Assembly (NCBI GenBank): GCA_019112765.1
Contig: DXIU01000092.1
Span: forward strand, 1-58,691
Length of the DNA: 58,691 nt
DNA from: Candidatus Mediterraneibacter norwichensis
GTDB lineage: Bacteria; Bacillota; Clostridia; Lachnospirales; Lachnospiraceae
Reading direction: 5' to 3'
The notes below the pieces were generated by a model. That model did not search any database. It was not told the DNA's origin and saw only the letters and a list, made by a program, of their open reading frames with translations. Below, in pieces: positions 1 through 58,691 of the stretch. Within the stretch, counting starts at the first letter, position 1; each line of letters opens with the position of its first letter. The translations under genes were made by a program, and so were the position numbers.

Positions 1-2
1 CT

Positions 3-152
3 GATCCGATCAGGGAGAAAGTCAGTTTCTGCTATTATCGGCTGGCAAAAGGTATCTCCGGCATACTCTCGTATGCGAAAGAGGGCATCCGGCTCTGGTA
101 CCGGACAAAGCGTCCGGCGTACCGTCAACTATGCCTTAAGCTGAACGCTTGA
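3..152 (+). CDS. C-terminal end of an unidentified protein (partial)
   Basis: An open frame enters from the left edge and gives 49 residues ending at the TGA at 150-152. The peptide is basic and rich in Tyr, Arg and Leu, with a tail reading LWYRTKRPAYRQLCLKLNA. No family is recognisable from this much. A short GC-rich inverted repeat (AAGCCC with GGGCTT, about 178-200) follows, but it has no clear T-run. Whether this is a live gene end or another decayed fragment like its right neighbours cannot be decided here. Confidence 0.35.
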   Translation, partial: DPIREKVSFCYYRLAKGISGILSYAKEGIRLWYRTKRPAYRQLCLKLNA

Positions 153-455
153 ACAGATAAAAGAATATGTCTCCCCAAGCCCGGTTCCGGCGGGGCTTAT
201 AAAAGTGCCTCTATTCTCGGTACTGCCATTCCAGAACTCTCAAAAAAACGGCAGATTGGTACTTGGAGAGGACATATCTATCTTTTCAATGCAGTTTGCG
301 GAAACTCAAGAAAGAAGGAAGCAAGTTCTGCTGTCTTTGAAAGTACAGAGACGCTTTTATATTATATTGGTGAACAAAAAAGGATATTTCAGCCATATGG
401 GCCTTTATTCCGGGAACTTGCCTGCTGCAGCGGGGAGATCAGAAAAGAAGAATAT

Positions 456-823
456 ATGGGATATGGGGCTAAGGAAGATGCAAAGTATAAAGCAGACGGA
501 ATTATACGTCTGCTGGTTATTCTTGCTGCTGTGGGAGGCGGCTGTATTATTTTTGATAATCTTGTATTGAATCCTGTTCTCTTGTTCCGTTCGGGAACTG
601 CGTTTACTGCTTTTTATGCTGTTCAATATGGAAGCAGGATCGCTGGCGCTTTGTTACTGTTTATCCCGCTGCTTTTATATATGAAAGTCAGCTTTATCAG
701 AATCAATGGAATAATCTGGAGAAAGAAGCAGGCGATTTTGAAAAACGAATCAGAGGAACGCTGAGAAATTATGCCTTGCTTCAGCTGGTAAGTCCGTCCG
801 AGGTAAATATACATGTCCGCTGA
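456..823 (+). pseudogene. Degraded membrane-protein fragment with a frameshift
   Basis: From 153 to 764 one forward frame is open, but the first ATG is at 456 and no convincing ribosome site precedes it. The translation has two hydrophobic stretches (about residues 18-36 and 52-74 counted from 456) and then stops looking like protein. At about 680 the coding character moves to the next frame, which continues as YESQLYQNQWNNLEKEAG and ends at the TGA at 821. A single-base shift inside the second hydrophobic stretch would join the two. I read this as the relic of a small two-helix membrane protein with a charged, coiled-coil-like tail. No function can be given. It could also be two unrelated chance frames. 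Confidence 0.3.
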
Positions 824-914
824 CGGCGCTGCAGTAAAAAGGAAAATTCTGCAGAGGTACTGCCGGAAAACAGAAGATAAATATGGTGCCGGAGTTTATA
901 GTTTTGAATAGGAG

Positions 915-1166
915 ATGAAGGCTGTGAATATTGATACGGTAATGGATGTGCCGGCTTTATGTGCGGTCATCAAAGAGAAATATGATTTGTTTTCGACAAG
1001 AAAGGTTTTATATGATCGCTGGTATCAGTGCTTTTTGGAAAATTTCTATTATTCGAAAGAAAAAGGAAGTGGAAGGCAGAGAGAAAAGAGCGCTTGCAGA
1101 GGCTGGCTTTGCAATGTATATTTTGTCCCGGCCTGTGGATATAGATGTATATATGCACTAAAATAA
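915..1166 (+). pseudogene. Short frameshifted relic
   Basis: An ATG at 915 opens a frame whose first 50 or so residues look like protein (PALCAVIKEKYDLFSTRKVL). After about 1060 the plausible sequence lies in the next frame, where it reads EVEGREKRALAEAGFAMYI and ends at a TAA at 1159-1161. One indel in the A-rich stretch near 1060 would restore a single 80-residue protein. No family is recognised. Together with the fragments to its left it makes 200-1165 a stretch of gene decay ahead of the coenzyme A operon. Confidence 0.25.
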
Positions 1167-1227
1167 TTATTTTAAATATCCGCTGTAAGACAGATATTTT
1201 ATACTGACACAAATATCTGAAAGATTC

Positions 1228-1281
1228 AAAAAAGCAGGATTCTGCGGGAAATCAGTGATTTTCTGCGGACTCTTGCTTTTT
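1228..1281 (+). terminator. Hairpin terminator before coaBC
   Basis: The segment folds into a long imperfect stem. The left arm begins AAAAAGCAGGATTCTGC and the right arm ends GGACTCTTGCTTTTT, with a GTGA-type turn between. The T-run closes the right arm. It separates the decayed region from the coaBC promoter, whose -35 lies in the 3' arm. Confidence 0.55.
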
Positions 1282-1301
1282 CTCTGTCACTACAATATAA
1301 T
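1273..1301 (+). promoter_or_regulatory. Predicted sigma-A promoter of coaBC
   Basis: TTGCTT (1273-1278) and TATAAT (1296-1301) are separated by 17 bases and lie about 108 bases before the coaBC start. The -10 is a perfect consensus. Confidence 0.55.
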
Positions 1302-1408
1302 AAAGCGGAACCGGAGCAATCCCGCCGAAACGTGTTCCGGCGTTTCCATGCGGGATGTTCACACAATATCGGAAACGGTTCGAAAGAACAAAGAAAGGGG
1401 GAAAACAT

Positions 1409-2629
1409 ATGCTGACAGGAAAGACAGTCCTTCTGGGAGTATCGGGAAGTATAGCTGCCTATAAAACAGCATCCCTTGCCAGCGCGCTGAAAAAGCTCCA
1501 TGCAGACGTTCATGTCCTGATGACAAAGAATGCGGTTAATTTTATCAATCCCATTACTTTTGAGACCCTGACGGGGAACAAGTGTCTGGTTGATACTTTT
1601 GACCGGAACTTTGAGTACAGTGTGGAGCATGTTTCGCTGGCCAAGCAGGCGGATGTGGTGATGGTGGTGCCGGCCAGCGCCAATGTAATCGGGAAGATTG
1701 CCCATGGTATTGCAGATGACATGCTGACAACTACAATTATGGCATGCAGATGCAAAAAGATCATTGCCCCGGCAATGAACACGAATATGTTCCGGAATCC
1801 TATTGTACAGGACAACCTGAAGATTCTGGAAAAGTACGGATATGAAGTGATCAGCCCGGCCTGCGGTTATCTGGCCTGCGGAGATACCGGGGAAGGGAAG
1901 ATGCCGGAGCCGGAGCTGCTGCTGGAGTATATTTTACGGGAAATTGCCAGAGAAAAGGACATGCAGGGAATGAATGTGCTTGTCACAGCGGGACCGACTC
2001 AGGAGAGTATTGATCCGGTGCGGTATATCACCAATCACTCTACAGGGAAAATGGGTTACGCCGCTGCCAGAGTGTGCATGCAGAGAGGCGCCCGGGTCAC
2101 CCTGGTAAGCGGCCCGGTAAATCTTCAGCCGCCGCAGTTTGTCACCGTAGTTCCGGTGAAGACTGCCAGAGAAATGTTTGAGGCCGTAACGGAGAGAAGC
2201 GCGGAGCAGGATATTATTATCAAGGCTGCCGCTGTGGCGGATTACAGGCCCGGACATGTCAGCTCTGAAAAGGTGAAAAAACAGGACGGGGATCTCTCCA
2301 TAGAACTGGAACGCACAGATGATATTCTTGCATATCTGGGCGCGAATAAAGGGCAGGATCAGTTCCTGTGCGGTTTTTCCATGGAAACGGAAAATATGCT
2401 TGAGAATTCCCGCAGAAAGCTTCAGAAGAAAAATCTGGATATGATTGTGGCAAATAATGTAAAGGTGGAAGGCGCCGGCTTCGGCGTGGACACCAATGTA
2501 GTGACCATAATTACCGGGGAAGAAGAAATATCTCTGGGAATGCTGTCCAAGGAAGAGACGGCGGCAAGGATACTGGATCAGATTCTGAAGATGAAGAACG
2601 GAAAAAAAGAAACTCATAAAAACATGTAA
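1409..2629 (+). CDS. coaBC: Bifunctional phosphopantothenoylcysteine decarboxylase / phosphopantothenate-cysteine ligase
   Basis: CoaBC joins cysteine to 4'-phosphopantothenate (CoaB, C-terminal half) and decarboxylates the product to 4'-phosphopantetheine (CoaC, N-terminal flavoprotein half). These are the middle steps of coenzyme A synthesis in the cytosol. The N-terminal half shows the flavin-site GVSGSIAAYK motif and PAMNTNMF, the PxMNxxMW-like signature of the decarboxylase. The ligase half shows TAGPTQESIDPVRYITNHS and KAAAVADYRP. I start at ATG 1409, 6-8 bases after AAAGGGGG, giving 406 residues, the usual family length; an in-frame upstream extension to 1355 has no ribosome site. The pantothenate transporter subunit and pantothenate kinase follow on the same strand, so the block covers uptake, phosphorylation and the next two reactions. 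Confidence 0.95.
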   Translation: MLTGKTVLLGVSGSIAAYKTASLASALKKLHADVHVLMTKNAVNFINPITFETLTGNKCLVDTFDRNFEYSVEHVSLAKQADVVMVVPASANVIGKIAHGIADDMLTTTIMACRCKKIIAPAMNTNMFRNPIVQDNLKILEKYGYEVISPACGYLACGDTGEGKMPEPELLLEYILREIAREKDMQGMNVLVTAGPTQESIDPVRYITNHSTGKMGYAAARVCMQRGARVTLVSGPVNLQPPQFVTVVPVKTAREMFEAVTERSAEQDIIIKAAAVADYRPGHVSSEKVKKQDGDLSIELERTDDILAYLGANKGQDQFLCGFSMETENMLENSRRKLQKKNLDMIVANNVKVEGAGFGVDTNVVTIITGEEEISLGMLSKEETAARILDQILKMKNGKKETHKNM

Positions 2630-2732
2630 TTTAAAAACTGAACAGAACCTTTTACCCGGTTCGCGCATATCTGACATGTGCCAAAAAGTATTGTATCTCT
2701 TGGAAAGAGAATGATAACTGAGGAGGAAAAAC

Positions 2733-3371
2733 ATGAAAATAAAGGTAAAAACAACACAGATAACTACGCTGGGACTTATGATGGCAATTTTGCTGCTGAT
2801 GGCATATACGCCTCTGGGCTATCTGAATATCGGCCCTCTGGCAATCACATTTAATGTCATTCCGGTAGCGATAAGCGCAATTGCGCTGGGCCCGGCAGGA
2901 GGAGCGGCTGCAGGATCCATTTTCGGACTTACAAGCTTTCTCCAGTGCGTTGGAATCGGCGGCCAGAGTCTTATGGGAGTCGCGCTTTTCAACATTAACC
3001 CGGTACTGGCCTTTATCCAGAGATTCATCCCCCGTCTTCTGGACGGACTGCTGCTGGGGTATATTTTCAGAGGAATGCGGAAGAGGACAAACACTTACAT
3101 TTCCTGTGCTGTTACAGGATTTTTTTCAGCGTTTCTCAATACGGCGTTTTTTATGGCTGCTCTGGTCCTGTTGTTCGGAAACACAGAGTATATCCAGGAA
3201 ATGATCGGAGGCAGAAATATAATCGTATTTATCTGCACATTTGTGGGAATCAATGCGGTGTGTGAGATGATCGTTTCCACTGTGGTTACGGCTGCGGTCG
3301 GAACACCTCTGTCCCGGTATGTGTGTCCGCCTGAGCAGGCATATATGAAGAGCGGCCGGCAGGCGGAATAA
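2733..3371 (+). CDS. ECF transporter substrate-binding (S) component, probably for pantothenate
   Basis: A 212-residue, very hydrophobic protein with about six membrane segments. It has the layout of ECF-type vitamin transporter S components: a short charged N-terminus, then glycine- and alanine-rich helices containing ALGPAGGAAAGSIFGLTSFLQ. S components bind one vitamin each and share an energising module (EcfT and two EcfA ATPases) encoded elsewhere; none is in this window. Its position between coaBC and coaX strongly suggests pantothenate as ligand. A perfect AGGAGG ribosome site sits before ATG 2733. The 103-base gap from coaBC shows no obvious terminator, so an operon is likely. The substrate is inferred from context, the family from the sequence. 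Confidence 0.85.
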   Translation: MKIKVKTTQITTLGLMMAILLLMAYTPLGYLNIGPLAITFNVIPVAISAIALGPAGGAAAGSIFGLTSFLQCVGIGGQSLMGVALFNINPVLAFIQRFIPRLLDGLLLGYIFRGMRKRTNTYISCAVTGFFSAFLNTAFFMAALVLLFGNTEYIQEMIGGRNIIVFICTFVGINAVCEMIVSTVVTAAVGTPLSRYVCPPEQAYMKSGRQAE

Positions 3372-3419
3372 AGAAACGGGAAACCGGATTTCAGAGTTAG
3401 GGAAGAGGAATTGTAAAAT

Positions 3420-4187
3420 ATGATTCTGGCTATTGATATTGGAAATACAAATATTGTGCTTGGCTGTATGGATGAGGGAAAGTGTGTGTTTGTAGAGCGG
3501 CTTTCCACTGTGCGTACCAAGACAGAACTGGAGTATGCGATTGATATTAAGAATGTCCTTGATATCTATCATATTAAACGGGAGAGTCTCCGGGGCGGAA
3601 TAATATCCTCTGTGGTGCCGCAGATTACAACAATTGTAAAACTTGCCGCGGAGAAGATTCTCAGAGGAGAGGTCCTTGTGGTCGGAGCGGGAATACGGAC
3701 CGGTCTTAATATCCGCATTGACAATCCCGCCCAGCTGGGCAGTGACCTGGTTGTGGATTCAGTAGCGGCCATTGCCGGGTATCCTGTTCCCATGCTTATA
3801 TTTGATATGGGAACAGCAAATACGGTCTGCGTAATTGACAAAAATAAGAATTATGTCGGCGGCATGATTTATCCCGGAGTAGGGGTATCCCTGGATTCTC
3901 TTACTGCCAATGCGTCCCAGCTGGGAGGAATCAGCCTGGAAGCGCCGGAGCATATGATCGGGAAAAATACCGCGGAATGCATGAAGAGCGGTATTATTTA
4001 CAGCAGCGCCGCAGCCATAGACGGCATCATCGACCGGTTAAGTGAAGAACTGGAAGGGGATGTAACCGTCATTGCAACCGGAGGACTGGCAAAGAAGATC
4101 ATACCGTTCTGCAGACGGGAGATTATACTGGATGATAATCTTTTGCTGAAAGGACTGGAGCTCATTTATCGTAAGAACCGGAAGTGA
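3420..4187 (+). CDS. coaX: Type III pantothenate kinase
   Basis: CoaX phosphorylates pantothenate with ATP, the first committed step of coenzyme A synthesis. It belongs to the ASKHA fold, is typically insensitive to CoA feedback, and needs a monovalent cation. The phosphate-binding N-terminus (AIDIGNTNIVLG), the FDMGTANTV motif with its conserved Asp, the pantothenate-region DNPAQLGSDLVVDSVAA and the late ATGG motif are all present. At 255 residues it has the normal family length. Its TGA stop ends exactly where the noncoding repeat element at 4188 begins, so the transcript probably runs into or ends within that element. Confidence 0.95.
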   Translation: MILAIDIGNTNIVLGCMDEGKCVFVERLSTVRTKTELEYAIDIKNVLDIYHIKRESLRGGIISSVVPQITTIVKLAAEKILRGEVLVVGAGIRTGLNIRIDNPAQLGSDLVVDSVAAIAGYPVPMLIFDMGTANTVCVIDKNKNYVGGMIYPGVGVSLDSLTANASQLGGISLEAPEHMIGKNTAECMKSGIIYSSAAAIDGIIDRLSEELEGDVTVIATGGLAKKIIPFCRREIILDDNLLLKGLELIYRKNRK

Positions 4188-4873
4188 ATTCGGATTTGTC
4201 GAAATGAACTTAAATTAAAAAATACCGGAAAATATTCAGGACATCCTGGATAGAATGGGACGGAGATACGTGATGTGGAATCCTTGTTCCGCTCCGGAAT
4301 CTGAGAAAAACAAAGGATCTGAAATCTGATTAAAAGCAAGGCCTGAGATGAAAACTCACTGCGTTCGGGCAGACTCATCTCAGGCCTTAACATCAGACAT
4401 CAGATCCTTTGTTTTTCTGACAGATTCCTTCGAGTCACAAGGATCCCGCATCGCGTATCTCCTGTGTATTCTATCCGTAAGAAGTTCCTGAATATTTCTG
4501 CTTTTTCCCAATGCGGAAGTTCCTTTCGCAATTCCTCATAAAGAGAAAAATCAGGGGAACTTTACTGGTAAATATTATACCGGGCTGATGTTCGGAAGTG
4601 ATGGCTGTTCCGACTGCAGCTGCCCGGATCTAAAGCATCACTACTGCCTGGATCACCTGCCGTCTCCGCCGTTAAAGCGCCCCTTTCCTTTTGCCTCATG
4701 AGGAATTGCGAAGGGAATTTCCGGACTGAGGAACAGAAACGCGGAAGTCCGGAGAGTTTTTGGATGCGCCTTTCAGAATTCCCTGTCCCCCTCTTCTGAA
4801 TCCGTCTTATAAAAACTTCCTTCCCTTCCGCTTTGTGTCTGCAGTCCGGAAATTCCCTGCGGCAAATCCGAAA
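4188..4873. mobile_element. Noncoding hairpin-rich element, copy A (MITE-like)
   Basis: The 686 bases between the stop codons of convergent coaX and the methionine aminopeptidase gene carry no plausible gene and are almost entirely inverted repeats. The ends are inverted copies of each other: AATTCGGATTTGTCGAA at the left, and at the right a match to AATTTCGGATTTGCCG on the opposite strand. The left half (about 4230-4500) is one long imperfect palindrome centred near 4362, with a tight inner stem GGCCTGAGATGA/TCATCTCAGGCC. Arms at 4524-4538 and 4698-4713 pair around a roughly 160-base loop, and a smaller hairpin with CCGGACT arms lies near 4720-4755. A near-identical copy in opposite orientation starts at 57931. 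No transposase is encoded, so a non-autonomous element or structured repeat is the best description. Confidence 0.7.
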
Positions 4874-5737
4874 TTATTTTGTCAGTACTTCAATTCCGTC
4901 TTCTTTGACAAGCACCATATATTCAATCTGAGCGGACAGGCCGTCATCTATGGTATAGACGGTCCAGCCGTTGTCTTCATCTACAAAAAAGTCCGGGCTG
5001 CCTTCATTGATCATGGGCTCGATGGTGAACATCATACCCGGAACGAGAAGCATTTCGCTGCCCTTCGGGGTTACATAGCTGACAAAAGGATCTTCGTGAA
5101 AGGCCAGACCGATGCCGTGACCGCCGATTTCTTCTACGACGGAATAGCCATTTGCCTTAGCGTGGGTGTTGATAGCGTCGGCAATATCGCCCAGATGTCC
5201 CCAGGGTTTTGCAGCTGCCAGCCCAAGTTCTACGCATTCTTCCGTTACACGGATCAGCCGCTCGGCCCGGTCTGAGATTTTCCCCATTTTGAACATACGG
5301 GATGCGTCAGAGAAATAGCCGTCAAGAATCGTAGACACATCTACATTGATGATATCTCCTTCCTGGAGAATAATTTCTTCATCCGGAATGCCGTGGCAGA
5401 TTTCATTGTTGAGAGATGTGCATACGCTTTTCGGGAAGCCCTGATAGTTCAGGGGAGCGGGAATACCGCCGTGTTCGGTGGTGAACCGGTATACGATATC
5501 GTCAATTTCTGCTGTACTCATTCCGATGCGGATATGTTTCGCGACTTCGTCCAGCACGGCCGTGTTAAGCGCGGCGCTTTCTTTGATTTTTTCAATCTGT
5601 GCCGGAGTTTTCAGGAGGGACCTTGAGGGAACGATCTCTCCCCGTTCCGCATGCATAAGCATTTTTTCTTCAATAGGCATGTGGCATCTTTTGTATTTTT
5701 TTCCACTGCCGCACCAGCAAAGTTCATTTCTTTCCAT
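4874..5737 (-). CDS. map: Methionine aminopeptidase type I with N-terminal SEC-C zinc motif
   Basis: This enzyme removes the N-terminal methionine from nascent proteins at the ribosome, using two metal ions. The first 20 residues form a SEC-C motif (CWCGSGKKYKRCH), a small zinc-binding module seen at the N-terminus of some clostridial and actinobacterial methionine aminopeptidases. The pita-bread catalytic domain follows with its metal ligands visible: Asp in NVDVSTILDGYFSDAS (two Asp), His in GGHGIGLAFHEDP, Glu in TIEPMI and Glu in SAQIEYMVLV. Length 287 fits a type I enzyme plus SEC-C. A GAGGAGAT ribosome site precedes the ATG. The stop codon abuts the right end of the repeat element, so any insertion there left the gene intact. 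Confidence 0.95.
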   Translation of the reverse strand: MERNELCWCGSGKKYKRCHMPIEEKMLMHAERGEIVPSRSLLKTPAQIEKIKESAALNTAVLDEVAKHIRIGMSTAEIDDIVYRFTTEHGGIPAPLNYQGFPKSVCTSLNNEICHGIPDEEIILQEGDIINVDVSTILDGYFSDASRMFKMGKISDRAERLIRVTEECVELGLAAAKPWGHLGDIADAINTHAKANGYSVVEEIGGHGIGLAFHEDPFVSYVTPKGSEMLLVPGMMFTIEPMINEGSPDFFVDEDNGWTVYTIDDGLSAQIEYMVLVKEDGIEVLTK

Positions 5738-5835
5738 TAATTACATCTCCTCTAAAATTTTTTTCTTTTCAAAATACAGATTTTATTTCTGCCCGGCTAT
5801 TTTTGCCGGAACTTTCGCAGACAGCCCGGGCGTCC

Positions 5836-7071
5836 TCAGAAACGGTGGATAAACAGACCGCTTCTCAGTTTCGGCTCAAACCAGGTGGATTTGGGAGGCA
5901 TGAGCCTTCCCGCGTCTGCCACGGCCAGCAGTTCTTCCATAGAAGTCGGATACATGGAAAAAGCTATGCCGCCGGAGCGGTCTGCCATCTCCCGAAGTGC
6001 CTCCAGCCCGCGGATACCTCCGACGAAGCGGATGCGGGGATCTGCTTTCGGATTTCTGATGCCGAGAACGGGAGCAAGGATATAATCCTGCAGAACTGAC
6101 ACATCAAGACATTTTACCGGATCCGTTCCGGACGGGCAGTCCCTGACCTGCAGTCTGTACCAGGAGCCGCTGCAGTAAAGGCCGAATTCGCCTTTCTTCT
6201 CCGGCCGGTATGCTGTCTCTCCCATGGGAGCAATGTCAAATCTGTCTTTTATCTTATCAAGAAATGTGCCGGCTGTATACCCGTTCATATCCAGTACACA
6301 GCGGTTGTAATCGTAAATATGCAGTTCATCTGACGGGAACAGGACAGAGAGAAAATAGTTGTACTCCTCGTCCCCGGAAAAGCCCGGATCCAGGGCCCTT
6401 TTTCTCAATCCGACCTTTACGGCAGAGGCGGCCCGGTGATGCCCGTCAGCAATGTATAAATGAGGGATACCCGCGAATATCTGAGAAATTTTCCCAATAT
6501 CAGAATTTTCATCAATCCGCCAGACCTGATGGCGTACTCCGTCGCTGCTTGTAAAATCATAGAGACAGGGCTTCTCCTTTGCGGAAACTGTCAGCTGTTT
6601 CAGTCCTGCGTGGGGACGGTAGGTCAGAAAAATCGGCCCGGTCTGGGCGCTGCAGGCTTCTACATGGCGGATCCGGTCCAGTTCCTTGGCCTCCAGCGTG
6701 TTTTCGTGTTTTAAAATGACCTGGTTTACATAGTCGTCAACAGAAGCGCAGCCTACAATTCCGTTCTGAGTCCTGCCGTTCATGGTAAGGGCATATATAT
6801 AGAAGCAGGCCTTTTCCTCCTGTATAAAAGAACCGTCGGAAAGCATCCGGTCCAGAATTTCTCTGGCTTTTCTGTAAACAATATCAGAATAGGGATCAGT
6901 GCCTTCCGGAAGCTGAGTCTCCGCGCGGTCAATCCTGAGAAAAGAAAGCGGCTCTTCTGCCGTAATCTTCCTGGCCTCTTCGGTATTGTATACGTCGTAG
7001 GGCAGAGCTGCCACAGAGGCTGCCAGCTCCTTTTGCGGACGCACTGCCCGGAACGGACGGATCATACTCAT
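5836..7071 (-). CDS. DUF1015 family protein
   Basis: A 411-residue soluble protein of the DUF1015 family, which begins with the typical RPFRAVRP and has the family hallmark YIADGHHRAASA near residue 210. The family is often found beside serine-synthesis genes (serA/serC) in Clostridia, but no such gene is near here. The conserved DGHHR resembles the motif of ParB/sulfiredoxin-fold enzymes such as free-serine kinases; that is a similarity of motif only, and the activity is unknown. AAGGAG lies 8 bases before ATG 7071. It lies 98 bases upstream of the aminopeptidase gene on the same strand, so cotranscription is possible. Confidence 0.85.
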   Translation of the reverse strand: MSMIRPFRAVRPQKELAASVAALPYDVYNTEEARKITAEEPLSFLRIDRAETQLPEGTDPYSDIVYRKAREILDRMLSDGSFIQEEKACFYIYALTMNGRTQNGIVGCASVDDYVNQVILKHENTLEAKELDRIRHVEACSAQTGPIFLTYRPHAGLKQLTVSAKEKPCLYDFTSSDGVRHQVWRIDENSDIGKISQIFAGIPHLYIADGHHRAASAVKVGLRKRALDPGFSGDEEYNYFLSVLFPSDELHIYDYNRCVLDMNGYTAGTFLDKIKDRFDIAPMGETAYRPEKKGEFGLYCSGSWYRLQVRDCPSGTDPVKCLDVSVLQDYILAPVLGIRNPKADPRIRFVGGIRGLEALREMADRSGGIAFSMYPTSMEELLAVADAGRLMPPKSTWFEPKLRSGLFIHRF

Positions 7072-7227
7072 AATTGTGATCTCCTTTTTGTTTTGCGCGC
7101 GATTCCTGAAAAATGTGTGAAAACAATTGCTGTGTGCGCTGACGATATTCTAGCACATTTGCCGTAAATATGCCATAGGAGGATCGGGAAGCATCCGACA
7201 AAGTTTGATAAAAAACAACATTCGTGC

Positions 7228-7256
7228 TTGCCCGCACTGGAAAAGTATAGTAGTAT
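7228..7256 (+). promoter_or_regulatory. Predicted promoter of the FHA gene
   Basis: TTGCCC (7228-7233) and TAGTAT (7251-7256) with a 17-base spacer, 25 bases before the FHA gene start, in the divergent gap with the DUF1015 gene. Confidence 0.4.
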
Positions 7257-7281
7257 ATGGACTTAAAGGAGTGATTATAGA

Positions 7282-7875
7282 ATGTGGTACTGGATTATAA
7301 TGTTTCTCCTGGCAGCCGGATGTGCCGGCATGCTGGCGGTGACATTTATGAGTATAAAAAAGCAAAAGGCGGAAAAAACCGCATCCCGCCGGAGAGGCCG
7401 CAGAGCATCCGGCGCAGCCGCGCGCGGCGGGGATGAGGAGCAGGAGGCTCCCCGGCGCAGACCGGCCCGCCAGTCCCGGCAGACACAGAACGGTCAGAGG
7501 GAGCAGCAGGGACAGCAGGAGAGAAGACCAAAGAGGAAGAAAAAAAGACAGTGGAAAATTATTCTGGAGGATATCGACAGCTGGGAGAAGTACAGTTTTG
7601 TATTTTATGATGCAGTCGGTATCGGAAGAGATAAAGAAGGAAAGATGTATGAAAAGTATCTCCCGCTTACGGAAGATAAGAGGATATCCAAGGCACACTG
7701 TGTTATTCTGCGAAGGGGAGAACAGCTTTTCCTGAAGGATGAAGGCTCCAGAAACGGTACGTATCTTAATGGAGAGAGAATTGAGGGACCAGCGCCGCTT
7801 CAGAAAGACGACATTATCGGGGTCGGAGGAACCCGGCTGGAAGTGCAGAGAGTACTCAGAGAGAGTGACCAGTAA
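7282..7875 (+). CDS. Membrane-anchored FHA domain protein
   Basis: A 197-residue protein with one N-terminal membrane helix (about residues 3-25), then a long Arg/Gln/Ala-rich basic linker (about 28-90), then an FHA domain (about 95-190). FHA domains bind phosphothreonine peptides. Key features are visible: GIGRDKEG in the first binding loop, SKAHC in place of the usual SxxH, and RNGTYLNGERI for the conserved N-G-T segment. The topology places the FHA domain in the cytosol, where it would read phosphorylation by a Ser/Thr kinase; no kinase or phosphatase is in the window. AAAGGAG precedes ATG 7282. The low-complexity linker is unusually GC-rich. Confidence 0.85.
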   Translation: MWYWIIMFLLAAGCAGMLAVTFMSIKKQKAEKTASRRRGRRASGAAARGGDEEQEAPRRRPARQSRQTQNGQREQQGQQERRPKRKKKRQWKIILEDIDSWEKYSFVFYDAVGIGRDKEGKMYEKYLPLTEDKRISKAHCVILRRGEQLFLKDEGSRNGTYLNGERIEGPAPLQKDDIIGVGGTRLEVQRVLRESDQ

Positions 7876-8093
7876 AGAATACCGTTTCCGGAGAAAAGGA
7901 TATATTTAAGAAACATGTCTGCCGGAATCATGTCTGGACGGCAGGATGAAACGGAGAAAACTCCGCTTCCCTGACTGCAGCGTGAGGCCGGCAGATATTT
8001 TTTCGCCGGAAGATGCCTGCCCTGCCGTGGATTCACTTTTTACTCTCTGCGGCATATATTGTATATATAATGTCTGTCTGGGAGTGAATGTGA

Positions 8094-8495
8094 ATGGATC
8101 AGAAACTGCCTTATTACATGGCGTATCCAATGACCCTTGATTTTGAGGATGAAAGAGCAGAGCGGATGGATTATGAATATCTCAGAAGCATGTATCCGGA
8201 AATACCGAAAACTATACTGCCTTATGTGGAAGAAGAGTGTGACCGCATGGCATACGAAAACAGCATGATTTATGATCAGTATCCGGATAAACTGCAGCTC
8301 AGACTGATGTGCGGCAGAATCTGTGCAGATATAAAAAAGCATGAAAAATTATCCCGGAACGAAAGCATGAGAGAACTTCTGAATGATATGGAACAGGGCG
8401 GAAAATGGCTCCGGGATCTGACAGAAGTGATGCTTTACCAGGAGCTTTTTCGGCGGAGAAGCGGTCAGCGCCGGTCCGCGCGGAGATTTTACTAA
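8094..8495 (+). CDS. Conserved hypothetical protein
   Basis: A 133-residue acidic, soluble protein. Its centre reads MYPEIPKTILPYVEEECDRM and DQYPDKLQLRLMCGRICADI, and the C-terminus is Arg-rich. It resembles small proteins of unknown function that I associate with Lachnospiraceae; I cannot name a domain. No signal peptide or membrane helix is present. GGGAGTG precedes the ATG. A run of TATATAATG just upstream (about 8060-8072) could be a -10 element. No function is assigned. Confidence 0.65.
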   Translation: MDQKLPYYMAYPMTLDFEDERAERMDYEYLRSMYPEIPKTILPYVEEECDRMAYENSMIYDQYPDKLQLRLMCGRICADIKKHEKLSRNESMRELLNDMEQGGKWLRDLTEVMLYQELFRRRSGQRRSARRFY

Positions 8496-8635
8496 CAGCG
8501 GCAAACGTGTTATAATTGACAAAGGCAGGGAGCCGGGCGGGAGAAGACGAAGCAGACCCGGGAAAACGAACCGGAAAGAGAGTCCCCGCACAGAAGCCGC
8601 GGGCCGGGCCGGAAGAAACAGCGAGGGAGACACAT

Positions 8636-9265
8636 ATGAAAAACAATCTTATATTTATCGGCATGCCCGCCGTAGGCAAAAGTACGGTGGGCATTGTAGT
8701 GGCGAAGCGCCTGGGAATGAATTTTATAGATGCAGATCTGCTGATTCAGGAGCAGGAAAAGAAGCTTCTGAGAGAGATAATCGCGGAAGTTGGACAAGAT
8801 GGTTTCCTGAAAATTGAAAATCAGGTAAACGCAGAACTGGAAACGGAAAATTCTGTTATTTCGCCCGGCGGCAGCGTGATTTACTGTAAAGATGCCATGA
8901 AGCATTACAAAGAAATCGGGACAATCGTATATTTGAAAGCTTCTTATCAAACAATAAAAAAGAGGATCCATAATCCGAAAAAACGCGGGGTTGTACTCCG
9001 GAAAGGCCAGTCTTTCAGGGATCTCTACAACGAGCGTGTGCCGTATTTTGAGAAATACGCGGATATAACGGTGTGCGAGGACGGATGCCGGATAGAGGAT
9101 ACAATTGAAAACGTGCTTAATGCGGTGGCAGAGTATCGCAGGCAGCAGAAAAAGCAGAAAAAGAAGAAGTACAGAAAAAATTACGGCGCAAAATGCAGAA
9201 AGAGCACAAAGCATACCGGAAAACGGACAGAAGATGCGAAGCAGCAAAAAAAGCTTGACACATAA
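8636..9265 (+). CDS. Shikimate kinase-like P-loop kinase, substrate site altered
   Basis: The fold is that of shikimate kinase: Walker A GMPAVGKST at residues 9-17, the DAD acidic pair at 32-34, SPGGS where shikimate kinases have a GGG loop, and a late RDLYNERVPYFEKYAD lid segment. Position 34 is Asp, as in the classical enzyme, but position 58, normally the shikimate-binding Arg of the FRxxE motif, is Leu (GFLKIEN). The last 45 residues are a Lys/Arg-rich tail not found in ordinary AroK. I start at ATG 8636 behind GAGGGAG; the in-frame extension to 8516 has no ribosome site. It may act on another small molecule. No other aromatic-pathway gene is nearby. Length 209. Confidence 0.7.
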   Translation: MKNNLIFIGMPAVGKSTVGIVVAKRLGMNFIDADLLIQEQEKKLLREIIAEVGQDGFLKIENQVNAELETENSVISPGGSVIYCKDAMKHYKEIGTIVYLKASYQTIKKRIHNPKKRGVVLRKGQSFRDLYNERVPYFEKYADITVCEDGCRIEDTIENVLNAVAEYRRQQKKQKKKKYRKNYGAKCRKSTKHTGKRTEDAKQQKKLDT

Positions 9266-9354
9266 GCGGACATAAGACTATTATATGTAGTTGGCAGTGT
9301 GGGCAGAATCGGCCGGCACAGGTATGACGGAGACGGCCCGCAGGGAAAAAGAAT

Positions 9355-9382
9355 TTTACAAATGTTATTTTTATGGTATAAT
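9355..9382 (+). promoter_or_regulatory. Predicted promoter of murA
   Basis: TTTACA (9355-9360), a 16-base spacer and a perfect TATAAT (9377-9382), 71 bases before the murA start. A second candidate (TTGACA at 9255-9260 with TATTAT 18 bases on) lies at the end of the preceding gene. Confidence 0.55.
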
Positions 9383-9453
9383 GGCCACAGATATTACAGA
9401 ATTATTACAGACAAAATACGAATGCAGTTATCAATTCGGAGTCGAGGTGCGAA

Positions 9454-10746
9454 ATGGAGCAATATATAATTAAGGGCGGGAATCCGCTCGTAGGGGAAGT
9501 GGAAATCGGAGGCGCCAAGAATGCGGCGCTTGCAATTCTTGCAGCGGCAATTATGACGGATGAGACGGTTCTGATCGATAATCTTCCGGATGTGAATGAT
9601 GTGAATGTCATGCTTGAGGCGATCAGCGGAATCGGAGCCGGAGTACAGAGGATTGACAGACATACCGTAAAGATTAACGGCAGGACAATCGGGGATTTCA
9701 ATATTGAATATGACTATATTAAGAAGATCAGAGCATCTTATTATCTGCTGGGCGCTCTTCTCGGGAAATACAGGAGAGCTGAGGTGGCTCTTCCCGGGGG
9801 CTGCAATATCGGAAGCAGACCGATTGACCAGCATCTGAAAGGATTCCGGGCGCTGGGAGCGGACGTTGATATTGAACATGGAAAAATCGTCGCGGAGGCA
9901 GAGTTTTTAAGAGGCACACACCTGTATTTTGACGTTGTTTCCGTAGGCGCGACCATTAATGTTATGATGGCGGCCGCCATGGCAGATGGACTTACTATCA
10001 TGGAGAATGTGGCAAAGGAACCGCACGTGGTTGATGTTGCCAACTTCCTCAACAGCATGGGAGCGAATATCCGCGGCGCCGGAACAGATGTGATTAAGAT
10101 CCGCGGCGTGAAAAGGCTTCACAGATCAGAATACTCTATTATTCCGGATCAGATTGAAGCAGGCACATTCATGTTTGCCGCAGCTGCGACAAAGGGTGAT
10201 GTGACAGTAATGAATGTGATTCCGAAGCATCTGGACGCAACGATTTCAAAGCTGGTGGATATCGGGTGTGAAGTGGAAGAATTTGACGATGCAGTGAGAG
10301 TGGTCGCAAAGGGCCGGCTGAGATGTACTCAGGTAAAGACGCTCCCCTATCCGGGATATCCGACAGATATGCAGCCGCAGATCGGCGTAACCCTGGCACT
10401 GGCTAAAGGCACAAGCACAATTACGGAAAGTATTTTTGAAAACAGATTCAAATATCTTGGAGAACTGGCGCGTATGGGCGCCGTCGTAAAGGTGGAAGGA
10501 AATTCGGCTACAATCGAAGGAGTTGAACGCTTTTCCGGAGCACGCGTGAGCGCGCCGGATCTGCGGGCAGGAGCCGCGCTGTGCATTGCAGGACTTGCGG
10601 CAGACGGTATAACGATCGTAGATGATATCGTGTATATTCAGAGGGGGTATGAGCGTTTCGAAGAAAAACTCAGAAGCCTCGGCGGAGTAATCGAAAAAGT
10701 ATCCAGCGAGAAAGAAATACAGAAGTTTAAACTGAAAGTGGGATAA
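9454..10746 (+). CDS. murA: UDP-N-acetylglucosamine 1-carboxyvinyltransferase
   Basis: MurA transfers enolpyruvate from phosphoenolpyruvate to UDP-GlcNAc, the first committed step of peptidoglycan precursor synthesis in the cytosol. The N-terminal GGAKNAALAILAA, the active-site loop LPGGCNIGSRPIDQH with the catalytic Cys at residue 117 (the residue alkylated by fosfomycin), GYPTDMQPQ and the late RAGAALCIAGLAA are all clear. At 430 residues it is full length. Firmicutes often carry two copies (MurA1/MurA2); which one this is cannot be told. It has its own promoter upstream, and a hairpin follows its stop. Confidence 0.95.
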   Translation: MEQYIIKGGNPLVGEVEIGGAKNAALAILAAAIMTDETVLIDNLPDVNDVNVMLEAISGIGAGVQRIDRHTVKINGRTIGDFNIEYDYIKKIRASYYLLGALLGKYRRAEVALPGGCNIGSRPIDQHLKGFRALGADVDIEHGKIVAEAEFLRGTHLYFDVVSVGATINVMMAAAMADGLTIMENVAKEPHVVDVANFLNSMGANIRGAGTDVIKIRGVKRLHRSEYSIIPDQIEAGTFMFAAAATKGDVTVMNVIPKHLDATISKLVDIGCEVEEFDDAVRVVAKGRLRCTQVKTLPYPGYPTDMQPQIGVTLALAKGTSTITESIFENRFKYLGELARMGAVVKVEGNSATIEGVERFSGARVSAPDLRAGAALCIAGLAADGITIVDDIVYIQRGYERFEEKLRSLGGVIEKVSSEKEIQKFKLKVG

Positions 10747-10751
10747 ACAGA

Positions 10752-10784
10752 AAATACAGAATGGTATTGACATTTTCTGTATTT
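10752..10784 (+). terminator. Hairpin after murA, overlapping the metK promoter
   Basis: Ten-base arms AAATACAGAA (10752-10761) and TTCTGTATTT (10775-10784) flank a 13-base loop that contains the -35 of the next promoter. There is no T-run after it, so termination is uncertain; it could instead be a binding site. Confidence 0.35.
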
Positions 10785-10795
10785 CATTGTAGAGT
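10767..10795 (+). promoter_or_regulatory. Predicted promoter of the SAM riboswitch-metK unit
   Basis: TTGACA (10767-10772), a 17-base spacer and TAGAGT (10790-10795), placed about 40 bases before the riboswitch. Confidence 0.5.
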
Positions 10796-10833
10796 TTCTT
10801 ATTGGAGCAGAAGAATTAAATATATAAGACTTT

Positions 10834-10931
10834 CTCTTATTCAGAGCAGTGGAGATACAAAGGATCTGTGAAGCTGCGGCAACCCCTTGTAAGGAAGGTG
10901 CCAACCTGAGCGAGCAATCGAACAATAAGAG
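10834..10931 (+). ncRNA. SAM-I (S-box) riboswitch
   Basis: The closing helix P1 is exact: CTCTTATT at 10834-10841 pairs with AATAAGAG at 10924-10931. Inside lie the core S-box elements in order: CAGAGCAGTGGAG (10842-10854), the kink-turn/P2 side GTGAAGCTGC, GCGGCAACC starting P3, and GGTGCCAACCTG closing it. S-box RNAs bind S-adenosylmethionine and shut off downstream genes by freeing a terminator. A terminator hairpin follows at 10949, and the next gene is metK, the SAM synthase, the expected target. Confidence 0.93.
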
Positions 10932-10948
10932 GATTGTTATGAAATATC

Positions 10949-10976
10949 AACAGTCCGCTTACGCGGGCTGTTTTCG
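10949..10976 (+). terminator. Riboswitch expression-platform terminator
   Basis: AACAGTCCGC (10949-10958), a TTAC loop and GCGGGCTGTT make a 10-base stem followed by TTCGTTT. It starts 18 bases after riboswitch helix P1, the spacing expected of a SAM-controlled attenuator. Confidence 0.8.
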
Positions 10977-11173
10977 TTTGGCAGGATTGCCTGCGCGGAT
11001 ATGTTCCGGCGGCCAGCGTGCTGGCACGTAAGGCCGGGGGAACATATCAGCATAGGCGGGACGCCCGCGAGCGAGATGGAGCAGAGCGGAATCGAGCTTG
11101 CGGAGGCAATCCGAAAGAGAGGGCGCCTGCCGGACGAACAATCCGAAAGAGAAAGCAGGGAAAGGAGTTCTTT
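10977..11173 (+). other. Long GC-rich structured leader between attenuator and metK
   Basis: About 200 bases separate the attenuator from the metK ribosome site. They contain a strong hairpin with arms GATATGTTCC (about 10998-11007) and GGAACATATC (about 11039-11048), with CCAGCGTGCTGG inside, then a second inverted repeat GGCGGGACGCCC. The frame is open through to metK, but no start with a ribosome site exists in it. I read it as noncoding; it may be an inserted repeat. Confidence 0.5.
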
Positions 11174-12361
11174 ATGGAAAAAATATTATTTACTTCAGAA
11201 TCAGTTACAGAGGGACATCCGGACAAGATGTGCGACCAGATTTCCGATGCGATTCTGGACGCGCTGATGGAGCAGGATCCCATGAGCCGTGTGGCATGCG
11301 AGACATGCTGCACAACAGGAATGGTTATGGTAATGGGCGAGATTACAACAAAGGCATATGTGGATATCCCGAAGATCGTGCGCGATACTGTGCGTGAGAT
11401 TGGTTATACAAGAGGAAAGTATGGGTTTGACGCTGATACCTGCGGTGTGATCACCACCATTGATGAGCAGTCCGCGGATATCGCTCTCGGCGTGGACAAA
11501 GCTCTGGAAGCAAAGGAAAACAAGATGTCGGATGATGATATTGAGGCAATCGGCGCAGGAGATCAGGGCATGATGTTCGGATACGCGTCAGATGAGACAG
11601 AGGAATATATGCCTTATCCTATCGCCATGGCACATAAACTTGCCCGCAGACTTACCGAGGTGAGAAAAGACGGCACGCTTCCTTACCTTCGTCCGGACGG
11701 AAAAACGCAGGTGACGGTGGAGTATGACGGGAACGGTACTCCGAAAAGACTGGATGCGGTTGTACTTTCCACCCAGCATGATCCGGATGTGAGCCAGGAG
11801 CAGATCCATGAGGATATTAAAAAATATGTTTTTGACGCGGTCATTCCGGGAGATATGGTTGATGATGAGACGAAGTTCTTTATCAATCCTACGGGAAGGT
11901 TTGTAATCGGCGGCCCCCACGGAGACAGCGGACTTACAGGAAGAAAGATTATTGTGGATACTTACGGCGGAAAGGCACGCCACGGCGGCGGCGCGTTTTC
12001 CGGAAAGGACTGTACAAAGGTTGACCGCTCAGCCGCTTATGCAGCCCGCTATGCCGCAAAGAATATCGTAGCGGCCGGGCTGGCAAAACGCTGTGAGATC
12101 CAGCTGTCCTACGCAATCGGTGTGGCTCAGCCTACTTCTGTTTCCGTAGACACATTCGGAACCGGAAAAGTACCGGACAGCAGACTTGTTGAAATTATAA
12201 GAGAGAACTTCGATCTGCGGCCGGCCGGCATTATCAGGATGCTGGATCTGAGAAGACCGATCTACAAACAGACAGCGGCTTATGGACATTTCGGAAGAAA
12301 TGATCTGGATCTCCCCTGGGAGAAACTGGACAAAGTAGAAACGCTTAAGAAATATCTGTAG
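11174..12361 (+). CDS. metK: S-adenosylmethionine synthase
   Basis: MetK makes S-adenosylmethionine from methionine and ATP in the cytosol. Hallmarks are [20 protein letters not shown] at the N-terminus, [12 protein letters not shown] in the middle, and [16 protein letters not shown] with the substrate loop late in the protein. I start at ATG 11174 behind AAAGGAG, giving 395 residues, the normal length. The reading frame is open far upstream (to 11018), but that part is the GC-rich leader and would add a non-homologous extension. Expression is controlled by the upstream SAM-I riboswitch and attenuator. Confidence 0.96.
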
Positions 12362-12435
12362 ATGAAGGTTGAAATTTCCTGCTGCGGAGAAAAACCGGCA
12401 CAGGAAAAGCAGAACAAAAAATCATAAGATAATTA

Positions 12436-12508
12436 AAAAAATCAACTTTTCTTTTTGAGAATTTGTGCTTAATTTATGCTGTTCACAGGAATGAAAAGTT
12501 GATTTTTT
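12436..12508 (+). terminator. Long-armed hairpin terminator after metK
   Basis: Sixteen-base perfect arms, AAAAAATCAACTTTTC (12436-12451) and its complement (12493-12508), flank a 41-base AT-rich loop. The A-run and T-run make it able to stop transcription from either side. The remainder of 12362-12735 is AT-rich leader of the next gene, with no other feature I can support. Confidence 0.65.
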
Positions 12509-12735
12509 ATGTAAAAGGTAAGAAAATCAAAGATATTTACGCATATTTAATGATGAATATCAAATAAAAATAAATTGGTATTAAAAATAAGCCGGAATAA
12601 TACAAAAATTGTATTGTTGATTAGTAATAAAATATGAAATGAAAAATTTTTATTATGGAAGGCGGAAGAAGGAGGAGCTATAATAAAATTATTGCAGTAT
12701 GCACTATATTATGTATGGAGGAGGAATGAAAAAGG

Positions 12736-15700
12736 ATGAAGAAAAAGAGATTAAGCTTCATCGCGGTTCTGTCTGTTGTTTCAATGACAGTGACATCTGT
12801 ATTCCCGGCCTTTGCGGCTCCGGCGGCGGGCGGCGCCGGCAGAGCTGCGGATCCGCTGGAGAACCAGGTGCTGGATCTGGAGTTTGAAGGCGATGTGGAA
12901 GACGGGACAAATACGATATCCGGGATCTCAATCCAGGGAGACGGATATGAGTATGTGGATGGAGTAAACGGAGGAAAGGCTCTGAGTCTGTCGGGGAGCA
13001 CCTATGTGAATCTGGGGAAGGATGAGAGGCTTCAGCCTGAAAATCTCACATTATCATTCTGGATTAATCCGAATGAGACATTAACAGGCGAGCAGATTAT
13101 TTCCTGGAATAAAGATGAGTGGTGGACGGACGGCTGGTATCTGTCATCGCTGAATGACAATACACCGCTGACGCTGTCGATCGGACCGGCAAATCAGGGC
13201 GGCCAGCCATACAATGTAAAGGTATCAGGAAACCGTGCGGAATTTTTCCCGGCAGGTGAATGGACGCACATTGTCGTGACTTATGACAGCGCGACGAAGG
13301 ATGTGCAGATGTACCGTAACGGAATCGCCCAGGAAACGCAGGTGGCTTATGAGATCAACGCCGAAGGCGGAGCAACCGGAGCGCTGGGCTCAGATGCGGA
13401 CATGGAAAAATCCATCGGCTATAACGGACCGGTACATAAAGGCGCTTACCTGAATGCTGCGCTGGATCACTATGAGTTGTTCAATGATACAGCGACAGCA
13501 GAGCAGGCTCTGGCTCTTTATGAAGAGAATAAAAAGGTTGAAACCGCGGGACTCAAAAACCAGGTGCTGGATCTTGAATTTGAGGACAACCTGGCAGACG
13601 CCACTGGAATCAATACAGATATTAAATTTGCCGGTTCAGGCTATCAGTATGTGGACGGAGCGAACGGCGGCAAAGCGCTGAAGCTTACAGGAAACACATA
13701 CATTGATCTCGGGAAAAATACAGAACTTCAGCCGCAGAATCTGACATTGTCATTCTGGATCAATCCGGAAAAGACCATGACGGGCGAGGGTATTATTTCC
13801 TGGAATAAAAACCAGTATTATACAGACGGCTGGTATCTGTCGTCAGAAAATGATAATGTTCCGCTTGCGTTATCCATCGGAGAAGGAAAGAACGCGGGAC
13901 AGCCGTATAAGGTAAGCGTGAAGGCGAACCGCGCGGATTTCTTCCCTGCGGGAGAGTGGACGCATATTGTTGTGACATATGACAGCGCAACGAAAGAAGT
14001 TGTTTTCTACCGTAACGGTATTGCGCAGACGTCAGTGATCGACTATGCGGTCAATAATGATCGCGACGGAGTACTTGGCTCCGATGAAAGCATGCAGAAG
14101 TCCATTGGCTATAACGGACCGGCGTACAACGGCGCATATCTGCTGGCAGCGCTGGATCATTATGAACTGTTTAATGATACGGCTACGGCGGAAGAGGCAA
14201 TGGCTCTGTATGAGGAACACGGCGGAGTAATTGACAAAGAGCAGATTGCCAGAGATGATCTGGAAGTTCTGAATATTCCTTCTGAGACAAGCTACAATCT
14301 TTCACTTCCGACAACAGGAGCGCAGGGATCTGTGATCACCTGGGAAGTGACTGCTGGAACAGCAATGGATAAGAACGGCGTGATTACCAGACCGGAGATC
14401 GGCGAACCGGACGCAGAAGTGACTCTGAAGGCAACGGCAGTGTTTATGGACGGAGAAGCGGCGACAAAGACTTTTGATGTGACCGTGCTTGCGAAGAAAC
14501 CGATGGATCTGTCAGATACAAGTCTTATGGATGACGTTACCCTGTCTGATGATTATATGGTCAATGCGTTTACAAAAGAAAAAGCTTATCTGCTCAGCTT
14601 GAACTCTGAGAAGTTCCTGTACGAGTTCTACAAGGTGTCCGGTCTTGAACCGACGACAGATGAAGGATACGGCGGCTGGGAGAGAACCGGCTCCTCCAAC
14701 TTCCGCGGCCATACATTCGGCCATTATATGTCCGCACTTTCCCAGGCATATCTGAGCGAGGACGACGCGGATGTAAAGGCTCAGCTTATGGAGCAGATCG
14801 AGGATGCGGTATACGGACTGCAGAAATGTCAGGACGCATACGCAAAAATGTATCCGCAGAGCGCAGGCTATATTTCCGCGTTCCCGGAGGGCGTGCTTGC
14901 CAGAGTGGACGGGGGCACATCTCCGACATCGGACGACGGCACAGTGCTTGTTCCATATTACAACCTGCACAAAGTAGTTGCCGGACTGATTGACGTAGCG
15001 AAAAATGTAGACGATCCAGAAGTTAAGAATACAGCGATTCAAGTAGCGGAAGCATTCGGCGAGTATCTGTATAACCGCTGTACAAATCTGCCGAATAAAC
15101 AGCAGCTTCTCTGGATTGAGTACGGCGGCATGAACGAAGCTCTGTATGAGCTGTACCGCATTACAGGAAACGATCACATCAAAGCGGCGGCAGAGTGCTT
15201 TGACGAAGTATCTCTGTTTGAGCAGCTGGCAGCCGGCCAGGATGTGCTCAGCGGTAAACACGCGAACACTACCATTCCGAAATTTACGGGAGCTGTAAAG
15301 AGATACAGCGTACTTACAGAAAATGAGGAATATTATGATAAGCTTACGCCGGAAGAGAAAGATAATCTGGAGATGTATCTGACAGCAGCAGAGAACTTCT
15401 GGGATATTGTGGTAAATGACCATACATATATTACAGGAGGAAACAGCCAGAGCGAGCATTTCCACAATGCGGGCGAGCTGTGCTACGACGCGACGAAGGG
15501 ATCTTACGACGGAGCGCTTACCTGTGAGACATGTAATACATACAACATGCTGAAACTTACAAAAGCGCTTTACGATCAGACCCAGGATCCCAAGTATCTG
15601 GATTACTTTGAGAGAACATTTACAAACGCGATTCTGGCTTCACAGAATCCGGAGACAGGTACGACCATGTACTTCCAGCCTATGGCGGCAGGATACAACA

Positions 15701-17994
15701 AAGTTTATAACAGACCGTTTGACGAGTTCTGGTGCTGTACCGGAACCGGTATGGAGAACTTCTCCAAGCTGGGCGATTATATTTACCAGATCAAGGGAAA
15801 CACCCTGTATGTAAATATGTTCTACAGCTCAACCGTTGAAGATGCAGGGCTGGGAATCAGCCTTACACAGGATGCGAATATTCCGAACGAAGATACCGTT
15901 ATATATACGGTAAATGATATTGTGGACGGAACGTCTGTGGCGCTCAGGCAGCCGGAGTGGCTGGCAGGAGATGCAGTCATTAAAGTAAACGGTAAAGAGC
16001 AGAACGTAACGGCAGAGAACGGATTCTTTGTTCTGGACGGCCTGAAGGCAGGAGATGAGATCTCCTACACAATGCCGATGCAGGTGGAAATCGAGTCAAC
16101 TGCAGATAACGAAAACTTTGTAGCGTTCAAATACGGCCCGGTTGTACTGGCCGCAGAGCTTGGCAGCAAGGATATTGACGCTTCCCAGGCAAACGGAATT
16201 CTGGTAAGAGTCGGAACAGAAGATACTTCCGCGAAAGATACCATCACAGTTCAGAATATGTCTGTGAAAGAGTGGAAAGAAAACGTTGCGGAAAACTTTG
16301 TGCGGATTGAAGACAGCGAGGATGGAAGAATTCAGTTCCAGTTGAAAAATACAGATTCTGATGAACTGATTTACAGTCCGTATTATATGCAGCATGAGCA
16401 GAGATACGGTATCTATATGAATCTGGAAGAGCCGGATTCCCAGGCTTCTCAGGACAGAATCCTGGCTGAGAAGGAAGAACTCCGCGAGCAGGAAGTAAGT
16501 GTCGATTATCTGGACAGCTTTGACAACAATAACTCTGAGTTCGCAAAGAACCTTCAGGTGGGCGGGGACACCAGCACGGGATCATTTAACGGAAGAACAT
16601 TCCGCCATGCAAACGCAGGCGGCTGGTGGAGCTATGACCTTAATGTAGATCCGGAAGCAGAGCACAACTATCTCGGATGTACATGGTACTCCGGCGACCA
16701 GGGAAGAAGCTTTGATATTTATGTAAACGATCAGCTGCTCCAGACTGTTACAATTAACAATTCTGCGGGAACAAACGTATTTTATGAGGATCTGTACGAC
16801 ATTACAGACTATATTGAGGACGGCGAGTCAAAAGTGACTGTGAAGTTCCAGAGCACCGGAGGATACGCAGGCGGACTGTTCGGAATCCGCGTGATTACTT
16901 CTACAGAGTATGATACAGACGCCAGACTTTCCGGTCTTACATTTGATCAGGGCACACTGGAGCCGGCGTTTGATCCGGATGTGAACGAATATACCCTTAC
17001 AGTCGGCAAAGATGTGGAGGCAGTTAATATGCTTGCGTCTACTATGAAAGAGAGCGGCCTGGTATATATCGGCGATATCCTGTTTGATAACAGCAATGAA
17101 CGTCTGATCCGCCTGGACGGTGATGAAACGGCGGTAACCCTCACAAGCTACGCGCAGGATCATAAGGCTTCTCTTAATTACACGATTACAATTGTGAAGT
17201 CTGAGGAAGAAGAACCGGAGCCGACGCTTGAAAAGATCGAGATTACAGGCCCTGCGAAGACGGAGTATACGCAGGGAGAAAAACTGGATCTGAGCGGCCT
17301 TGTTGTTACTGCAGTATACAGCAATGACAGCAAAGTTGAGCTTCAGGCCGGCGACTATACGGTAAGCGGCTATGATCCGAATGCGGCAGGAAAGCAGACT
17401 GTAACAGTAACCTATGAAGGGAAAACTGCAACATTTACCGTAACAGTAACGAAAAGTGAAGAACCGGAGCCGGCGCTCGAAAAGATCGAGATTACAGGCC
17501 CTGCAAAGACAGAGTACACCCAGGGAGAAAAACTGGATCTGAGCGGCCTTGTTGTCACTGCGGTATACAGCGACAGCAGCAGAGTTGAGCTTCAGGCCGG
17601 AGATTACACAGTAAGCGGTTATGACCCGGATACAGCAGGAAAACAGACTGTGACAGTAACCTATGGCGGCAAAACAGCAGAATTTACAGTGACGGTAGAG
17701 GAGAAGCAGACGACTGATCCGAGTGATCCGACTGACCCGGCCGATCCGTCAGATCCGACTGACCCGTCAGACCCGAGCGATCCGTCAGATCCAAGCGGTC
17801 CGGCTCAGCCGTCAGATCCTCAGGGCGGCGCTGGCCAGCAGACAGGCGGAAGCAGTCAGGGTACAGATGGCGCGGACAGTTCCAAAGCTGTACAGACCGG
17901 AGATACAACCAATGTATTCGGTGCAGCGGCTGCATGTGTTCTCGCACTGGGAATGGCAGGAACTGTTGTGTATGTCCGGAGAAAAAGAAGCTGA
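12736..17994 (+). CDS. Giant wall-anchored GH127/GH146-type beta-L-arabinofuranosidase-like protein
   Basis: A 1752-residue secreted protein. In order: signal peptide (1-28); two tandem LamG/concanavalin-like domains (about 42-265 and 272-500) that are clear copies of each other; an atrophied Ig-like domain (about 505-590); a DUF1680-type catalytic domain (about 590-1145) with trailing beta domains to about 1395; a cadherin-like domain; two nearly identical Big_3 Ig domains (from 1498 and 1582); a Ser/Asp/Pro linker; and a sorting tail with AVQTGD-type motif, hydrophobic helix and RRKRS. The catalytic domain keeps the zinc-thiolate site of GH127/GH146 enzymes: Glu931 and Cys933 in CETCNTYNMLKL, Cys1000-Cys1001 in FWCCTGTG. 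The CNTYNML and CCTGTGMEN motifs look closer to GH146. It likely trims L-arabinofuranose from plant glycans at the cell surface. The start behind GGAGGAGG is chosen because it opens the signal peptide. Confidence 0.85.
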   Translation: MKKKRLSFIAVLSVVSMTVTSVFPAFAAPAAGGAGRAADPLENQVLDLEFEGDVEDGTNTISGISIQGDGYEYVDGVNGGKALSLSGSTYVNLGKDERLQPENLTLSFWINPNETLTGEQIISWNKDEWWTDGWYLSSLNDNTPLTLSIGPANQGGQPYNVKVSGNRAEFFPAGEWTHIVVTYDSATKDVQMYRNGIAQETQVAYEINAEGGATGALGSDADMEKSIGYNGPVHKGAYLNAALDHYELFNDTATAEQALALYEENKKVETAGLKNQVLDLEFEDNLADATGINTDIKFAGSGYQYVDGANGGKALKLTGNTYIDLGKNTELQPQNLTLSFWINPEKTMTGEGIISWNKNQYYTDGWYLSSENDNVPLALSIGEGKNAGQPYKVSVKANRADFFPAGEWTHIVVTYDSATKEVVFYRNGIAQTSVIDYAVNNDRDGVLGSDESMQKSIGYNGPAYNGAYLLAALDHYELFNDTATAEEAMALYEEHGGVIDKEQIARDDLEVLNIPSETSYNLSLPTTGAQGSVITWEVTAGTAMDKNGVITRPEIGEPDAEVTLKATAVFMDGEAATKTFDVTVLAKKPMDLSDTSLMDDVTLSDDYMVNAFTKEKAYLLSLNSEKFLYEFYKVSGLEPTTDEGYGGWERTGSSNFRGHTFGHYMSALSQAYLSEDDADVKAQLMEQIEDAVYGLQKCQDAYAKMYPQSAGYISAFPEGVLARVDGGTSPTSDDGTVLVPYYNLHKVVAGLIDVAKNVDDPEVKNTAIQVAEAFGEYLYNRCTNLPNKQQLLWIEYGGMNEALYELYRITGNDHIKAAAECFDEVSLFEQLAAGQDVLSGKHANTTIPKFTGAVKRYSVLTENEEYYDKLTPEEKDNLEMYLTAAENFWDIVVNDHTYITGGNSQSEHFHNAGELCYDATKGSYDGALTCETCNTYNMLKLTKALYDQTQDPKYLDYFERTFTNAILASQNPETGTTMYFQPMAAGYNKVYNRPFDEFWCCTGTGMENFSKLGDYIYQIKGNTLYVNMFYSSTVEDAGLGISLTQDANIPNEDTVIYTVNDIVDGTSVALRQPEWLAGDAVIKVNGKEQNVTAENGFFVLDGLKAGDEISYTMPMQVEIESTADNENFVAFKYGPVVLAAELGSKDIDASQANGILVRVGTEDTSAKDTITVQNMSVKEWKENVAENFVRIEDSEDGRIQFQLKNTDSDELIYSPYYMQHEQRYGIYMNLEEPDSQASQDRILAEKEELREQEVSVDYLDSFDNNNSEFAKNLQVGGDTSTGSFNGRTFRHANAGGWWSYDLNVDPEAEHNYLGCTWYSGDQGRSFDIYVNDQLLQTVTINNSAGTNVFYEDLYDITDYIEDGESKVTVKFQSTGGYAGGLFGIRVITSTEYDTDARLSGLTFDQGTLEPAFDPDVNEYTLTVGKDVEAVNMLASTMKESGLVYIGDILFDNSNERLIRLDGDETAVTLTSYAQDHKASLNYTITIVKSEEEEPEPTLEKIEITGPAKTEYTQGEKLDLSGLVVTAVYSNDSKVELQAGDYTVSGYDPNAAGKQTVTVTYEGKTATFTVTVTKSEEPEPALEKIEITGPAKTEYTQGEKLDLSGLVVTAVYSDSSRVELQAGDYTVSGYDPDTAGKQTVTVTYGGKTAEFTVTVEEKQTTDPSDPTDPADPSDPTDPSDPSDPSDPSGPAQPSDPQGGAGQQTGGSSQGTDGADSSKAVQTGDTTNVFGAAAACVLALGMAGTVVYVRRKRS
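17704..17835 (+). repeat. DPSDPTDP-type linker repeat
   Basis: A run of near-repeating 9- and 18-base units encodes Asp-Pro-Ser/Thr-Asp-Pro linker before the sorting tail. The same type of linker recurs in the protein at 52900. It is probably an extended wall-spanning spacer and a slippage-prone DNA stretch. Confidence 0.75.
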
Positions 17995-18059
17995 TTGAAT
18001 ACAGTGAAAAACGGACAGGCGGATAAAACGGCAGTGCCAATAAAATAATCAGAAGAAAG

Positions 18060-18101
18060 AAGAACCGTTCCTTTCCGGAAAACCGGAAGGAGCGGTTCTT
18101 T
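18060..18101 (+). terminator. Terminator after the GH127/GH146 surface gene
   Basis: Arms AAGAACCGTTCCTTTCCGG and its near-complement at 18083-18100 flank an AAAA loop. Only a single-base bulge and a G-T pair break the stem, and TTT follows. Confidence 0.75.
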
Positions 18102-18182
18102 GCCGTAAGGAAGAGAGTCATGGGCGGAGATGTAAAGCAAATGGGTTGACGGAAAAAACGAAGACCTGTAAAATAGAAAGAA

Positions 18183-18256
18183 GTCAGACAACTTCGCCAA
18201 AGGGGGACGGAGCCTTTTGCAAAAGGGTCCGTCCCCCTTGGAGAGAATATTCTGAC
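18183..18256. repeat. Palindromic repeat, copy 1
   Basis: A 74-base near-perfect palindrome running from GTCAGACAACTTC to GAATATTCTGAC. Its GC-rich core (18197-18241) consists of AAGGGGGACGGA arms around TTTTGCAAAA. A second copy sits at 26534. In both cases the element ends 11 to 15 bases before a start codon, and the SD-bearing sequence CAGAAAGGA follows its right end. Confidence 0.8.
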
Positions 18257-18271
18257 AGAAAGGATAATTGC

Positions 18272-19327
18272 ATGAAGCTTCGGACAAAACTTGTTATTGT
18301 TTTTATGGCGGTGATGATTCTGCCCATGATTTTTACTACTGTTGCCATGCATACGTTTGTGCCGGGCCGGGCGGATGAAATCCAGCAGCTTTATCTGGCT
18401 GTTGTTTTCCTGACGGCAGCTCTTCTGATTTACTGGATATACCGTTCGGTTTCTGTACCTCTGGAGAAGCTCCAGAAGGCGGCCAGAAATATTAAGGAAG
18501 GTAATCTTGATTTTGAGATCCGGCAGGAGTCGGATGATGAGATCGGGCAGCTGTGCCAGGATTTTGAGGAGATGCGTCTGCGCCTGAAGGCAAACGCGGA
18601 GGAAAAGGTGGCGTTTGACAGGGAAAATAAGGAACTGATCAGCAATATTTCCCATGATCTGAAGACGCCGATTACTGCAATTAAAGGCTATGTGGAGGGC
18701 ATTATGGACGGCGTGGCTGATACGCCGGAAAAGATGGACAGATACATCAGGACGATTTATAATAAGGCTAATGAAATGGACCTTCTTATTAACGAGCTGA
18801 CGCTGTATTCCAAGATTGACACGAACCGCATACCCTATAATTTCGCGACGGTATCTGCCAGGGATTATTTTGAGGACTGTGCGGACGATTTGTCTGTGGA
18901 ACTGGGCGCGAAAAATGTCGGGTTTGTGTATACCAACTTCATGGAGGAGGACTGTAAAATCATTGTGGATCCGGAGCAGCTCAGAAGAGTCATTAACAAT
19001 ATTGTGTCAAATTCTCTGAAGTATATGGATAAGCCTCAGGGAAAGATCACAATGCAGATAAAGGATGTGGGAGACTTTATCCAGGTTGAGCTGGGCGACA
19101 ATGGAAAGGGAATATCCGGGCGCGATCTGCCATATATATTTGACAGATTTTACAGGACGGATGCTTCCCGGAATTCTTCCAAGGGAGGAAGCGGTATCGG
19201 TCTTTCTATTGTGAAGAAGATTGTGGAAGAGCACGGCGGAAATATCTGGGCTACCAGTGAAGAGGGCGCTGGTACGACAATGTATTTTGTAGTAAGAAAA
19301 TATCAGGAGGTACCCATTGATGAGTAA
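18272..19327 (+). CDS. Sensor histidine kinase
   Basis: A 351-residue membrane kinase. It has two membrane helices (about residues 7-27 and 38-58) with only about ten residues between them, so almost no extracellular sensor. A HAMP domain follows (about 58-112), then a HisKA domain with the phospho-accepting His in SHDLKTPITAIKGY (near residue 130), then a HATPase domain with N-box NIVSNSLKY, G1 DNGKGIS and G2 GGSGIGLSI. It pairs with the response regulator, whose start overlaps its end by 8 bases. ATG 18272 behind AGAAAGGA is preferred; the longer frame upstream would translate through the palindromic repeat. The signal is unknown. Potassium uptake genes follow. Confidence 0.9.
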   Translation: MKLRTKLVIVFMAVMILPMIFTTVAMHTFVPGRADEIQQLYLAVVFLTAALLIYWIYRSVSVPLEKLQKAARNIKEGNLDFEIRQESDDEIGQLCQDFEEMRLRLKANAEEKVAFDRENKELISNISHDLKTPITAIKGYVEGIMDGVADTPEKMDRYIRTIYNKANEMDLLINELTLYSKIDTNRIPYNFATVSARDYFEDCADDLSVELGAKNVGFVYTNFMEEDCKIIVDPEQLRRVINNIVSNSLKYMDKPQGKITMQIKDVGDFIQVELGDNGKGISGRDLPYIFDRFYRTDASRNSSKGGSGIGLSIVKKIVEEHGGNIWATSEEGAGTTMYFVVRKYQEVPIDE

Positions 19328-20012
19328 GCGGATTTTGATTATAGAAGATGAAGAGAGCATCGCGGATCTGGAAAAAGATTATCTGGAGCTGAGTAATTTT
19401 GAAGTGGAAGTGGCAAATGACGGCGAGACCGGTCTTGGCAAGGGGCTAAACGGAGAGTTTGACCTGATTATCCTCGATCTGATGTTGCCGGGGGTAGATG
19501 GATTCGAGATCTGCCGCCAGATACGAAGTGAGAAGAACACACCGATTATAATGGTGTCCGCAAAGAAAGATGATATTGACAAGATCCGGGGGCTGGGTCT
19601 GGGAGCGGATGATTACATGACAAAACCGTTCAGCCCCAGTGAACTGGTAGCCAGAGTAAAGGCGCATCTGGCCAGATATGAACGTCTGATCGGAAGCAAT
19701 GCAGAGGAAAATCAGATCATAGAGATCCGGGGACTGAAGATTGACACTACGGCAAGACGTGTGTGGGTCAACGGGGAGGAAAAGTCCTTTACGACCAAAG
19801 AGTTTGATCTGCTTACATTTCTGGCAGGTCATCCGAATCATGTATACACCAAGGAAGAGCTGTTCCGGGAAATATGGGATATGGAGTCCATAGGAGATAT
19901 TGCCACGGTTACGGTTCATATTAAAAAAATCAGGGAAAAAATAGAATATGACACTTCTCATCCCCAGTATATTGAGACGATATGGGGCGTGGGATACAGG
20001 TTTAAAGTGTAG
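19320..20012 (+). CDS. OmpR-family response regulator
   Basis: A 230-residue transcription factor. The receiver domain (1-115) shows the acidic pocket IEDEE, the phospho-accepting Asp in LIILDLMLPGVDG (near residue 51), a Ser in MVSAKK, and the Lys of TKPFSP. The winged-helix DNA-binding domain follows (about 130-228) with FTTKEFDLLTFLAGHP and ETIWGVGYRFKV. AGGAGG lies 9 bases before ATG 19320. A TTG three bases earlier is also possible but less likely. Translational coupling to the kinase is suggested by the overlap. A terminator-like stem CCGGAAA/TTTCCGG with a run of eight Ts follows near 20026-20070. Confidence 0.93.
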   Translation: MSKRILIIEDEESIADLEKDYLELSNFEVEVANDGETGLGKGLNGEFDLIILDLMLPGVDGFEICRQIRSEKNTPIIMVSAKKDDIDKIRGLGLGADDYMTKPFSPSELVARVKAHLARYERLIGSNAEENQIIEIRGLKIDTTARRVWVNGEEKSFTTKEFDLLTFLAGHPNHVYTKEELFREIWDMESIGDIATVTVHIKKIREKIEYDTSHPQYIETIWGVGYRFKV

Positions 20013-20025
20013 CTGCAGGAGGGGC

Positions 20026-20070
20026 CGGAAAACGGTCCCTTTATTTATTAATTTCCGGGGCTTTTTTTTA
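20026..20070 (+). terminator. Terminator after the two-component genes
   Basis: Arms CCGGAAA and TTTCCGG flank a loop of about 27 bases, followed within a few bases by CTTTTTTTTA. The stem is short but the U-run is strong. Confidence 0.5.
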
Positions 20071-20082
20071 CAATTCCTTAGC

Positions 20083-20111
20083 TTGTCAATGAACAGAGCG
20101 TGTGTTAGTAT
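20083..20111 (+). promoter_or_regulatory. Predicted promoter of the potassium uptake genes
   Basis: TTGTCA (20083-20088), a 17-base spacer and TAGTAT (20106-20111), 83 bases before the TrkH-type gene. Confidence 0.5.
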
Positions 20112-20193
20112 AGCTTGTGAACGGCCGGGTATCCGGTATGATTTTTATGCAGGGTGCCGGACTGTTAAGGCGAAGAAACAGGAGAAGAAATTT

Positions 20194-21579
20194 ATGGAAG
20201 AGAAGAAAAAAAGTCCCAGACGGATCAGACTGACAACCATGCAGATTGTGGCACTGGGTTTTTTTGGCGTAATTTTCCTTGGCGGCGTATTGCTGTGGCT
20301 GCCCTTCAGCAATCAGAAGCCTATTGAATTTATTGATGCGCTTTTTACTTCAGTAACATGTGTCTGTGTGACCGGACTGGTAACGGTTGTTCCCGCAGAA
20401 CAATTTACACTTGCGGGGCAGGTAATTATGATGCTTCTGATACAGATCGGAGGCCTGGGTGTGATTGCGTGTATGGCGTCATTTTTCCTTATACTGGGCA
20501 AACGGATCAGTATGAAGGGAAGGATTCTGATCCAGCAGGCATACGGGCTGGATACCTTGTCGGGGCTGGTTAAGTTTATTATCCGTATCCTGAAGGGAAC
20601 ATTTCTGGTGGAGGGAATCGGCGCTGCCCTTTTTATGTTTAAATTTATCCCTGAGTTTGGTGTGCTGCGGGGCATCTGGTACGGCGTATTTCACTCCATT
20701 TCCGCATTCTGCAATGCGGGTGTGGATATCATAGGAAACAGCAGTTTTATGGAATACGTGAGTTCGCCGCTGATCAACTTTACAACGATGTTCCTTATCG
20801 TTTCGGCAGGTCTCGGATTTACGGTATGGCATGATGTGGCATCCAATACCAGGGACGTGATTAAGAAGAAAATGCCGAAAAAGAGAATCCTCACAAAGCT
20901 GGGGCTGCAGAGCAAGGTCGTTATTGTTACAACTGCGATTCTGCTGCTTTCAGGAACACTGGGATATTTTATCCTTGAGTATAATAATCCGGCGACAATC
21001 GGTAACCTGAATATATTTGAAAAGTTTATGGCATCCGCATTTCAGTCTGTAACGACCAGAACGGCAGGGTTCGCAACCGTATCGCAGTCTGCGCTGACCG
21101 AGAGTTCGCGGCTCCTGGGATGTGTCCTGATGTTTATCGGAGGGTCTCCGGGAGGAACTGCCGGCGGTATCAAGACAACAACAATGGCAATGGTTCTTCT
21201 GACGGTGATCTGTGTTCTCCGCGGCAAGAGGGATACAGAGTGCTTTGGCCGCAGAATTGAGCTGGATGTAATCAGATCCGCCATTACCATTCTGATTATT
21301 ACATTTGTTTTCTGGCTTTGCGGTGTAGCGGCGCTTACGATATTTGAACCGGGAAAAGATGTGCTCAATCTGATGTATGAAGTTTCATCCGCAATGGGAA
21401 CCGTAGGCCTGTCCGCTGATCTGACACCGTATCTGACCAGAGGCAGCCATATTGTTCTGATGATTCTTATGTATGTGGGTCGAATCGGACCGATGACAAT
21501 GGCGCTTGTTTTCGCGGGACGTGCGGATAAAGCGGCACAGTTCCGGGAGCTGCCGGCAAAGCGTATTATGATAGGATGA
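20194..21579 (+). CDS. Trk/Ktr-type potassium channel subunit
   Basis: A 461-residue integral membrane protein of the TrkH/KtrB superfamily, which forms the K+-translocating pore with four pore-loop repeats. Selectivity-filter-like stretches are visible: TSVTCVCVTGLVTV, HSISAFCNAGVD, SVTTRTAGFATV and SSAMGTVGLSADL. The glycine of each filter is present (VTGL, CNAG, RTAGF, GTVGL). The N-terminal 20 residues are basic and cytosolic. The in-frame extension to 19948 crosses a terminator, so ATG 20194 behind AGGAGAAG is chosen. The regulatory TrkA-type subunit is next, 96 bases on. Confidence 0.92.
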   Translation: MEEKKKSPRRIRLTTMQIVALGFFGVIFLGGVLLWLPFSNQKPIEFIDALFTSVTCVCVTGLVTVVPAEQFTLAGQVIMMLLIQIGGLGVIACMASFFLILGKRISMKGRILIQQAYGLDTLSGLVKFIIRILKGTFLVEGIGAALFMFKFIPEFGVLRGIWYGVFHSISAFCNAGVDIIGNSSFMEYVSSPLINFTTMFLIVSAGLGFTVWHDVASNTRDVIKKKMPKKRILTKLGLQSKVVIVTTAILLLSGTLGYFILEYNNPATIGNLNIFEKFMASAFQSVTTRTAGFATVSQSALTESSRLLGCVLMFIGGSPGGTAGGIKTTTMAMVLLTVICVLRGKRDTECFGRRIELDVIRSAITILIITFVFWLCGVAALTIFEPGKDVLNLMYEVSSAMGTVGLSADLTPYLTRGSHIVLMILMYVGRIGPMTMALVFAGRADKAAQFRELPAKRIMIG

Positions 21580-21675
21580 TCGTATTACAATGGCGCGGAG
21601 GAAATGTCCGCAATATTACAGGAAGCAAAGGGGAGCTTCTGAACAAATTATCACAGAAACAGAGAGGATAAAAAG

Positions 21676-22332
21676 ATGAAAAAGCAGTATGCGGTTTTAG
21701 GACTTGGAAGTTTTGGCTGGAGTGTTGCGACAACACTGGAAACTATGGGGTGCGACGTTCTTGCAGTGGATGAATCATATGAAAAGATTCAGGAAATATC
21801 AGAGCAGGTAGCTTATGCGATCAAGGCAGACGTGGCGGACCCGGAAGCGCTGGAAGCCCTTGGAAGCAGAAATCTGGACGGCGTTGTGATCGCGGTTTCT
21901 GAGAACTTTGAGGCCAGCGTCATGGCTACTATGCTGTGCAAGGAGCTGGGGATCCCGAAGGTCCTGGTAAAGGCAAAGGATAAACTTCAGGGATCTATTC
22001 TTGAACGCGTGGGCGCGGACAGTGTTGTGTATCCGGAGATTGACATGGGAAGCCGTGTGGCCAAGAATCTGGTCGCAAGAGAGTTTACGGACTGGATTGC
22101 CCTGTCCAGTGATTACAGTATGGTGGAAACTGCGGTTCCGGAGAAATGGGTTGGAAAGAGTCTGGCGGAGCTGAAAGTGCGTGAAAGATTTGGAATAAAT
22201 GTTGTGGGCCTGATTCTCGGAAAAGAAGTAAATGTGACATTTGATCCTGCGAGCCCGCTCCCGGCAGAGGGTATTCTTATTCTGATCGGCGCGAATGATA
22301 TCCTTGAGAAATTTGACGCCAAGAAGAAGTAA
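21676..22332 (+). CDS. Trk/Ktr-type regulatory subunit (RCK/TrkA-N and TrkA-C)
   Basis: A 218-residue cytosolic gating subunit. The N-terminal Rossmann (RCK) domain opens with AVLGLGSFGWSVA, a GxGxFG dinucleotide or ATP/ADP-binding loop, followed by an acidic residue in VLAVDESYEKI. The C-terminal TrkA-C domain (about 135-215) ends with FDPASPLPAEGILILIGAND. Such subunits form an octameric ring that opens the channel on nucleotide binding; in Firmicutes the TrkA-C domain often binds c-di-AMP. It partners the channel gene immediately upstream. Confidence 0.92.
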   Translation: MKKQYAVLGLGSFGWSVATTLETMGCDVLAVDESYEKIQEISEQVAYAIKADVADPEALEALGSRNLDGVVIAVSENFEASVMATMLCKELGIPKVLVKAKDKLQGSILERVGADSVVYPEIDMGSRVAKNLVAREFTDWIALSSDYSMVETAVPEKWVGKSLAELKVRERFGINVVGLILGKEVNVTFDPASPLPAEGILILIGANDILEKFDAKKK

Positions 22333-22427
22333 GCGGAAAGGGCGGCAGGAGGATATATGCTGCCGCGCTGATTTTCACAAATATCAGATATGTTTATAAT
22401 TAAAGTATATTTGAAGTAGAGGGAATT

Positions 22428-23312
22428 ATGATTACAAGTACATCAAATCAGAAAGTAAAGGAACTGATACGTTTAAGGGAGAAAAGCAGAGCGCGCGAAG
22501 AAGAAGGGTGTTTTCTTGTTGAAGGGCCGAGAATGGTGCGGGAAATACCGCATCAGCACATAAACTGTCTGTATGTGTCGGAGAGTTATGGGGCAAAGAA
22601 TGGAAAGCTGATCGAGGCGGCCAGGGAGACGGGAATCAGCACGGAGATGCTCTCGGATGATGTGTTTGCCCGGGTTTCTGATACCAAGACACCCCAGGGA
22701 GTTCTGGCAGCTGTGAGGATGGTAAAATACAGCTTTTCTGATATTCTGGGTGTAAAAAAAACTGCTGCACATACCCATGTGCAGCGAGCTTTTCTGCAGG
22801 ATTCTTTTTCGCAGAATTTTTCTTTAAAAGACGGAGGAGTGGGGAGAGCCAGGCTGCCCCTTGTCCTTGTACTGGATAATCTGCAGGATCCCGGGAATAT
22901 GGGGACGGTTTTCCGTTCTGCTGAGGCAGCCGGGGCAACGGGTATTCTGATGAGCGGAGACTGTGTGGATATATATAATCCGAAAGTAATCCGTTCGACT
23001 ATGGGAGCGATATTCCGGCTTCCCTTTTACCGTGCAGAGAATCTCAGGGAAGCAGTACAGGAGCTCAGAGCCGCAGGGCTGCGTGTATATGCGGCGCATC
23101 TGGAAGGAAGACGAACCTATGATGGAGAAGATTACCGGCGGGGCTGCGCGTTTCTGATCGGGAATGAAGGAAACGGTCTTCGCCCGGAAATCGCGGAATG
23201 CGCGGACTGCCGGATCCGGATTCCTATGGAGGGCGGCACCGAGTCGCTGAACGCGGCGGTGGCAGCCTCGATTCTGTTGTTTGAAGCAGCCAGACAGAGA
23301 AGAGGAAAATAG
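22428..23312 (+). CDS. TrmH/SpoU-type RNA 2'-O-methyltransferase with an in-frame palindromic insertion
   Basis: A 294-residue SPOUT methyltransferase that methylates a ribose 2'-OH in rRNA or tRNA. The N-terminal substrate-binding domain (1-100) has FLVEGPRMVRE. The SPOUT domain (about 148-290) has the three knot motifs: LDNLQDPGNMGTVFRSAEA, FLIGNEGNGL and IPMEGGTESLNAAVAASILL. Between them, residues about 109-136 are foreign-looking and coded by a hairpin-forming stretch (22752-22836). Without them the length would match ordinary members (about 265). Many genomes place this gene next to pheS; here it is alone between potassium uptake and patatin genes. A TTTCAC...TATAAT promoter lies at 22373-22400. 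Confidence 0.9.
   Translation: MITSTSNQKVKELIRLREKSRAREEEGCFLVEGPRMVREIPHQHINCLYVSESYGAKNGKLIEAARETGISTEMLSDDVFARVSDTKTPQGVLAAVRMVKYSFSDILGVKKTAAHTHVQRAFLQDSFSQNFSLKDGGVGRARLPLVLVLDNLQDPGNMGTVFRSAEAAGATGILMSGDCVDIYNPKVIRSTMGAIFRLPFYRAENLREAVQELRAAGLRVYAAHLEGRRTYDGEDYRRGCAFLIGNEGNGLRPEIAECADCRIRIPMEGGTESLNAAVAASILLFEAARQRRGK
22752..22836 (+). repeat. Palindromic insert inside the methyltransferase gene
   Basis: An A7 run is followed by GCTGCACAT-ACCC-ATGTGCAGC (22764-22785), a perfect 9-base stem. A second stem follows with TTCTGC (22792-22797) and GCAGAA (22811-22816) arms, then a T-rich end. It codes for about 28 residues without breaking the frame. Confidence 0.6.
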
Positions 23313-23343
23313 AAGATACATACAGAAATGATAAGAGAAGATA

Positions 23344-23374
23344 CGCCGCGGTACAATTGTCCGCGGCGGTTTTG
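23344..23374 (+). terminator. Terminator after the methyltransferase gene
   Basis: Arms CGCCGCGG (23344-23351) and CCGCGGCG (23361-23368) with a 9-base loop, followed by GTTTTG. Confidence 0.65.
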
Positions 23375-23410
23375 ATAAATAGGAACGGGCTGAATTTTTA
23401 TACAATTATA

Positions 23411-23439
23411 TTGCATTTTTATGCATAAAAGTGTATACT
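23411..23439 (+). promoter_or_regulatory. Predicted promoter of the patatin-argF-birA unit
   Basis: TTGCAT (23411-23416), a 17-base spacer and TATACT (23434-23439), 39 bases before the start codon. Confidence 0.6.
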
Positions 23440-23478
23440 GATATGGTCCGGCGAAGGTGAGTTAGGAGGAAGGTGTGC

Positions 23479-25563
23479 ATGGAACCACTGCTTGACCTGT
23501 CAAAAGAATACGGTCTCGTTCTTGACGGAGGAGGAGCCAGAGGGGCGTATCAGATCGGAGCCTGGAAAGCGCTGCGAGAGGCAGGTGTACGGATTAATGC
23601 CGTTGCCGGAACATCTGTGGGGGCGCTGAACGGCGCGCTGATCTGTATGGATGATCCGGAAAAGGCGGAGCAGATCTGGAAGAATATTACATTTTCCCAG
23701 GTGATGGATGTAGACGATACATGGATGGAACAGCTTTTTGACGGGGAACACCGCATCGGTGAGATTCTGGCGGAGGCAGGACGGATCCTGACTGAGCGGG
23801 GAGTGGATATCACGCCGCTTAAAAATCTTATTCAGAAAAATATAGATGAGGAAAAAATAAGAATGTCAGGAAAAGAATTCTGCATTCTCACATTTTCCCT
23901 CACAGATTTTAAGGAACTGGACCTGAGTATTTCAGATATTCCGGAGGGGAAGCTTAAGGACTATCTTCTGGCCAGCGCATATCTGATCGGCTTCCGCAAT
24001 GAGAAGATGGACGGCCGCCGTTATATTGACGGAGGAGTGGTCAACAACGTGCCCCTGGGTTCGCTTGTGAAACGGGGCTATACAGATATCATAGAGATAC
24101 GCATTTACGGGCCGGGAAGAGAGCCGAGGGTAAAGATGCCGGAAGACGCGGAGGTATACAGGATCGGTCCCCGGGTAAAACTGGGAAGTATTATTGAATT
24201 TGACCGGAAACGCAGTGCAAAAAATCTGAAAATCGGTTATTATGATGCTAAGCGGATGCTTTATGGTCTGGAAGGAATCATTTATTATATCGGCCAGGAG
24301 CATGAAGAAGCGTGGTTTGAATGCCGGATGCGCGGCGTCAGCGATATGGAGAAAGCAGAACTGGCTTTTGTATTGAAGCTGCCGCTGAGAAGTACGGATA
24401 AGGAACTGTACATGGCTATGCTGGAAGCCTGCGCAAAGCAGCTGCGGATACCGAAATACAGGATTTACACTGTAGATGAGCTTTTCAGACTGATTGAGGA
24501 ACGGTATGACCGGGCAGTCGGCCGGATGAAGCTGCCGGCGTTTGTGCACACATTAATACAGATAGAAAGGGACAGAATTATGGATTTAAAAGGAAGAAAT
24601 TTTCTTACATTAAAGGATTTTACGAAGGAAGAGATTGTTTATCTGCTTGATCTGGCCGCGGATGTGAAGGAAAAAAAGAAAAAAGGCATCCCGGTGGACA
24701 ACTATAAAGGGAAAAATGTAGCTCTGATTTTTGAGAAGGACAGCACCCGCACACGCTGCGCTTTTGAAGTGGCAGCTCACGATATGGGAATGGGAACTAC
24801 ATATCTGGGGCCCACCGGTTCCCAGATGGGGAAAAAGGAAAGCATAGAGGATACGGCAAGGGTACTGGGCCGGATGTACGACGGAATCGAGTACCGCGGA
24901 TTCGGACAGGAGATTGTGGAAGAACTGGCCAAATACGCGGGAGTGCCGGTGTGGAACGGTCTGACAAATGAATATCATCCGACACAGATGCTGGCGGATA
25001 TGCTGACCATCCGTGAGCAGTTCGGAAAACTGGAAGGCATTAAGCTGGTGTATATGGGAGATGCAAGATACAATATGGGCAATTCTCTTATGGTTGCCTG
25101 CTCAAAACTTGGAATGCATTTTGTGGCCTGCACGACGGAAAAATATTTCCCGAACGAAGAACTGGTTCAGACCTGCCGCGGTTATGCAGAAGAGTCCGGC
25201 GCTGCCATTACCCTGACTGATAATGTGGAGGAAGGCACGAAAGACGCAGATGTTATTTATACAGATGTGTGGGTGTCCATGGGTGAGCCGGATGAAGTGT
25301 GGGAGGAGCGGATCCGCGAGCTTACTCCATACAAGGTGACAAAAGAAGTTATGGCAAATGCGAAAAAAGACGCAATTTTCCTCCACTGCCTGCCGGCGTT
25401 CCATGACCTGAAGACGAAGATCGGAAAAGAAATGGGACAGCGGTTCGGCATTGAGGACATGGAAGTTACGGACGAAGTATTTGAATCCGGACAGTCGAAA
25501 GTGTTTGATGAGGCGGAAAACCGCATGCATACAATAAAGGCAGTGATGATGGCTACATTATGA
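23479..25563 (+). CDS. argF: Unbroken patatin-like phospholipase / ornithine carbamoyltransferase reading frame
   Basis: A 694-residue frame made of two complete enzymes. Residues 1-367 are a patatin-like lipase: oxyanion loop DGGGARGAY (16-24), nucleophile Ser46 in GTSVG, catalytic Asp184 in DGGVVNN. Residues 368-694 are a full-length ornithine carbamoyltransferase, which makes citrulline from ornithine and carbamoyl phosphate: carbamoyl-phosphate site STRTR, HPTQ, SMGE in the ornithine region, and HCLPAFH. The transferase has its own ATG at 24580, with AGAAAGG 9 bases before it and the usual start sequence, so it can be made alone by internal initiation. No stop separates the halves. Either a true fusion or loss of the patatin stop is possible. 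AGGAGG precedes ATG 23479. It overlaps birA by 4 bases. Confidence 0.88.
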
Positions 25564-26537
25564 AAGCAGCAATTCTGAAAATTCTCCGGGAGACCGGCGA
25601 TTATGTATCAGGGCAGGAAATCTGTGAGAAACTCGGAGTCTCAAGGACTGCGGTATGGAAAGTGATCCGGCAGCTTCAGGAAGAAGGCTATCAGGTCGAC
25701 GCCGCCCGAAGCAGAGGATACCGCATTATAGACGGCCCGGACGTTATGACAGCTGAGGAAGTAGAAAGTCTGCTGGATACGGAATGGGCAGGAAAGCCGG
25801 TTGTCTATTATCCGGAGACGGACTCTACAAATATCAGAATCAGACATCTGGGAGATGAAGGCGCGCCCCATGGAACACTGGCGGTCGCGGACCGGCAGAC
25901 GGCCGGACGGGGCAGGAGGGGACGCACCTGGGAATCACCGGGCGGTTCCTGTATTTACATGTCTATTCTTCTGCGCCCGGACCTGGCTCCGGAAAAAGCA
26001 CCCATGCTTACGCTTGTCATGGCATGCGGCGTGGCGGAAGGCATCATGGACTGCGCGGATGTGAAGGTTCAGATCAAGTGGCCCAACGATATTATTGTCA
26101 GCGGGAAAAAACTTGCAGGAATTCTGACGGAGATGAGTACCCAGGTGGATTATATCAACCACGTTACCGTAGGGGTGGGAATTAATGTAAATGTTCAGAA
26201 TTTTCCCGAAGAAATACAGACTGCCACATCCCTTCTTTCAGAGACCGGAACGCAGACAAAGCGCGCACCTGTTATTGCGGCAGTCATGAAGCATTTTGAA
26301 GAAAACTACAAAATATTTATGCAGACAGAAGACATGTCAGGACTGATGAAAAAATACAGCAGTCTTCTCGTAAACCATGGCCGGGAAGTCCTGATACTGG
26401 AAAAAGATGCTGAGTATAAGGCATATGCGGAAGGAATCAATCAGAAGGGAGAACTGGTCGTCCGGCGGGAAGATGGTACTGTAGAAAATATATGCGCGGG
26501 AGAGGTATCCGTGCGCGGTGTATACGGATATGTCTGA
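25560..26537 (+). CDS. birA: Biotin-protein ligase and biotin repressor
   Basis: BirA attaches biotin to carboxylases through biotinyl-AMP and can repress biotin genes. The N-terminal winged helix-turn-helix (about 1-60, with [21 protein letters not shown]) marks the bifunctional class. The ligase domain (about 80-260) shows STNIRIRHL, the biotin-site [15 protein letters not shown] and KWPNDI. A small C-terminal SH3-like domain follows. Length 325 is typical. Its ATG overlaps the preceding stop (ATGA), so it is translationally coupled to the carbamoyltransferase. Its TGA lies inside the left end of a palindromic repeat. Confidence 0.95.
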
Positions 26538-26603
26538 AAATTTCAGCCAAAGGGGACAGACCCCTTTGCAAAAGGGTCTGTCCCCTTTGAAGCAAATTGT
26601 CAG
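26534..26603. repeat. Palindromic repeat, copy 2
   Basis: A 70-base near-perfect palindrome. The arms are CTGAAAATTT...AAAGGGGACAGACCC and the complement, around TTTGCAAAA. It is the same family as the copy at 18183: the cores are almost identical and both are followed by an AGAAAGGA ribosome site. It sits exactly in the gap between birA and the next small gene. Confidence 0.8.
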
Positions 26604-26614
26604 AAAGGAAAGCT

Positions 26615-26947
26615 ATGAACGACGAAATTGTATTATGTGCAGCGAATTCTTATGAGCAGAAGTTTTATATGAATCCGGAGTTTGACTCTCTGCCGGAAGC
26701 GATCAGGCAGGAGCTGCAGATTATGTGTGTGCTTTATACGGAGGATGTAGGAGGAATTCTGCTTCTTGTGTTTGATGAAGAGGGCAATCTGGAACTGAAG
26801 GTGGATCACGAGGAAAATGATTTTGCCTTTGACGAGATCGGAAGTGTGCTTAAGATCAAGGAGCTTCAGCAGAAGAAGCGGGAGCTGTTTGAGTCTCTGG
26901 AGCTGTTTTTTAAAGTGTTCTATCTCGGGGAAGAGATTGAGGAGTGA
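26615..26947 (+). CDS. Small conserved protein, DUF6145-like
   Basis: A 110-residue acidic protein with the stretch IMCVLYTEDVGGILLLVFDEEG and a C-terminal helix ELQQKKRELFESLELFFKVFYLGE. It resembles a small family of unknown function in Lachnospiraceae, which I recall as DUF6145; this is from memory. No signal, membrane helix or catalytic motif is visible. The start is ATG 26615, 7 bases after AGAAAGGA. The palindromic repeat directly before the ribosome site could affect its translation. A hairpin follows the stop. Confidence 0.7.
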   Translation: MNDEIVLCAANSYEQKFYMNPEFDSLPEAIRQELQIMCVLYTEDVGGILLLVFDEEGNLELKVDHEENDFAFDEIGSVLKIKELQQKKRELFESLELFFKVFYLGEEIEE

Positions 26948-27007
26948 GAAGAGAGATTTCGGGTTCTGCGGGGGGAAGCCGGAGCCTGAAAAGAAAACAG
27001 AAGAGGG

Positions 27008-27056
27008 AAACCAGGAAGAGAGCGCCGCAGGATCTGCGTGTGCTCTTTTCTGGTTT
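27008..27056. terminator. Bidirectional-type terminator between convergent genes
   Basis: Arms AAACCAGGAAGAGAGC and GCTCTTTTCTGGTTT pair with few mismatches around GCAG/CTGC. It lies between the small gene (plus strand) and the aminotransferase (minus strand) and has T-rich ends on both strands. Confidence 0.55.
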
Positions 27057-27145
27057 TTCTGGAACCTTCCGGCTATATACTGATTTGTTTCTGATGCATG
27101 TATTTTATTTACCCGTGTTCTCCTCCATATATTATGCGATCCGGA

Positions 27146-28234
27146 TTAAACGGTTTTCAACACTTCCAGAAGCCGGGAGTTATCTTCAGGCATCATAATG
27201 CAGAACCGGATGAATTCGCCGTCCAGACACTGGAAAGAACTGCAGTCGCGGATCATAAGATTGTTTTTTATGCACAGTTCAAATATGTCGAAGGAAGTAA
27301 TATCCGGCTTCAGGATTCTGAGAAGCAGGAAGTTCGCGTATGGGAAATAAGGCTTAAATGCAGGAAGTTTCTTTATCTCTCTGTACATTCTGTCCCGTTC
27401 CGAAAGAATGAGATTTCGCGTTCTGCTGATGTACTCCTGATCCCGGAACATGATTTCTCCCGCAAATGCTCCGATGCTGTTCAGAGACCAGGGAATTTGT
27501 TTCTCTTTCATCTTCGCAAGAAATGCCCTGTTTCCGGTGATTCCGTATCCCAGGCGCATTCCCGGCGCGGCGAAGAATTTGGAAACGCCCCGGAGAACCA
27601 TAAGGTTCGGATATGTCTTTGTATAAGGAATCGCTGTGACATCACAGATGTCAGGGGCGAATTCCGCATAGGTCTCATCGACCATGACGAAAATATCCTT
27701 TTCTCTGCAGAAAGAGAGTATCTTTTCCATATCACCGTTTAAAATTGCGGAAGATGTAGGATTATTCGGATTGCAGAGGATAAGAAAGTCACATCCGTTG
27801 TCCAGGACGCGGCACAGATCATCCACATCCAGGGAAAAATCATCCGCTGCATTGAGATGATAATATTCCTGGGTGCTGCCGGAAAAGGAAAGCTCCCGGG
27901 AGTATTCTGAGTAAGTGGGGCCCAGAACAAGGGTGTGTTTCGGCGCGCGTACCTCGATCAGAAGGGCAATCAGTTCGCTGGAGCCGCTGCCGGGAAGAAC
28001 ATAGTCAGCCGGAATGCCGCAGTATCCGGCGATAACATTCCGAAGGGCCGTGTAATCCCTGTCCGGATAGGAAGAGAGAAGATCCAGATTGTCCGCAATC
28101 TCTTTTTTTACATGGGCAGACAGGCCGAGTGGGTTGACGTTCGCCCCGAAATTTACGATATCTTCCTTTTTAAGATTGTAATATTCACAGATTTTTTCAA
28201 TGTCACTTCCGTGAAATACAGGTTTTGTATCCAT
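27146..28234 (-). CDS. PLP-dependent aminotransferase, CobD/HisC-like
   Basis: A 362-residue fold-type I PLP enzyme. The N-terminal HGSDIEKICEYYNLKKEDIVNF and FGANVNPLG are typical of the CobD (threonine-phosphate decarboxylase) side of the histidinol-phosphate aminotransferase family. The PLP lysine is in VLRGVSKFFAAPGMRLGYG, with the Asn of NPNNPTS and Asp of VDETYAEF nearby. No cobalamin or histidine genes are in the window, so whether it makes aminopropanol phosphate or transaminates another substrate is open. AAGGAG precedes ATG 28234. It lies 96 bases downstream of degV on the same strand and may be cotranscribed. Confidence 0.82.
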   Translation of the reverse strand: MDTKPVFHGSDIEKICEYYNLKKEDIVNFGANVNPLGLSAHVKKEIADNLDLLSSYPDRDYTALRNVIAGYCGIPADYVLPGSGSSELIALLIEVRAPKHTLVLGPTYSEYSRELSFSGSTQEYYHLNAADDFSLDVDDLCRVLDNGCDFLILCNPNNPTSSAILNGDMEKILSFCREKDIFVMVDETYAEFAPDICDVTAIPYTKTYPNLMVLRGVSKFFAAPGMRLGYGITGNRAFLAKMKEKQIPWSLNSIGAFAGEIMFRDQEYISRTRNLILSERDRMYREIKKLPAFKPYFPYANFLLLRILKPDITSFDIFELCIKNNLMIRDCSSFQCLDGEFIRFCIMMPEDNSRLLEVLKTV

Positions 28235-28330
28235 TTATGTGTACTCCTTTTTCTGCCATTTCTCACCTCTCTGTTTTTCAGAACGGTCAGATTTGTGTGT
28301 GCCCGGGCGGCCGGACCGTCCGGATACAGG

Positions 28331-29203
28331 TTATTTTTCTGTTTCAAAAAGAATGCCAAGTGTATTAGGGCCGCAGTGACAGGATATGGTGCAGCTTGCC
28401 TTGGTAATATGAATCTCGTTAAAATGCATGGTTTCTTCTACGGTCTTTTTTACGAGACTGATATATTCCTGCGGAATCCCGGAGTGGGTTATAAAGAGAA
28501 GCTCCGGGCTGATGTCTGAATAACGGGCCAGTTCATCTTTTACATATCTGACAAGAACCTTATCCAGAGCGCCGCGGTATTTCTTCCCCAGGCCCATGCT
28601 GCCGTCCCGGTTATCGACCTGAATGCAGGGCTTGAGCTTCAGCACATTGGCACCCAGCGCCGCGATGGACGAACAGCGCCCGCCGGCATGAAGAAATGTA
28701 AGTGTGTCAAGAATAAAGCTGGCATGGCATCTGGATGTGCGCTCTCTGAGTTCCCTGGCAATCGTTTCGGCGTCCAGTCCCTGCTGGATCATTTTCCCGG
28801 CAGCCACTACAAGGAGACCGGTTCCGGCTGAAAGATTGCAGCTGTCTATTACATGAATATGTCCCAGCCCGGCCGCGGCGAGGCAGCAGTTCTGATACAC
28901 GCTTGACAGCGCGCTTCCCAGATTGATGTGTATAACTTCGTATCCCTGTTCAACCCAGGGCCTGAAATGTTCCATATATTCTTCCACATTTACAGCAGCG
29001 GTTTTAGGAAGAATTTTCCGGTCGTAATATGCCTGATATACCTCTTCCGGTGTGATGTCCACATTGTCTCTGTATTCTTTCCCGTCCAGAATGATATGAA
29101 GAGGAAAATAATTTACGTGATACCGTTCTTTTAATTCTTCATCCAGGTCGCAGGTGCTGTCCGCGCTCAGGATGATTTTCTGAGTTGTATTTTTCCCTGC
29201 CAT
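28331..29203 (-). CDS. DegV family fatty acid-binding protein
   Basis: A 290-residue two-domain DegV protein. DegV (FakB-type) proteins hold a fatty acid in a buried pocket and present it to the kinase FakA for phosphorylation. The start ILSADSTCDL, the segment ILPKTAAVNVEEY (in place of the common PKTSQPS), INLGSALSSVYQN and FLHAGGRCS match the family. The final CHCGPNTLGILF is the usual C-terminal signature. No FakA is present in the window, so fatty acid use is a family-level inference. GGAGG precedes the ATG, and a good promoter lies upstream on the minus strand. Confidence 0.9.
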   Translation of the reverse strand: MAGKNTTQKIILSADSTCDLDEELKERYHVNYFPLHIILDGKEYRDNVDITPEEVYQAYYDRKILPKTAAVNVEEYMEHFRPWVEQGYEVIHINLGSALSSVYQNCCLAAAGLGHIHVIDSCNLSAGTGLLVVAAGKMIQQGLDAETIARELRERTSRCHASFILDTLTFLHAGGRCSSIAALGANVLKLKPCIQVDNRDGSMGLGKKYRGALDKVLVRYVKDELARYSDISPELLFITHSGIPQEYISLVKKTVEETMHFNEIHITKASCTISCHCGPNTLGILFETEK

Positions 29204-29295
29204 TCGTCTGACCTCCGAAATTTAAAACACTTTTCTGTCTGCGGGGAAGCAGAGCTCTGGATATGAAATGCCCGCTTCACCCGGTTCTTCAGGGT

Positions 29296-29324
29296 ATTAT
29301 AGCATGATTTGTAAATATGGTGAA
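29296..29324 (-). promoter_or_regulatory. Predicted promoter of degV
   Basis: On the minus strand, TTCACC (29324-29319), a 17-base spacer and a perfect TATAAT (29301-29296), about 93 bases before the degV start. The rest of 29204-29531 holds only weak short frames that I do not support as genes. Confidence 0.5.
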
Positions 29325-29531
29325 GTAATTACTGCAGGCATTGCCGGCGCCGCGGAATCTGCGGTTGCTGTGTGCAGGATGAAAGGTGTCTTTGAAAATG
29401 GTCAGTCTGTTTTGCCGGTAAAAACAGAAATCCCCGTCCTGATTGAAAAAAATTAATATCCGGGCCGCAGTATAATACGATTGTGTACTGAAGATAACCA
29501 AAATATGCATATGAATAAAAGGCCTAAAAGA

Positions 29532-29560
29532 TTGACAAAAAATTCGTTTATTTCTATAAT
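29532..29560 (+). promoter_or_regulatory. Predicted promoter of the envelope module
   Basis: A perfect TTGACA (29532-29537), a 17-base spacer and a perfect TATAAT (29555-29560), 80 bases before the zinc-ribbon gene. It is the best sigma-A match in the window. Confidence 0.75.
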
Positions 29561-29639
29561 GAAACAGTAAATTTATAAAAAGTTTATAAAAAAATACATA
29601 GAATATAAAGCCATAGAAAAGGACAAGGAGGATAAGAAC

Positions 29640-30707
29640 ATGGCAAGATTTTGTACAAAATGTGGAAGACCATTAAAAGAAGGAGAAGTCTGCAACTGTA
29701 CAGCTCAGAACGCGGGCGGCGCACAGAACGCCGGAGCCCAGCAGAGCCAGCCGGGCGGGCAGCAGAACTATCAGCAGAGTCAGCCGGGCGGACAGCAGAA
29801 TTATCAGCAGGGCCAGCCGGGCGGACAGCAGAACTACCAGCAGGGCCGGCCGGGCGGACAGCAGAATTATCAGCAGGGCCAGCCGGGCGGGCAGCAGTAC
29901 TACCAGCAGGGCCAGCCGGGCGGACAGCAGAATTACCAGCAGGGCCAGCCGGGCGGCATGACAAAGGAAGCAGAGTGGCTGAACAGGCAGAAAGATGTAA
30001 TTATGTCGGGAACAAAGAACATGTTTTCTGAGCTTGTACCGATTATAAAGACTCCTGTCAGCAGAGTAAAACAGATATCCGCCGCGAACAGCGCTGCGGT
30101 CGGTATCGAGTTTATTGTGGCAAAAGCGGTTGTCGCGTTTATATTTACTCTTATTGTACTTCTTGTGACACAGGGCAGGCTTGGCGATCTGAGCGGCGGA
30201 GAGTTTGATGTGCCGTTTCTGGAGCCTCTGCTTGCGGTAATTCTGCTGACAGCCGGAATCGATTTCCTGGAAGCAGTGATACTGAAGGCAATAACCGGCG
30301 CATTTAACGGAAATACAAGTGTTAACGCAATGATTAATGTGATAGGCGCGAGAGGTGTTTTTGATACCGCAATTATTGTTATCGTTATGATTCTGATGCT
30401 TATTTCATTAAAAGTAGCTATTTTTGCGGCGATCTTTTTAAGCCCGATCAGCGTATTCATCCAGTACGCGGCCTATAAAGAATGTGTGGGGCTCGATGAA
30501 AACAAAAAACCGTACGCGTATTTTGTCGCGAAGCTCTGCATCACCATTATCAGCGCACTGATTATCTATTTCCTTTTCAAAGATATCTGTGATATGGTTC
30601 TTGGATTTGTTGATATCTTTGGAGCAATACTGAGCGGCGATGAAGGCAACATTCAGGATGCATTTACGAATATTGGCGAATTATTCACCGATATATTCGA
30701 GATTTAA
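29640..30707 (+). CDS. Zinc-ribbon membrane protein with GQPGGQQNYQQ repeats, Yip1-like
   Basis: A 355-residue protein. Residues 1-20 form a zinc ribbon (CTKCGRPLKEGEVC). Residues about 33-104 are a tandem repeat of an 11-residue unit like GQPGGQQNYQQ. From about 160 to 350 there are five or so membrane helices in a Yip1/DUF-type arrangement. Zinc ribbon plus disordered Gln/Gly linker plus membrane core is a common design in Firmicute envelope proteins of unknown role. It is the first gene of a three-gene run with a YARHG protein and a TcaA-like protein, spaced 14 and 17 bases apart. AAGGAGGAT precedes the ATG. Confidence 0.8.
   Translation: MARFCTKCGRPLKEGEVCNCTAQNAGGAQNAGAQQSQPGGQQNYQQSQPGGQQNYQQGQPGGQQNYQQGRPGGQQNYQQGQPGGQQYYQQGQPGGQQNYQQGQPGGMTKEAEWLNRQKDVIMSGTKNMFSELVPIIKTPVSRVKQISAANSAAVGIEFIVAKAVVAFIFTLIVLLVTQGRLGDLSGGEFDVPFLEPLLAVILLTAGIDFLEAVILKAITGAFNGNTSVNAMINVIGARGVFDTAIIVIVMILMLISLKVAIFAAIFLSPISVFIQYAAYKECVGLDENKKPYAYFVAKLCITIISALIIYFLFKDICDMVLGFVDIFGAILSGDEGNIQDAFTNIGELFTDIFEI
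29738..29958 (+). repeat. 33-base tandem repeat (about seven units)
   Basis: Units of 33 bases, each reading like CAGCCGGGCGGACAGCAGAA plus the remainder, are repeated head to tail with few substitutions and encode the 11-residue QPGGQQNYQQG unit. Because 33 is a multiple of three, other frames and the opposite strand are also open here. Copy number is likely to vary between strains. Confidence 0.9.
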
Positions 30708-30721
30708 AGGAAGCGTAGACT

Positions 30722-31309
30722 ATGAAAGATAAAAAGGCAAAATCTTCACCGGGTCTGATTGCCGCGGTTATCGCGGCCGGTGCAGCTGATGCTATTCTCC
30801 TTGTGCTTCTGGTTCTGTTCCTTGTACTTCCGGAAGCAGGAGGAGGCAGTGTTGAAGCGGATGTTCCGGAAGATTTTACAGCGAATTCGGATACATACTA
30901 TGATACTGAATATGAGTCGGAGTATACGTCGGATGCTTCTGTCAGCTTTTCCGAAGGCAGTGTGCAGGAAGGCGGCGCTTCTGATACGGATTCCGGTGAT
31001 CCGGAAGACGGAGGACAGTACAGCGGTTTTGTCTTTCCGGACAGTGATACAACTCTTCTGACAGATGAGCAGATCAGTGAAACAGTAACCGATGCGGCTA
31101 CATGCAGAAGAGCGGTAAATGAGATTTACGCCCGCCACGGGTATGAGTTTACTCAGCAGGAAAATATTGATTTCTTCAATCAGTATGACTGGTACAGAGA
31201 CATGGACAAAGAGTCGGATATGGAGAAGGTGTCAGCACAGTTTTCCAAAACGGAAAAAGAAAATGTTGATAAACTTCTCGAATATGAAGACGCTCATGGC
31301 TGGAATTAG
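30722..31309 (+). CDS. Membrane-anchored YARHG domain protein
   Basis: A 195-residue protein with a short basic cytosolic N-terminus, one membrane helix (about 12-40), an acidic Ser/Asp/Glu/Tyr-rich extracellular linker (about 45-110), and a C-terminal YARHG domain. That domain is identified by RRAVNEIYARHGYEF followed by an aromatic DWYR segment. YARHG domains are small extracellular modules, found mostly in Firmicutes and Bacteroidetes, of unknown function and possibly wall-associated. The gene is the middle member of the envelope module. TAAAGGAAG lies before the ATG. Confidence 0.85.
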   Translation: MKDKKAKSSPGLIAAVIAAGAADAILLVLLVLFLVLPEAGGGSVEADVPEDFTANSDTYYDTEYESEYTSDASVSFSEGSVQEGGASDTDSGDPEDGGQYSGFVFPDSDTTLLTDEQISETVTDAATCRRAVNEIYARHGYEFTQQENIDFFNQYDWYRDMDKESDMEKVSAQFSKTEKENVDKLLEYEDAHGWN

Positions 31310-31326
31310 GAAAGGCGGGTGAAAAG

Positions 31327-32751
31327 ATGTTTTGTCCGAACTGCGGTACAAAAAATGATGATGAAGCATTGTTCTGCGAGGCGTGCGGTACACCTCTGAG
31401 AGAGGTGGAGGCGCCGGAGGAACAGGCGATTCCGGGATATGACACCCCGGAACAGCCGCCGGTAAATGAAGAACCGGTCTGGCAGCAGGGGCAGGAGCAG
31501 CAGCCGGGAACAGATAATGGAACTTTCTGGCAGGAGCCGCCCTATTCAGATCCGGGGTACTACGGAGGGCAGCCTTCAGGCGGCTCTGTGCAGAAGCAGA
31601 AGAAACCGTTCCCGAAACTGCTGATCGCAGTGATCGCGGAAGCAGTGATTGCCATAGGGCTGATTGTGGGACTGGTGAAAGTAATCGGAGACAGGTTCTC
31701 CCCCGAGACTACTGCCCGCAATTACTGGGAGGCGGCTATGAACCATGAATGGGGAAAGGCGTATGATTACTGCAGTTTCCCTGACAGCGACCTCTTAACC
31801 AGGCAGATGTATGTGAACGCGAACGCAAACAATACGGAGACTGTGGACTATGATTCAGTGAAGGTTGTTGACGCGTCAGAGGAAGCAAGAGAGAGTATGG
31901 ATGATCTGAGTTCCCTGCTGGGCAGTGAGGAATCAGATCAGACAGAAAATATAGACAGCGGTGATGTGAAGGTCTATACCATAGAGTACCGTCTGAAAGG
32001 TTCAGAAGAAAAGAACTACAGTTACGTGACTGTGACAAAGTCAGATGAAAAGCGGTTCCTGTTCTGGGATGACTGGAAAGTGACGTCTTCTGACAGCTGG
32101 GCCAGCGGAGTTCAGATGACAATTCCCGAGAATGCGGAGATGTCGCTGAACGGAGTCCAGGTAGACAGCTCGGATGCAGTTGTGGAAGACGGAATGAAGA
32201 CAATCACCATTCCTTATCTGTTTACAGGTGAATATCAGCTGACTGTTACGGAGGAGGGAATGGAGGATTACAACAGCATCCTTCCGGTTTACAGTTATGG
32301 CGTGGATGAATCCTATATTGAACTGATTCCCTCCCAGGAAACTGTAGATCAGGTGGCGGCTCAGGCCGGCGATGATATTAAGAAAGTCGTGGAGAGCGCT
32401 CTTGAAGGCAAAGATTTCAGCGAAGTGGAAGACTGCTTTACAGAGGATGCCATTTCTGAAGGCCATGTTGCGGAAGATTACGCGAATCTGGTAGAAAGCC
32501 TGAGAGGAGACGGCGAAGACAGCGGTGTGGTAACGCTTCAGCTCAATAATATGAATATTGAGCTTGATTCTCAGCCAAGTTCCTCATATATTGATCTGTA
32601 TGTCACAATCGATAAGAAAGAAACTTACCGCCGGTCCTGGAGTGACAGGCTGGGAGAAGACAATTATGAGATAACAGAATACCTCAGTTACGAAAAAGAA
32701 GGAACTGAGTGGAAATTATCCTATCTCCCGGTGAGCGCGTACGATTTCTGA
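31327..32751 (+). CDS. Zinc-ribbon, single-helix extracellular protein, TcaA/YvbJ-like
   Basis: A 474-residue protein. A cytosolic zinc ribbon (CPNCGTKNDDEALFCEACG, residues 3-21) is followed by a Pro/Gln/Glu-rich linker, one membrane helix (about 97-120) and a large extracellular part that starts with an NTF2-like segment (TARNYWEAAMNHEWGKAYDYC) and continues in repeated beta-rich domains. This is the arrangement of TcaA/YvbJ-type proteins, which in staphylococci affect glycopeptide resistance and wall homeostasis; that role is known for relatives only. It is the last gene of the module and is followed by a terminator. Confidence 0.8.
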   Translation: MFCPNCGTKNDDEALFCEACGTPLREVEAPEEQAIPGYDTPEQPPVNEEPVWQQGQEQQPGTDNGTFWQEPPYSDPGYYGGQPSGGSVQKQKKPFPKLLIAVIAEAVIAIGLIVGLVKVIGDRFSPETTARNYWEAAMNHEWGKAYDYCSFPDSDLLTRQMYVNANANNTETVDYDSVKVVDASEEARESMDDLSSLLGSEESDQTENIDSGDVKVYTIEYRLKGSEEKNYSYVTVTKSDEKRFLFWDDWKVTSSDSWASGVQMTIPENAEMSLNGVQVDSSDAVVEDGMKTITIPYLFTGEYQLTVTEEGMEDYNSILPVYSYGVDESYIELIPSQETVDQVAAQAGDDIKKVVESALEGKDFSEVEDCFTEDAISEGHVAEDYANLVESLRGDGEDSGVVTLQLNNMNIELDSQPSSSYIDLYVTIDKKETYRRSWSDRLGEDNYEITEYLSYEKEGTEWKLSYLPVSAYDF

Positions 32752-32767
32752 AAAAAGGAAAATAATG

Positions 32768-32806
32768 AAAAGGCAGGAATAGAGTTTTGCTCTGTCCCTG
32801 CCTTTT
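32768..32806 (+). terminator. Terminator after the envelope module
   Basis: AAAAGGCAGG (32768-32777) pairs with CCTGCCTTTT (32797-32806), with AGAG/CTCT inside. A-run and T-run flank the stem. Confidence 0.8.
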
Positions 32807-32825
32807 ATTGTGCATAATCACTAAT

Positions 32826-32839
32826 ATTAAACGTTTAAT
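32826..32839. promoter_or_regulatory. LacI-type operator O1
   Basis: A perfect 14-base palindrome, ATTAAACGTTTAAT, 6 bases upstream of the -35 of the promoter at 32846. The central CG of a LacI-family operator is present. The same AAACGTTT core recurs at 32971, 41309 and 46755. Confidence 0.75.
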
Positions 32840-32845
32840 TTCTAT

Positions 32846-32874
32846 TTGCATATATGACAAATACATGATAATAT
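32846..32874 (+). promoter_or_regulatory. Predicted promoter of the 2166-residue surface gene
   Basis: TTGCAT (32846-32851), a 17-base spacer and TAATAT (32869-32874). One operator lies just upstream and a second about 95 bases downstream. Confidence 0.5.
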
Positions 32875-32904
32875 TCTAAATATATACAAGTATGAGAAGG
32901 AGTG

Positions 32905-33075
32905 ATGAAAAAAGAAGAAAAAACAGAGGGGCAGAGTGTAAAAACAGAGATGGCGGCCTTAAAGGAAATAAAACGTTTAATTAACGGCAGGCAGCTCTTC
33001 AAAACTGTACGACTCTGCCGGCTGTCAGAGATTTCTTCTTCCGCAGGAAAGAAATCAGCGGCAGCCAGTAACTAA
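32905..33075 (+). CDS. Possible 56-residue leader ORF
   Basis: An ATG at 32905 lies 5 bases after GAAGGAG and opens 56 codons of a basic, Lys/Glu/Ser-rich peptide starting MKKEEKTEGQSVKTEMAALK. It lies between the promoter and the giant surface gene, and operator O2 is inside it. I know no family match. It could be a small protein, a leader peptide or a chance frame; the good ribosome site is the main reason to list it. Confidence 0.35.
   Translation: MKKEEKTEGQSVKTEMAALKEIKRLINGRQLFKTVRLCRLSEISSSAGKKSAAASN
32968..32981. promoter_or_regulatory. LacI-type operator O2
   Basis: ATAAAACGTTTAAT, the O1 palindrome with one mismatch, centred 142 bases after O1. With O1 it brackets the promoter, an arrangement that would allow repression by looping. 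Confidence 0.6.
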
Positions 33076-33143
33076 AGGGCGGGCAGCCGGGTACGGATGG
33101 AATGTGAAGTACACCGGTGCCAGAGGCAGAAAGGAAAAAAGTT

Positions 33144-36100
33144 ATGAAAAAAGGACGTTTGGTGAGGAGAAGAGGAGTTTCTCTGCTGCTGTCCGCGGCT
33201 ATGGTAGCGACTACTCTGTCGGTTATACCGCCGGCAGAAGCCGAGGCAGCGCCTTCATCCGATGAGATCTCCAATGCAAGTCTGACGGCTGAAATCGGAG
33301 ACCTGGGCCAGATTTCTTCCCTGACAATTAACAACAACAGGACGAACAGCTACGGGCAGGATGTGAATTTTGTACTGCCCAATGATTCGGCAGGGCAGAA
33401 CAATGAGGCTCATCAGTGGATGGGAGAGATGATCTTTTCCTACAGAACAAGTGAAGACGGAACTTTCCCGGAAGACCGGAGCGGTTTTGTGGAAGTAGAT
33501 ACAAACCGTACTCTGGCTGCGGGCGGTTCTACCACGTATGATAACGCGTCTGAGAATCTGGAGTCCAATCCTTACATTGAAAAGAATGTAGAGGATGACA
33601 AGGTGGAAGTTACCTTTAAGGGACAGGATCTGGATTCCACCGACGAGCGTACGATGAAGGGATTCGATGTGCAGTCTGTTTTTGATATGGGAACAGAGGA
33701 CGGATCCATGCTCTGGTCAATTACACTGGAGAACACAAGTGATGAGTACATTGAATTCGGAGACGTAGGACTTCCTATGCCGTGGAATAATAAGTACGCA
33801 AGTGTTGATGATACCTACAATAACCGTGTGACGGTCCATACTTTCGCAGGAGCCGACAGCGGATATGCATACGCGATCCGTACCAGCGGAGAAGGCAATT
33901 ATATGATGTTCACTCCGGTACCGGAGACCGGCGCCAGAATCGAGTATATCGATCAGTGGATCGGCAGCACAGGCGGCGGTATGAACGGGGTGCAGGGAAC
34001 CCGCAACGGAGACCTGTACGCGAACTGGACAAGCGATACCGGCGGCTGGTTCCCGGGACTGCAGGTATATTATATTCATTCCAAAGATATCCAGAAGACG
34101 GGCCGAGGCTATTTTACAGACGCGACAAGCCTTGTGCTGGAGCCGGGCGAGAGCAAGACTTACTCATTTAAGTTCTCTGCAGTGCGGGCAGGCGACAATA
34201 CGCCTCAGGAAAGCGCGGACGATCCGAACAACGCATCGGATTCTGTAGAAGAACGCGAGAACAATCAGCGGTCTGTTCTGTACGATTCAGGAATGATCGA
34301 CGCAGTTGCGGTACCTGGATTCCAGACGGCAATCAATATGCCGACTGAGCTGGATCTGCACTATGATCCTGACAAAATTGAGATCACTGATGTCGATATC
34401 CAGTGCGTGCATGAGAATGATCCGTGGGACGAGAAGCATATTCCGGAACAGGTAGACGGAATGGTGAATAATTCCAGGGACGTGGAGCATACGGACACAG
34501 ATTCTGCTGCTTTCAAAGAGGAAAAAGTGGTTGACGGCGAGCATCATTTTATTTATGATCTGAACTTCGGCTGCATTGGAAATAACAGCGTGCGTGTGGA
34601 GTATACGCTGAACGGCGAAGAAAAATTCACACAGTTTGAATTCAATGTACTGGAAGAGCTGGATCAGACGATTGAAGCTCATTCCGACTTCATGGTAAAT
34701 GAAACACAGGACAATGATCCGGACAGCCCTACATACGGTATTTACAGCGACTGGTATCTTTCATCCGGAAAGGATGCTACACAGCGGACACACTGGGGCG
34801 ACGACTGGAGCCATGATAATATCAACTTCATCACAATGAAGAATTATCTGGATCCGGAAGCGGAAGAAGTAGAGTCCATCGAAAAATATTTGATTGACTT
34901 CATGTGGGATACCTATATGAAGAATACACAGGATAATTATATGGTGGCAAACTATCTGAGCGCGTCAGGAGCTTACAGTGATACAAGTTCTCCGTATACA
35001 AGGACCTATTCCGAGATGATGGAGGTTACCGGCTTCTTTAATATGTACCGGATTGAGAAGGCATATCCGGATCTGATTGACTATCGTCAGCCTGCGGAGT
35101 GGTATCTGGATAAAGCCTACAATATTTACTACAACCGCGTGGGCGAGTGGGAAATAGGATTTTATGGCGAACAGCAGGTGCCGCAGATTATCGAGGCACT
35201 TCGCGAGGAAGGCATGACTGAGGAGGCAGACAACCTTCAGGAAAAATTCGCTCTGAGAAAAGGAACGAATATGGCAAATGCGGCATATCCTTATGGTTCA
35301 GAGTTTGAGTATGACAATACCGGTGAGGAAGGCGCGTACGCGGCAGCGAAAGCACTCAGAGAATATTATCCGGATGATGAGAATGCAGGCAAGGCTCTCA
35401 GCAATATGGAGAGAGCAGAGTGGAAGACCCGTGCGATGCGCGGTATCCAGCCTACATGGTATTATTACGCTGATCCGGTATTCCGGGGCGGCGAGAGCTG
35501 GTGGAACTTCCAGTATACCGCATCTCTTGCAGGATCCATCATGGACGACTGGCTGCGCTATCAGGACAATGGCTGGGATACAGATTCCAGCGCATGGGCA
35601 CAGCGTGTAAACTATGCGGCAAAGCTTTCCAACTTCAACGCAGTTAATATGGGACAGATCTCTGACGAATCCATAGGCGCTGTAAGCTGGAGATATACAG
35701 CTTCAAAAGGCGGTCAGGGCGCGCAGAATGTAAATGATGGCGGAACCCGCGTTATGAACAACGGCTGGAATGATTTCTCCGGTGAGAGTGAAGAAGGACT
35801 TTACGGTTCACTGCTGAGAATCAGCGCGGATGTAACAACAGATCCGGTATTCGGACTGACAGGATACGGCGCTGAAGTTTCCAAAGAAGGAAGCCGCTAC
35901 ACAGTGACTCCGCTGGACGGAATCGGTAAGAGAATCAACATCATTGACGACAAAATATATGTAGAACTGGAGCAGGATTCCTGCACCAAAGCAGTAATTG
36001 ATGAAAGCGGCAGCTATATCGGCCTGACCGTAAATAATACGACAGGAACAGAGCATCTTTCCAGAATTACTTTAAGCGGGGCAGGCATTGCAGACGGTTA

Positions 36101-39100
36101 CTACAGTGTAAAGGTTAACGGCGAGGCAGGCGAGCAGTGCTACGTATCCGGCAACGAGGGTATCGCATATGCGGTTGTTCCTGCAGGCGGGTCCGCTGAG
36201 ATTACCATTGAGAAGATGGACGGCGGAGAGAACCAGGCGCCGAAGATCTATTCTGTTGAGACAGAAGAAGAGCCTCAGGCTCTTGTACCGTTCCGTGTAG
36301 AGGCTTCCGCGTATGACGACGGAGCGCCGGACGGAACTCTGACTTACAAATGGGAAGTTACAGACGCGCCGGAAGGAGCAGAGCTTACATTTGACGCGGA
36401 CGACAATCCGTATGCGGAAGTATCTGCAGCGCTTCACGGACAGTATACTGTGAAACTGACAGTAAGCGACGGCGACCTGAGCGTTGAGAAAGTGATAACT
36501 ATTGATGTGGGCGAGGGTCCGGAGAAGAGCGCGCCGGTGATTACAGATGCGTCCGGTGTACAGAATCCGACAAATACCACAGTAGCTGAACTGAGCGGCT
36601 CTGCTGAGGGAGATTCCATCTATGAAAACGACCTGGAATATGAGTGGAGCATTGTTGATCAGCCGGAAGGCGGAAATGCGGTTCTGGCCAATGCGGATCA
36701 GCAGGATGCCATGATGAAGGCATACGCGCCGGGAACCTATACTGTACGGCTTACTGTAACTGACAGAAAGTCAACGATATATGATGAAGATATGTCTTCA
36801 CATGAAGATGTTGTAATTGAGATGACCGGAAATGTTGACGGTATCGAGCGCGCAGGCACGGTAATTACCCAGGTCGGCACAGCGCCGGAGCTTCCGGAAT
36901 CCCTTGAAGTGATTCATGCGGACGGAACTGTTCAGAACAGCGCTGTTACATGGGATAATATTCCGGAGGACAGCTATGCGGAAAAAGGCAGCTTCGCGGC
37001 AGGCGGAACAGTAGACGGAACCGATATGCGTGTGGAAATGACGGTTATGGTTGTAGAGGGAGAAGCGTCAAATATTGCGCTTATCGCACAGCCCAGCGCG
37101 ATCATCAACACACCTCAGGATCTTGGCGGCGTGGCAGGCCTGAACGATGGCTATGATCCCACAAGCTCCAGAGATACATCTCACGGCGTATGGCACAACT
37201 GGCTCGGCGAGCAGGGAGCAGACGCCTGGGTACAGTATGACTGGGATTCTGAAGTTACAATCTATCAGTCCAACGCATATTACTATACGGACGGCAACTT
37301 TGTTCCGGATGAAGTATGGTATGAATACAAGGATGCCAACGGAGAGTGGCGCCCGCTTCCGAATGTACAGGGGTGCGGCAATGAGCTGAACCAGTACAAT
37401 GTAACTACATTTGACCCTGTCACAACGACAGCAATCCGTATGAACATGTCGCCCAGAACACTGGGATGCGGTGTGATTGAATGGCAGGTTATGGGTTATG
37501 CTGAAAATGTGATTGACAAGACACAGTTAAGACGTGTGATTGACAGTGCGAACGCTCTGGATCTGTCGCTGTTTGACGCTACGGATGAGCAGATCGCGGA
37601 ACTGCAGGCAGCAATTGATGAAGCACAGAGGATCAGCGACAGCAGTGATACGACACAGGAAGAAGTAGACGCGGCAGCGGCAAAACTTGCGAATCTGATT
37701 CTGACACTTCCGACGGCAGACGGAAATATGGCTTACAGTGCAAGTGTATCCACCAGCTTCGTATCTTCGTGGGAAAGTTTGTCGGCAGTAAATGACGGGC
37801 GGATCCCGGAAAATTCATACAATCCGTCAATGTCCAGATACGGTACATGGGGAAATTCAAGCGCTTATGAGACAGTTACCTATACATGGAATTCTGAGGT
37901 GACACTGAACGGAGCGGATATCTATTTCTGGTATGACGGTGAGCAGGATAATTATACAAGCGGCGGAATCCAGGTTCCGAGCGAGTATTATTATGAATAC
38001 CTTGACAGTGAGGGAAACTGGCAGCCGGTAGAAAACGCGTCAGCATATGATACCGCGATGGATGGATACAATAATACTGCATTTGATGAAGTAACAACAA
38101 CATCCATCCGTATTACAATGATGAAGCAGGCAAACGACGGCAACGGCGTGGGCATCATGGAATGGAAGGTATACGGCGAAGCAGTGCCGATACCGGAGGA
38201 AAAGACAAATATCGCTCCTCTGGCAGCAGTGTCCGGCATCTGTAATTATGACGGCCAGGACGGCAGACCTTACGACCAGGGCGGCCTTCCGAAGATGAAC
38301 GATGAGATCGAGCCGGCATCATCCAGTGATCTGTCTAACGGCGCATGGTTCAACTGGAATGACCGTTACGACGCTGAAGGCAATATTCAGAACGCATGGG
38401 TTGCCTATACATGGGACGAACCGATGATTCTGGAGAGCACGGATGTATATTACTTTACGGACAACGGCGGACATCAGATGCCGGAATCTGTGATATTCGA
38501 GTACCTGAATGAGGATGGAGAGTGGACTGAGCTTACAGATGTTACACCGGGCTGCGAGGCAGACCAGTATAACACAACAGAGCTTGGCGGTATCCGCACG
38601 ACAGCGCTCCGCATGACAATGGAACCGCAGTTCTTAAATGACAACGATCCGGCATGCGGCGTAGGTGTTCTTGAATGGAAGGTATACGGCACAGCCGCCG
38701 GCAGTGAAGAGGAACCTGTTGTGAAAGACGCTCTGAACGCTGCGATTGAAGAAGCGGAAAAGAGAGTGGAAGCTGATTATACAGCAGATTCCTGGGCGGC
38801 ATTCGCGAGAGCTCTTGAAAACGCGAAAACCGTAGCCGCAGATGAAAATGCGGATCAGACAGCAGTTGACGAGGCAGCTGCTCTGCTGAATGAAGCAATG
38901 GGAGCCCTTGTGGCAGCAGAACCGGAACCGCCGGTGGAGGCTGACAAGACAGCTCTTGAAGCACTGATCGCAGAAGCAGAAAACTATAACAGAGCGGACT
39001 ATACAGAGGAAACCTGGGCGGTATTCGCCGAAGCACTTACAAATGCATACGGTGTGGATCAGGATGCCGCGGCATCACAGGAAACAGTTGACGAGGCGCT

Positions 39101-39644
39101 GGCTGCTCTTCAGGCGGCGATTGACGGCCTTGAAAAACTCCGCGAGGATGTAAATCTTGACGCGATCCGCAGTCTGATTGCCGAGGCGCAGAAGCTTGAC
39201 AAGGATGATTATACCGCGGAAAGCTGGGAGGCAATGCAGAACGCTCTGACAGATGCGGTAACAGCAGCAAACGATCCGGAAGCAACACAGGAGCAGATTG
39301 ATGCAGCTGCAGCTGCACTGGAGGATGCTATCGGGGCACTTGAGAAAGAAGAACCGGGAGAAGAACCGGGACAGGATCCGGGTGAGGAACCGGGACAGGA
39401 TCCGGGTGAGGAACCGGGAGAAGATCCGGGACAGGATCCGGACGGCAAACCGGATGGAAATACCGGAAGCGGATCTGACAAAGATCCGAATGGAAACGCC
39501 GGATCAGGCGCGGACGGAGATCAGAATACCGGAACTGCTGTACAGACCGGAGACAACAGCCCGATTATGGCTTACGGCATGCTTGCCGTAATTACGGCAG
39601 CAGGTATTGTGTGCATCGCCGGAATAAGAAGACGCCGCAGATAA
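33144..39644 (+). CDS. Giant wall-anchored multidomain glycan-active protein (DUF5695-like catalytic region)
   Basis: A 2166-residue secreted protein. In order: signal peptide (1-36); a large N-terminal region (about 45-1025) with a beta-sandwich start and an alpha-helical, Trp/Tyr-rich part that looks like an (alpha/alpha)6 glycoside hydrolase and resembles proteins annotated DUF5695; two PKD-like domains (about 1030-1229); a Big_4 domain (1233-1308); a discoidin-type domain (1309-1456); a FIVAR helix pair (1457-1523); two more discoidin-type domains (1524-1857); three FIVAR repeats (1859-2068); an EPGEEPGQDP linker; and a TAVQTGD/hydrophobic/RRRRR sorting tail. The operators and neighbours suggest it acts first in arabinose-glycan use, in the role HypBA2 plays in Bifidobacterium. 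The catalytic family is not certain. ATG 33144 follows AAAGGA and opens the signal peptide. Confidence 0.75.
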   Translation: MKKGRLVRRRGVSLLLSAAMVATTLSVIPPAEAEAAPSSDEISNASLTAEIGDLGQISSLTINNNRTNSYGQDVNFVLPNDSAGQNNEAHQWMGEMIFSYRTSEDGTFPEDRSGFVEVDTNRTLAAGGSTTYDNASENLESNPYIEKNVEDDKVEVTFKGQDLDSTDERTMKGFDVQSVFDMGTEDGSMLWSITLENTSDEYIEFGDVGLPMPWNNKYASVDDTYNNRVTVHTFAGADSGYAYAIRTSGEGNYMMFTPVPETGARIEYIDQWIGSTGGGMNGVQGTRNGDLYANWTSDTGGWFPGLQVYYIHSKDIQKTGRGYFTDATSLVLEPGESKTYSFKFSAVRAGDNTPQESADDPNNASDSVEERENNQRSVLYDSGMIDAVAVPGFQTAINMPTELDLHYDPDKIEITDVDIQCVHENDPWDEKHIPEQVDGMVNNSRDVEHTDTDSAAFKEEKVVDGEHHFIYDLNFGCIGNNSVRVEYTLNGEEKFTQFEFNVLEELDQTIEAHSDFMVNETQDNDPDSPTYGIYSDWYLSSGKDATQRTHWGDDWSHDNINFITMKNYLDPEAEEVESIEKYLIDFMWDTYMKNTQDNYMVANYLSASGAYSDTSSPYTRTYSEMMEVTGFFNMYRIEKAYPDLIDYRQPAEWYLDKAYNIYYNRVGEWEIGFYGEQQVPQIIEALREEGMTEEADNLQEKFALRKGTNMANAAYPYGSEFEYDNTGEEGAYAAAKALREYYPDDENAGKALSNMERAEWKTRAMRGIQPTWYYYADPVFRGGESWWNFQYTASLAGSIMDDWLRYQDNGWDTDSSAWAQRVNYAAKLSNFNAVNMGQISDESIGAVSWRYTASKGGQGAQNVNDGGTRVMNNGWNDFSGESEEGLYGSLLRISADVTTDPVFGLTGYGAEVSKEGSRYTVTPLDGIGKRINIIDDKIYVELEQDSCTKAVIDESGSYIGLTVNNTTGTEHLSRITLSGAGIADGYYSVKVNGEAGEQCYVSGNEGIAYAVVPAGGSAEITIEKMDGGENQAPKIYSVETEEEPQALVPFRVEASAYDDGAPDGTLTYKWEVTDAPEGAELTFDADDNPYAEVSAALHGQYTVKLTVSDGDLSVEKVITIDVGEGPEKSAPVITDASGVQNPTNTTVAELSGSAEGDSIYENDLEYEWSIVDQPEGGNAVLANADQQDAMMKAYAPGTYTVRLTVTDRKSTIYDEDMSSHEDVVIEMTGNVDGIERAGTVITQVGTAPELPESLEVIHADGTVQNSAVTWDNIPEDSYAEKGSFAAGGTVDGTDMRVEMTVMVVEGEASNIALIAQPSAIINTPQDLGGVAGLNDGYDPTSSRDTSHGVWHNWLGEQGADAWVQYDWDSEVTIYQSNAYYYTDGNFVPDEVWYEYKDANGEWRPLPNVQGCGNELNQYNVTTFDPVTTTAIRMNMSPRTLGCGVIEWQVMGYAENVIDKTQLRRVIDSANALDLSLFDATDEQIAELQAAIDEAQRISDSSDTTQEEVDAAAAKLANLILTLPTADGNMAYSASVSTSFVSSWESLSAVNDGRIPENSYNPSMSRYGTWGNSSAYETVTYTWNSEVTLNGADIYFWYDGEQDNYTSGGIQVPSEYYYEYLDSEGNWQPVENASAYDTAMDGYNNTAFDEVTTTSIRITMMKQANDGNGVGIMEWKVYGEAVPIPEEKTNIAPLAAVSGICNYDGQDGRPYDQGGLPKMNDEIEPASSSDLSNGAWFNWNDRYDAEGNIQNAWVAYTWDEPMILESTDVYYFTDNGGHQMPESVIFEYLNEDGEWTELTDVTPGCEADQYNTTELGGIRTTALRMTMEPQFLNDNDPACGVGVLEWKVYGTAAGSEEEPVVKDALNAAIEEAEKRVEADYTADSWAAFARALENAKTVAADENADQTAVDEAAALLNEAMGALVAAEPEPPVEADKTALEALIAEAENYNRADYTEETWAVFAEALTNAYGVDQDAAASQETVDEALAALQAAIDGLEKLREDVNLDAIRSLIAEAQKLDKDDYTAESWEAMQNALTDAVTAANDPEATQEQIDAAAAALEDAIGALEKEEPGEEPGQDPGEEPGQDPGEEPGEDPGQDPDGKPDGNTGSGSDKDPNGNAGSGADGDQNTGTAVQTGDNSPIMAYGMLAVITAAGIVCIAGIRRRRR

Positions 39645-39677
39645 AACGGCTGAATGTACGGACAGAATCCGAAAGAA

Positions 39678-39717
39678 GAGAACCGTGCCTGCAGTGCAGA
39701 CTGCCGGCACGGTTCTC
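39678..39717 (+). terminator. Hairpin terminator after the surface gene
   Basis: GAGAACCGTGCC (39678-39689) pairs perfectly with 39706-39717, and GCAGT/ACTGC extends the stem inward. There is no long T-run. The rest of 39645-39993 holds only the lacI promoter region. Confidence 0.6.
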
Positions 39718-39993
39718 GCTGTTCTTCGGTATCGCGGCAATACACAAAGCGTCTGCGCCTCCCGGGAGCGAAGAGGAGGAAAGCGGATGCGGATCTGCCG
39801 TTCCGTCCTCCGGAATAAGGAGAGAAATATGAATAAATACTGCTGAATTTATTCAGAAAAATTCACTGATATTTTGGGATATGGAAAATACTGGAAGATT
39901 GAAATCTGTATCACAAATGTGTTATTCTATATAAAGAACGCAGGAGGATGGAGGCTTGAAGAAGGTTAAACACTTTATCGAAGGGGAACAGTG

Positions 39994-41091
39994 ATGGTAA
40001 CTATTAAAGAAATCGCGCAGAAATGCGGTGTTTCTATCGCAACAGTGTCCAATATATTAAACGATAAGCCAAATGCGAGTGAGGCTACAAGACAAAGAGT
40101 TCTGCAGGTTGTGAAAGAGCTGAATTATACGCCGAACAGCATTGCCAAGAATCTGAAGCTGAAAAAGAGTCAGGCGATTGGCGTGGTCGCGGAAGATCTT
40201 ACGGTTTTCTGTACTCCGGGTATTATCGACGGAATTACACAGTGCTGTGAAGAGAGGGGCTATCATGTGCTCCTGACAAATCTCCGTCTGTATAAAAAAT
40301 ATCAGGATGCCTACTACGCAAATGATTCTTTTGTGAAAATCGTGGATAAGGAAATCCGGGAGCTGCTCTCCAAACAGGTGGACGGGATTATCTACGTGAC
40401 AGCCCACGAACGGGTTCTGAAAAAATGTCTTCCGGAGCATCTTCCGGTTCCTGCCAGCATGGCGTACGGCTACAGCAAATCAGCCGAATATCCGTCGGTT
40501 GCCGTCGACGATAAAAACGGAGCGTATACCCTGATCCGCTATCTGACAGAGCGGGGGCACCGGTCCATTGGAGTGATTACGGGAAAGGGAGAAAGTATTC
40601 ATACCCATGACAGACTTCTCGGGTATCAGAAAGCCCTGTATGACCAGAAGATATTCTTTGATCCGGATATCGTAGTGGAGGGAGACTGGAAGCGGGAGAG
40701 CGGATATCAGAAGACAGATTATCTGCTGTCAAAAGGTGTGACTGCGATCTTCTGCATGAACGATATTATGGCCGGCGGAGTCTATGACCGCCTGGAAGAG
40801 AGAGGAATTCTTCCGGGAAAAGATATCTCTGTGGTAGGTTTTGATAACCGGGATCTGTCCAACTATTATAAACCGCCGCTTACGACGATCGCGCTTCCTC
40901 TGAGCAGCATCGGATACACAGCCTGCAGGGTTGTCATTGATATGATAGAGCAAAGGGAGCGGGGCGAAGAAGAAACGGCGCCGGAAAAACCCGGAGAGGT
41001 GCATGAAGCATGCAGACTTCTGATAAGGAATTCGGTAGTTGATCTGAATCCGCCGGAGAAAAAAAGCGGTACAGAGGGAAATCCAGGTTAA
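39994..41091 (+). CDS. LacI-family transcriptional regulator
   Basis: A 365-residue repressor. The N-terminal helix-turn-helix is VTIKEIAQKCGVSIATVSNILNDKP (the VSxATVSxxLN signature), followed by the hinge helix region SIAKNLKLKKSQAIGVV, which inserts in the minor groove at a central CG. The periplasmic-binding-protein-like effector domain runs from about 60 to 335. I take ATG 39994, 6 bases after AAGGGGA; a GTG three bases earlier is also in frame. It very likely binds the AAACGTTT palindromes in front of the three adjacent transcription units. A half-similar GGTTAAACACTTTA lies just before its own start. The effector is probably an arabinose-containing sugar. A strong terminator follows. 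Confidence 0.93.
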   Translation: MVTIKEIAQKCGVSIATVSNILNDKPNASEATRQRVLQVVKELNYTPNSIAKNLKLKKSQAIGVVAEDLTVFCTPGIIDGITQCCEERGYHVLLTNLRLYKKYQDAYYANDSFVKIVDKEIRELLSKQVDGIIYVTAHERVLKKCLPEHLPVPASMAYGYSKSAEYPSVAVDDKNGAYTLIRYLTERGHRSIGVITGKGESIHTHDRLLGYQKALYDQKIFFDPDIVVEGDWKRESGYQKTDYLLSKGVTAIFCMNDIMAGGVYDRLEERGILPGKDISVVGFDNRDLSNYYKPPLTTIALPLSSIGYTACRVVIDMIEQRERGEEETAPEKPGEVHEACRLLIRNSVVDLNPPEKKSGTEGNPG

Positions 41092-41128
41092 TATATGCTT
41101 TTTTATGTAAAACAGTTAACTCGGAAGA

Positions 41129-41170
41129 AATAAGTGCACAAAATTCCTGAAAGGAAATTGTGCACTTATT
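41129..41170 (+). terminator. Terminator after the lacI-type gene
   Basis: AATAAGTGCACAA (41129-41141) and its complement ending at 41170 make a 13-base perfect stem; inner bases AATTCC/GGAAATT also pair. Confidence 0.75.
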
Positions 41171-41200
41171 ATAATGTTAAACGATATATTATATGTTTTA

Positions 41201-41229
41201 TTGACAAAACAGGCAGTCTATGATATAAA
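41201..41229 (+). promoter_or_regulatory. Predicted promoter of the GH127-permease-GH51 operon
   Basis: A perfect TTGACA (41201-41206), a 17-base spacer and TATAAA (41224-41229). A half-operator GTTAAACGATA lies 20 bases upstream and a full operator at 41307 lies downstream. Confidence 0.65.
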
Positions 41230-41306
41230 AAATAACAGTAAGAGAAGATGATTACGCAGATATATAGAGTCTATCAGGCGGCGTAATTATTTTTTTGCAG
41301 AATATG

Positions 41307-41318
41307 TTAAACGTTTAA
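41307..41318. promoter_or_regulatory. LacI-type operator O3
   Basis: A perfect 12-base palindrome TTAAACGTTTAA, 27 bases before the GH127 start codon and about 70 bases after the predicted transcription start. Confidence 0.75.
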
Positions 41319-41345
41319 TTAGACGTTGGAAACGGAAGGAGAGTT

Positions 41346-43298
41346 ATGAAAAAGGCAGCGAATTCAAGTATTTCTCTTAGAAATATCCATATTTCGGACG
41401 CGTTCTGGAGAAAGTACATCAGACTGGTGAAAGATGTAATCATTCCATACCAGTGGGACATTCTCAATGACAATCTGGAAGGAGTAGAGACGAGTCACTG
41501 CGTTGAAAATTTCAGGATTGCCGCGGGAGAAAAACAGGGCGAGTATTACGGGGCTGTTTTTCAGGATACGGACGTGGCAAAGTGGCTGGAGGCAGTCGGC
41601 TTTGTACTGAATTTTGAGAGAGATGAAAAACTGGAAAAACTGGCAGACGAGGCCATAGATCTGATCGGGCGGGCCCAGCAGCCGGACGGATATCTGAATA
41701 CATATTTCACAATCAAGGAACCGGGACTGCGCTGGACTAATCTTACGGAAGGCCATGAGCTGTATACTGCCGGCCATATGATCGAAGCGGCAGTGGCGTA
41801 CTATGAATCCACAGGCAAGGAAAAGTTTCTTGATATTGTATCGAAGTTCGCGGATCTTATCTGCAGGACATTCGGCCCTGAAGAAGGGCAGATACACGGC
41901 TATCCCGGACACCAGGAAATTGAGCTGGCACTGGTTAAGCTGTATCGTGTTACGGGGAAAGAGCGGTATCTGGAGATGGCCGGATACTTTATTGATGCCC
42001 GGGGACAGGGAGAGAATTATTTTCTTAAAGAGATAAAATCGGAGAAGTATAAACTGCTTATGCCGGAATTTGTGAATTATGATCCGGTTTATTCCCAGTC
42101 TGATCTTCCGGTCCGGGAGCAGCAGAAGGCGGAAGGCCATGCCGTGCGGGCGGTATATATGTACAGCGCGATGGCGGATCTGGCCTGTGAGTATGAAGAT
42201 AAAACATTGTTTGATGCCTGCAGCAGACTGTGGAAAAATATCGTAAATAAACAGATGTATATTACAGGCAGTATCGGCTCATCCGGGATACTGGAGCGTT
42301 TTACGACAGATTATGATCTGCCCAATGACTATAACTATTCGGAGAGCTGCGCGTCAATCGGACTTGCCATGTTCGGCAAGAGGATGGCGGATATTACGAA
42401 AGACGCGTCCTATATGGACACAGTGGAGAGAGCGCTGTACAATACACTGCTCTCCGGCATTGCCATGGACGGGAAAAGCTTTTTCTATGTGAACCCGCTG
42501 GAGGTATGGCCGCCCAGCTGCATGCCGAAGACGTCGAAAGAACATGTAAAGCCGGTGCGTCAGACATGGTACGGAGTGGCATGCTGCCCGCCGAATATTA
42601 CAAGAACACTGGCATCACTCGGACAGTATATTTATTTTCAGGAGAAGGACAGGATTTATACAAATCTCTACATATCCAACCAGGCAGATGTGGAAATGAA
42701 CGGTGTGAACTTCCATCTGGAACTGAGCGGTGATTTTCCGTGGAAAAACCAGATGAAGTTTCAGATCCGCGCGGAGAGGGAGGCGCAGGCATCGTTCTAT
42801 TTCCGGATTCCCGCGTATGCGCGTGAATTCACGATCCGGAAAGACGGACAGAATGTTGAATTTACGGTCGAGAACGGATACGCGAAAATAGAGGGCAGCT
42901 TCCGTGACGCTGTACTGGAGATCTCTTTTGAGGCTCCGGCGGAGTTTGTTCACGCAAATCCTCAGGTGCGGGCAGATTCCGGAAAGACAGCGCTGGTAAA
43001 AGGTCCTCTTGTGTACTGCCTGGAGGAAGCGGACAACGGATCCAATCTGGCGTCTGTATTTGTACAGTCGGATCAGGAGATACAGGAGGTGTATGAGAGC
43101 GGACTTCTCGGAGGGTGTTCGGTTCTCAAAGTCCCGGGAAAGAAGATTTCCGGGGAAAGCTGGGACGGACAGACTCTGTACAGGAGGGGAGGCCCGCCTG
43201 TCCTTGAGGAGACAGAGCTTACTTTTGTTCCTTACGGATACTGGGGAAACCGGGACAAGGGAGAAATGCTCGTCTGGGTAAAAGAATTATTAAAATAG
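41346..43298 (+). CDS. GH127 beta-L-arabinofuranosidase, HypBA1-like
   Basis: A 650-residue cytosolic enzyme without signal peptide. GH127 enzymes of the HypBA1 type remove beta-L-arabinofuranose from oligosaccharides by a cysteine-nucleophile mechanism on a zinc-thiolate centre. The zinc ligands and nucleophile are visible: Glu333 and Cys335 in SESCASIGLAMFGKRM, Cys413-Cys414 in ACCPPNITRTLASLGQYIY. The (alpha/alpha)6 barrel motifs QQPDGYLNTYFT and GHELYTAGHMIEAAVAYYE are typical. It opens an operon with two permeases and GH51, so its substrate probably arrives through that transporter. GAAGGAGAG precedes the ATG. Confidence 0.93.
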   Translation: MKKAANSSISLRNIHISDAFWRKYIRLVKDVIIPYQWDILNDNLEGVETSHCVENFRIAAGEKQGEYYGAVFQDTDVAKWLEAVGFVLNFERDEKLEKLADEAIDLIGRAQQPDGYLNTYFTIKEPGLRWTNLTEGHELYTAGHMIEAAVAYYESTGKEKFLDIVSKFADLICRTFGPEEGQIHGYPGHQEIELALVKLYRVTGKERYLEMAGYFIDARGQGENYFLKEIKSEKYKLLMPEFVNYDPVYSQSDLPVREQQKAEGHAVRAVYMYSAMADLACEYEDKTLFDACSRLWKNIVNKQMYITGSIGSSGILERFTTDYDLPNDYNYSESCASIGLAMFGKRMADITKDASYMDTVERALYNTLLSGIAMDGKSFFYVNPLEVWPPSCMPKTSKEHVKPVRQTWYGVACCPPNITRTLASLGQYIYFQEKDRIYTNLYISNQADVEMNGVNFHLELSGDFPWKNQMKFQIRAEREAQASFYFRIPAYAREFTIRKDGQNVEFTVENGYAKIEGSFRDAVLEISFEAPAEFVHANPQVRADSGKTALVKGPLVYCLEEADNGSNLASVFVQSDQEIQEVYESGLLGGCSVLKVPGKKISGESWDGQTLYRRGGPPVLEETELTFVPYGYWGNRDKGEMLVWVKELLK

Positions 43299-43311
43299 GA
43301 GGGAAAAGGAA

Positions 43312-44211
43312 ATGAAGAAATTTTTGTATTCCAAAAAGGCGGCGCCGTATGTGTTTATTCTTCCCTTTGTGGTGACCTTTGCAGTGTTCTGGATTGTTCC
43401 TCTGATCAAATCCGGGATTATGAGCACGCAGAAGATTCTGCCGGGGCAGGAAACATTTATCGGGCTGGATAATTTTACCCGTCTTCTGGGAGACAGAGTG
43501 TTCATGACAGCTGTGGCAAACAGCTTTAAATATATGATATTTACGCTGATTCTGCTTATTCCGATTCCGATGCTGATGGCCTGCATGGTGAACTCAAAAC
43601 TGGTGAAAGGGAAGATAAAAGGATTTTTTAAATCCTCCTTATTTATCCCGGCTCTGACTTCCGTTGTAGTTGCAGGTACAATCTTCCGGCTGATTTTCGG
43701 CGAAATGGATACAGCTCTCATGAATCAGTTTATCGGCCTGTTCGGCGCGGAACCGATCAAATGGCTGAAAGGGGCGACGACAGGATTTATCGCTCTTCTG
43801 ACTCTGGCGTGCTGGCGCTGGTGGGGCGTAAATATGATGTATTTTCTGTCCGGCCTGCAGAGTATTCCGGAAGATTACTATGAGGCGGCATCCATAGACG
43901 GCGCTTCGACATGGCAGAAGTTTATAAAAATTACGATTCCTCAGCTCAAGCCTACCCTGGTCTATGTGCTTACGATCAGTATCTACGGCGGCCTGGCGAT
44001 GTTCAATGAAAGCTACATGCTGTATTCGGGCAACAATTCCCCGAACAACATCGGTCTGACCATCGTAGGATATCTGTACCGGCAGGGAATTGAGAAAAAC
44101 GATATGGGTTACGCCAGCGCCGTAGGCGTTGTGCTGCTTGTAATTGTTCTGGCAATTAACATTGTGCAGCTGACCGCGACGGGAACCTTTAAAAAGGAGG
44201 ATGACAGATAA
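43312..44211 (+). CDS. Sugar ABC transporter permease (MalF/AraP type)
   Basis: A 299-residue membrane protein with six helices of the CUT1 family, which imports oligosaccharides. The ATPase-docking EAA loop reads EAASIDGASTWQKFIKITIPQLKP (near residues 190-213). AGGAGGGAA precedes the ATG, 13 bases after the GH127 stop. Its TAA shares a base with the next permease start (TAATG), so the two are translationally coupled. Confidence 0.93.
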   Translation: MKKFLYSKKAAPYVFILPFVVTFAVFWIVPLIKSGIMSTQKILPGQETFIGLDNFTRLLGDRVFMTAVANSFKYMIFTLILLIPIPMLMACMVNSKLVKGKIKGFFKSSLFIPALTSVVVAGTIFRLIFGEMDTALMNQFIGLFGAEPIKWLKGATTGFIALLTLACWRWWGVNMMYFLSGLQSIPEDYYEAASIDGASTWQKFIKITIPQLKPTLVYVLTISIYGGLAMFNESYMLYSGNNSPNNIGLTIVGYLYRQGIEKNDMGYASAVGVVLLVIVLAINIVQLTATGTFKKEDDR

Positions 44212-45056
44212 TGAAAAAGAACAAAAGCAGTAAACTGTTTGTAAAAATCTGTATGATCGTTTTATTTCTCCTGATTGCGGTTATGATTCTTCTTCCGTTC
44301 TGGGCGATCTTTGTAGGAACCTTCCAGGAAGGCAGTATGCTGATCCGGTACGGCCTGAACCTGAAGCTGGATTTGTCAGCGGCGAATTTCGACAACTGGG
44401 TTATGCTCTTTACAGATTCGGGGGATTATTTTACATGGTTCTTTAACAGTGTAATTCTGACAGTGGCCCAGGTCGTGCTTACCCTGCTGATCAGCGCTTT
44501 CGTTGCCTATGGATTCGCGGCGTATGAGTTCCGGTTTAAGAATTTCTTCTTTATCTGCGTGCTTCTGATCATGTCCGTGCCATTTGAGATGATCATGCTT
44601 CCTCTGTATGTGCAGATCAACGACATGGGACTTTCGGACAGCTACGCGGCTGTGCTGCTGCCGTTTATCGCCAATGCCATGACGATTTTCTTCTTCCGCC
44701 AGTACCTTTCGGGAATGCCGAAAGAGATCATTGAGGCGGGAAGAATTGACGGGGCGACGGAGTACGGAATTTTCTTCAAACTGATCATGCCGATTATGAA
44801 ACCGTCCTTTGCGGCTATGGCCATACTGAACGGTATGAACAGCTGGAACAACTTCCTCTGGCCGCTGCTTGTACTGCGTTCCAGCGACAAATACACACTT
44901 CCGATCGGACTGAATACTCTGATCACACCGTATGGGAACAACTATGATCTTCTGATCGTCGGTTCATTCTTCTCTGTGCTGCCGATCCTGATCCTGTTCC
45001 TGTTCTTCCAGAAATATTTTATCGAAGGAATGACGGCGGGAGCCGTAAAAGGTTAA
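44211..45056 (+). CDS. Sugar ABC transporter permease (MalG/AraQ type)
   Basis: A 281-residue CUT1 permease, partner of the preceding gene. The EAA loop reads EAGRIDGATEYGIFFKLIMPIMKPS. It has six predicted helices and the GNNYDLLIVGSFFSVLPILILFLFFQ C-terminal end. AAAGGAGGAT lies inside the preceding gene, before its ATG. No ATPase is encoded in the locus. As in many Firmicutes, a shared MsmK/UgpC-type ATPase elsewhere is expected. Confidence 0.93.
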   Translation: MKKNKSSKLFVKICMIVLFLLIAVMILLPFWAIFVGTFQEGSMLIRYGLNLKLDLSAANFDNWVMLFTDSGDYFTWFFNSVILTVAQVVLTLLISAFVAYGFAAYEFRFKNFFFICVLLIMSVPFEMIMLPLYVQINDMGLSDSYAAVLLPFIANAMTIFFFRQYLSGMPKEIIEAGRIDGATEYGIFFKLIMPIMKPSFAAMAILNGMNSWNNFLWPLLVLRSSDKYTLPIGLNTLITPYGNNYDLLIVGSFFSVLPILILFLFFQKYFIEGMTAGAVKG

Positions 45057-46613
<1,557 letters not shown>

Positions 46614-46710
46614 ACGTATTATATTAGCAAAATTATGTATAATATGTACAAAAAATAATGAATAGAATAGTGCACAACAGATAAAAATGATGAATAAAAG
46701 TAAAAAATTA

Positions 46711-46739
46711 TTTACAAAACGTCTGCTGTGTGCTATATC
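46711..46739 (+). promoter_or_regulatory. Predicted promoter of the binding-protein gene
   Basis: TTTACA (46711-46716), a 17-base spacer and TATATC (46734-46739). An operator follows 13 bases downstream, overlapping the expected early transcribed region. Confidence 0.5.
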
Positions 46740-46752
46740 TATAGATAACAAG

Positions 46753-46765
46753 TAAAACGTTTAAT
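46753..46765. promoter_or_regulatory. LacI-type operator O4
   Basis: TAAAACGTTTAAT with the AAACGTTT core of O1-O3, 14-26 bases after the -10 box and just before the ribosome site of the binding-protein gene. A repressor here would block initiation or early elongation. Confidence 0.65.
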
Positions 46766-46781
46766 AAAGGGAGGAAAAAAG

Positions 46782-48110
46782 ATGAACAAGAAAAAAGCAA
46801 TAGCCCTTATGCTTGGAGCCGCAATGCTGGTCGGAAGTCTGACAGGCTGCGGCGGAAAAGAATCCGAAGAGCCGAAGAAAACCGCTGACGGCGAAACCGT
46901 CCTGGAGTTCTGGACATTTACAGAAATCCACGGCGATTTCTACGAGACCATGGCTGAGAAATGGAATGAGGCAAATCCGGACAAGAAAGTAAGCATTAAT
47001 GTAAATGTTATGCCTTACGACGATATGCACAACAAACTGCAGATCGCGCTGAACTCCGGAGAAGGAACACCGGATTTCGTTGATATCGAGCAGGGCAAAT
47101 TCGCGAACTTTACCCAGGGCACACCGGCACTGATGGATCTGACAGAAGCGGCCAGCCAGTATACAGCTGACGGCAATATCGTTCAGTCCCGTCTGGATCT
47201 TTACAGCAAAGACGGAAAACTGTACGGACTTCCGACACATGTAGGCGCGACAGTTGCTTTCTATAACACAGAACTTCTTGAGGCGGCAGGCATTGATTAT
47301 ACAACAATCGAGACATGGGATGACTTCAAAGAAGCAGGAAGCAAATACTATGAAGAAACCGGAAAATATCTGGGAACAGCAGACACAAGCGCTCTCTGGA
47401 CAGAGAACCTGCTGATGGCTGAACTGGGCGGCGAGTATACAGACGGCGACACAGTTACAGTAAACAGCCCGGAGATGGTAGAGACTATGACAATTCTGAA
47501 AGATCTCTATGACGCACATGCAATCGGAACTGTACCGGGAGGAAATCCGGACAAGGAAGAAGCATACGGTGCATTTAACAGCGGCGACTTCGCATGCGCG
47601 ATCATGCCGATGTGGCAGATGTCAAGATACACAAGCTACATGCCGGATCTGTCCGGTAAGATTGCTATCGCGGTAGCTCCGCAGCTTGAGAGCGGACAGA
47701 AAGTATCTGTCGGCGGCGGCGGAACAGGTACAGCAGTTGTAGCAGACAAGCCGAACTCTGAACTGGCGGCTGAATTCCTTGCATATGCAAAACTGTCTGA
47801 AGAAGGCAACATTGAGATCTGGAACATGCTTGGATTCGATCCCTGCAATACAGCGGTATGGGATAACGAAGAAGTAACAAACAACCCGGACAACCAGTAC
47901 GTACAGTACTTCCAGAACAATCCGTTTGATGTCCTCAAAGAGATCAGAGACAGCATCGTCGGACTGGAGTCCCACGCATCTGCTTCTTATCCGTCAATCA
48001 ACAACATGTTTACAACTGTAACACTGAACTCCATCTTTGAAGACGGAACAGATGTACAGACAGCTCTGGATCAGGCACAGACAGATCTGCAGAACGAGCT
48101 GGGACAGTAA
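46782..48110 (+). CDS. Sugar ABC transporter substrate-binding lipoprotein
   Basis: A 442-residue CUT1 solute-binding protein (SBP_bac_1 type). The N-terminus MNKKKAIALMLGAAMLVGSL ends in the lipobox LTGC, so Cys24 is lipidated and the protein is tethered outside the membrane. The mature part begins with a charged linker followed by TVLEFWTFTEIHGDFYETMAEKWNE. It should capture the oligosaccharide for the two permeases upstream. It has its own promoter and operator, separate from the operon, which would allow higher expression than the permeases. GGGAGG precedes the ATG. Confidence 0.93.
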   Translation: MNKKKAIALMLGAAMLVGSLTGCGGKESEEPKKTADGETVLEFWTFTEIHGDFYETMAEKWNEANPDKKVSINVNVMPYDDMHNKLQIALNSGEGTPDFVDIEQGKFANFTQGTPALMDLTEAASQYTADGNIVQSRLDLYSKDGKLYGLPTHVGATVAFYNTELLEAAGIDYTTIETWDDFKEAGSKYYEETGKYLGTADTSALWTENLLMAELGGEYTDGDTVTVNSPEMVETMTILKDLYDAHAIGTVPGGNPDKEEAYGAFNSGDFACAIMPMWQMSRYTSYMPDLSGKIAIAVAPQLESGQKVSVGGGGTGTAVVADKPNSELAAEFLAYAKLSEEGNIEIWNMLGFDPCNTAVWDNEEVTNNPDNQYVQYFQNNPFDVLKEIRDSIVGLESHASASYPSINNMFTTVTLNSIFEDGTDVQTALDQAQTDLQNELGQ

Positions 48111-48216
48111 GACGAAAGAAGTTATTTATTTACATAAGCCGGCCGGAGAGGGGAAAGACTGATCTTATATCTCTTTTCTGTCCGTTGGGGGAAACAGAAA
48201 GAAAATTATGATATAT

Positions 48217-48294
48217 AATCCGCAGGACCTTACCTGTACAGCAGCGGCTGAAGCTGAGCTTCAGATATCTGCCCGCAGGAGGTGCTGCGGATTT
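48217..48294 (+). terminator. Large hairpin after the binding-protein gene
   Basis: AATCCGCAGGACC (48217-48229) pairs with GGTGCTGCGGATT, and an inner CTGAAGC/GCTTCAG stem lies inside. TTTTC follows. It could be a terminator or a structured leader of the next gene. Confidence 0.4.
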
Positions 48295-48394
48295 TCTGTC
48301 TCAGAAAGAATGAAATGTGCTAGAATAAAAAATACACAGGACGTGAAATTTTCCGCGCGGGGAACCGCAGCGCAGACAGGAAGGTGACAGAGAC

Positions 48395-51300
48395 ATGTAC
48401 ATAGCAGATTTACATATTCATTCCAGATATTCCAGAGCCACCAGCAAAGACTGTACTCCGGAGCATCTGGATCTGTGGGCACGCCGCAAAGGGATCCATA
48501 TTGTGGGGACCGGAGATTTTACACATCCGGCCTGGCGTCAGGAGCTGGAGGAAAAACTGACGCCTGCGGAGGACGGGCTGTATGTACTGAAAGAGGAGTA
48601 CCGTATCCGGGACGGCGGCGTACCGGGAGAGATTATCCCGCGGTTTGTCATTACGGGAGAGATCAGTTCCATTTATAAGAAAAACGGCCGGGTGCGGAAA
48701 GTCCACAGCCTGATCCTGCTCCCCGGACTGGAAGACGCGCAGAGGATATCCGCGAAGCTGGAACAGATCGGAAACATCCACTCCGACGGACGCCCGATTC
48801 TGGGGCTGGACTGTCATGATCTGCTTGAAATTGTGCTGGAACTGTGTCCGTCTGCGGTATATGTCCCCGCCCATATCTGGACGCCTCATTTTTCTTTGTT
48901 CGGCGCATTCTCCGGGTTTGATACGGTGGAGGAGTGCTTTGAAGATCTGACTCCTTATATCCATGCGATGGAGACTGGGCTGTCCTCGGATCCGCCTATG
49001 AACTGGAGGGTTTCCGCGCTTGATAAGTATCAGCTGATCTCCAATTCGGACGCTCACTCCCCGGCAAAACTGGGGAGGGAGGCGAATCTCCTGGACTGCG
49101 TCATGTCCTACGAAGGGCTGAGCCGGGCGGTTCAGACCGGAGAAGGGCTTTCCGGGACCATAGAGTTTTTCCCGGAGGAAGGCAAGTATCATATGGACGG
49201 ACACCGGAAATGCAGCCTGTGTCTGACTCCTTCTGAAACTGTGAAATACGGAGGAAAATGCCCTGTGTGCGGAAGAAAACTGACCATAGGGGTCTCTCAC
49301 CGTGTGGAAGAGCTGGCCGACCGGGAGGAGGGCTATATCAGGAAAGACGCGAAAGGATTTGAGAGCCTTGTGCCCCTTCCAGAGGTGATCAGCGCTTCCG
49401 CAGGCAGCTCGGCGGCATCCGGAAAGGTGCGGAAAGAGTATGAGAAAATGCTCTTCCGGCTGGGGGCGGAATTTGAGATTCTGAGAAATCTTCCTCTGGA
49501 GGACATCCGCCGGGTATCCGGCGGAAGAATTGCGGAAGGCATCCGACGGCTCCGCGGCGGCGAGGTGGAGCGCATTCCGGGATTTGACGGAGAGTATGGC
49601 ATTATCCGGCTGTTCTGCGCGGATGAGCTGAATAATGTGGAAGGACAGATGGATTTCTTCGGCCTGCTGGGCAGCGCAGGTGATGAAAAAGTAAAACCGG
49701 AAAGAGAAGAGAATGCCGGAGCATCCGCAGCTGCGGCGGAAGAACAGCCGCAGATGCAGGAGCAAAGGACTCCGGCGGCAAGGGAAGCGCTGAATCCCGA
49801 GCAGAAACATGCCGTTGTCTCTGTATCTTCTGCAGTCGCGGTAAAAGCCGGGCCGGGAACGGGCAAAACAAAGACCCTGACATCCCGGATCCGGTATCTT
49901 CTGGAAAACCGGCGGGTAAGACCTTCCGAGATCACTGCGGTAACATTTACGAATCAGGCAGCGGAAGAGATGCGTCAGCGCCTGGGGAAAGCGGCGGGGA
50001 AGAAACAGGGCGCCCGTTCGGTCCTGATCGGAACATTCCATGCCATCTGTCTGGAATTTCTGAAAGACGAGGGAGAGAAATTCTGCCTGGCGGGAGAGGG
50101 GGAGCGGAAGCGGCTTGCCGCTCTTGCCGCAGCGGAAACAGGAATAACGCTCAGCATCGGAGAGTTCCTTGAGCAGGTGTCCCGCCGGAAGTCCGGCGTG
50201 CCGGATACCGGGGAACTGTCCGGCAGTGAGGAGTCTCTCTGGAAGAAAACATTTGAAAATTATGAGAACCGGAAAAAAGAACAGAAGCTGTATGACTTTG
50301 ATGATCTGCTCCTCTGCGCCGCGGACAGGTTTGAACAGGGACCGGTTCCGGAGAAATGGAAGAAACGTTTTCGCTATCTTCTGGTGGACGAGTTCCAGGA
50401 TATTAACCCGGTTCAGCAGCGGCTGATCCGTATCTGGAGCCGTCCGGGCAGGGAGCTTTTTGTTATCGGAGATCCGGATCAGGCGATTTATGGATTCCGG
50501 GGCGCGGATCCCTTTTGCTTTGAAAGGCTGGCAGAGGAAAACCGGGATCTGGAAACGATCCGCCTGAGGGAGAATTACCGCTCAACTCCTCAGATTATAA
50601 ATGCAGCTTCCGCGCTCTGGAATACAAGGCAGGAAAAGAACCCATCTGCCTGCGCGCAGGAAGACTGCGCGGCGGGAGCGCCGGAGCAGAGAAGCGCGCT
50701 GCGGCCCAACCGTCCGGACGGCGTGCCGGTCCGCCTGGTGAAGGCGGGAAGTCCCATGGGAGAAGCGGTATTTATTGCGAAAGAGATTAACCGTATGGCC
50801 GGAGGAATCGGGATGCTGGAGGCCCATCAGGCAGCCTGGAAGGACGGGGACCGGATCCTGCGCGGATTCGGGGATATTGCGGTGCTCTGCCGGACAAACC
50901 GCCAGGCAGATCTGGTCGAAACATGTCTCCGGAAAGAAAGCATTCCTTATATCCGCGCGGGAAGAGAAGAGTTCCTGCAGGACGATACTGTACAGGGCAG
51001 TCTGGCGTTTTTCCGGTATCTGGAGAACCCGGAGGATACGGGCGCGGCGCAGGAGTGCGCTGCAGCGGTCTGGAAACTGGAGTGGAATGCTGTGACGGAA
51101 GAAATTATATCCGCTGCGGCAGAAACATTCCGCCCTTTATATAAGAAGAAAAAGCCGGTGAAGTTTGTGGAAGAATGGGTAAAGGAAATGCAGCTTGAAA
51201 GCAGTGAGGCCATGCGGAAACTTCTTCAGATGACGGTATTTTACGGAAGCATGCAGGAATTTATGGATATACTGGCGCTTGGCGCGGAAGGGGACCTGAA

Positions 51301-51631
51301 GCGCGCATCGAACCGGCGGCATACGGCAGAAGCAGTGACGGTTATGACGCTTCATGGATCCAAGGGGCTGGAATTTCCGGCAGTCTTTATCTATGGAGTG
51401 AACAAGGGGAGCATCCCTCTGGAGGGCGGAGACGGGAGCGTGGATCCGGAAGAAGAACGCCGGCTGTTTTATGTGGGAATGACCAGAGCGGAAGAGGAAC
51501 TGATCCTGACGACATCCGGTGAACCGTCAGATTTTATCCGCAGTCTGGATAACAATCTGGTTCAGCGGGAAGACGCGGAGCAGGAGAAGAAGAAAGCGGA
51601 ATGCCGTCAGATGAGCCTGTTTGAGCTGTAG
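48395..51631 (+). CDS. Endonuclease Q-like PHP nuclease fused to a UvrD/PcrA-type helicase
   Basis: A 1078-residue natural fusion. Residues 1-425 resemble endonuclease Q: the PHP metal motif DLHIHS at 5-10, ISNSDAHSP later, and a zinc finger with Cys273, 276, 289 and 292. Endonuclease Q nicks DNA 5' to deaminated bases such as uracil and hypoxanthine in archaea and some bacteria. Residues about 466-1060 are a superfamily 1A helicase: GPGTGKT (Walker A), VDEFQDIN (Walker B), GDPDQAIYGFRGAD, LRENYRST, TLHGSKGLEF and VGMTRAEE. Two peptides resemble beta-clamp-binding motifs: QMDFF at 418-422, at the end of the nuclease part, and QMSLF at 1072, two residues from the C-terminus. A deaminated-base repair machine that nicks and unwinds at the replication clamp is the likely role. 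Confidence 0.88.
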   Translation: MYIADLHIHSRYSRATSKDCTPEHLDLWARRKGIHIVGTGDFTHPAWRQELEEKLTPAEDGLYVLKEEYRIRDGGVPGEIIPRFVITGEISSIYKKNGRVRKVHSLILLPGLEDAQRISAKLEQIGNIHSDGRPILGLDCHDLLEIVLELCPSAVYVPAHIWTPHFSLFGAFSGFDTVEECFEDLTPYIHAMETGLSSDPPMNWRVSALDKYQLISNSDAHSPAKLGREANLLDCVMSYEGLSRAVQTGEGLSGTIEFFPEEGKYHMDGHRKCSLCLTPSETVKYGGKCPVCGRKLTIGVSHRVEELADREEGYIRKDAKGFESLVPLPEVISASAGSSAASGKVRKEYEKMLFRLGAEFEILRNLPLEDIRRVSGGRIAEGIRRLRGGEVERIPGFDGEYGIIRLFCADELNNVEGQMDFFGLLGSAGDEKVKPEREENAGASAAAAEEQPQMQEQRTPAAREALNPEQKHAVVSVSSAVAVKAGPGTGKTKTLTSRIRYLLENRRVRPSEITAVTFTNQAAEEMRQRLGKAAGKKQGARSVLIGTFHAICLEFLKDEGEKFCLAGEGERKRLAALAAAETGITLSIGEFLEQVSRRKSGVPDTGELSGSEESLWKKTFENYENRKKEQKLYDFDDLLLCAADRFEQGPVPEKWKKRFRYLLVDEFQDINPVQQRLIRIWSRPGRELFVIGDPDQAIYGFRGADPFCFERLAEENRDLETIRLRENYRSTPQIINAASALWNTRQEKNPSACAQEDCAAGAPEQRSALRPNRPDGVPVRLVKAGSPMGEAVFIAKEINRMAGGIGMLEAHQAAWKDGDRILRGFGDIAVLCRTNRQADLVETCLRKESIPYIRAGREEFLQDDTVQGSLAFFRYLENPEDTGAAQECAAAVWKLEWNAVTEEIISAAAETFRPLYKKKKPVKFVEEWVKEMQLESSEAMRKLLQMTVFYGSMQEFMDILALGAEGDLKRASNRRHTAEAVTVMTLHGSKGLEFPAVFIYGVNKGSIPLEGGDGSVDPEEERRLFYVGMTRAEEELILTTSGEPSDFIRSLDNNLVQREDAEQEKKKAECRQMSLFEL

Positions 51632-51729
51632 CGGGTCTGCGGCGATCCGGCATGACGGACACGCAGACAGCGTCCGGACTGCGGAAAGCCGGGACTGCGG
51701 GAAAATCTGCGGGAAAATCCGGGATTTGA

Positions 51730-51758
51730 TTGACATTGCCGCCTCCATAGTATACGAT
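51730..51758 (+). promoter_or_regulatory. Predicted promoter of the S1 protein gene
   Basis: A perfect TTGACA (51730-51735), a 17-base spacer and TACGAT (51753-51758), 51 bases before the start. Confidence 0.55.
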
Positions 51759-51809
51759 AGCGAAAGCAGAGACAGCGTGAGGATGCGCTGCCCAAAAGGA
51801 GAGGAAGGA

Positions 51810-52637
51810 ATGAAATTAGGAGAAAAGCAAGTGTTAACTGTTGTCAGGGTTGTTGATTTCGGCGTGTATCTGGGGGACGATACCCAGAGGGTTCTCCTGC
51901 CGAAAAAACAGGTGCCGGAGGGCATCGAGCCGGGAGATCCTGTAGAGGTTTTCCTCTACAAAGATTCCTCGGACCGGCTGATTGCAACTACAAATGAGCC
52001 GAAGCTTACGCTGGGGAAGCTGGCTGTGCTGGATGTTGTGGATGTAGGCCGGGTCGGCGCTTTTCTGGACTGGGGGCTGGAGAAAGATCTTCTGCTGCCG
52101 TTCCGGGAGCAGACTTCACGGGTAGCGAAGGGGGACAGATGCCTGGTCAGTCTCTATATAGATAAAAGCCAGCGCCTTTGTGCGACCATGCGGATTTATT
52201 CTCTGCTGCGTACAGACTCCCCGTATAAGAGAAATGATATGGTGAAAGGGACCGTCTATGAGCTCAGCAGGGACTACGGCGCATTTGTCGCTGTGGACAA
52301 TCAGTTTTCAGCTTTGGTTCCCCGAAGCGAGATGGCGGGCAGACTGGAGATCGGTCAGGAAATCGAAGCGAGAGTAACCGCGGTCAAGCCGGACGGAAAA
52401 CTGGATCTGAGTATCCGGGGAAGAATCCCGGAGCAGATGGACGCGGATGCGCGTATGATTCTGAAAAAGCTGGAAGCCGGCGGCGGTGTGCTGCCGTTTA
52501 CCGATAAATCGGATCCGGAGGAGATCAGGCGTGAGTTCGGGATCAGCAAAGCAGCGTTTAAAAGAGGCGTGGGGCGGCTTTTAAAACAGGGAGAAATCCG
52601 GATTGCTGAAACAGAGGGGAAAATTATTAAAATCTGA
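51810..52637 (+). CDS. S1 RNA-binding protein, CvfB-like
   Basis: A 275-residue protein with three S1-type beta-barrels followed by a winged helix, the CvfB/YitL layout. S1 domain signatures are GAFLDWGLEKDLLLP in the second and GTVYELSRDYGAFVAVDNQFSALVP in the third; the C-terminal winged helix is EEIRREFGISKAAFKRGVGRLLKQG. CvfB binds RNA and affects virulence gene expression in staphylococci. Its role here is probably RNA-related but unspecified. I start at ATG 51810 behind GGAGAGGAAGG, with a promoter upstream; an in-frame TTG at 51621 lies before that promoter. A terminator follows. Confidence 0.9.
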   Translation: MKLGEKQVLTVVRVVDFGVYLGDDTQRVLLPKKQVPEGIEPGDPVEVFLYKDSSDRLIATTNEPKLTLGKLAVLDVVDVGRVGAFLDWGLEKDLLLPFREQTSRVAKGDRCLVSLYIDKSQRLCATMRIYSLLRTDSPYKRNDMVKGTVYELSRDYGAFVAVDNQFSALVPRSEMAGRLEIGQEIEARVTAVKPDGKLDLSIRGRIPEQMDADARMILKKLEAGGGVLPFTDKSDPEEIRREFGISKAAFKRGVGRLLKQGEIRIAETEGKIIKI

Positions 52638-52672
52638 TATTTATTCAGGCAGGCCGTAAAAGAAATCAGAGC

Positions 52673-52704
52673 CGTCAGTCAGAAATGACTGGCGGCTTTT
52701 TGAA
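52673..52704 (+). terminator. Terminator after the S1 protein gene
   Basis: AGCCGTCAGTC (52673-52683) pairs with GACTGGCGGCT (52690-52700) around AGAAAT, followed by TTTT. Confidence 0.85.
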
Positions 52705-52899
52705 ATGTACTACTCAATATGAATCTGTATTGTGAATTATGTGGAAAAATAACGAAAGAATTTTCGGAAATTGATTTTAAATATACAAAATGATAAAATA
52801 TATTGGAAAATCTGAAAAGGGATTCGGGAAAATAAATAAAAAAATCCGAATTTCACAAGCAGAAAAAGAAAATGTACACAAAAGAATGGAGGGAAAAGA

Positions 52900-55800
52900 A
52901 TGAAAATGGTAGCAGTGCGCAGAATGCTCGCTGCTGGTATGACAGCGGTGTTAATCGGACAGGGGGCTGTAATTCCGGCTGAAGCACAGAATGAGCCCGT
53001 GACGCTGCCGGATCCGGTATTTTCTCTTGGTTTTGAAAGCCTCAGTCAAAGCGCGGGAGAAGCGGTTACAGGAGGGATTACGGCAGAGACAGGAGAGTCA
53101 GTAGAAGTACATGATACGGTGACTGCTCAGGAAGGAAGAGGCGGAGGAAAAGCAGTGCTTCTGGACAATACGGCAGGAAACAAAGGCTATCTCTCTACGG
53201 CAAATACGGAAAAGCTGAATCCGGAGGACATTACTGTTTCCGTATGGCTGAAAAGAAAAAGTACAACGAATAATACAGAGGGACGTATCCTCTGGAATAA
53301 AGAGACTCATCAGACAGATGGAAACTGCTGGGTAACGGACGGATGGTTTATGGGATGGACAAACGGAGAGTCCATGGCGTTTGTGACGGACGGCTCCAAT
53401 CTGGCAGTTCAGAAAGGAAATTCTGATGATATTCTTCCGATGGATGAATGGGTCAATGTTGTTTCTACATTTGACAGTGAAACCGGAGAAATGGTGATTT
53501 ACCTGGACGGCGACAGATTCGCGTCTGCTACAGTCCCGGGAGCATCTATTACACAGAATCCGGACGCAGCTGAACTTATGATAGGAAATTCCGGATATGC
53601 CAATGGCGAAGGAATCGGCTGTGTAATCGACGATATCCGGATTTATGATCAGGCGCTGAATCAGGAACAGATCGGACAGCTTGCCGGCTTGTCGGATCAG
53701 CAGTTCGCGGACGCAGATGCAGAGAATATCAGTGTAGCGTCCCGCGTCAGTAAAGATTTCACACTCCCTGTGGAAGGAGACCGCGGCTCTGCGATTACAT
53801 GGGAGTCAGACAATGATGCCATTCGGATCGGAGAAAACGGAGCGGCTGCCGTTACCCGCGGTACAGAGGATATATCTGTGAAATTAACCGCCACAGTTAC
53901 TTATGGGCAGGCGTCCGCGGTAAGAACTTTTGATGTTACGGTTGTTAAGGAAAATGAACCTGTGGAAGGCCTTCAGAAACTGAGCTATGATGAGATCATA
54001 GACGTAGGCGGAACAATCGGAACCAGACTGAAAGACGCTGTGAACAATTACGCTATGGACTATCTGTACGGTCAGAGGATGGACGGTTATCTGAGAGAAT
54101 ATGAAAACCACAGTCATTCAGGATGGAGCTGGCTTGAAGGCGAACAGCCGGGCAAATGGCTTGAGTCCATGGCAAATGCCAGATGGATGGATGAGGACGG
54201 CGCTATAGAGGAGGCTGTTACTGTTGTGGTTGACCGTCTGGCGGCGACGCAGACAACAGAAAACAGGGGCGCCACAGGCTATAATCAGTTTGCGGGATAT
54301 CTTGGAAATGCTACGGCGGAAATCCGGAATACCAGGCCGGTAAAGGGTATGGATCCCTATGAAATGTATTCCACTTTAAACGGACTGATCAATGTGTATC
54401 AGAATTACAGATCCGATAACCCGGCTCTTGCGGAAAAGGCTCTGGACTGCGCGGTCAAACTTGCGGATTATCTTGTGGCGACCATCGGGGATGAGGATAC
54501 ATTTGTTCCTTATCAGGACGGAACTCTTTCTACTATGCATAAAACAGAGTTCTGGCCGCTGGTAAATACAAACGGTGTCACAATAGCCGGCCATGACGTA
54601 CACCAGGGATGGGAAGGCACTTTATTGATAGATCCCATGATGAATCTGTCAGAAGTGGTGAAAACTGTGTCCGGTCAGGAAGAAAAATCCCAGGTTTATT
54701 CCGAGTGGGTTGACTGGGCAATAAATAACATTGACAAATGGGCGTCCAGTTATGGCGGATACGGAGACACTCCCTACGAGGATCTGGATAAAGTCGCGTC
54801 CGGAGAGATGGGAATCGATGAAATCCAGCATTATGTACATGCCCATACATTCCAGATGAACTTCCTGGGATTCCTGAAAAAATATCAGGAAACAGGCGAC
54901 AGCTCTTATCTGGACAAGGTAGTGGGAGCGTGGGAAGATATCTCATCCAGGCAGAAATACATTACCGGCACGGTGTCTGTCGGAGAACACTATGAGGCAG
55001 GACATAATCTTCCCAATACCGGAAATGTGGGCGAAACATGCGCGACCAATTCCTGGACGCTTCTGAATAATAATCTTTTTGAACTGACAGGAGACGCGGC
55101 ATATCAGCAGACAGTGGAAGATATTATTTTCAATCACATGTTTGCTACGTCAACGATTGACGGAGACGGATACAGCTACCACAGGCCGCTGAACGGAACC
55201 ACGGACCGTTTCTTCACCGGTCCGGACTGCTGCTCCTCCTCAGGAATGAGAATGCAGTCTTATGTACCGTATTATATTTATTCGAAATCAGACTCAGAGG
55301 TGTATGTAAATCAGTTCATTGAAAGCGAAGTAAATATTACTCTGGAAAACGGAAACACAATCCACCTGAAACAGACAACGGATTATCCGGAGGCGGATGA
55401 GATTGTTCTTGAAGTGACAGATGCTTCGGCGGCTACAGTTCTTAATATCCGTGTGCCTGACTGGGTGAAAGAACCGGCAGTCAGGATTAACGGTGAGGCT
55501 GTTGACGCAGTGACAGCCGGAAGCTATATTGCCGTAACTGTAAATGACGGAGACAGAGTTGAGATCACATATCCTTCCGAGCTTACATGGGTTGAGGGCG
55601 ATAATTCCAATGACGGCCTGTGGGCTATGAAAAAAGGACCTATGGTTTATGCCATTGCGGCGGCATTTATGTCAGAGGAAGAGTCACAGGAAGCATATGG
55701 TTCGGATATTGCGATTGTAAGTGCAACAAGCGTACTGAAACCGGAGGCCGGACAGCCGGTTCAGACAGAAGAAAAAGTAGATTTCCAGGATGAGCGTATC

Positions 55801-57471
55801 CTGGGTGCGGGATATCGGGTAACGATGACGACATCCCGTGGGGAACAGGAAGTGACAGTTGTACCGTACGCGAATATCGGACAGTGGTACCGCATCGGTG
55901 AGGAGCGGCCGTCCGACTATAACAGCGCGGCGCGCTATCCTTATGCTATCTGGATTTCTGCTATTATGTCCGATTATCCGGAGGCTCCGGAAGAGCAGTC
56001 CACACCGGTGGTGCACTATGATTTTGATACAACAGAAGGAAGTGTTGTAAAAGATATATCCGGAAACGGCAATGACGCTGTCTTTAGGGGAGGTATGTCT
56101 GTACAGGACGACGGAGTACTTGGAAGTTCCGCATATTTTAACGGGACAGACGGTTATGTGGAGATGCCGGATGATGTGATTTACGGTCTCCATAATATGA
56201 CGATTTCCACCTGGGTGAAACCGGATTCTCTTGGAAACTGGGCGAGAATCTTTGACTTTGGTTCAGAGCTGGATCCGCCGTATCCGAATCTGTTTCTCAC
56301 TGTAAACAGCGGAAATAATAATATGAGACTTGCGTTTGAAACAGGCGACAGTTCTCAGATTAATGCCGGCGCCGTGCTCCAGACAGGGCAGTGGCAGCAT
56401 CTTGCCGTAGTTATAAACGGCGTGACTGCGTCCTTATATCTGAATGGCGAAGAGATCGGCGAGGCTTCCGACTTCCAGTTTGTGCCTATGCTGATTTCGA
56501 ATATGACCAGCAACCTGCTCGGGAAATCACATTATACTGCTGACAGTTATTTTCGGGGCGGCATGGATGATTTCCGCATTTACAACAGAGCACTGTCAGC
56601 CGCTGAAATTACCATGCTCTCCAATGGTGAAGAGCCGGTACGGGAGATTCAGACAGTGTCAGATCCTGAAGACGTGGAGACAACCGCAGGCGTGGCTCCT
56701 GCCCTTCCGGAAAAAGCCAATGTTACATATGTGGATGGTACGAACGGTACAGAACCCATTGTATGGGAAGATATTCCGGAAGAAAACTATGCGCAGGCAG
56801 GCACATTTACAGTGAAAGGAACAGTAGGAACCTTCGAGGTAGAGATTACTGTGACCGTAAAAGCGGAAGAAGAGCCGGAGGAGCCGGAGCTGACAGAGCT
56901 GCAGGTAACAGCACCGGAGAAAACAGTATATGAAATCGGAGAGGAACTGGACCTGACAGGTCTGAAGGTAACAGCCATATACTCGGACGGTACAACGCAG
57001 GATGTGACATCGGATGTGGAGATCAGCGGCTTTGACTCTGAAACAGCGGGAGAAAAGATCATTACCGTATCTTACGGTGAGCTGGATACTTCTTTCACAG
57101 TGACGGTGGAAGAGAAGGAGGATCCGACAGATCCGAGTGACCCGACAGATCCGAGTGACCCGACAGATCCGAGTGACCCGACAGATCCGAGCGACCCGGC
57201 AGATCCGAGTGACCCGGCGGATCCGAGTGACCCGGCGGATTCGAGTGATCCGGGCAGCCCAAGTGACCCGGTGGATCCGACCGGCCCCGCAGATCCGTCT
57301 TTACCGTCAGATGGAGGTCAGGGAGACGGAGCAGGTACGGTAAATCCGGAGGAACAGACTGCGGTACAGACCGGCGACAGCCTGTGCCTGACGCCTTATC
57401 TTGCAGCGCTGATTCTGGCAGGTACAGTATCCGGTATTATATTAATCCGGAAGAAACGCAGTGAAAATTAA
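52900..57471 (+). CDS. Giant wall-anchored DUF1680 (GH127-like) protein with LamG domains
   Basis: A 1523-residue secreted protein. In order: signal peptide (1-30); LamG-like domain (about 31-265); atrophied Ig-like domain (about 270-350); a divergent DUF1680/GH127-like catalytic domain (about 355-1025); a second LamG-like domain (about 1035-1243); Big_4 (about 1246-1328) and Big_3 (about 1329-1407) Ig domains; an Asp-Pro-Ser-rich linker; and a TAVQTGD/hydrophobic/RKKRSEN sorting tail. The zinc-thiolate residues of GH127 are conserved: Glu712 and Cys714 in GETCATNSW, Cys777-Cys778 in PDCCSSSGM. It is therefore probably an active surface arabinofuranosidase or related hydrolase of a separate subfamily. 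No LacI-type operator is seen upstream, unlike the regulon genes. GGAGGG precedes the ATG. Confidence 0.82.
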   Translation: MKMVAVRRMLAAGMTAVLIGQGAVIPAEAQNEPVTLPDPVFSLGFESLSQSAGEAVTGGITAETGESVEVHDTVTAQEGRGGGKAVLLDNTAGNKGYLSTANTEKLNPEDITVSVWLKRKSTTNNTEGRILWNKETHQTDGNCWVTDGWFMGWTNGESMAFVTDGSNLAVQKGNSDDILPMDEWVNVVSTFDSETGEMVIYLDGDRFASATVPGASITQNPDAAELMIGNSGYANGEGIGCVIDDIRIYDQALNQEQIGQLAGLSDQQFADADAENISVASRVSKDFTLPVEGDRGSAITWESDNDAIRIGENGAAAVTRGTEDISVKLTATVTYGQASAVRTFDVTVVKENEPVEGLQKLSYDEIIDVGGTIGTRLKDAVNNYAMDYLYGQRMDGYLREYENHSHSGWSWLEGEQPGKWLESMANARWMDEDGAIEEAVTVVVDRLAATQTTENRGATGYNQFAGYLGNATAEIRNTRPVKGMDPYEMYSTLNGLINVYQNYRSDNPALAEKALDCAVKLADYLVATIGDEDTFVPYQDGTLSTMHKTEFWPLVNTNGVTIAGHDVHQGWEGTLLIDPMMNLSEVVKTVSGQEEKSQVYSEWVDWAINNIDKWASSYGGYGDTPYEDLDKVASGEMGIDEIQHYVHAHTFQMNFLGFLKKYQETGDSSYLDKVVGAWEDISSRQKYITGTVSVGEHYEAGHNLPNTGNVGETCATNSWTLLNNNLFELTGDAAYQQTVEDIIFNHMFATSTIDGDGYSYHRPLNGTTDRFFTGPDCCSSSGMRMQSYVPYYIYSKSDSEVYVNQFIESEVNITLENGNTIHLKQTTDYPEADEIVLEVTDASAATVLNIRVPDWVKEPAVRINGEAVDAVTAGSYIAVTVNDGDRVEITYPSELTWVEGDNSNDGLWAMKKGPMVYAIAAAFMSEEESQEAYGSDIAIVSATSVLKPEAGQPVQTEEKVDFQDERILGAGYRVTMTTSRGEQEVTVVPYANIGQWYRIGEERPSDYNSAARYPYAIWISAIMSDYPEAPEEQSTPVVHYDFDTTEGSVVKDISGNGNDAVFRGGMSVQDDGVLGSSAYFNGTDGYVEMPDDVIYGLHNMTISTWVKPDSLGNWARIFDFGSELDPPYPNLFLTVNSGNNNMRLAFETGDSSQINAGAVLQTGQWQHLAVVINGVTASLYLNGEEIGEASDFQFVPMLISNMTSNLLGKSHYTADSYFRGGMDDFRIYNRALSAAEITMLSNGEEPVREIQTVSDPEDVETTAGVAPALPEKANVTYVDGTNGTEPIVWEDIPEENYAQAGTFTVKGTVGTFEVEITVTVKAEEEPEEPELTELQVTAPEKTVYEIGEELDLTGLKVTAIYSDGTTQDVTSDVEISGFDSETAGEKIITVSYGELDTSFTVTVEEKEDPTDPSDPTDPSDPTDPSDPTDPSDPADPSDPADPSDPADSSDPGSPSDPVDPTGPADPSLPSDGGQGDGAGTVNPEEQTAVQTGDSLCLTPYLAALILAGTVSGIILIRKKRSEN
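57119..57300 (+). repeat. 18-base tandem linker repeat (DPTDPS units)
   Basis: Repeats of an 18-base unit like GATCCGAGTGACCCGACA, about eight, encode DPTDPS/DPADPS linker. Array length is likely variable by slippage. Confidence 0.88.
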
Positions 57472-57484
57472 TTTCTGAATGTAA

Positions 57485-57538
57485 AACCCTGGAGACCGAC
57501 AGGATTTCTTATGAAGTCAAATATCGGTTTCCAGGGTT
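57485..57538 (+). terminator. Terminator after the last surface gene
   Basis: AACCCTGGAGACCGA (57485-57499) pairs with 57524-57538 over 15 positions with one G-T pair. It also separates the gene from the convergent Rpn remnant. Confidence 0.7.
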
Positions 57539-57560
57539 CTGCTTTGCGGGGAAAGCACTG

Positions 57561-57971
57561 TTATTTGTTCATTTCTTCTATAAGACGCTGGATTTCTGCC
57601 TCGCTCTCTTCCAGCGCATCGGCTATTTCGGAGATGGTTTTTCCTTTCTGAAGTTTTTTCTGTATAAGTTCCTTTCGGTTTTCATCTCTTCCGATCCGTT
57701 CTCCTTCAGCAAGCCCATCTTTCCGGCCGTCTTCCCATGCGTCTTCTCTCTCCTGCCGGAGATGTTTTTCCTGATCGTATTCGTATATACTCACATTTTT
57801 CGCCTCCGTTCGATTCTTCACCAGAAAATTATTCAGGATTCCTTCCTGGATACATTCAGTGATCGCCTGTCCCACGGCATCGGCAACAGGAAATTCTTTG
57901 GCATATAGTAACACAGGAGGGGCGAAAAAACAATTCGGATTTGCCGAAGGGAACTTCCGGACAGCAGACAC
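57561..57971 (-). pseudogene. C-terminal remnant of an Rpn-type recombination-promoting nuclease/putative transposase
   Basis: The frame gives 136 residues. The last 105 or so (AVGQAITECIQEGILNNFLVK to EAEIQRLIEEMNK) match the C-terminal region of Rpn family proteins (PD-(D/E)XK nuclease/putative transposase): a conserved helix, then FEYD/YEYDQEKHLRQ and a Glu/Arg-rich coiled coil. The catalytic N-terminal domain, normally 180-200 residues, is missing. The first 15 or so residues of the frame (MSAVRKFPSANPNCF) are coded by the end of the repeat element at 57931. The gene has therefore been truncated or interrupted there. No ribosome site supports expression from the element. Confidence 0.7.
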
Positions 57972-58691
57972 AAACCGGAAGGGAAGGAAGTTTTTATAAG
58001 ACAGATTCAGAAGAGGGGGACAGGGAATTCTGATTCCGTTCCATGAGTTAAGAAAAATAACGGAACCTGGGAATCAGCTAAAGGCAGGATTTGCAGCGGG
58101 CTAACTCGCATGCGCTCGGACAGAGCCCGCTGTAAATCCTGACGCTGATTCTCAGGTTCCTATTTTTCTAAACTCATGCCAGAGTCATCAGAATTCCCTG
58201 TCCCCCTCTTCTGAAAGGAGCATCCAAAAACTCTCCGGACTTCCGCTTTTCTGTCCCTCAGTCCGGAAATCCCCTTCGTAATTCCTCATAAGACAAAAAC
58301 AGCGGGGAGCTTTAACGGCGGAGACGGCAGGTGATCCAGCCAGTAGTGATACTTTAGATCCGGGCAGCTGCAGTCGGAACATCCAGCACTTCCGAATATC
58401 AGCACAGTGCAATATTTACCAGTAAAGTTCCCCTGATTTTTCCCTTTATGAGGAATTGCGAAAGGAACTTACGTATTGGGAAAAAGAAGAAATATTCAGG
58501 AACTTCTTACGGATAGAATACACAGGAGATACGTGATGCGGGATCCTTGTGACTCGGAGGAATCTGTCAGAAAAACAAAAGATCTGATGTCTGATGTTAA
58601 GGCCTGAGATGAATCTGCCCGAACGCAGTGAGTTTTCATCTCAGGCCTTGCTTTTAATCAGATTTCAGATCCTTTATTTTTCTCAGATTCC
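57931..58691. mobile_element. Noncoding hairpin-rich element, copy B (inverted, incomplete at window edge)
   Basis: Starting with CAATTCGGATTTGCCGAA, the rest of the window is the reverse complement of the element at 4188-4873, near-identical by eye apart from one insertion. About 110 bases of the far end would lie past the window. Relative to copy A it has an extra hairpin module (about 58047-58190) with GGAACCTG...CAGGTTCC and AGCGGGCT...AGCCCGCT arms. It is bracketed by inverted copies of a 27-base segment that occurs once in copy A (at 4773-4799). No gene is present in it. Confidence 0.75.

Follow-up and report, generated by a model that had tools for sequence, protein, structure and literature searches.

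Among the systems closest to the protein analysed here are the archaeal endonuclease Q (EndoQ) enzymes PfuEndoQ and TkoEndoQ (structures 5zb8 and 7k30), proteins of about 420 amino acids without a helicase. Archaeal EndoQ is stimulated by PCNA via a C-terminal PIP box (PMC4858679), and for PfuEndoQ the residues that keep T and A out of the pocket are named along with the metal binders (PMC8307549). Processing after EndoQ incision was drawn in a 2015 paper as a set of alternatives: in the branch with EndoQ alone, strand displacement and Fen1 follow, and the helicase step of the archaeal drawing comes after a second cut by EndoV (PMC4357722). Ligands of the bacterial clamp, a two-site dimer, share the consensus QL[S/D]LF, more generally QxxLF (PMC12309361). 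A sequence-only reading of the present locus had invoked both the cooperation of archaeal EndoQ with PCNA and this clamp-ligand consensus, and both have their precedent in the sources cited. A search of the open-licence PMC literature listed no study of an EndoQ-UvrD fusion.

Endonuclease Q and a UvrD-type helicase in one reading frame

The window, i.e. the whole stretch of 58,691 nucleotides of contig DXIU01000092.1 (Candidatus Mediterraneibacter norwichensis) that was analysed, contains an unbroken frame running from an ATG at 48395 through a stop at 51631, with a Shine-Dalgarno-like, ribosome-binding-like AGGAAGGTG just 5' of the start codon (Table 1). In agreement with the sequence-only reading, this single frame joins an EndoQ part to a UvrD-type helicase, and the DLHIHS motif (residues 5-10), the four-cysteine finger and the peptides QMDFF and QMSLF were all found in the places it had assigned to them. 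A chance or assembly artefact is ruled out, since complete long frames occur in 68 of 80 loci from named genomes (the best-scoring of at least 587, not a random sample) and frames of at least 900 aa in 34 of the 51 genus genomes with a match (58 searched).

Table 1. Features of the fusion gene in the window
Feature	Position	Strand	Size or basis
EndoQ-UvrD fusion gene	48395..51631	+	1078 aa plus stop
Endonuclease Q domain, residues 1-406: PHP nuclease, zinc finger, C-terminal part	48395..49612	+	phmmer, Foldseek, residue conservation
Zinc-finger cysteines C273-C292	49211..49270	+	conservation in fused rows
Internal clamp-binding-like peptide QMDFF, residues 418-422	49646..49660	+	motif counts, fixed offset
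Variable, probably disordered linker, residues 423-465	49661..49789	+	pLDDT, alignment
SF1A UvrD-type helicase, residues 466-1045	49790..51529	+	Pfam, Foldseek, motif residues
C-terminal clamp-binding-like peptide QMSLF, residues 1072-1076	51608..51622	+	motif counts

Residues 4-406 match PfuEndoQ (5zb8, chain 5-382) almost end to end (phmmer, E = 2.3e-48), and the domain resembles solved EndoQ folds with TM values by target of 0.84-0.86 (Foldseek). The N-terminal part is thus EndoQ by sequence and by fold; it shares the mapped metal ligands, the zinc finger and the pocket with the archaeal enzymes and, unlike them, carries insertions in the PHP domain, as seen in the phmmer alignment. Using this alignment, Pfu H8, H10, E76, H84, H139, D193 and H195 were placed on the fusion by eye. 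The nine mapped metal-ligand and pocket residues (H7, H9, E89, H104, H160, G195, S197, D219 and H221) are invariant in all 108 other fused rows, including H160, G195 and S197 as the counterparts of the Pfu pocket residues H139, G169 and S171. All nine recur in 33 of 33 short fused-type rows and in 30 of 30 canonical rows, i.e. standalone EndoQ of the Bacillus type (TIGR00375/COG1379; the best-scoring of the phylum scan, not a random sample). The canonical proteins lack a helicase in every case, and fused-type EndoQ occupies a separate side of the tree from eight of them (support 100). Within the zinc finger, C273, C289 and C292 are kept in 108/108 other fused rows and C276 in 99/108, a position at which none of the 30 canonical rows has a cysteine. 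While the expected EndoQ match of the N-terminal part was borne out by phmmer and by fold, it failed at the family model TIGR00375, where the fusion scores 169.4 bits, under the curated cut-off of 326.6, which only 2 of 398 phylum genomes attain; on account of this score we class the fusion as a separate EndoQ subfamily and not as a TIGR00375 equivalog.

The second part had been described as a complete SF1A helicase, which holds: residues 466-1041 match the Pfam families UvrD-helicase (E = 2.2e-62) and UvrD_C (E = 5.2e-40), the 1A/2A fold is present (E = 4.9e-38 against a UvrD structure, Foldseek), and of 22 motif residues checked 18 are invariant, with the other four found in 105-107 of 108 fused rows. 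Fold and motifs are common with UvrD, PcrA and Rep, whereas in a tree of 55 of the 109 fused rows and 20 other helicases of the UvrD type the fused helicases group apart as a single clade (support 97). With the PcrA model TIGR01073 the fusion reaches 301.6 bits, under the curated cut-off of 911.2, and it ends in a QxSLF-like peptide, its C-terminus being unlike the tails of the PcrA-length helicases of the genus when compared by eye. The idea of a helicase without the autoinhibitory 2B subdomain was not supported, as the distance between two helicase motifs falls short by just some 30 residues (median 247 residues in the 75 of 109 fused proteins with both patterns; 275-281 residues for the other helicases, measurable in 6 of 20).

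Clamp-binding-like peptides

A lack of the C-terminal QxSLF among homologues, one of the outcomes which the sequence-only reading had named as speaking against it, did not occur. Of 109 complete fused proteins, 101 carry the strict motif, located two residues from the C-terminus of the fusion, compared to a shuffle mean of 4.35 (eight proteins are without it), and Q1072 and L1075 are invariant in an alignment of 44 rows. For the internal peptide, whose fourth position is often F and not L (QMSFF, QMDFF), the strict motif is present in 91 and missing in 16 of 107 fused proteins, compared to a shuffle mean of 4.95; the denominator is 107 because L201 and L250 have no anchor. Prior to these counts, fused rows that were cut or frame-broken (L101, L111, L113, L123, L129), broken or partial short rows (L094, L119, L127), loci open at an end, loci without a picked plus-strand frame (part of L274-L303) and three exact duplicates were removed.

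In the predicted structure both peptides lie inside stretches with pLDDT under 50, one of which spans residues 415-463, and in the linker the consensus of the fused-protein alignment is mostly absent. Judged by sequence and model, the two peptides thus appear as expected of beta-clamp ligands: QL[S/D]LF- or QxxLF-like, conserved and in an apparently unfolded stretch. The internal one sits at a place like that of the archaeal PIP box, just after the nuclease (PMC4858679), and the genome carrying the fusion encodes DnaN. Taken together, the two peptides are likely to be docking sites for the replication clamp.

The internal GQ is found at a fixed offset of 15 residues in 109/109 fused proteins, a spacing that could alternatively reflect an intramolecular contact. 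If so, the internal GQMxFF might pack on its own protein and the C-terminal QMSLF might bind another partner, neither being a clamp ligand; we regard this as decidedly unlikely, because the low predicted confidence at both peptides means that no packing is predicted.

Both peptides are absent from the 33 short relatives and from the 30 canonical EndoQs, and the C-terminal one is absent from the 20 other UvrD-type helicases apart from one loose match; in the sets examined, both peptides are missing wherever the helicase is missing. One of the short relatives, L229, is a frame break with the helicase in another frame and was scored as standalone in the peptide, tree and residue counts, so that the short set comprises 32 proteins without it.

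Spread of the fusion and loss of the motor

At least 46 of 398 sampled phylum genomes contain a fused-type match whose frame measures at least 900 aa, a count based on 64 of the 65 main rows of at least 224 bits (without the second piece of G684); G606 and G782 also have pieces with lower scores that lie outside it, and G606 may add one genome. Seven of the 58 genus genomes have no match at all, indicating that the gene is dispensable. The tree shows repeated loss of the motor, both peptides going with it and the nuclease being kept, and the persistence of forms without helicase implies that the nuclease can function with neither motor nor peptides. In the DNA 3' of the short forms, no trace of a helicase scored better than E = 1 except in L229, the flanks searched spanning only 212-1506 bases in L114, L128, L154, L163 and L281. 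Retention of the lost helicase elsewhere was considered for six short-form genus genomes (G009, G010, G015, G018, G019, G022): among the matches listed, the best share 37-42% identity with the fused helicase, compared to 56-60% for those helicase pieces from fused orthologues that were listed separately, hence no sister copy is seen.

A review relays a suggested antiviral role of bacterial (Bacillus) EndoQ (PMC8307549), and the helicase part has hits to UvrD models of the GajB type (best stretch residues 465-749), so that the fusion might nick and unwind phage DNA containing uracil or other non-standard bases. Such matches would, however, be expected of a UvrD helicase. Moreover, no relatives were found in 72,556 plasmid and 50,697 phage records, and of 19 stretches in viral contigs that fit a pattern none is a confirmed relative, which rules against a mobile or viral origin. 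In some members of the genus, cvfB and dnaE follow closely downstream of the gene (names checked by family models at two loci), with pfkA also beside it, and helicase-part and nuclease-part distances go together. We therefore consider anti-phage defence highly improbable.

Putative role in the repair of deaminated bases

Models for EndoV and AAG match in 0 of 58 genus genomes each, in a search that covered these two families; a further hypoxanthine glycosylase is AlkA of the HhH type. The missing enzymes leave a gap that EndoQ could fill. Ung, in turn, is present in 55 of 58 genomes, which weakens uracil as the main duty of the fusion. The two clamp-like peptides, the dnaE neighbourhood in part of the genus and the distance of the subfamily from canonical EndoQ (main fused-type rows at least 224 bits, best canonical row 146.5 bits) would also suit a general replication-coupled nick-and-unwind enzyme for mismatches, ribonucleotides or gaps, directed by its peptides to new DNA and with a pocket no longer used for deaminated bases. 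This is unlikely, since the residues by which PfuEndoQ keeps out T and A are fully conserved and EndoV and AAG are missing.

We rather favour, with some confidence, a clamp-tethered nucleotide-incision-repair enzyme that acts on deaminated bases, chiefly hypoxanthine. Judging by its homology and its conserved residues, the EndoQ domain would flip out hypoxanthine or uracil, perhaps also xanthine or an AP site, and nick 5' of the lesion, which would leave 3'-OH and 5'-phosphate ends. The fused motor, of the UvrD type and 3'-to-5' in direction, could then load at the nick and peel back the lesion-bearing strand. Docking of the two QxxLF-like peptides on the DnaN clamp, possibly one per pocket of the dimer, would position the enzyme on freshly replicated DNA, with the 3'-OH next to a polymerase, so that resynthesis, flap removal and ligation could follow. 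The repair role read from the sequence alone is thereby supported at the level of sequence, and three points go beyond it: the fusion is widespread, the peptides are missing along with the helicase across the sets examined, and neither EndoV nor AAG is present in the genus.

Several points speak against this mechanism: in the archaeal drawing the helicase step comes after a cut by EndoV, which is missing in the genus, the score is under the TIGR00375 cut-off, short forms persist, the gene is dispensable, Ung is present, the fixed spacing of the internal GQ has an alternative reading, and some fused proteins are without one or other strict motif. A farther-reaching version is offered only tentatively: one polypeptide might nick, unwind and hold both pockets of one clamp ring as a self-contained, replication-coupled hypoxanthine repair machine that replaces EndoV and AAG in many Clostridia, with repeated in-place deletion of the motor and both peptides reverting it to a clamp-independent nickase.

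For the archaeal alternatives, the fusion names a likely next partner after the EndoQ nick, a 3'-to-5' SF1A motor, with the clamp as organiser, and because fused and motor-less versions of the gene occur at the same locus within a single genus, what follows incision can be tested directly. The fusion could further account for the handling of hypoxanthine in gut bacteria that have neither EndoV nor AAG, an absence known only for the genus of the window. Compared to archaeal EndoQ, the fusion adds a motor and two bacterial-type QxxLF-like peptides. RecBCD and other helicase-nucleases likewise combine an SF1A motor with a nuclease, and RecB is reported as a clamp binder (PMC13254535); RecBCD acts at double-strand ends, whereas the nuclease of the fusion is, by homology, probably a lesion-specific nickase.

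Nuclease and helicase in one open frame

In sequence searches, residues 4-406 of the fusion protein match PfuEndoQ (5zb8, E=2.3e-48; 7k30, E=1.1e-47), and Pfam UvrD-helicase and UvrD_C match over residues 466-1041. The sequence-only reading, which had placed an EndoQ-like nuclease and a UvrD helicase in one frame, is thereby confirmed, and it is extended below. An AlphaFold2 model built from a 44-row alignment (mean pLDDT 79.2) has a pTM of 0.55, which leaves the arrangement of the halves to each other uncertain; Foldseek matches it to PfuEndoQ 5zb8 (E=4.8e-29, TM by target 0.85) and UvrD 4c2u (E=4.9e-38, TM by target 0.71). The N-terminal part is thus EndoQ-like in sequence and fold; the family model TIGR00375 scores the fusion at 169.4, under its curated cut-off of 326.6. 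In line with the earlier remark that no functional study was known, we found no study of an EndoQ-UvrD fusion in our searches of the open-licence PMC literature.

Pfu residues were placed on the fusion by eye, using the PfuEndoQ alignment; among them are H8, H10, D193 and H195, which have PHP roles. Roles of PfuEndoQ E76, H84, H139, G169 and S171 are given in PMC8307549. The counterparts of all these residues in the fusion, H7, H9, E89, H104, H160, G195, S197, D219 and H221, are invariant across 108 fused rows (the fused set minus the window's own row), 33 short rows (fused-type EndoQ without helicase) and 30 rows of canonical, ordinary standalone EndoQ. The finger residue C276 varies (99/108 fused, 29/33 short, 0/30 canonical). 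Among the 108 fused rows, 18 of 22 checked helicase-motif residues are invariant, while G700, N727, L992 and A1032 are kept in 105-107.

Features of the fusion gene and its surroundings
Feature	Position	Strand	Remark
EndoQ-UvrD fusion gene	48395-51631	+	open frame, 1078 residues
Ribosome-binding-like AGGAAGGTG			precedes fusion-gene ATG
CvfB-like S1/winged-helix protein	51621-52637 (listed)		listed TTG start 51621 overlaps fusion gene
GH127 beta-L-arabinofuranosidase-like protein	12736-17994
GH127 beta-L-arabinofuranosidase-like protein	39991-48110
GH127 beta-L-arabinofuranosidase-like protein	52900-57471

Clamp-binding-like peptides and the short forms

Both peptides lie in stretches modelled with pLDDT <50 (residues 415-463 and 1068-1078). 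The bacterial clamp-ligand consensus is QL[S/D]LF or QxxLF, and the clamp is dimeric with two sites, according to PMC12309361; DnaN is present in the window's genome. We counted the pattern Q-x-[SDTNE]-[LFMIV]-[FLMI] against a null of 300 shuffles. It occurs in the last 35 residues of 101 of 109 complete fused proteins (shuffles: mean 4.35, maximum 11), most commonly as QMSLF (44), QLSLF (26) and QLSFF (10), so homologues do retain the C-terminal QxSLF-like peptide. In the first 40 linker residues it is found in 91/107 (shuffles: mean 4.95, maximum 10), chiefly as QMSFF (19) and QMDFF (13), and an internal GQ stands exactly 15 residues past the nuclease-domain end anchor in all 109 fused proteins. 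The pattern is absent from the last 40 residues of 33 short fused-type proteins and from the last 35 of 20 UvrD/PcrA-type helicases of related genomes, with one loose match. None of 30 canonical Bacillota EndoQs (L164-L193) has a C-terminal QxxLF, unlike the bacterial homologues examined in PMC4858679, which reports clamp motifs at their C-termini. At the level of sequence, the clamp-linked repair reading is supported.

At a threshold of E=1, helicase sequence was seen beyond the short form in L229 alone, a locus with a frame break; of 32 short forms, 25 stop before the GQ position and 7 have tails without GQ. Thus the motor and the two peptides are lost jointly, and the nuclease is kept with its catalytic residues intact. 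A role for clamp docking in the motor-coupled reaction is suggested by this pattern; a plainer alternative is that simple deletion of everything past the nuclease domain explains the joint loss. Among 103 fused and 29 short loci of all families, cvfB lies ≤3.5 kb downstream at 15 fused and 10 short loci, and dnaE within 3.5 kb downstream at 12 and 9, respectively; in part of the genus the two forms share a common genomic place. DnaE, PfkA and CvfB were named by eye, then confirmed by NCBIfam and Pfam models at two loci, the fused L100 and the short L088. In L094, L123 and L229 a frame break splits the fused gene between or within its halves, which may be sequencing error or real fission.

Distribution and history of the fusion

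An EndoQ match is present in 51/58 genomes of the window's genus, the open frame being long (at least 900 aa) in 34, short (at most 500) in 13 and intermediate in 4, and in 30/392 of the order (16 long and 14 short, judged by the frames listed). For the phylum, TIGR00375 matches 207/398 genomes among the matches listed. A2, a profile built on the EndoQ domain of the fused type, splits two kinds: main fused-type rows reach 224 bits or more, with lower scores for some pieces of fused-type genes, and the best canonical row 146.5. Main fused-type rows occur in 60/398 phylum genomes (a long frame in 46, short frames alone in 10, intermediate ones in 4); 'long' here denotes frame length, the helicase part having been aligned directly in genus, order and named loci. 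Four genomes (G446, G719, G743, G765) carry two fused-type copies each, a long one and a short one, on one contig ~9.4 kb apart in G446 and 5 kb in G743; G591 has a canonical EndoQ alongside a fused one.

Among named genomes we found at least 587 relatives; the best 80 comprise 68 long loci that are complete, 2 truncated by the end of a contig and 10 short ones, of which L229 is the frame break. By record names, the long fused forms of these best 80 include some from Faecalicatena, Eisenbergiella, Diplocloster, Blautia schinkii, Enterocloster, Flavonifractor, Anaerotruncus, Dethiobacter, Propionispora and Acetivibrio. A complete fused gene also stands in L250, a metagenome assembly titled Treponema sp. 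UBA4873, and may reflect contamination or transfer out of Bacillota.

In a 150-row EndoQ-domain tree (quick method, SH-aLRT support), fused-type rows fall on one side of a very long branch from 8 canonical rows (100), with short forms mostly nested amid fused ones. The fused/standalone label changes at least 15 times, a count slightly high because L229, one of 33 standalone rows, is a frame break; 7 changes are forced by well-supported branches. This fits an order of standalone form, one fusion, then repeated loss; the first-branching row (L154) is short, so that either state may have stood at the root itself. Fused helicases likewise fall on one side against 20 other UvrD-type helicases (97; 55/109 fused rows used), and distances of the two halves correlate (r=0.83; 0/500 permutations as high), as would be expected if a single fusion had been passed on whole. 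Mean p-distance is 0.30 in the nuclease half and 0.51 in the motor, the nuclease being the better conserved.

Repair context and genomic neighbourhood

Searching the genus for Ung, EndoV and AAG, we found Ung in 55/58 genomes and EndoV and AAG in 0/58 each, both of the latter models matching in control genomes. UvrD-type motors travel 3' to 5'. EndoQ nicks 5' of the lesion, leaving 3'-OH and 5'-phosphate, as stated in PMC4357722. Starting at this nick and tracking along the intact strand, the motor would displace the lesion-bearing strand from its 5' end, and a clamp-bound polymerase would meanwhile extend the 3'-OH; the fusion would provide a motor without need of a second cut, that by EndoV, which precedes the helicase step in the archaeal pathway drawn there.

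In the window, cvfB and then a GH127 protein, not dnaE, follow the fusion gene. The CvfB-like protein probably starts at ATG 51810, behind a AAGGAGAGGAAGG-like site, rather than at the listed TTG. An arabinoside-use cluster lies upstream; the GH127 proteins and their partners (ABC permeases, a solute-binding protein, a LacI regulator and an alpha-L-arabinofuranosidase-type protein) form this cluster, which surrounds the repair gene. Two of the three GH127 proteins are very large and carry LamG and Big domains.
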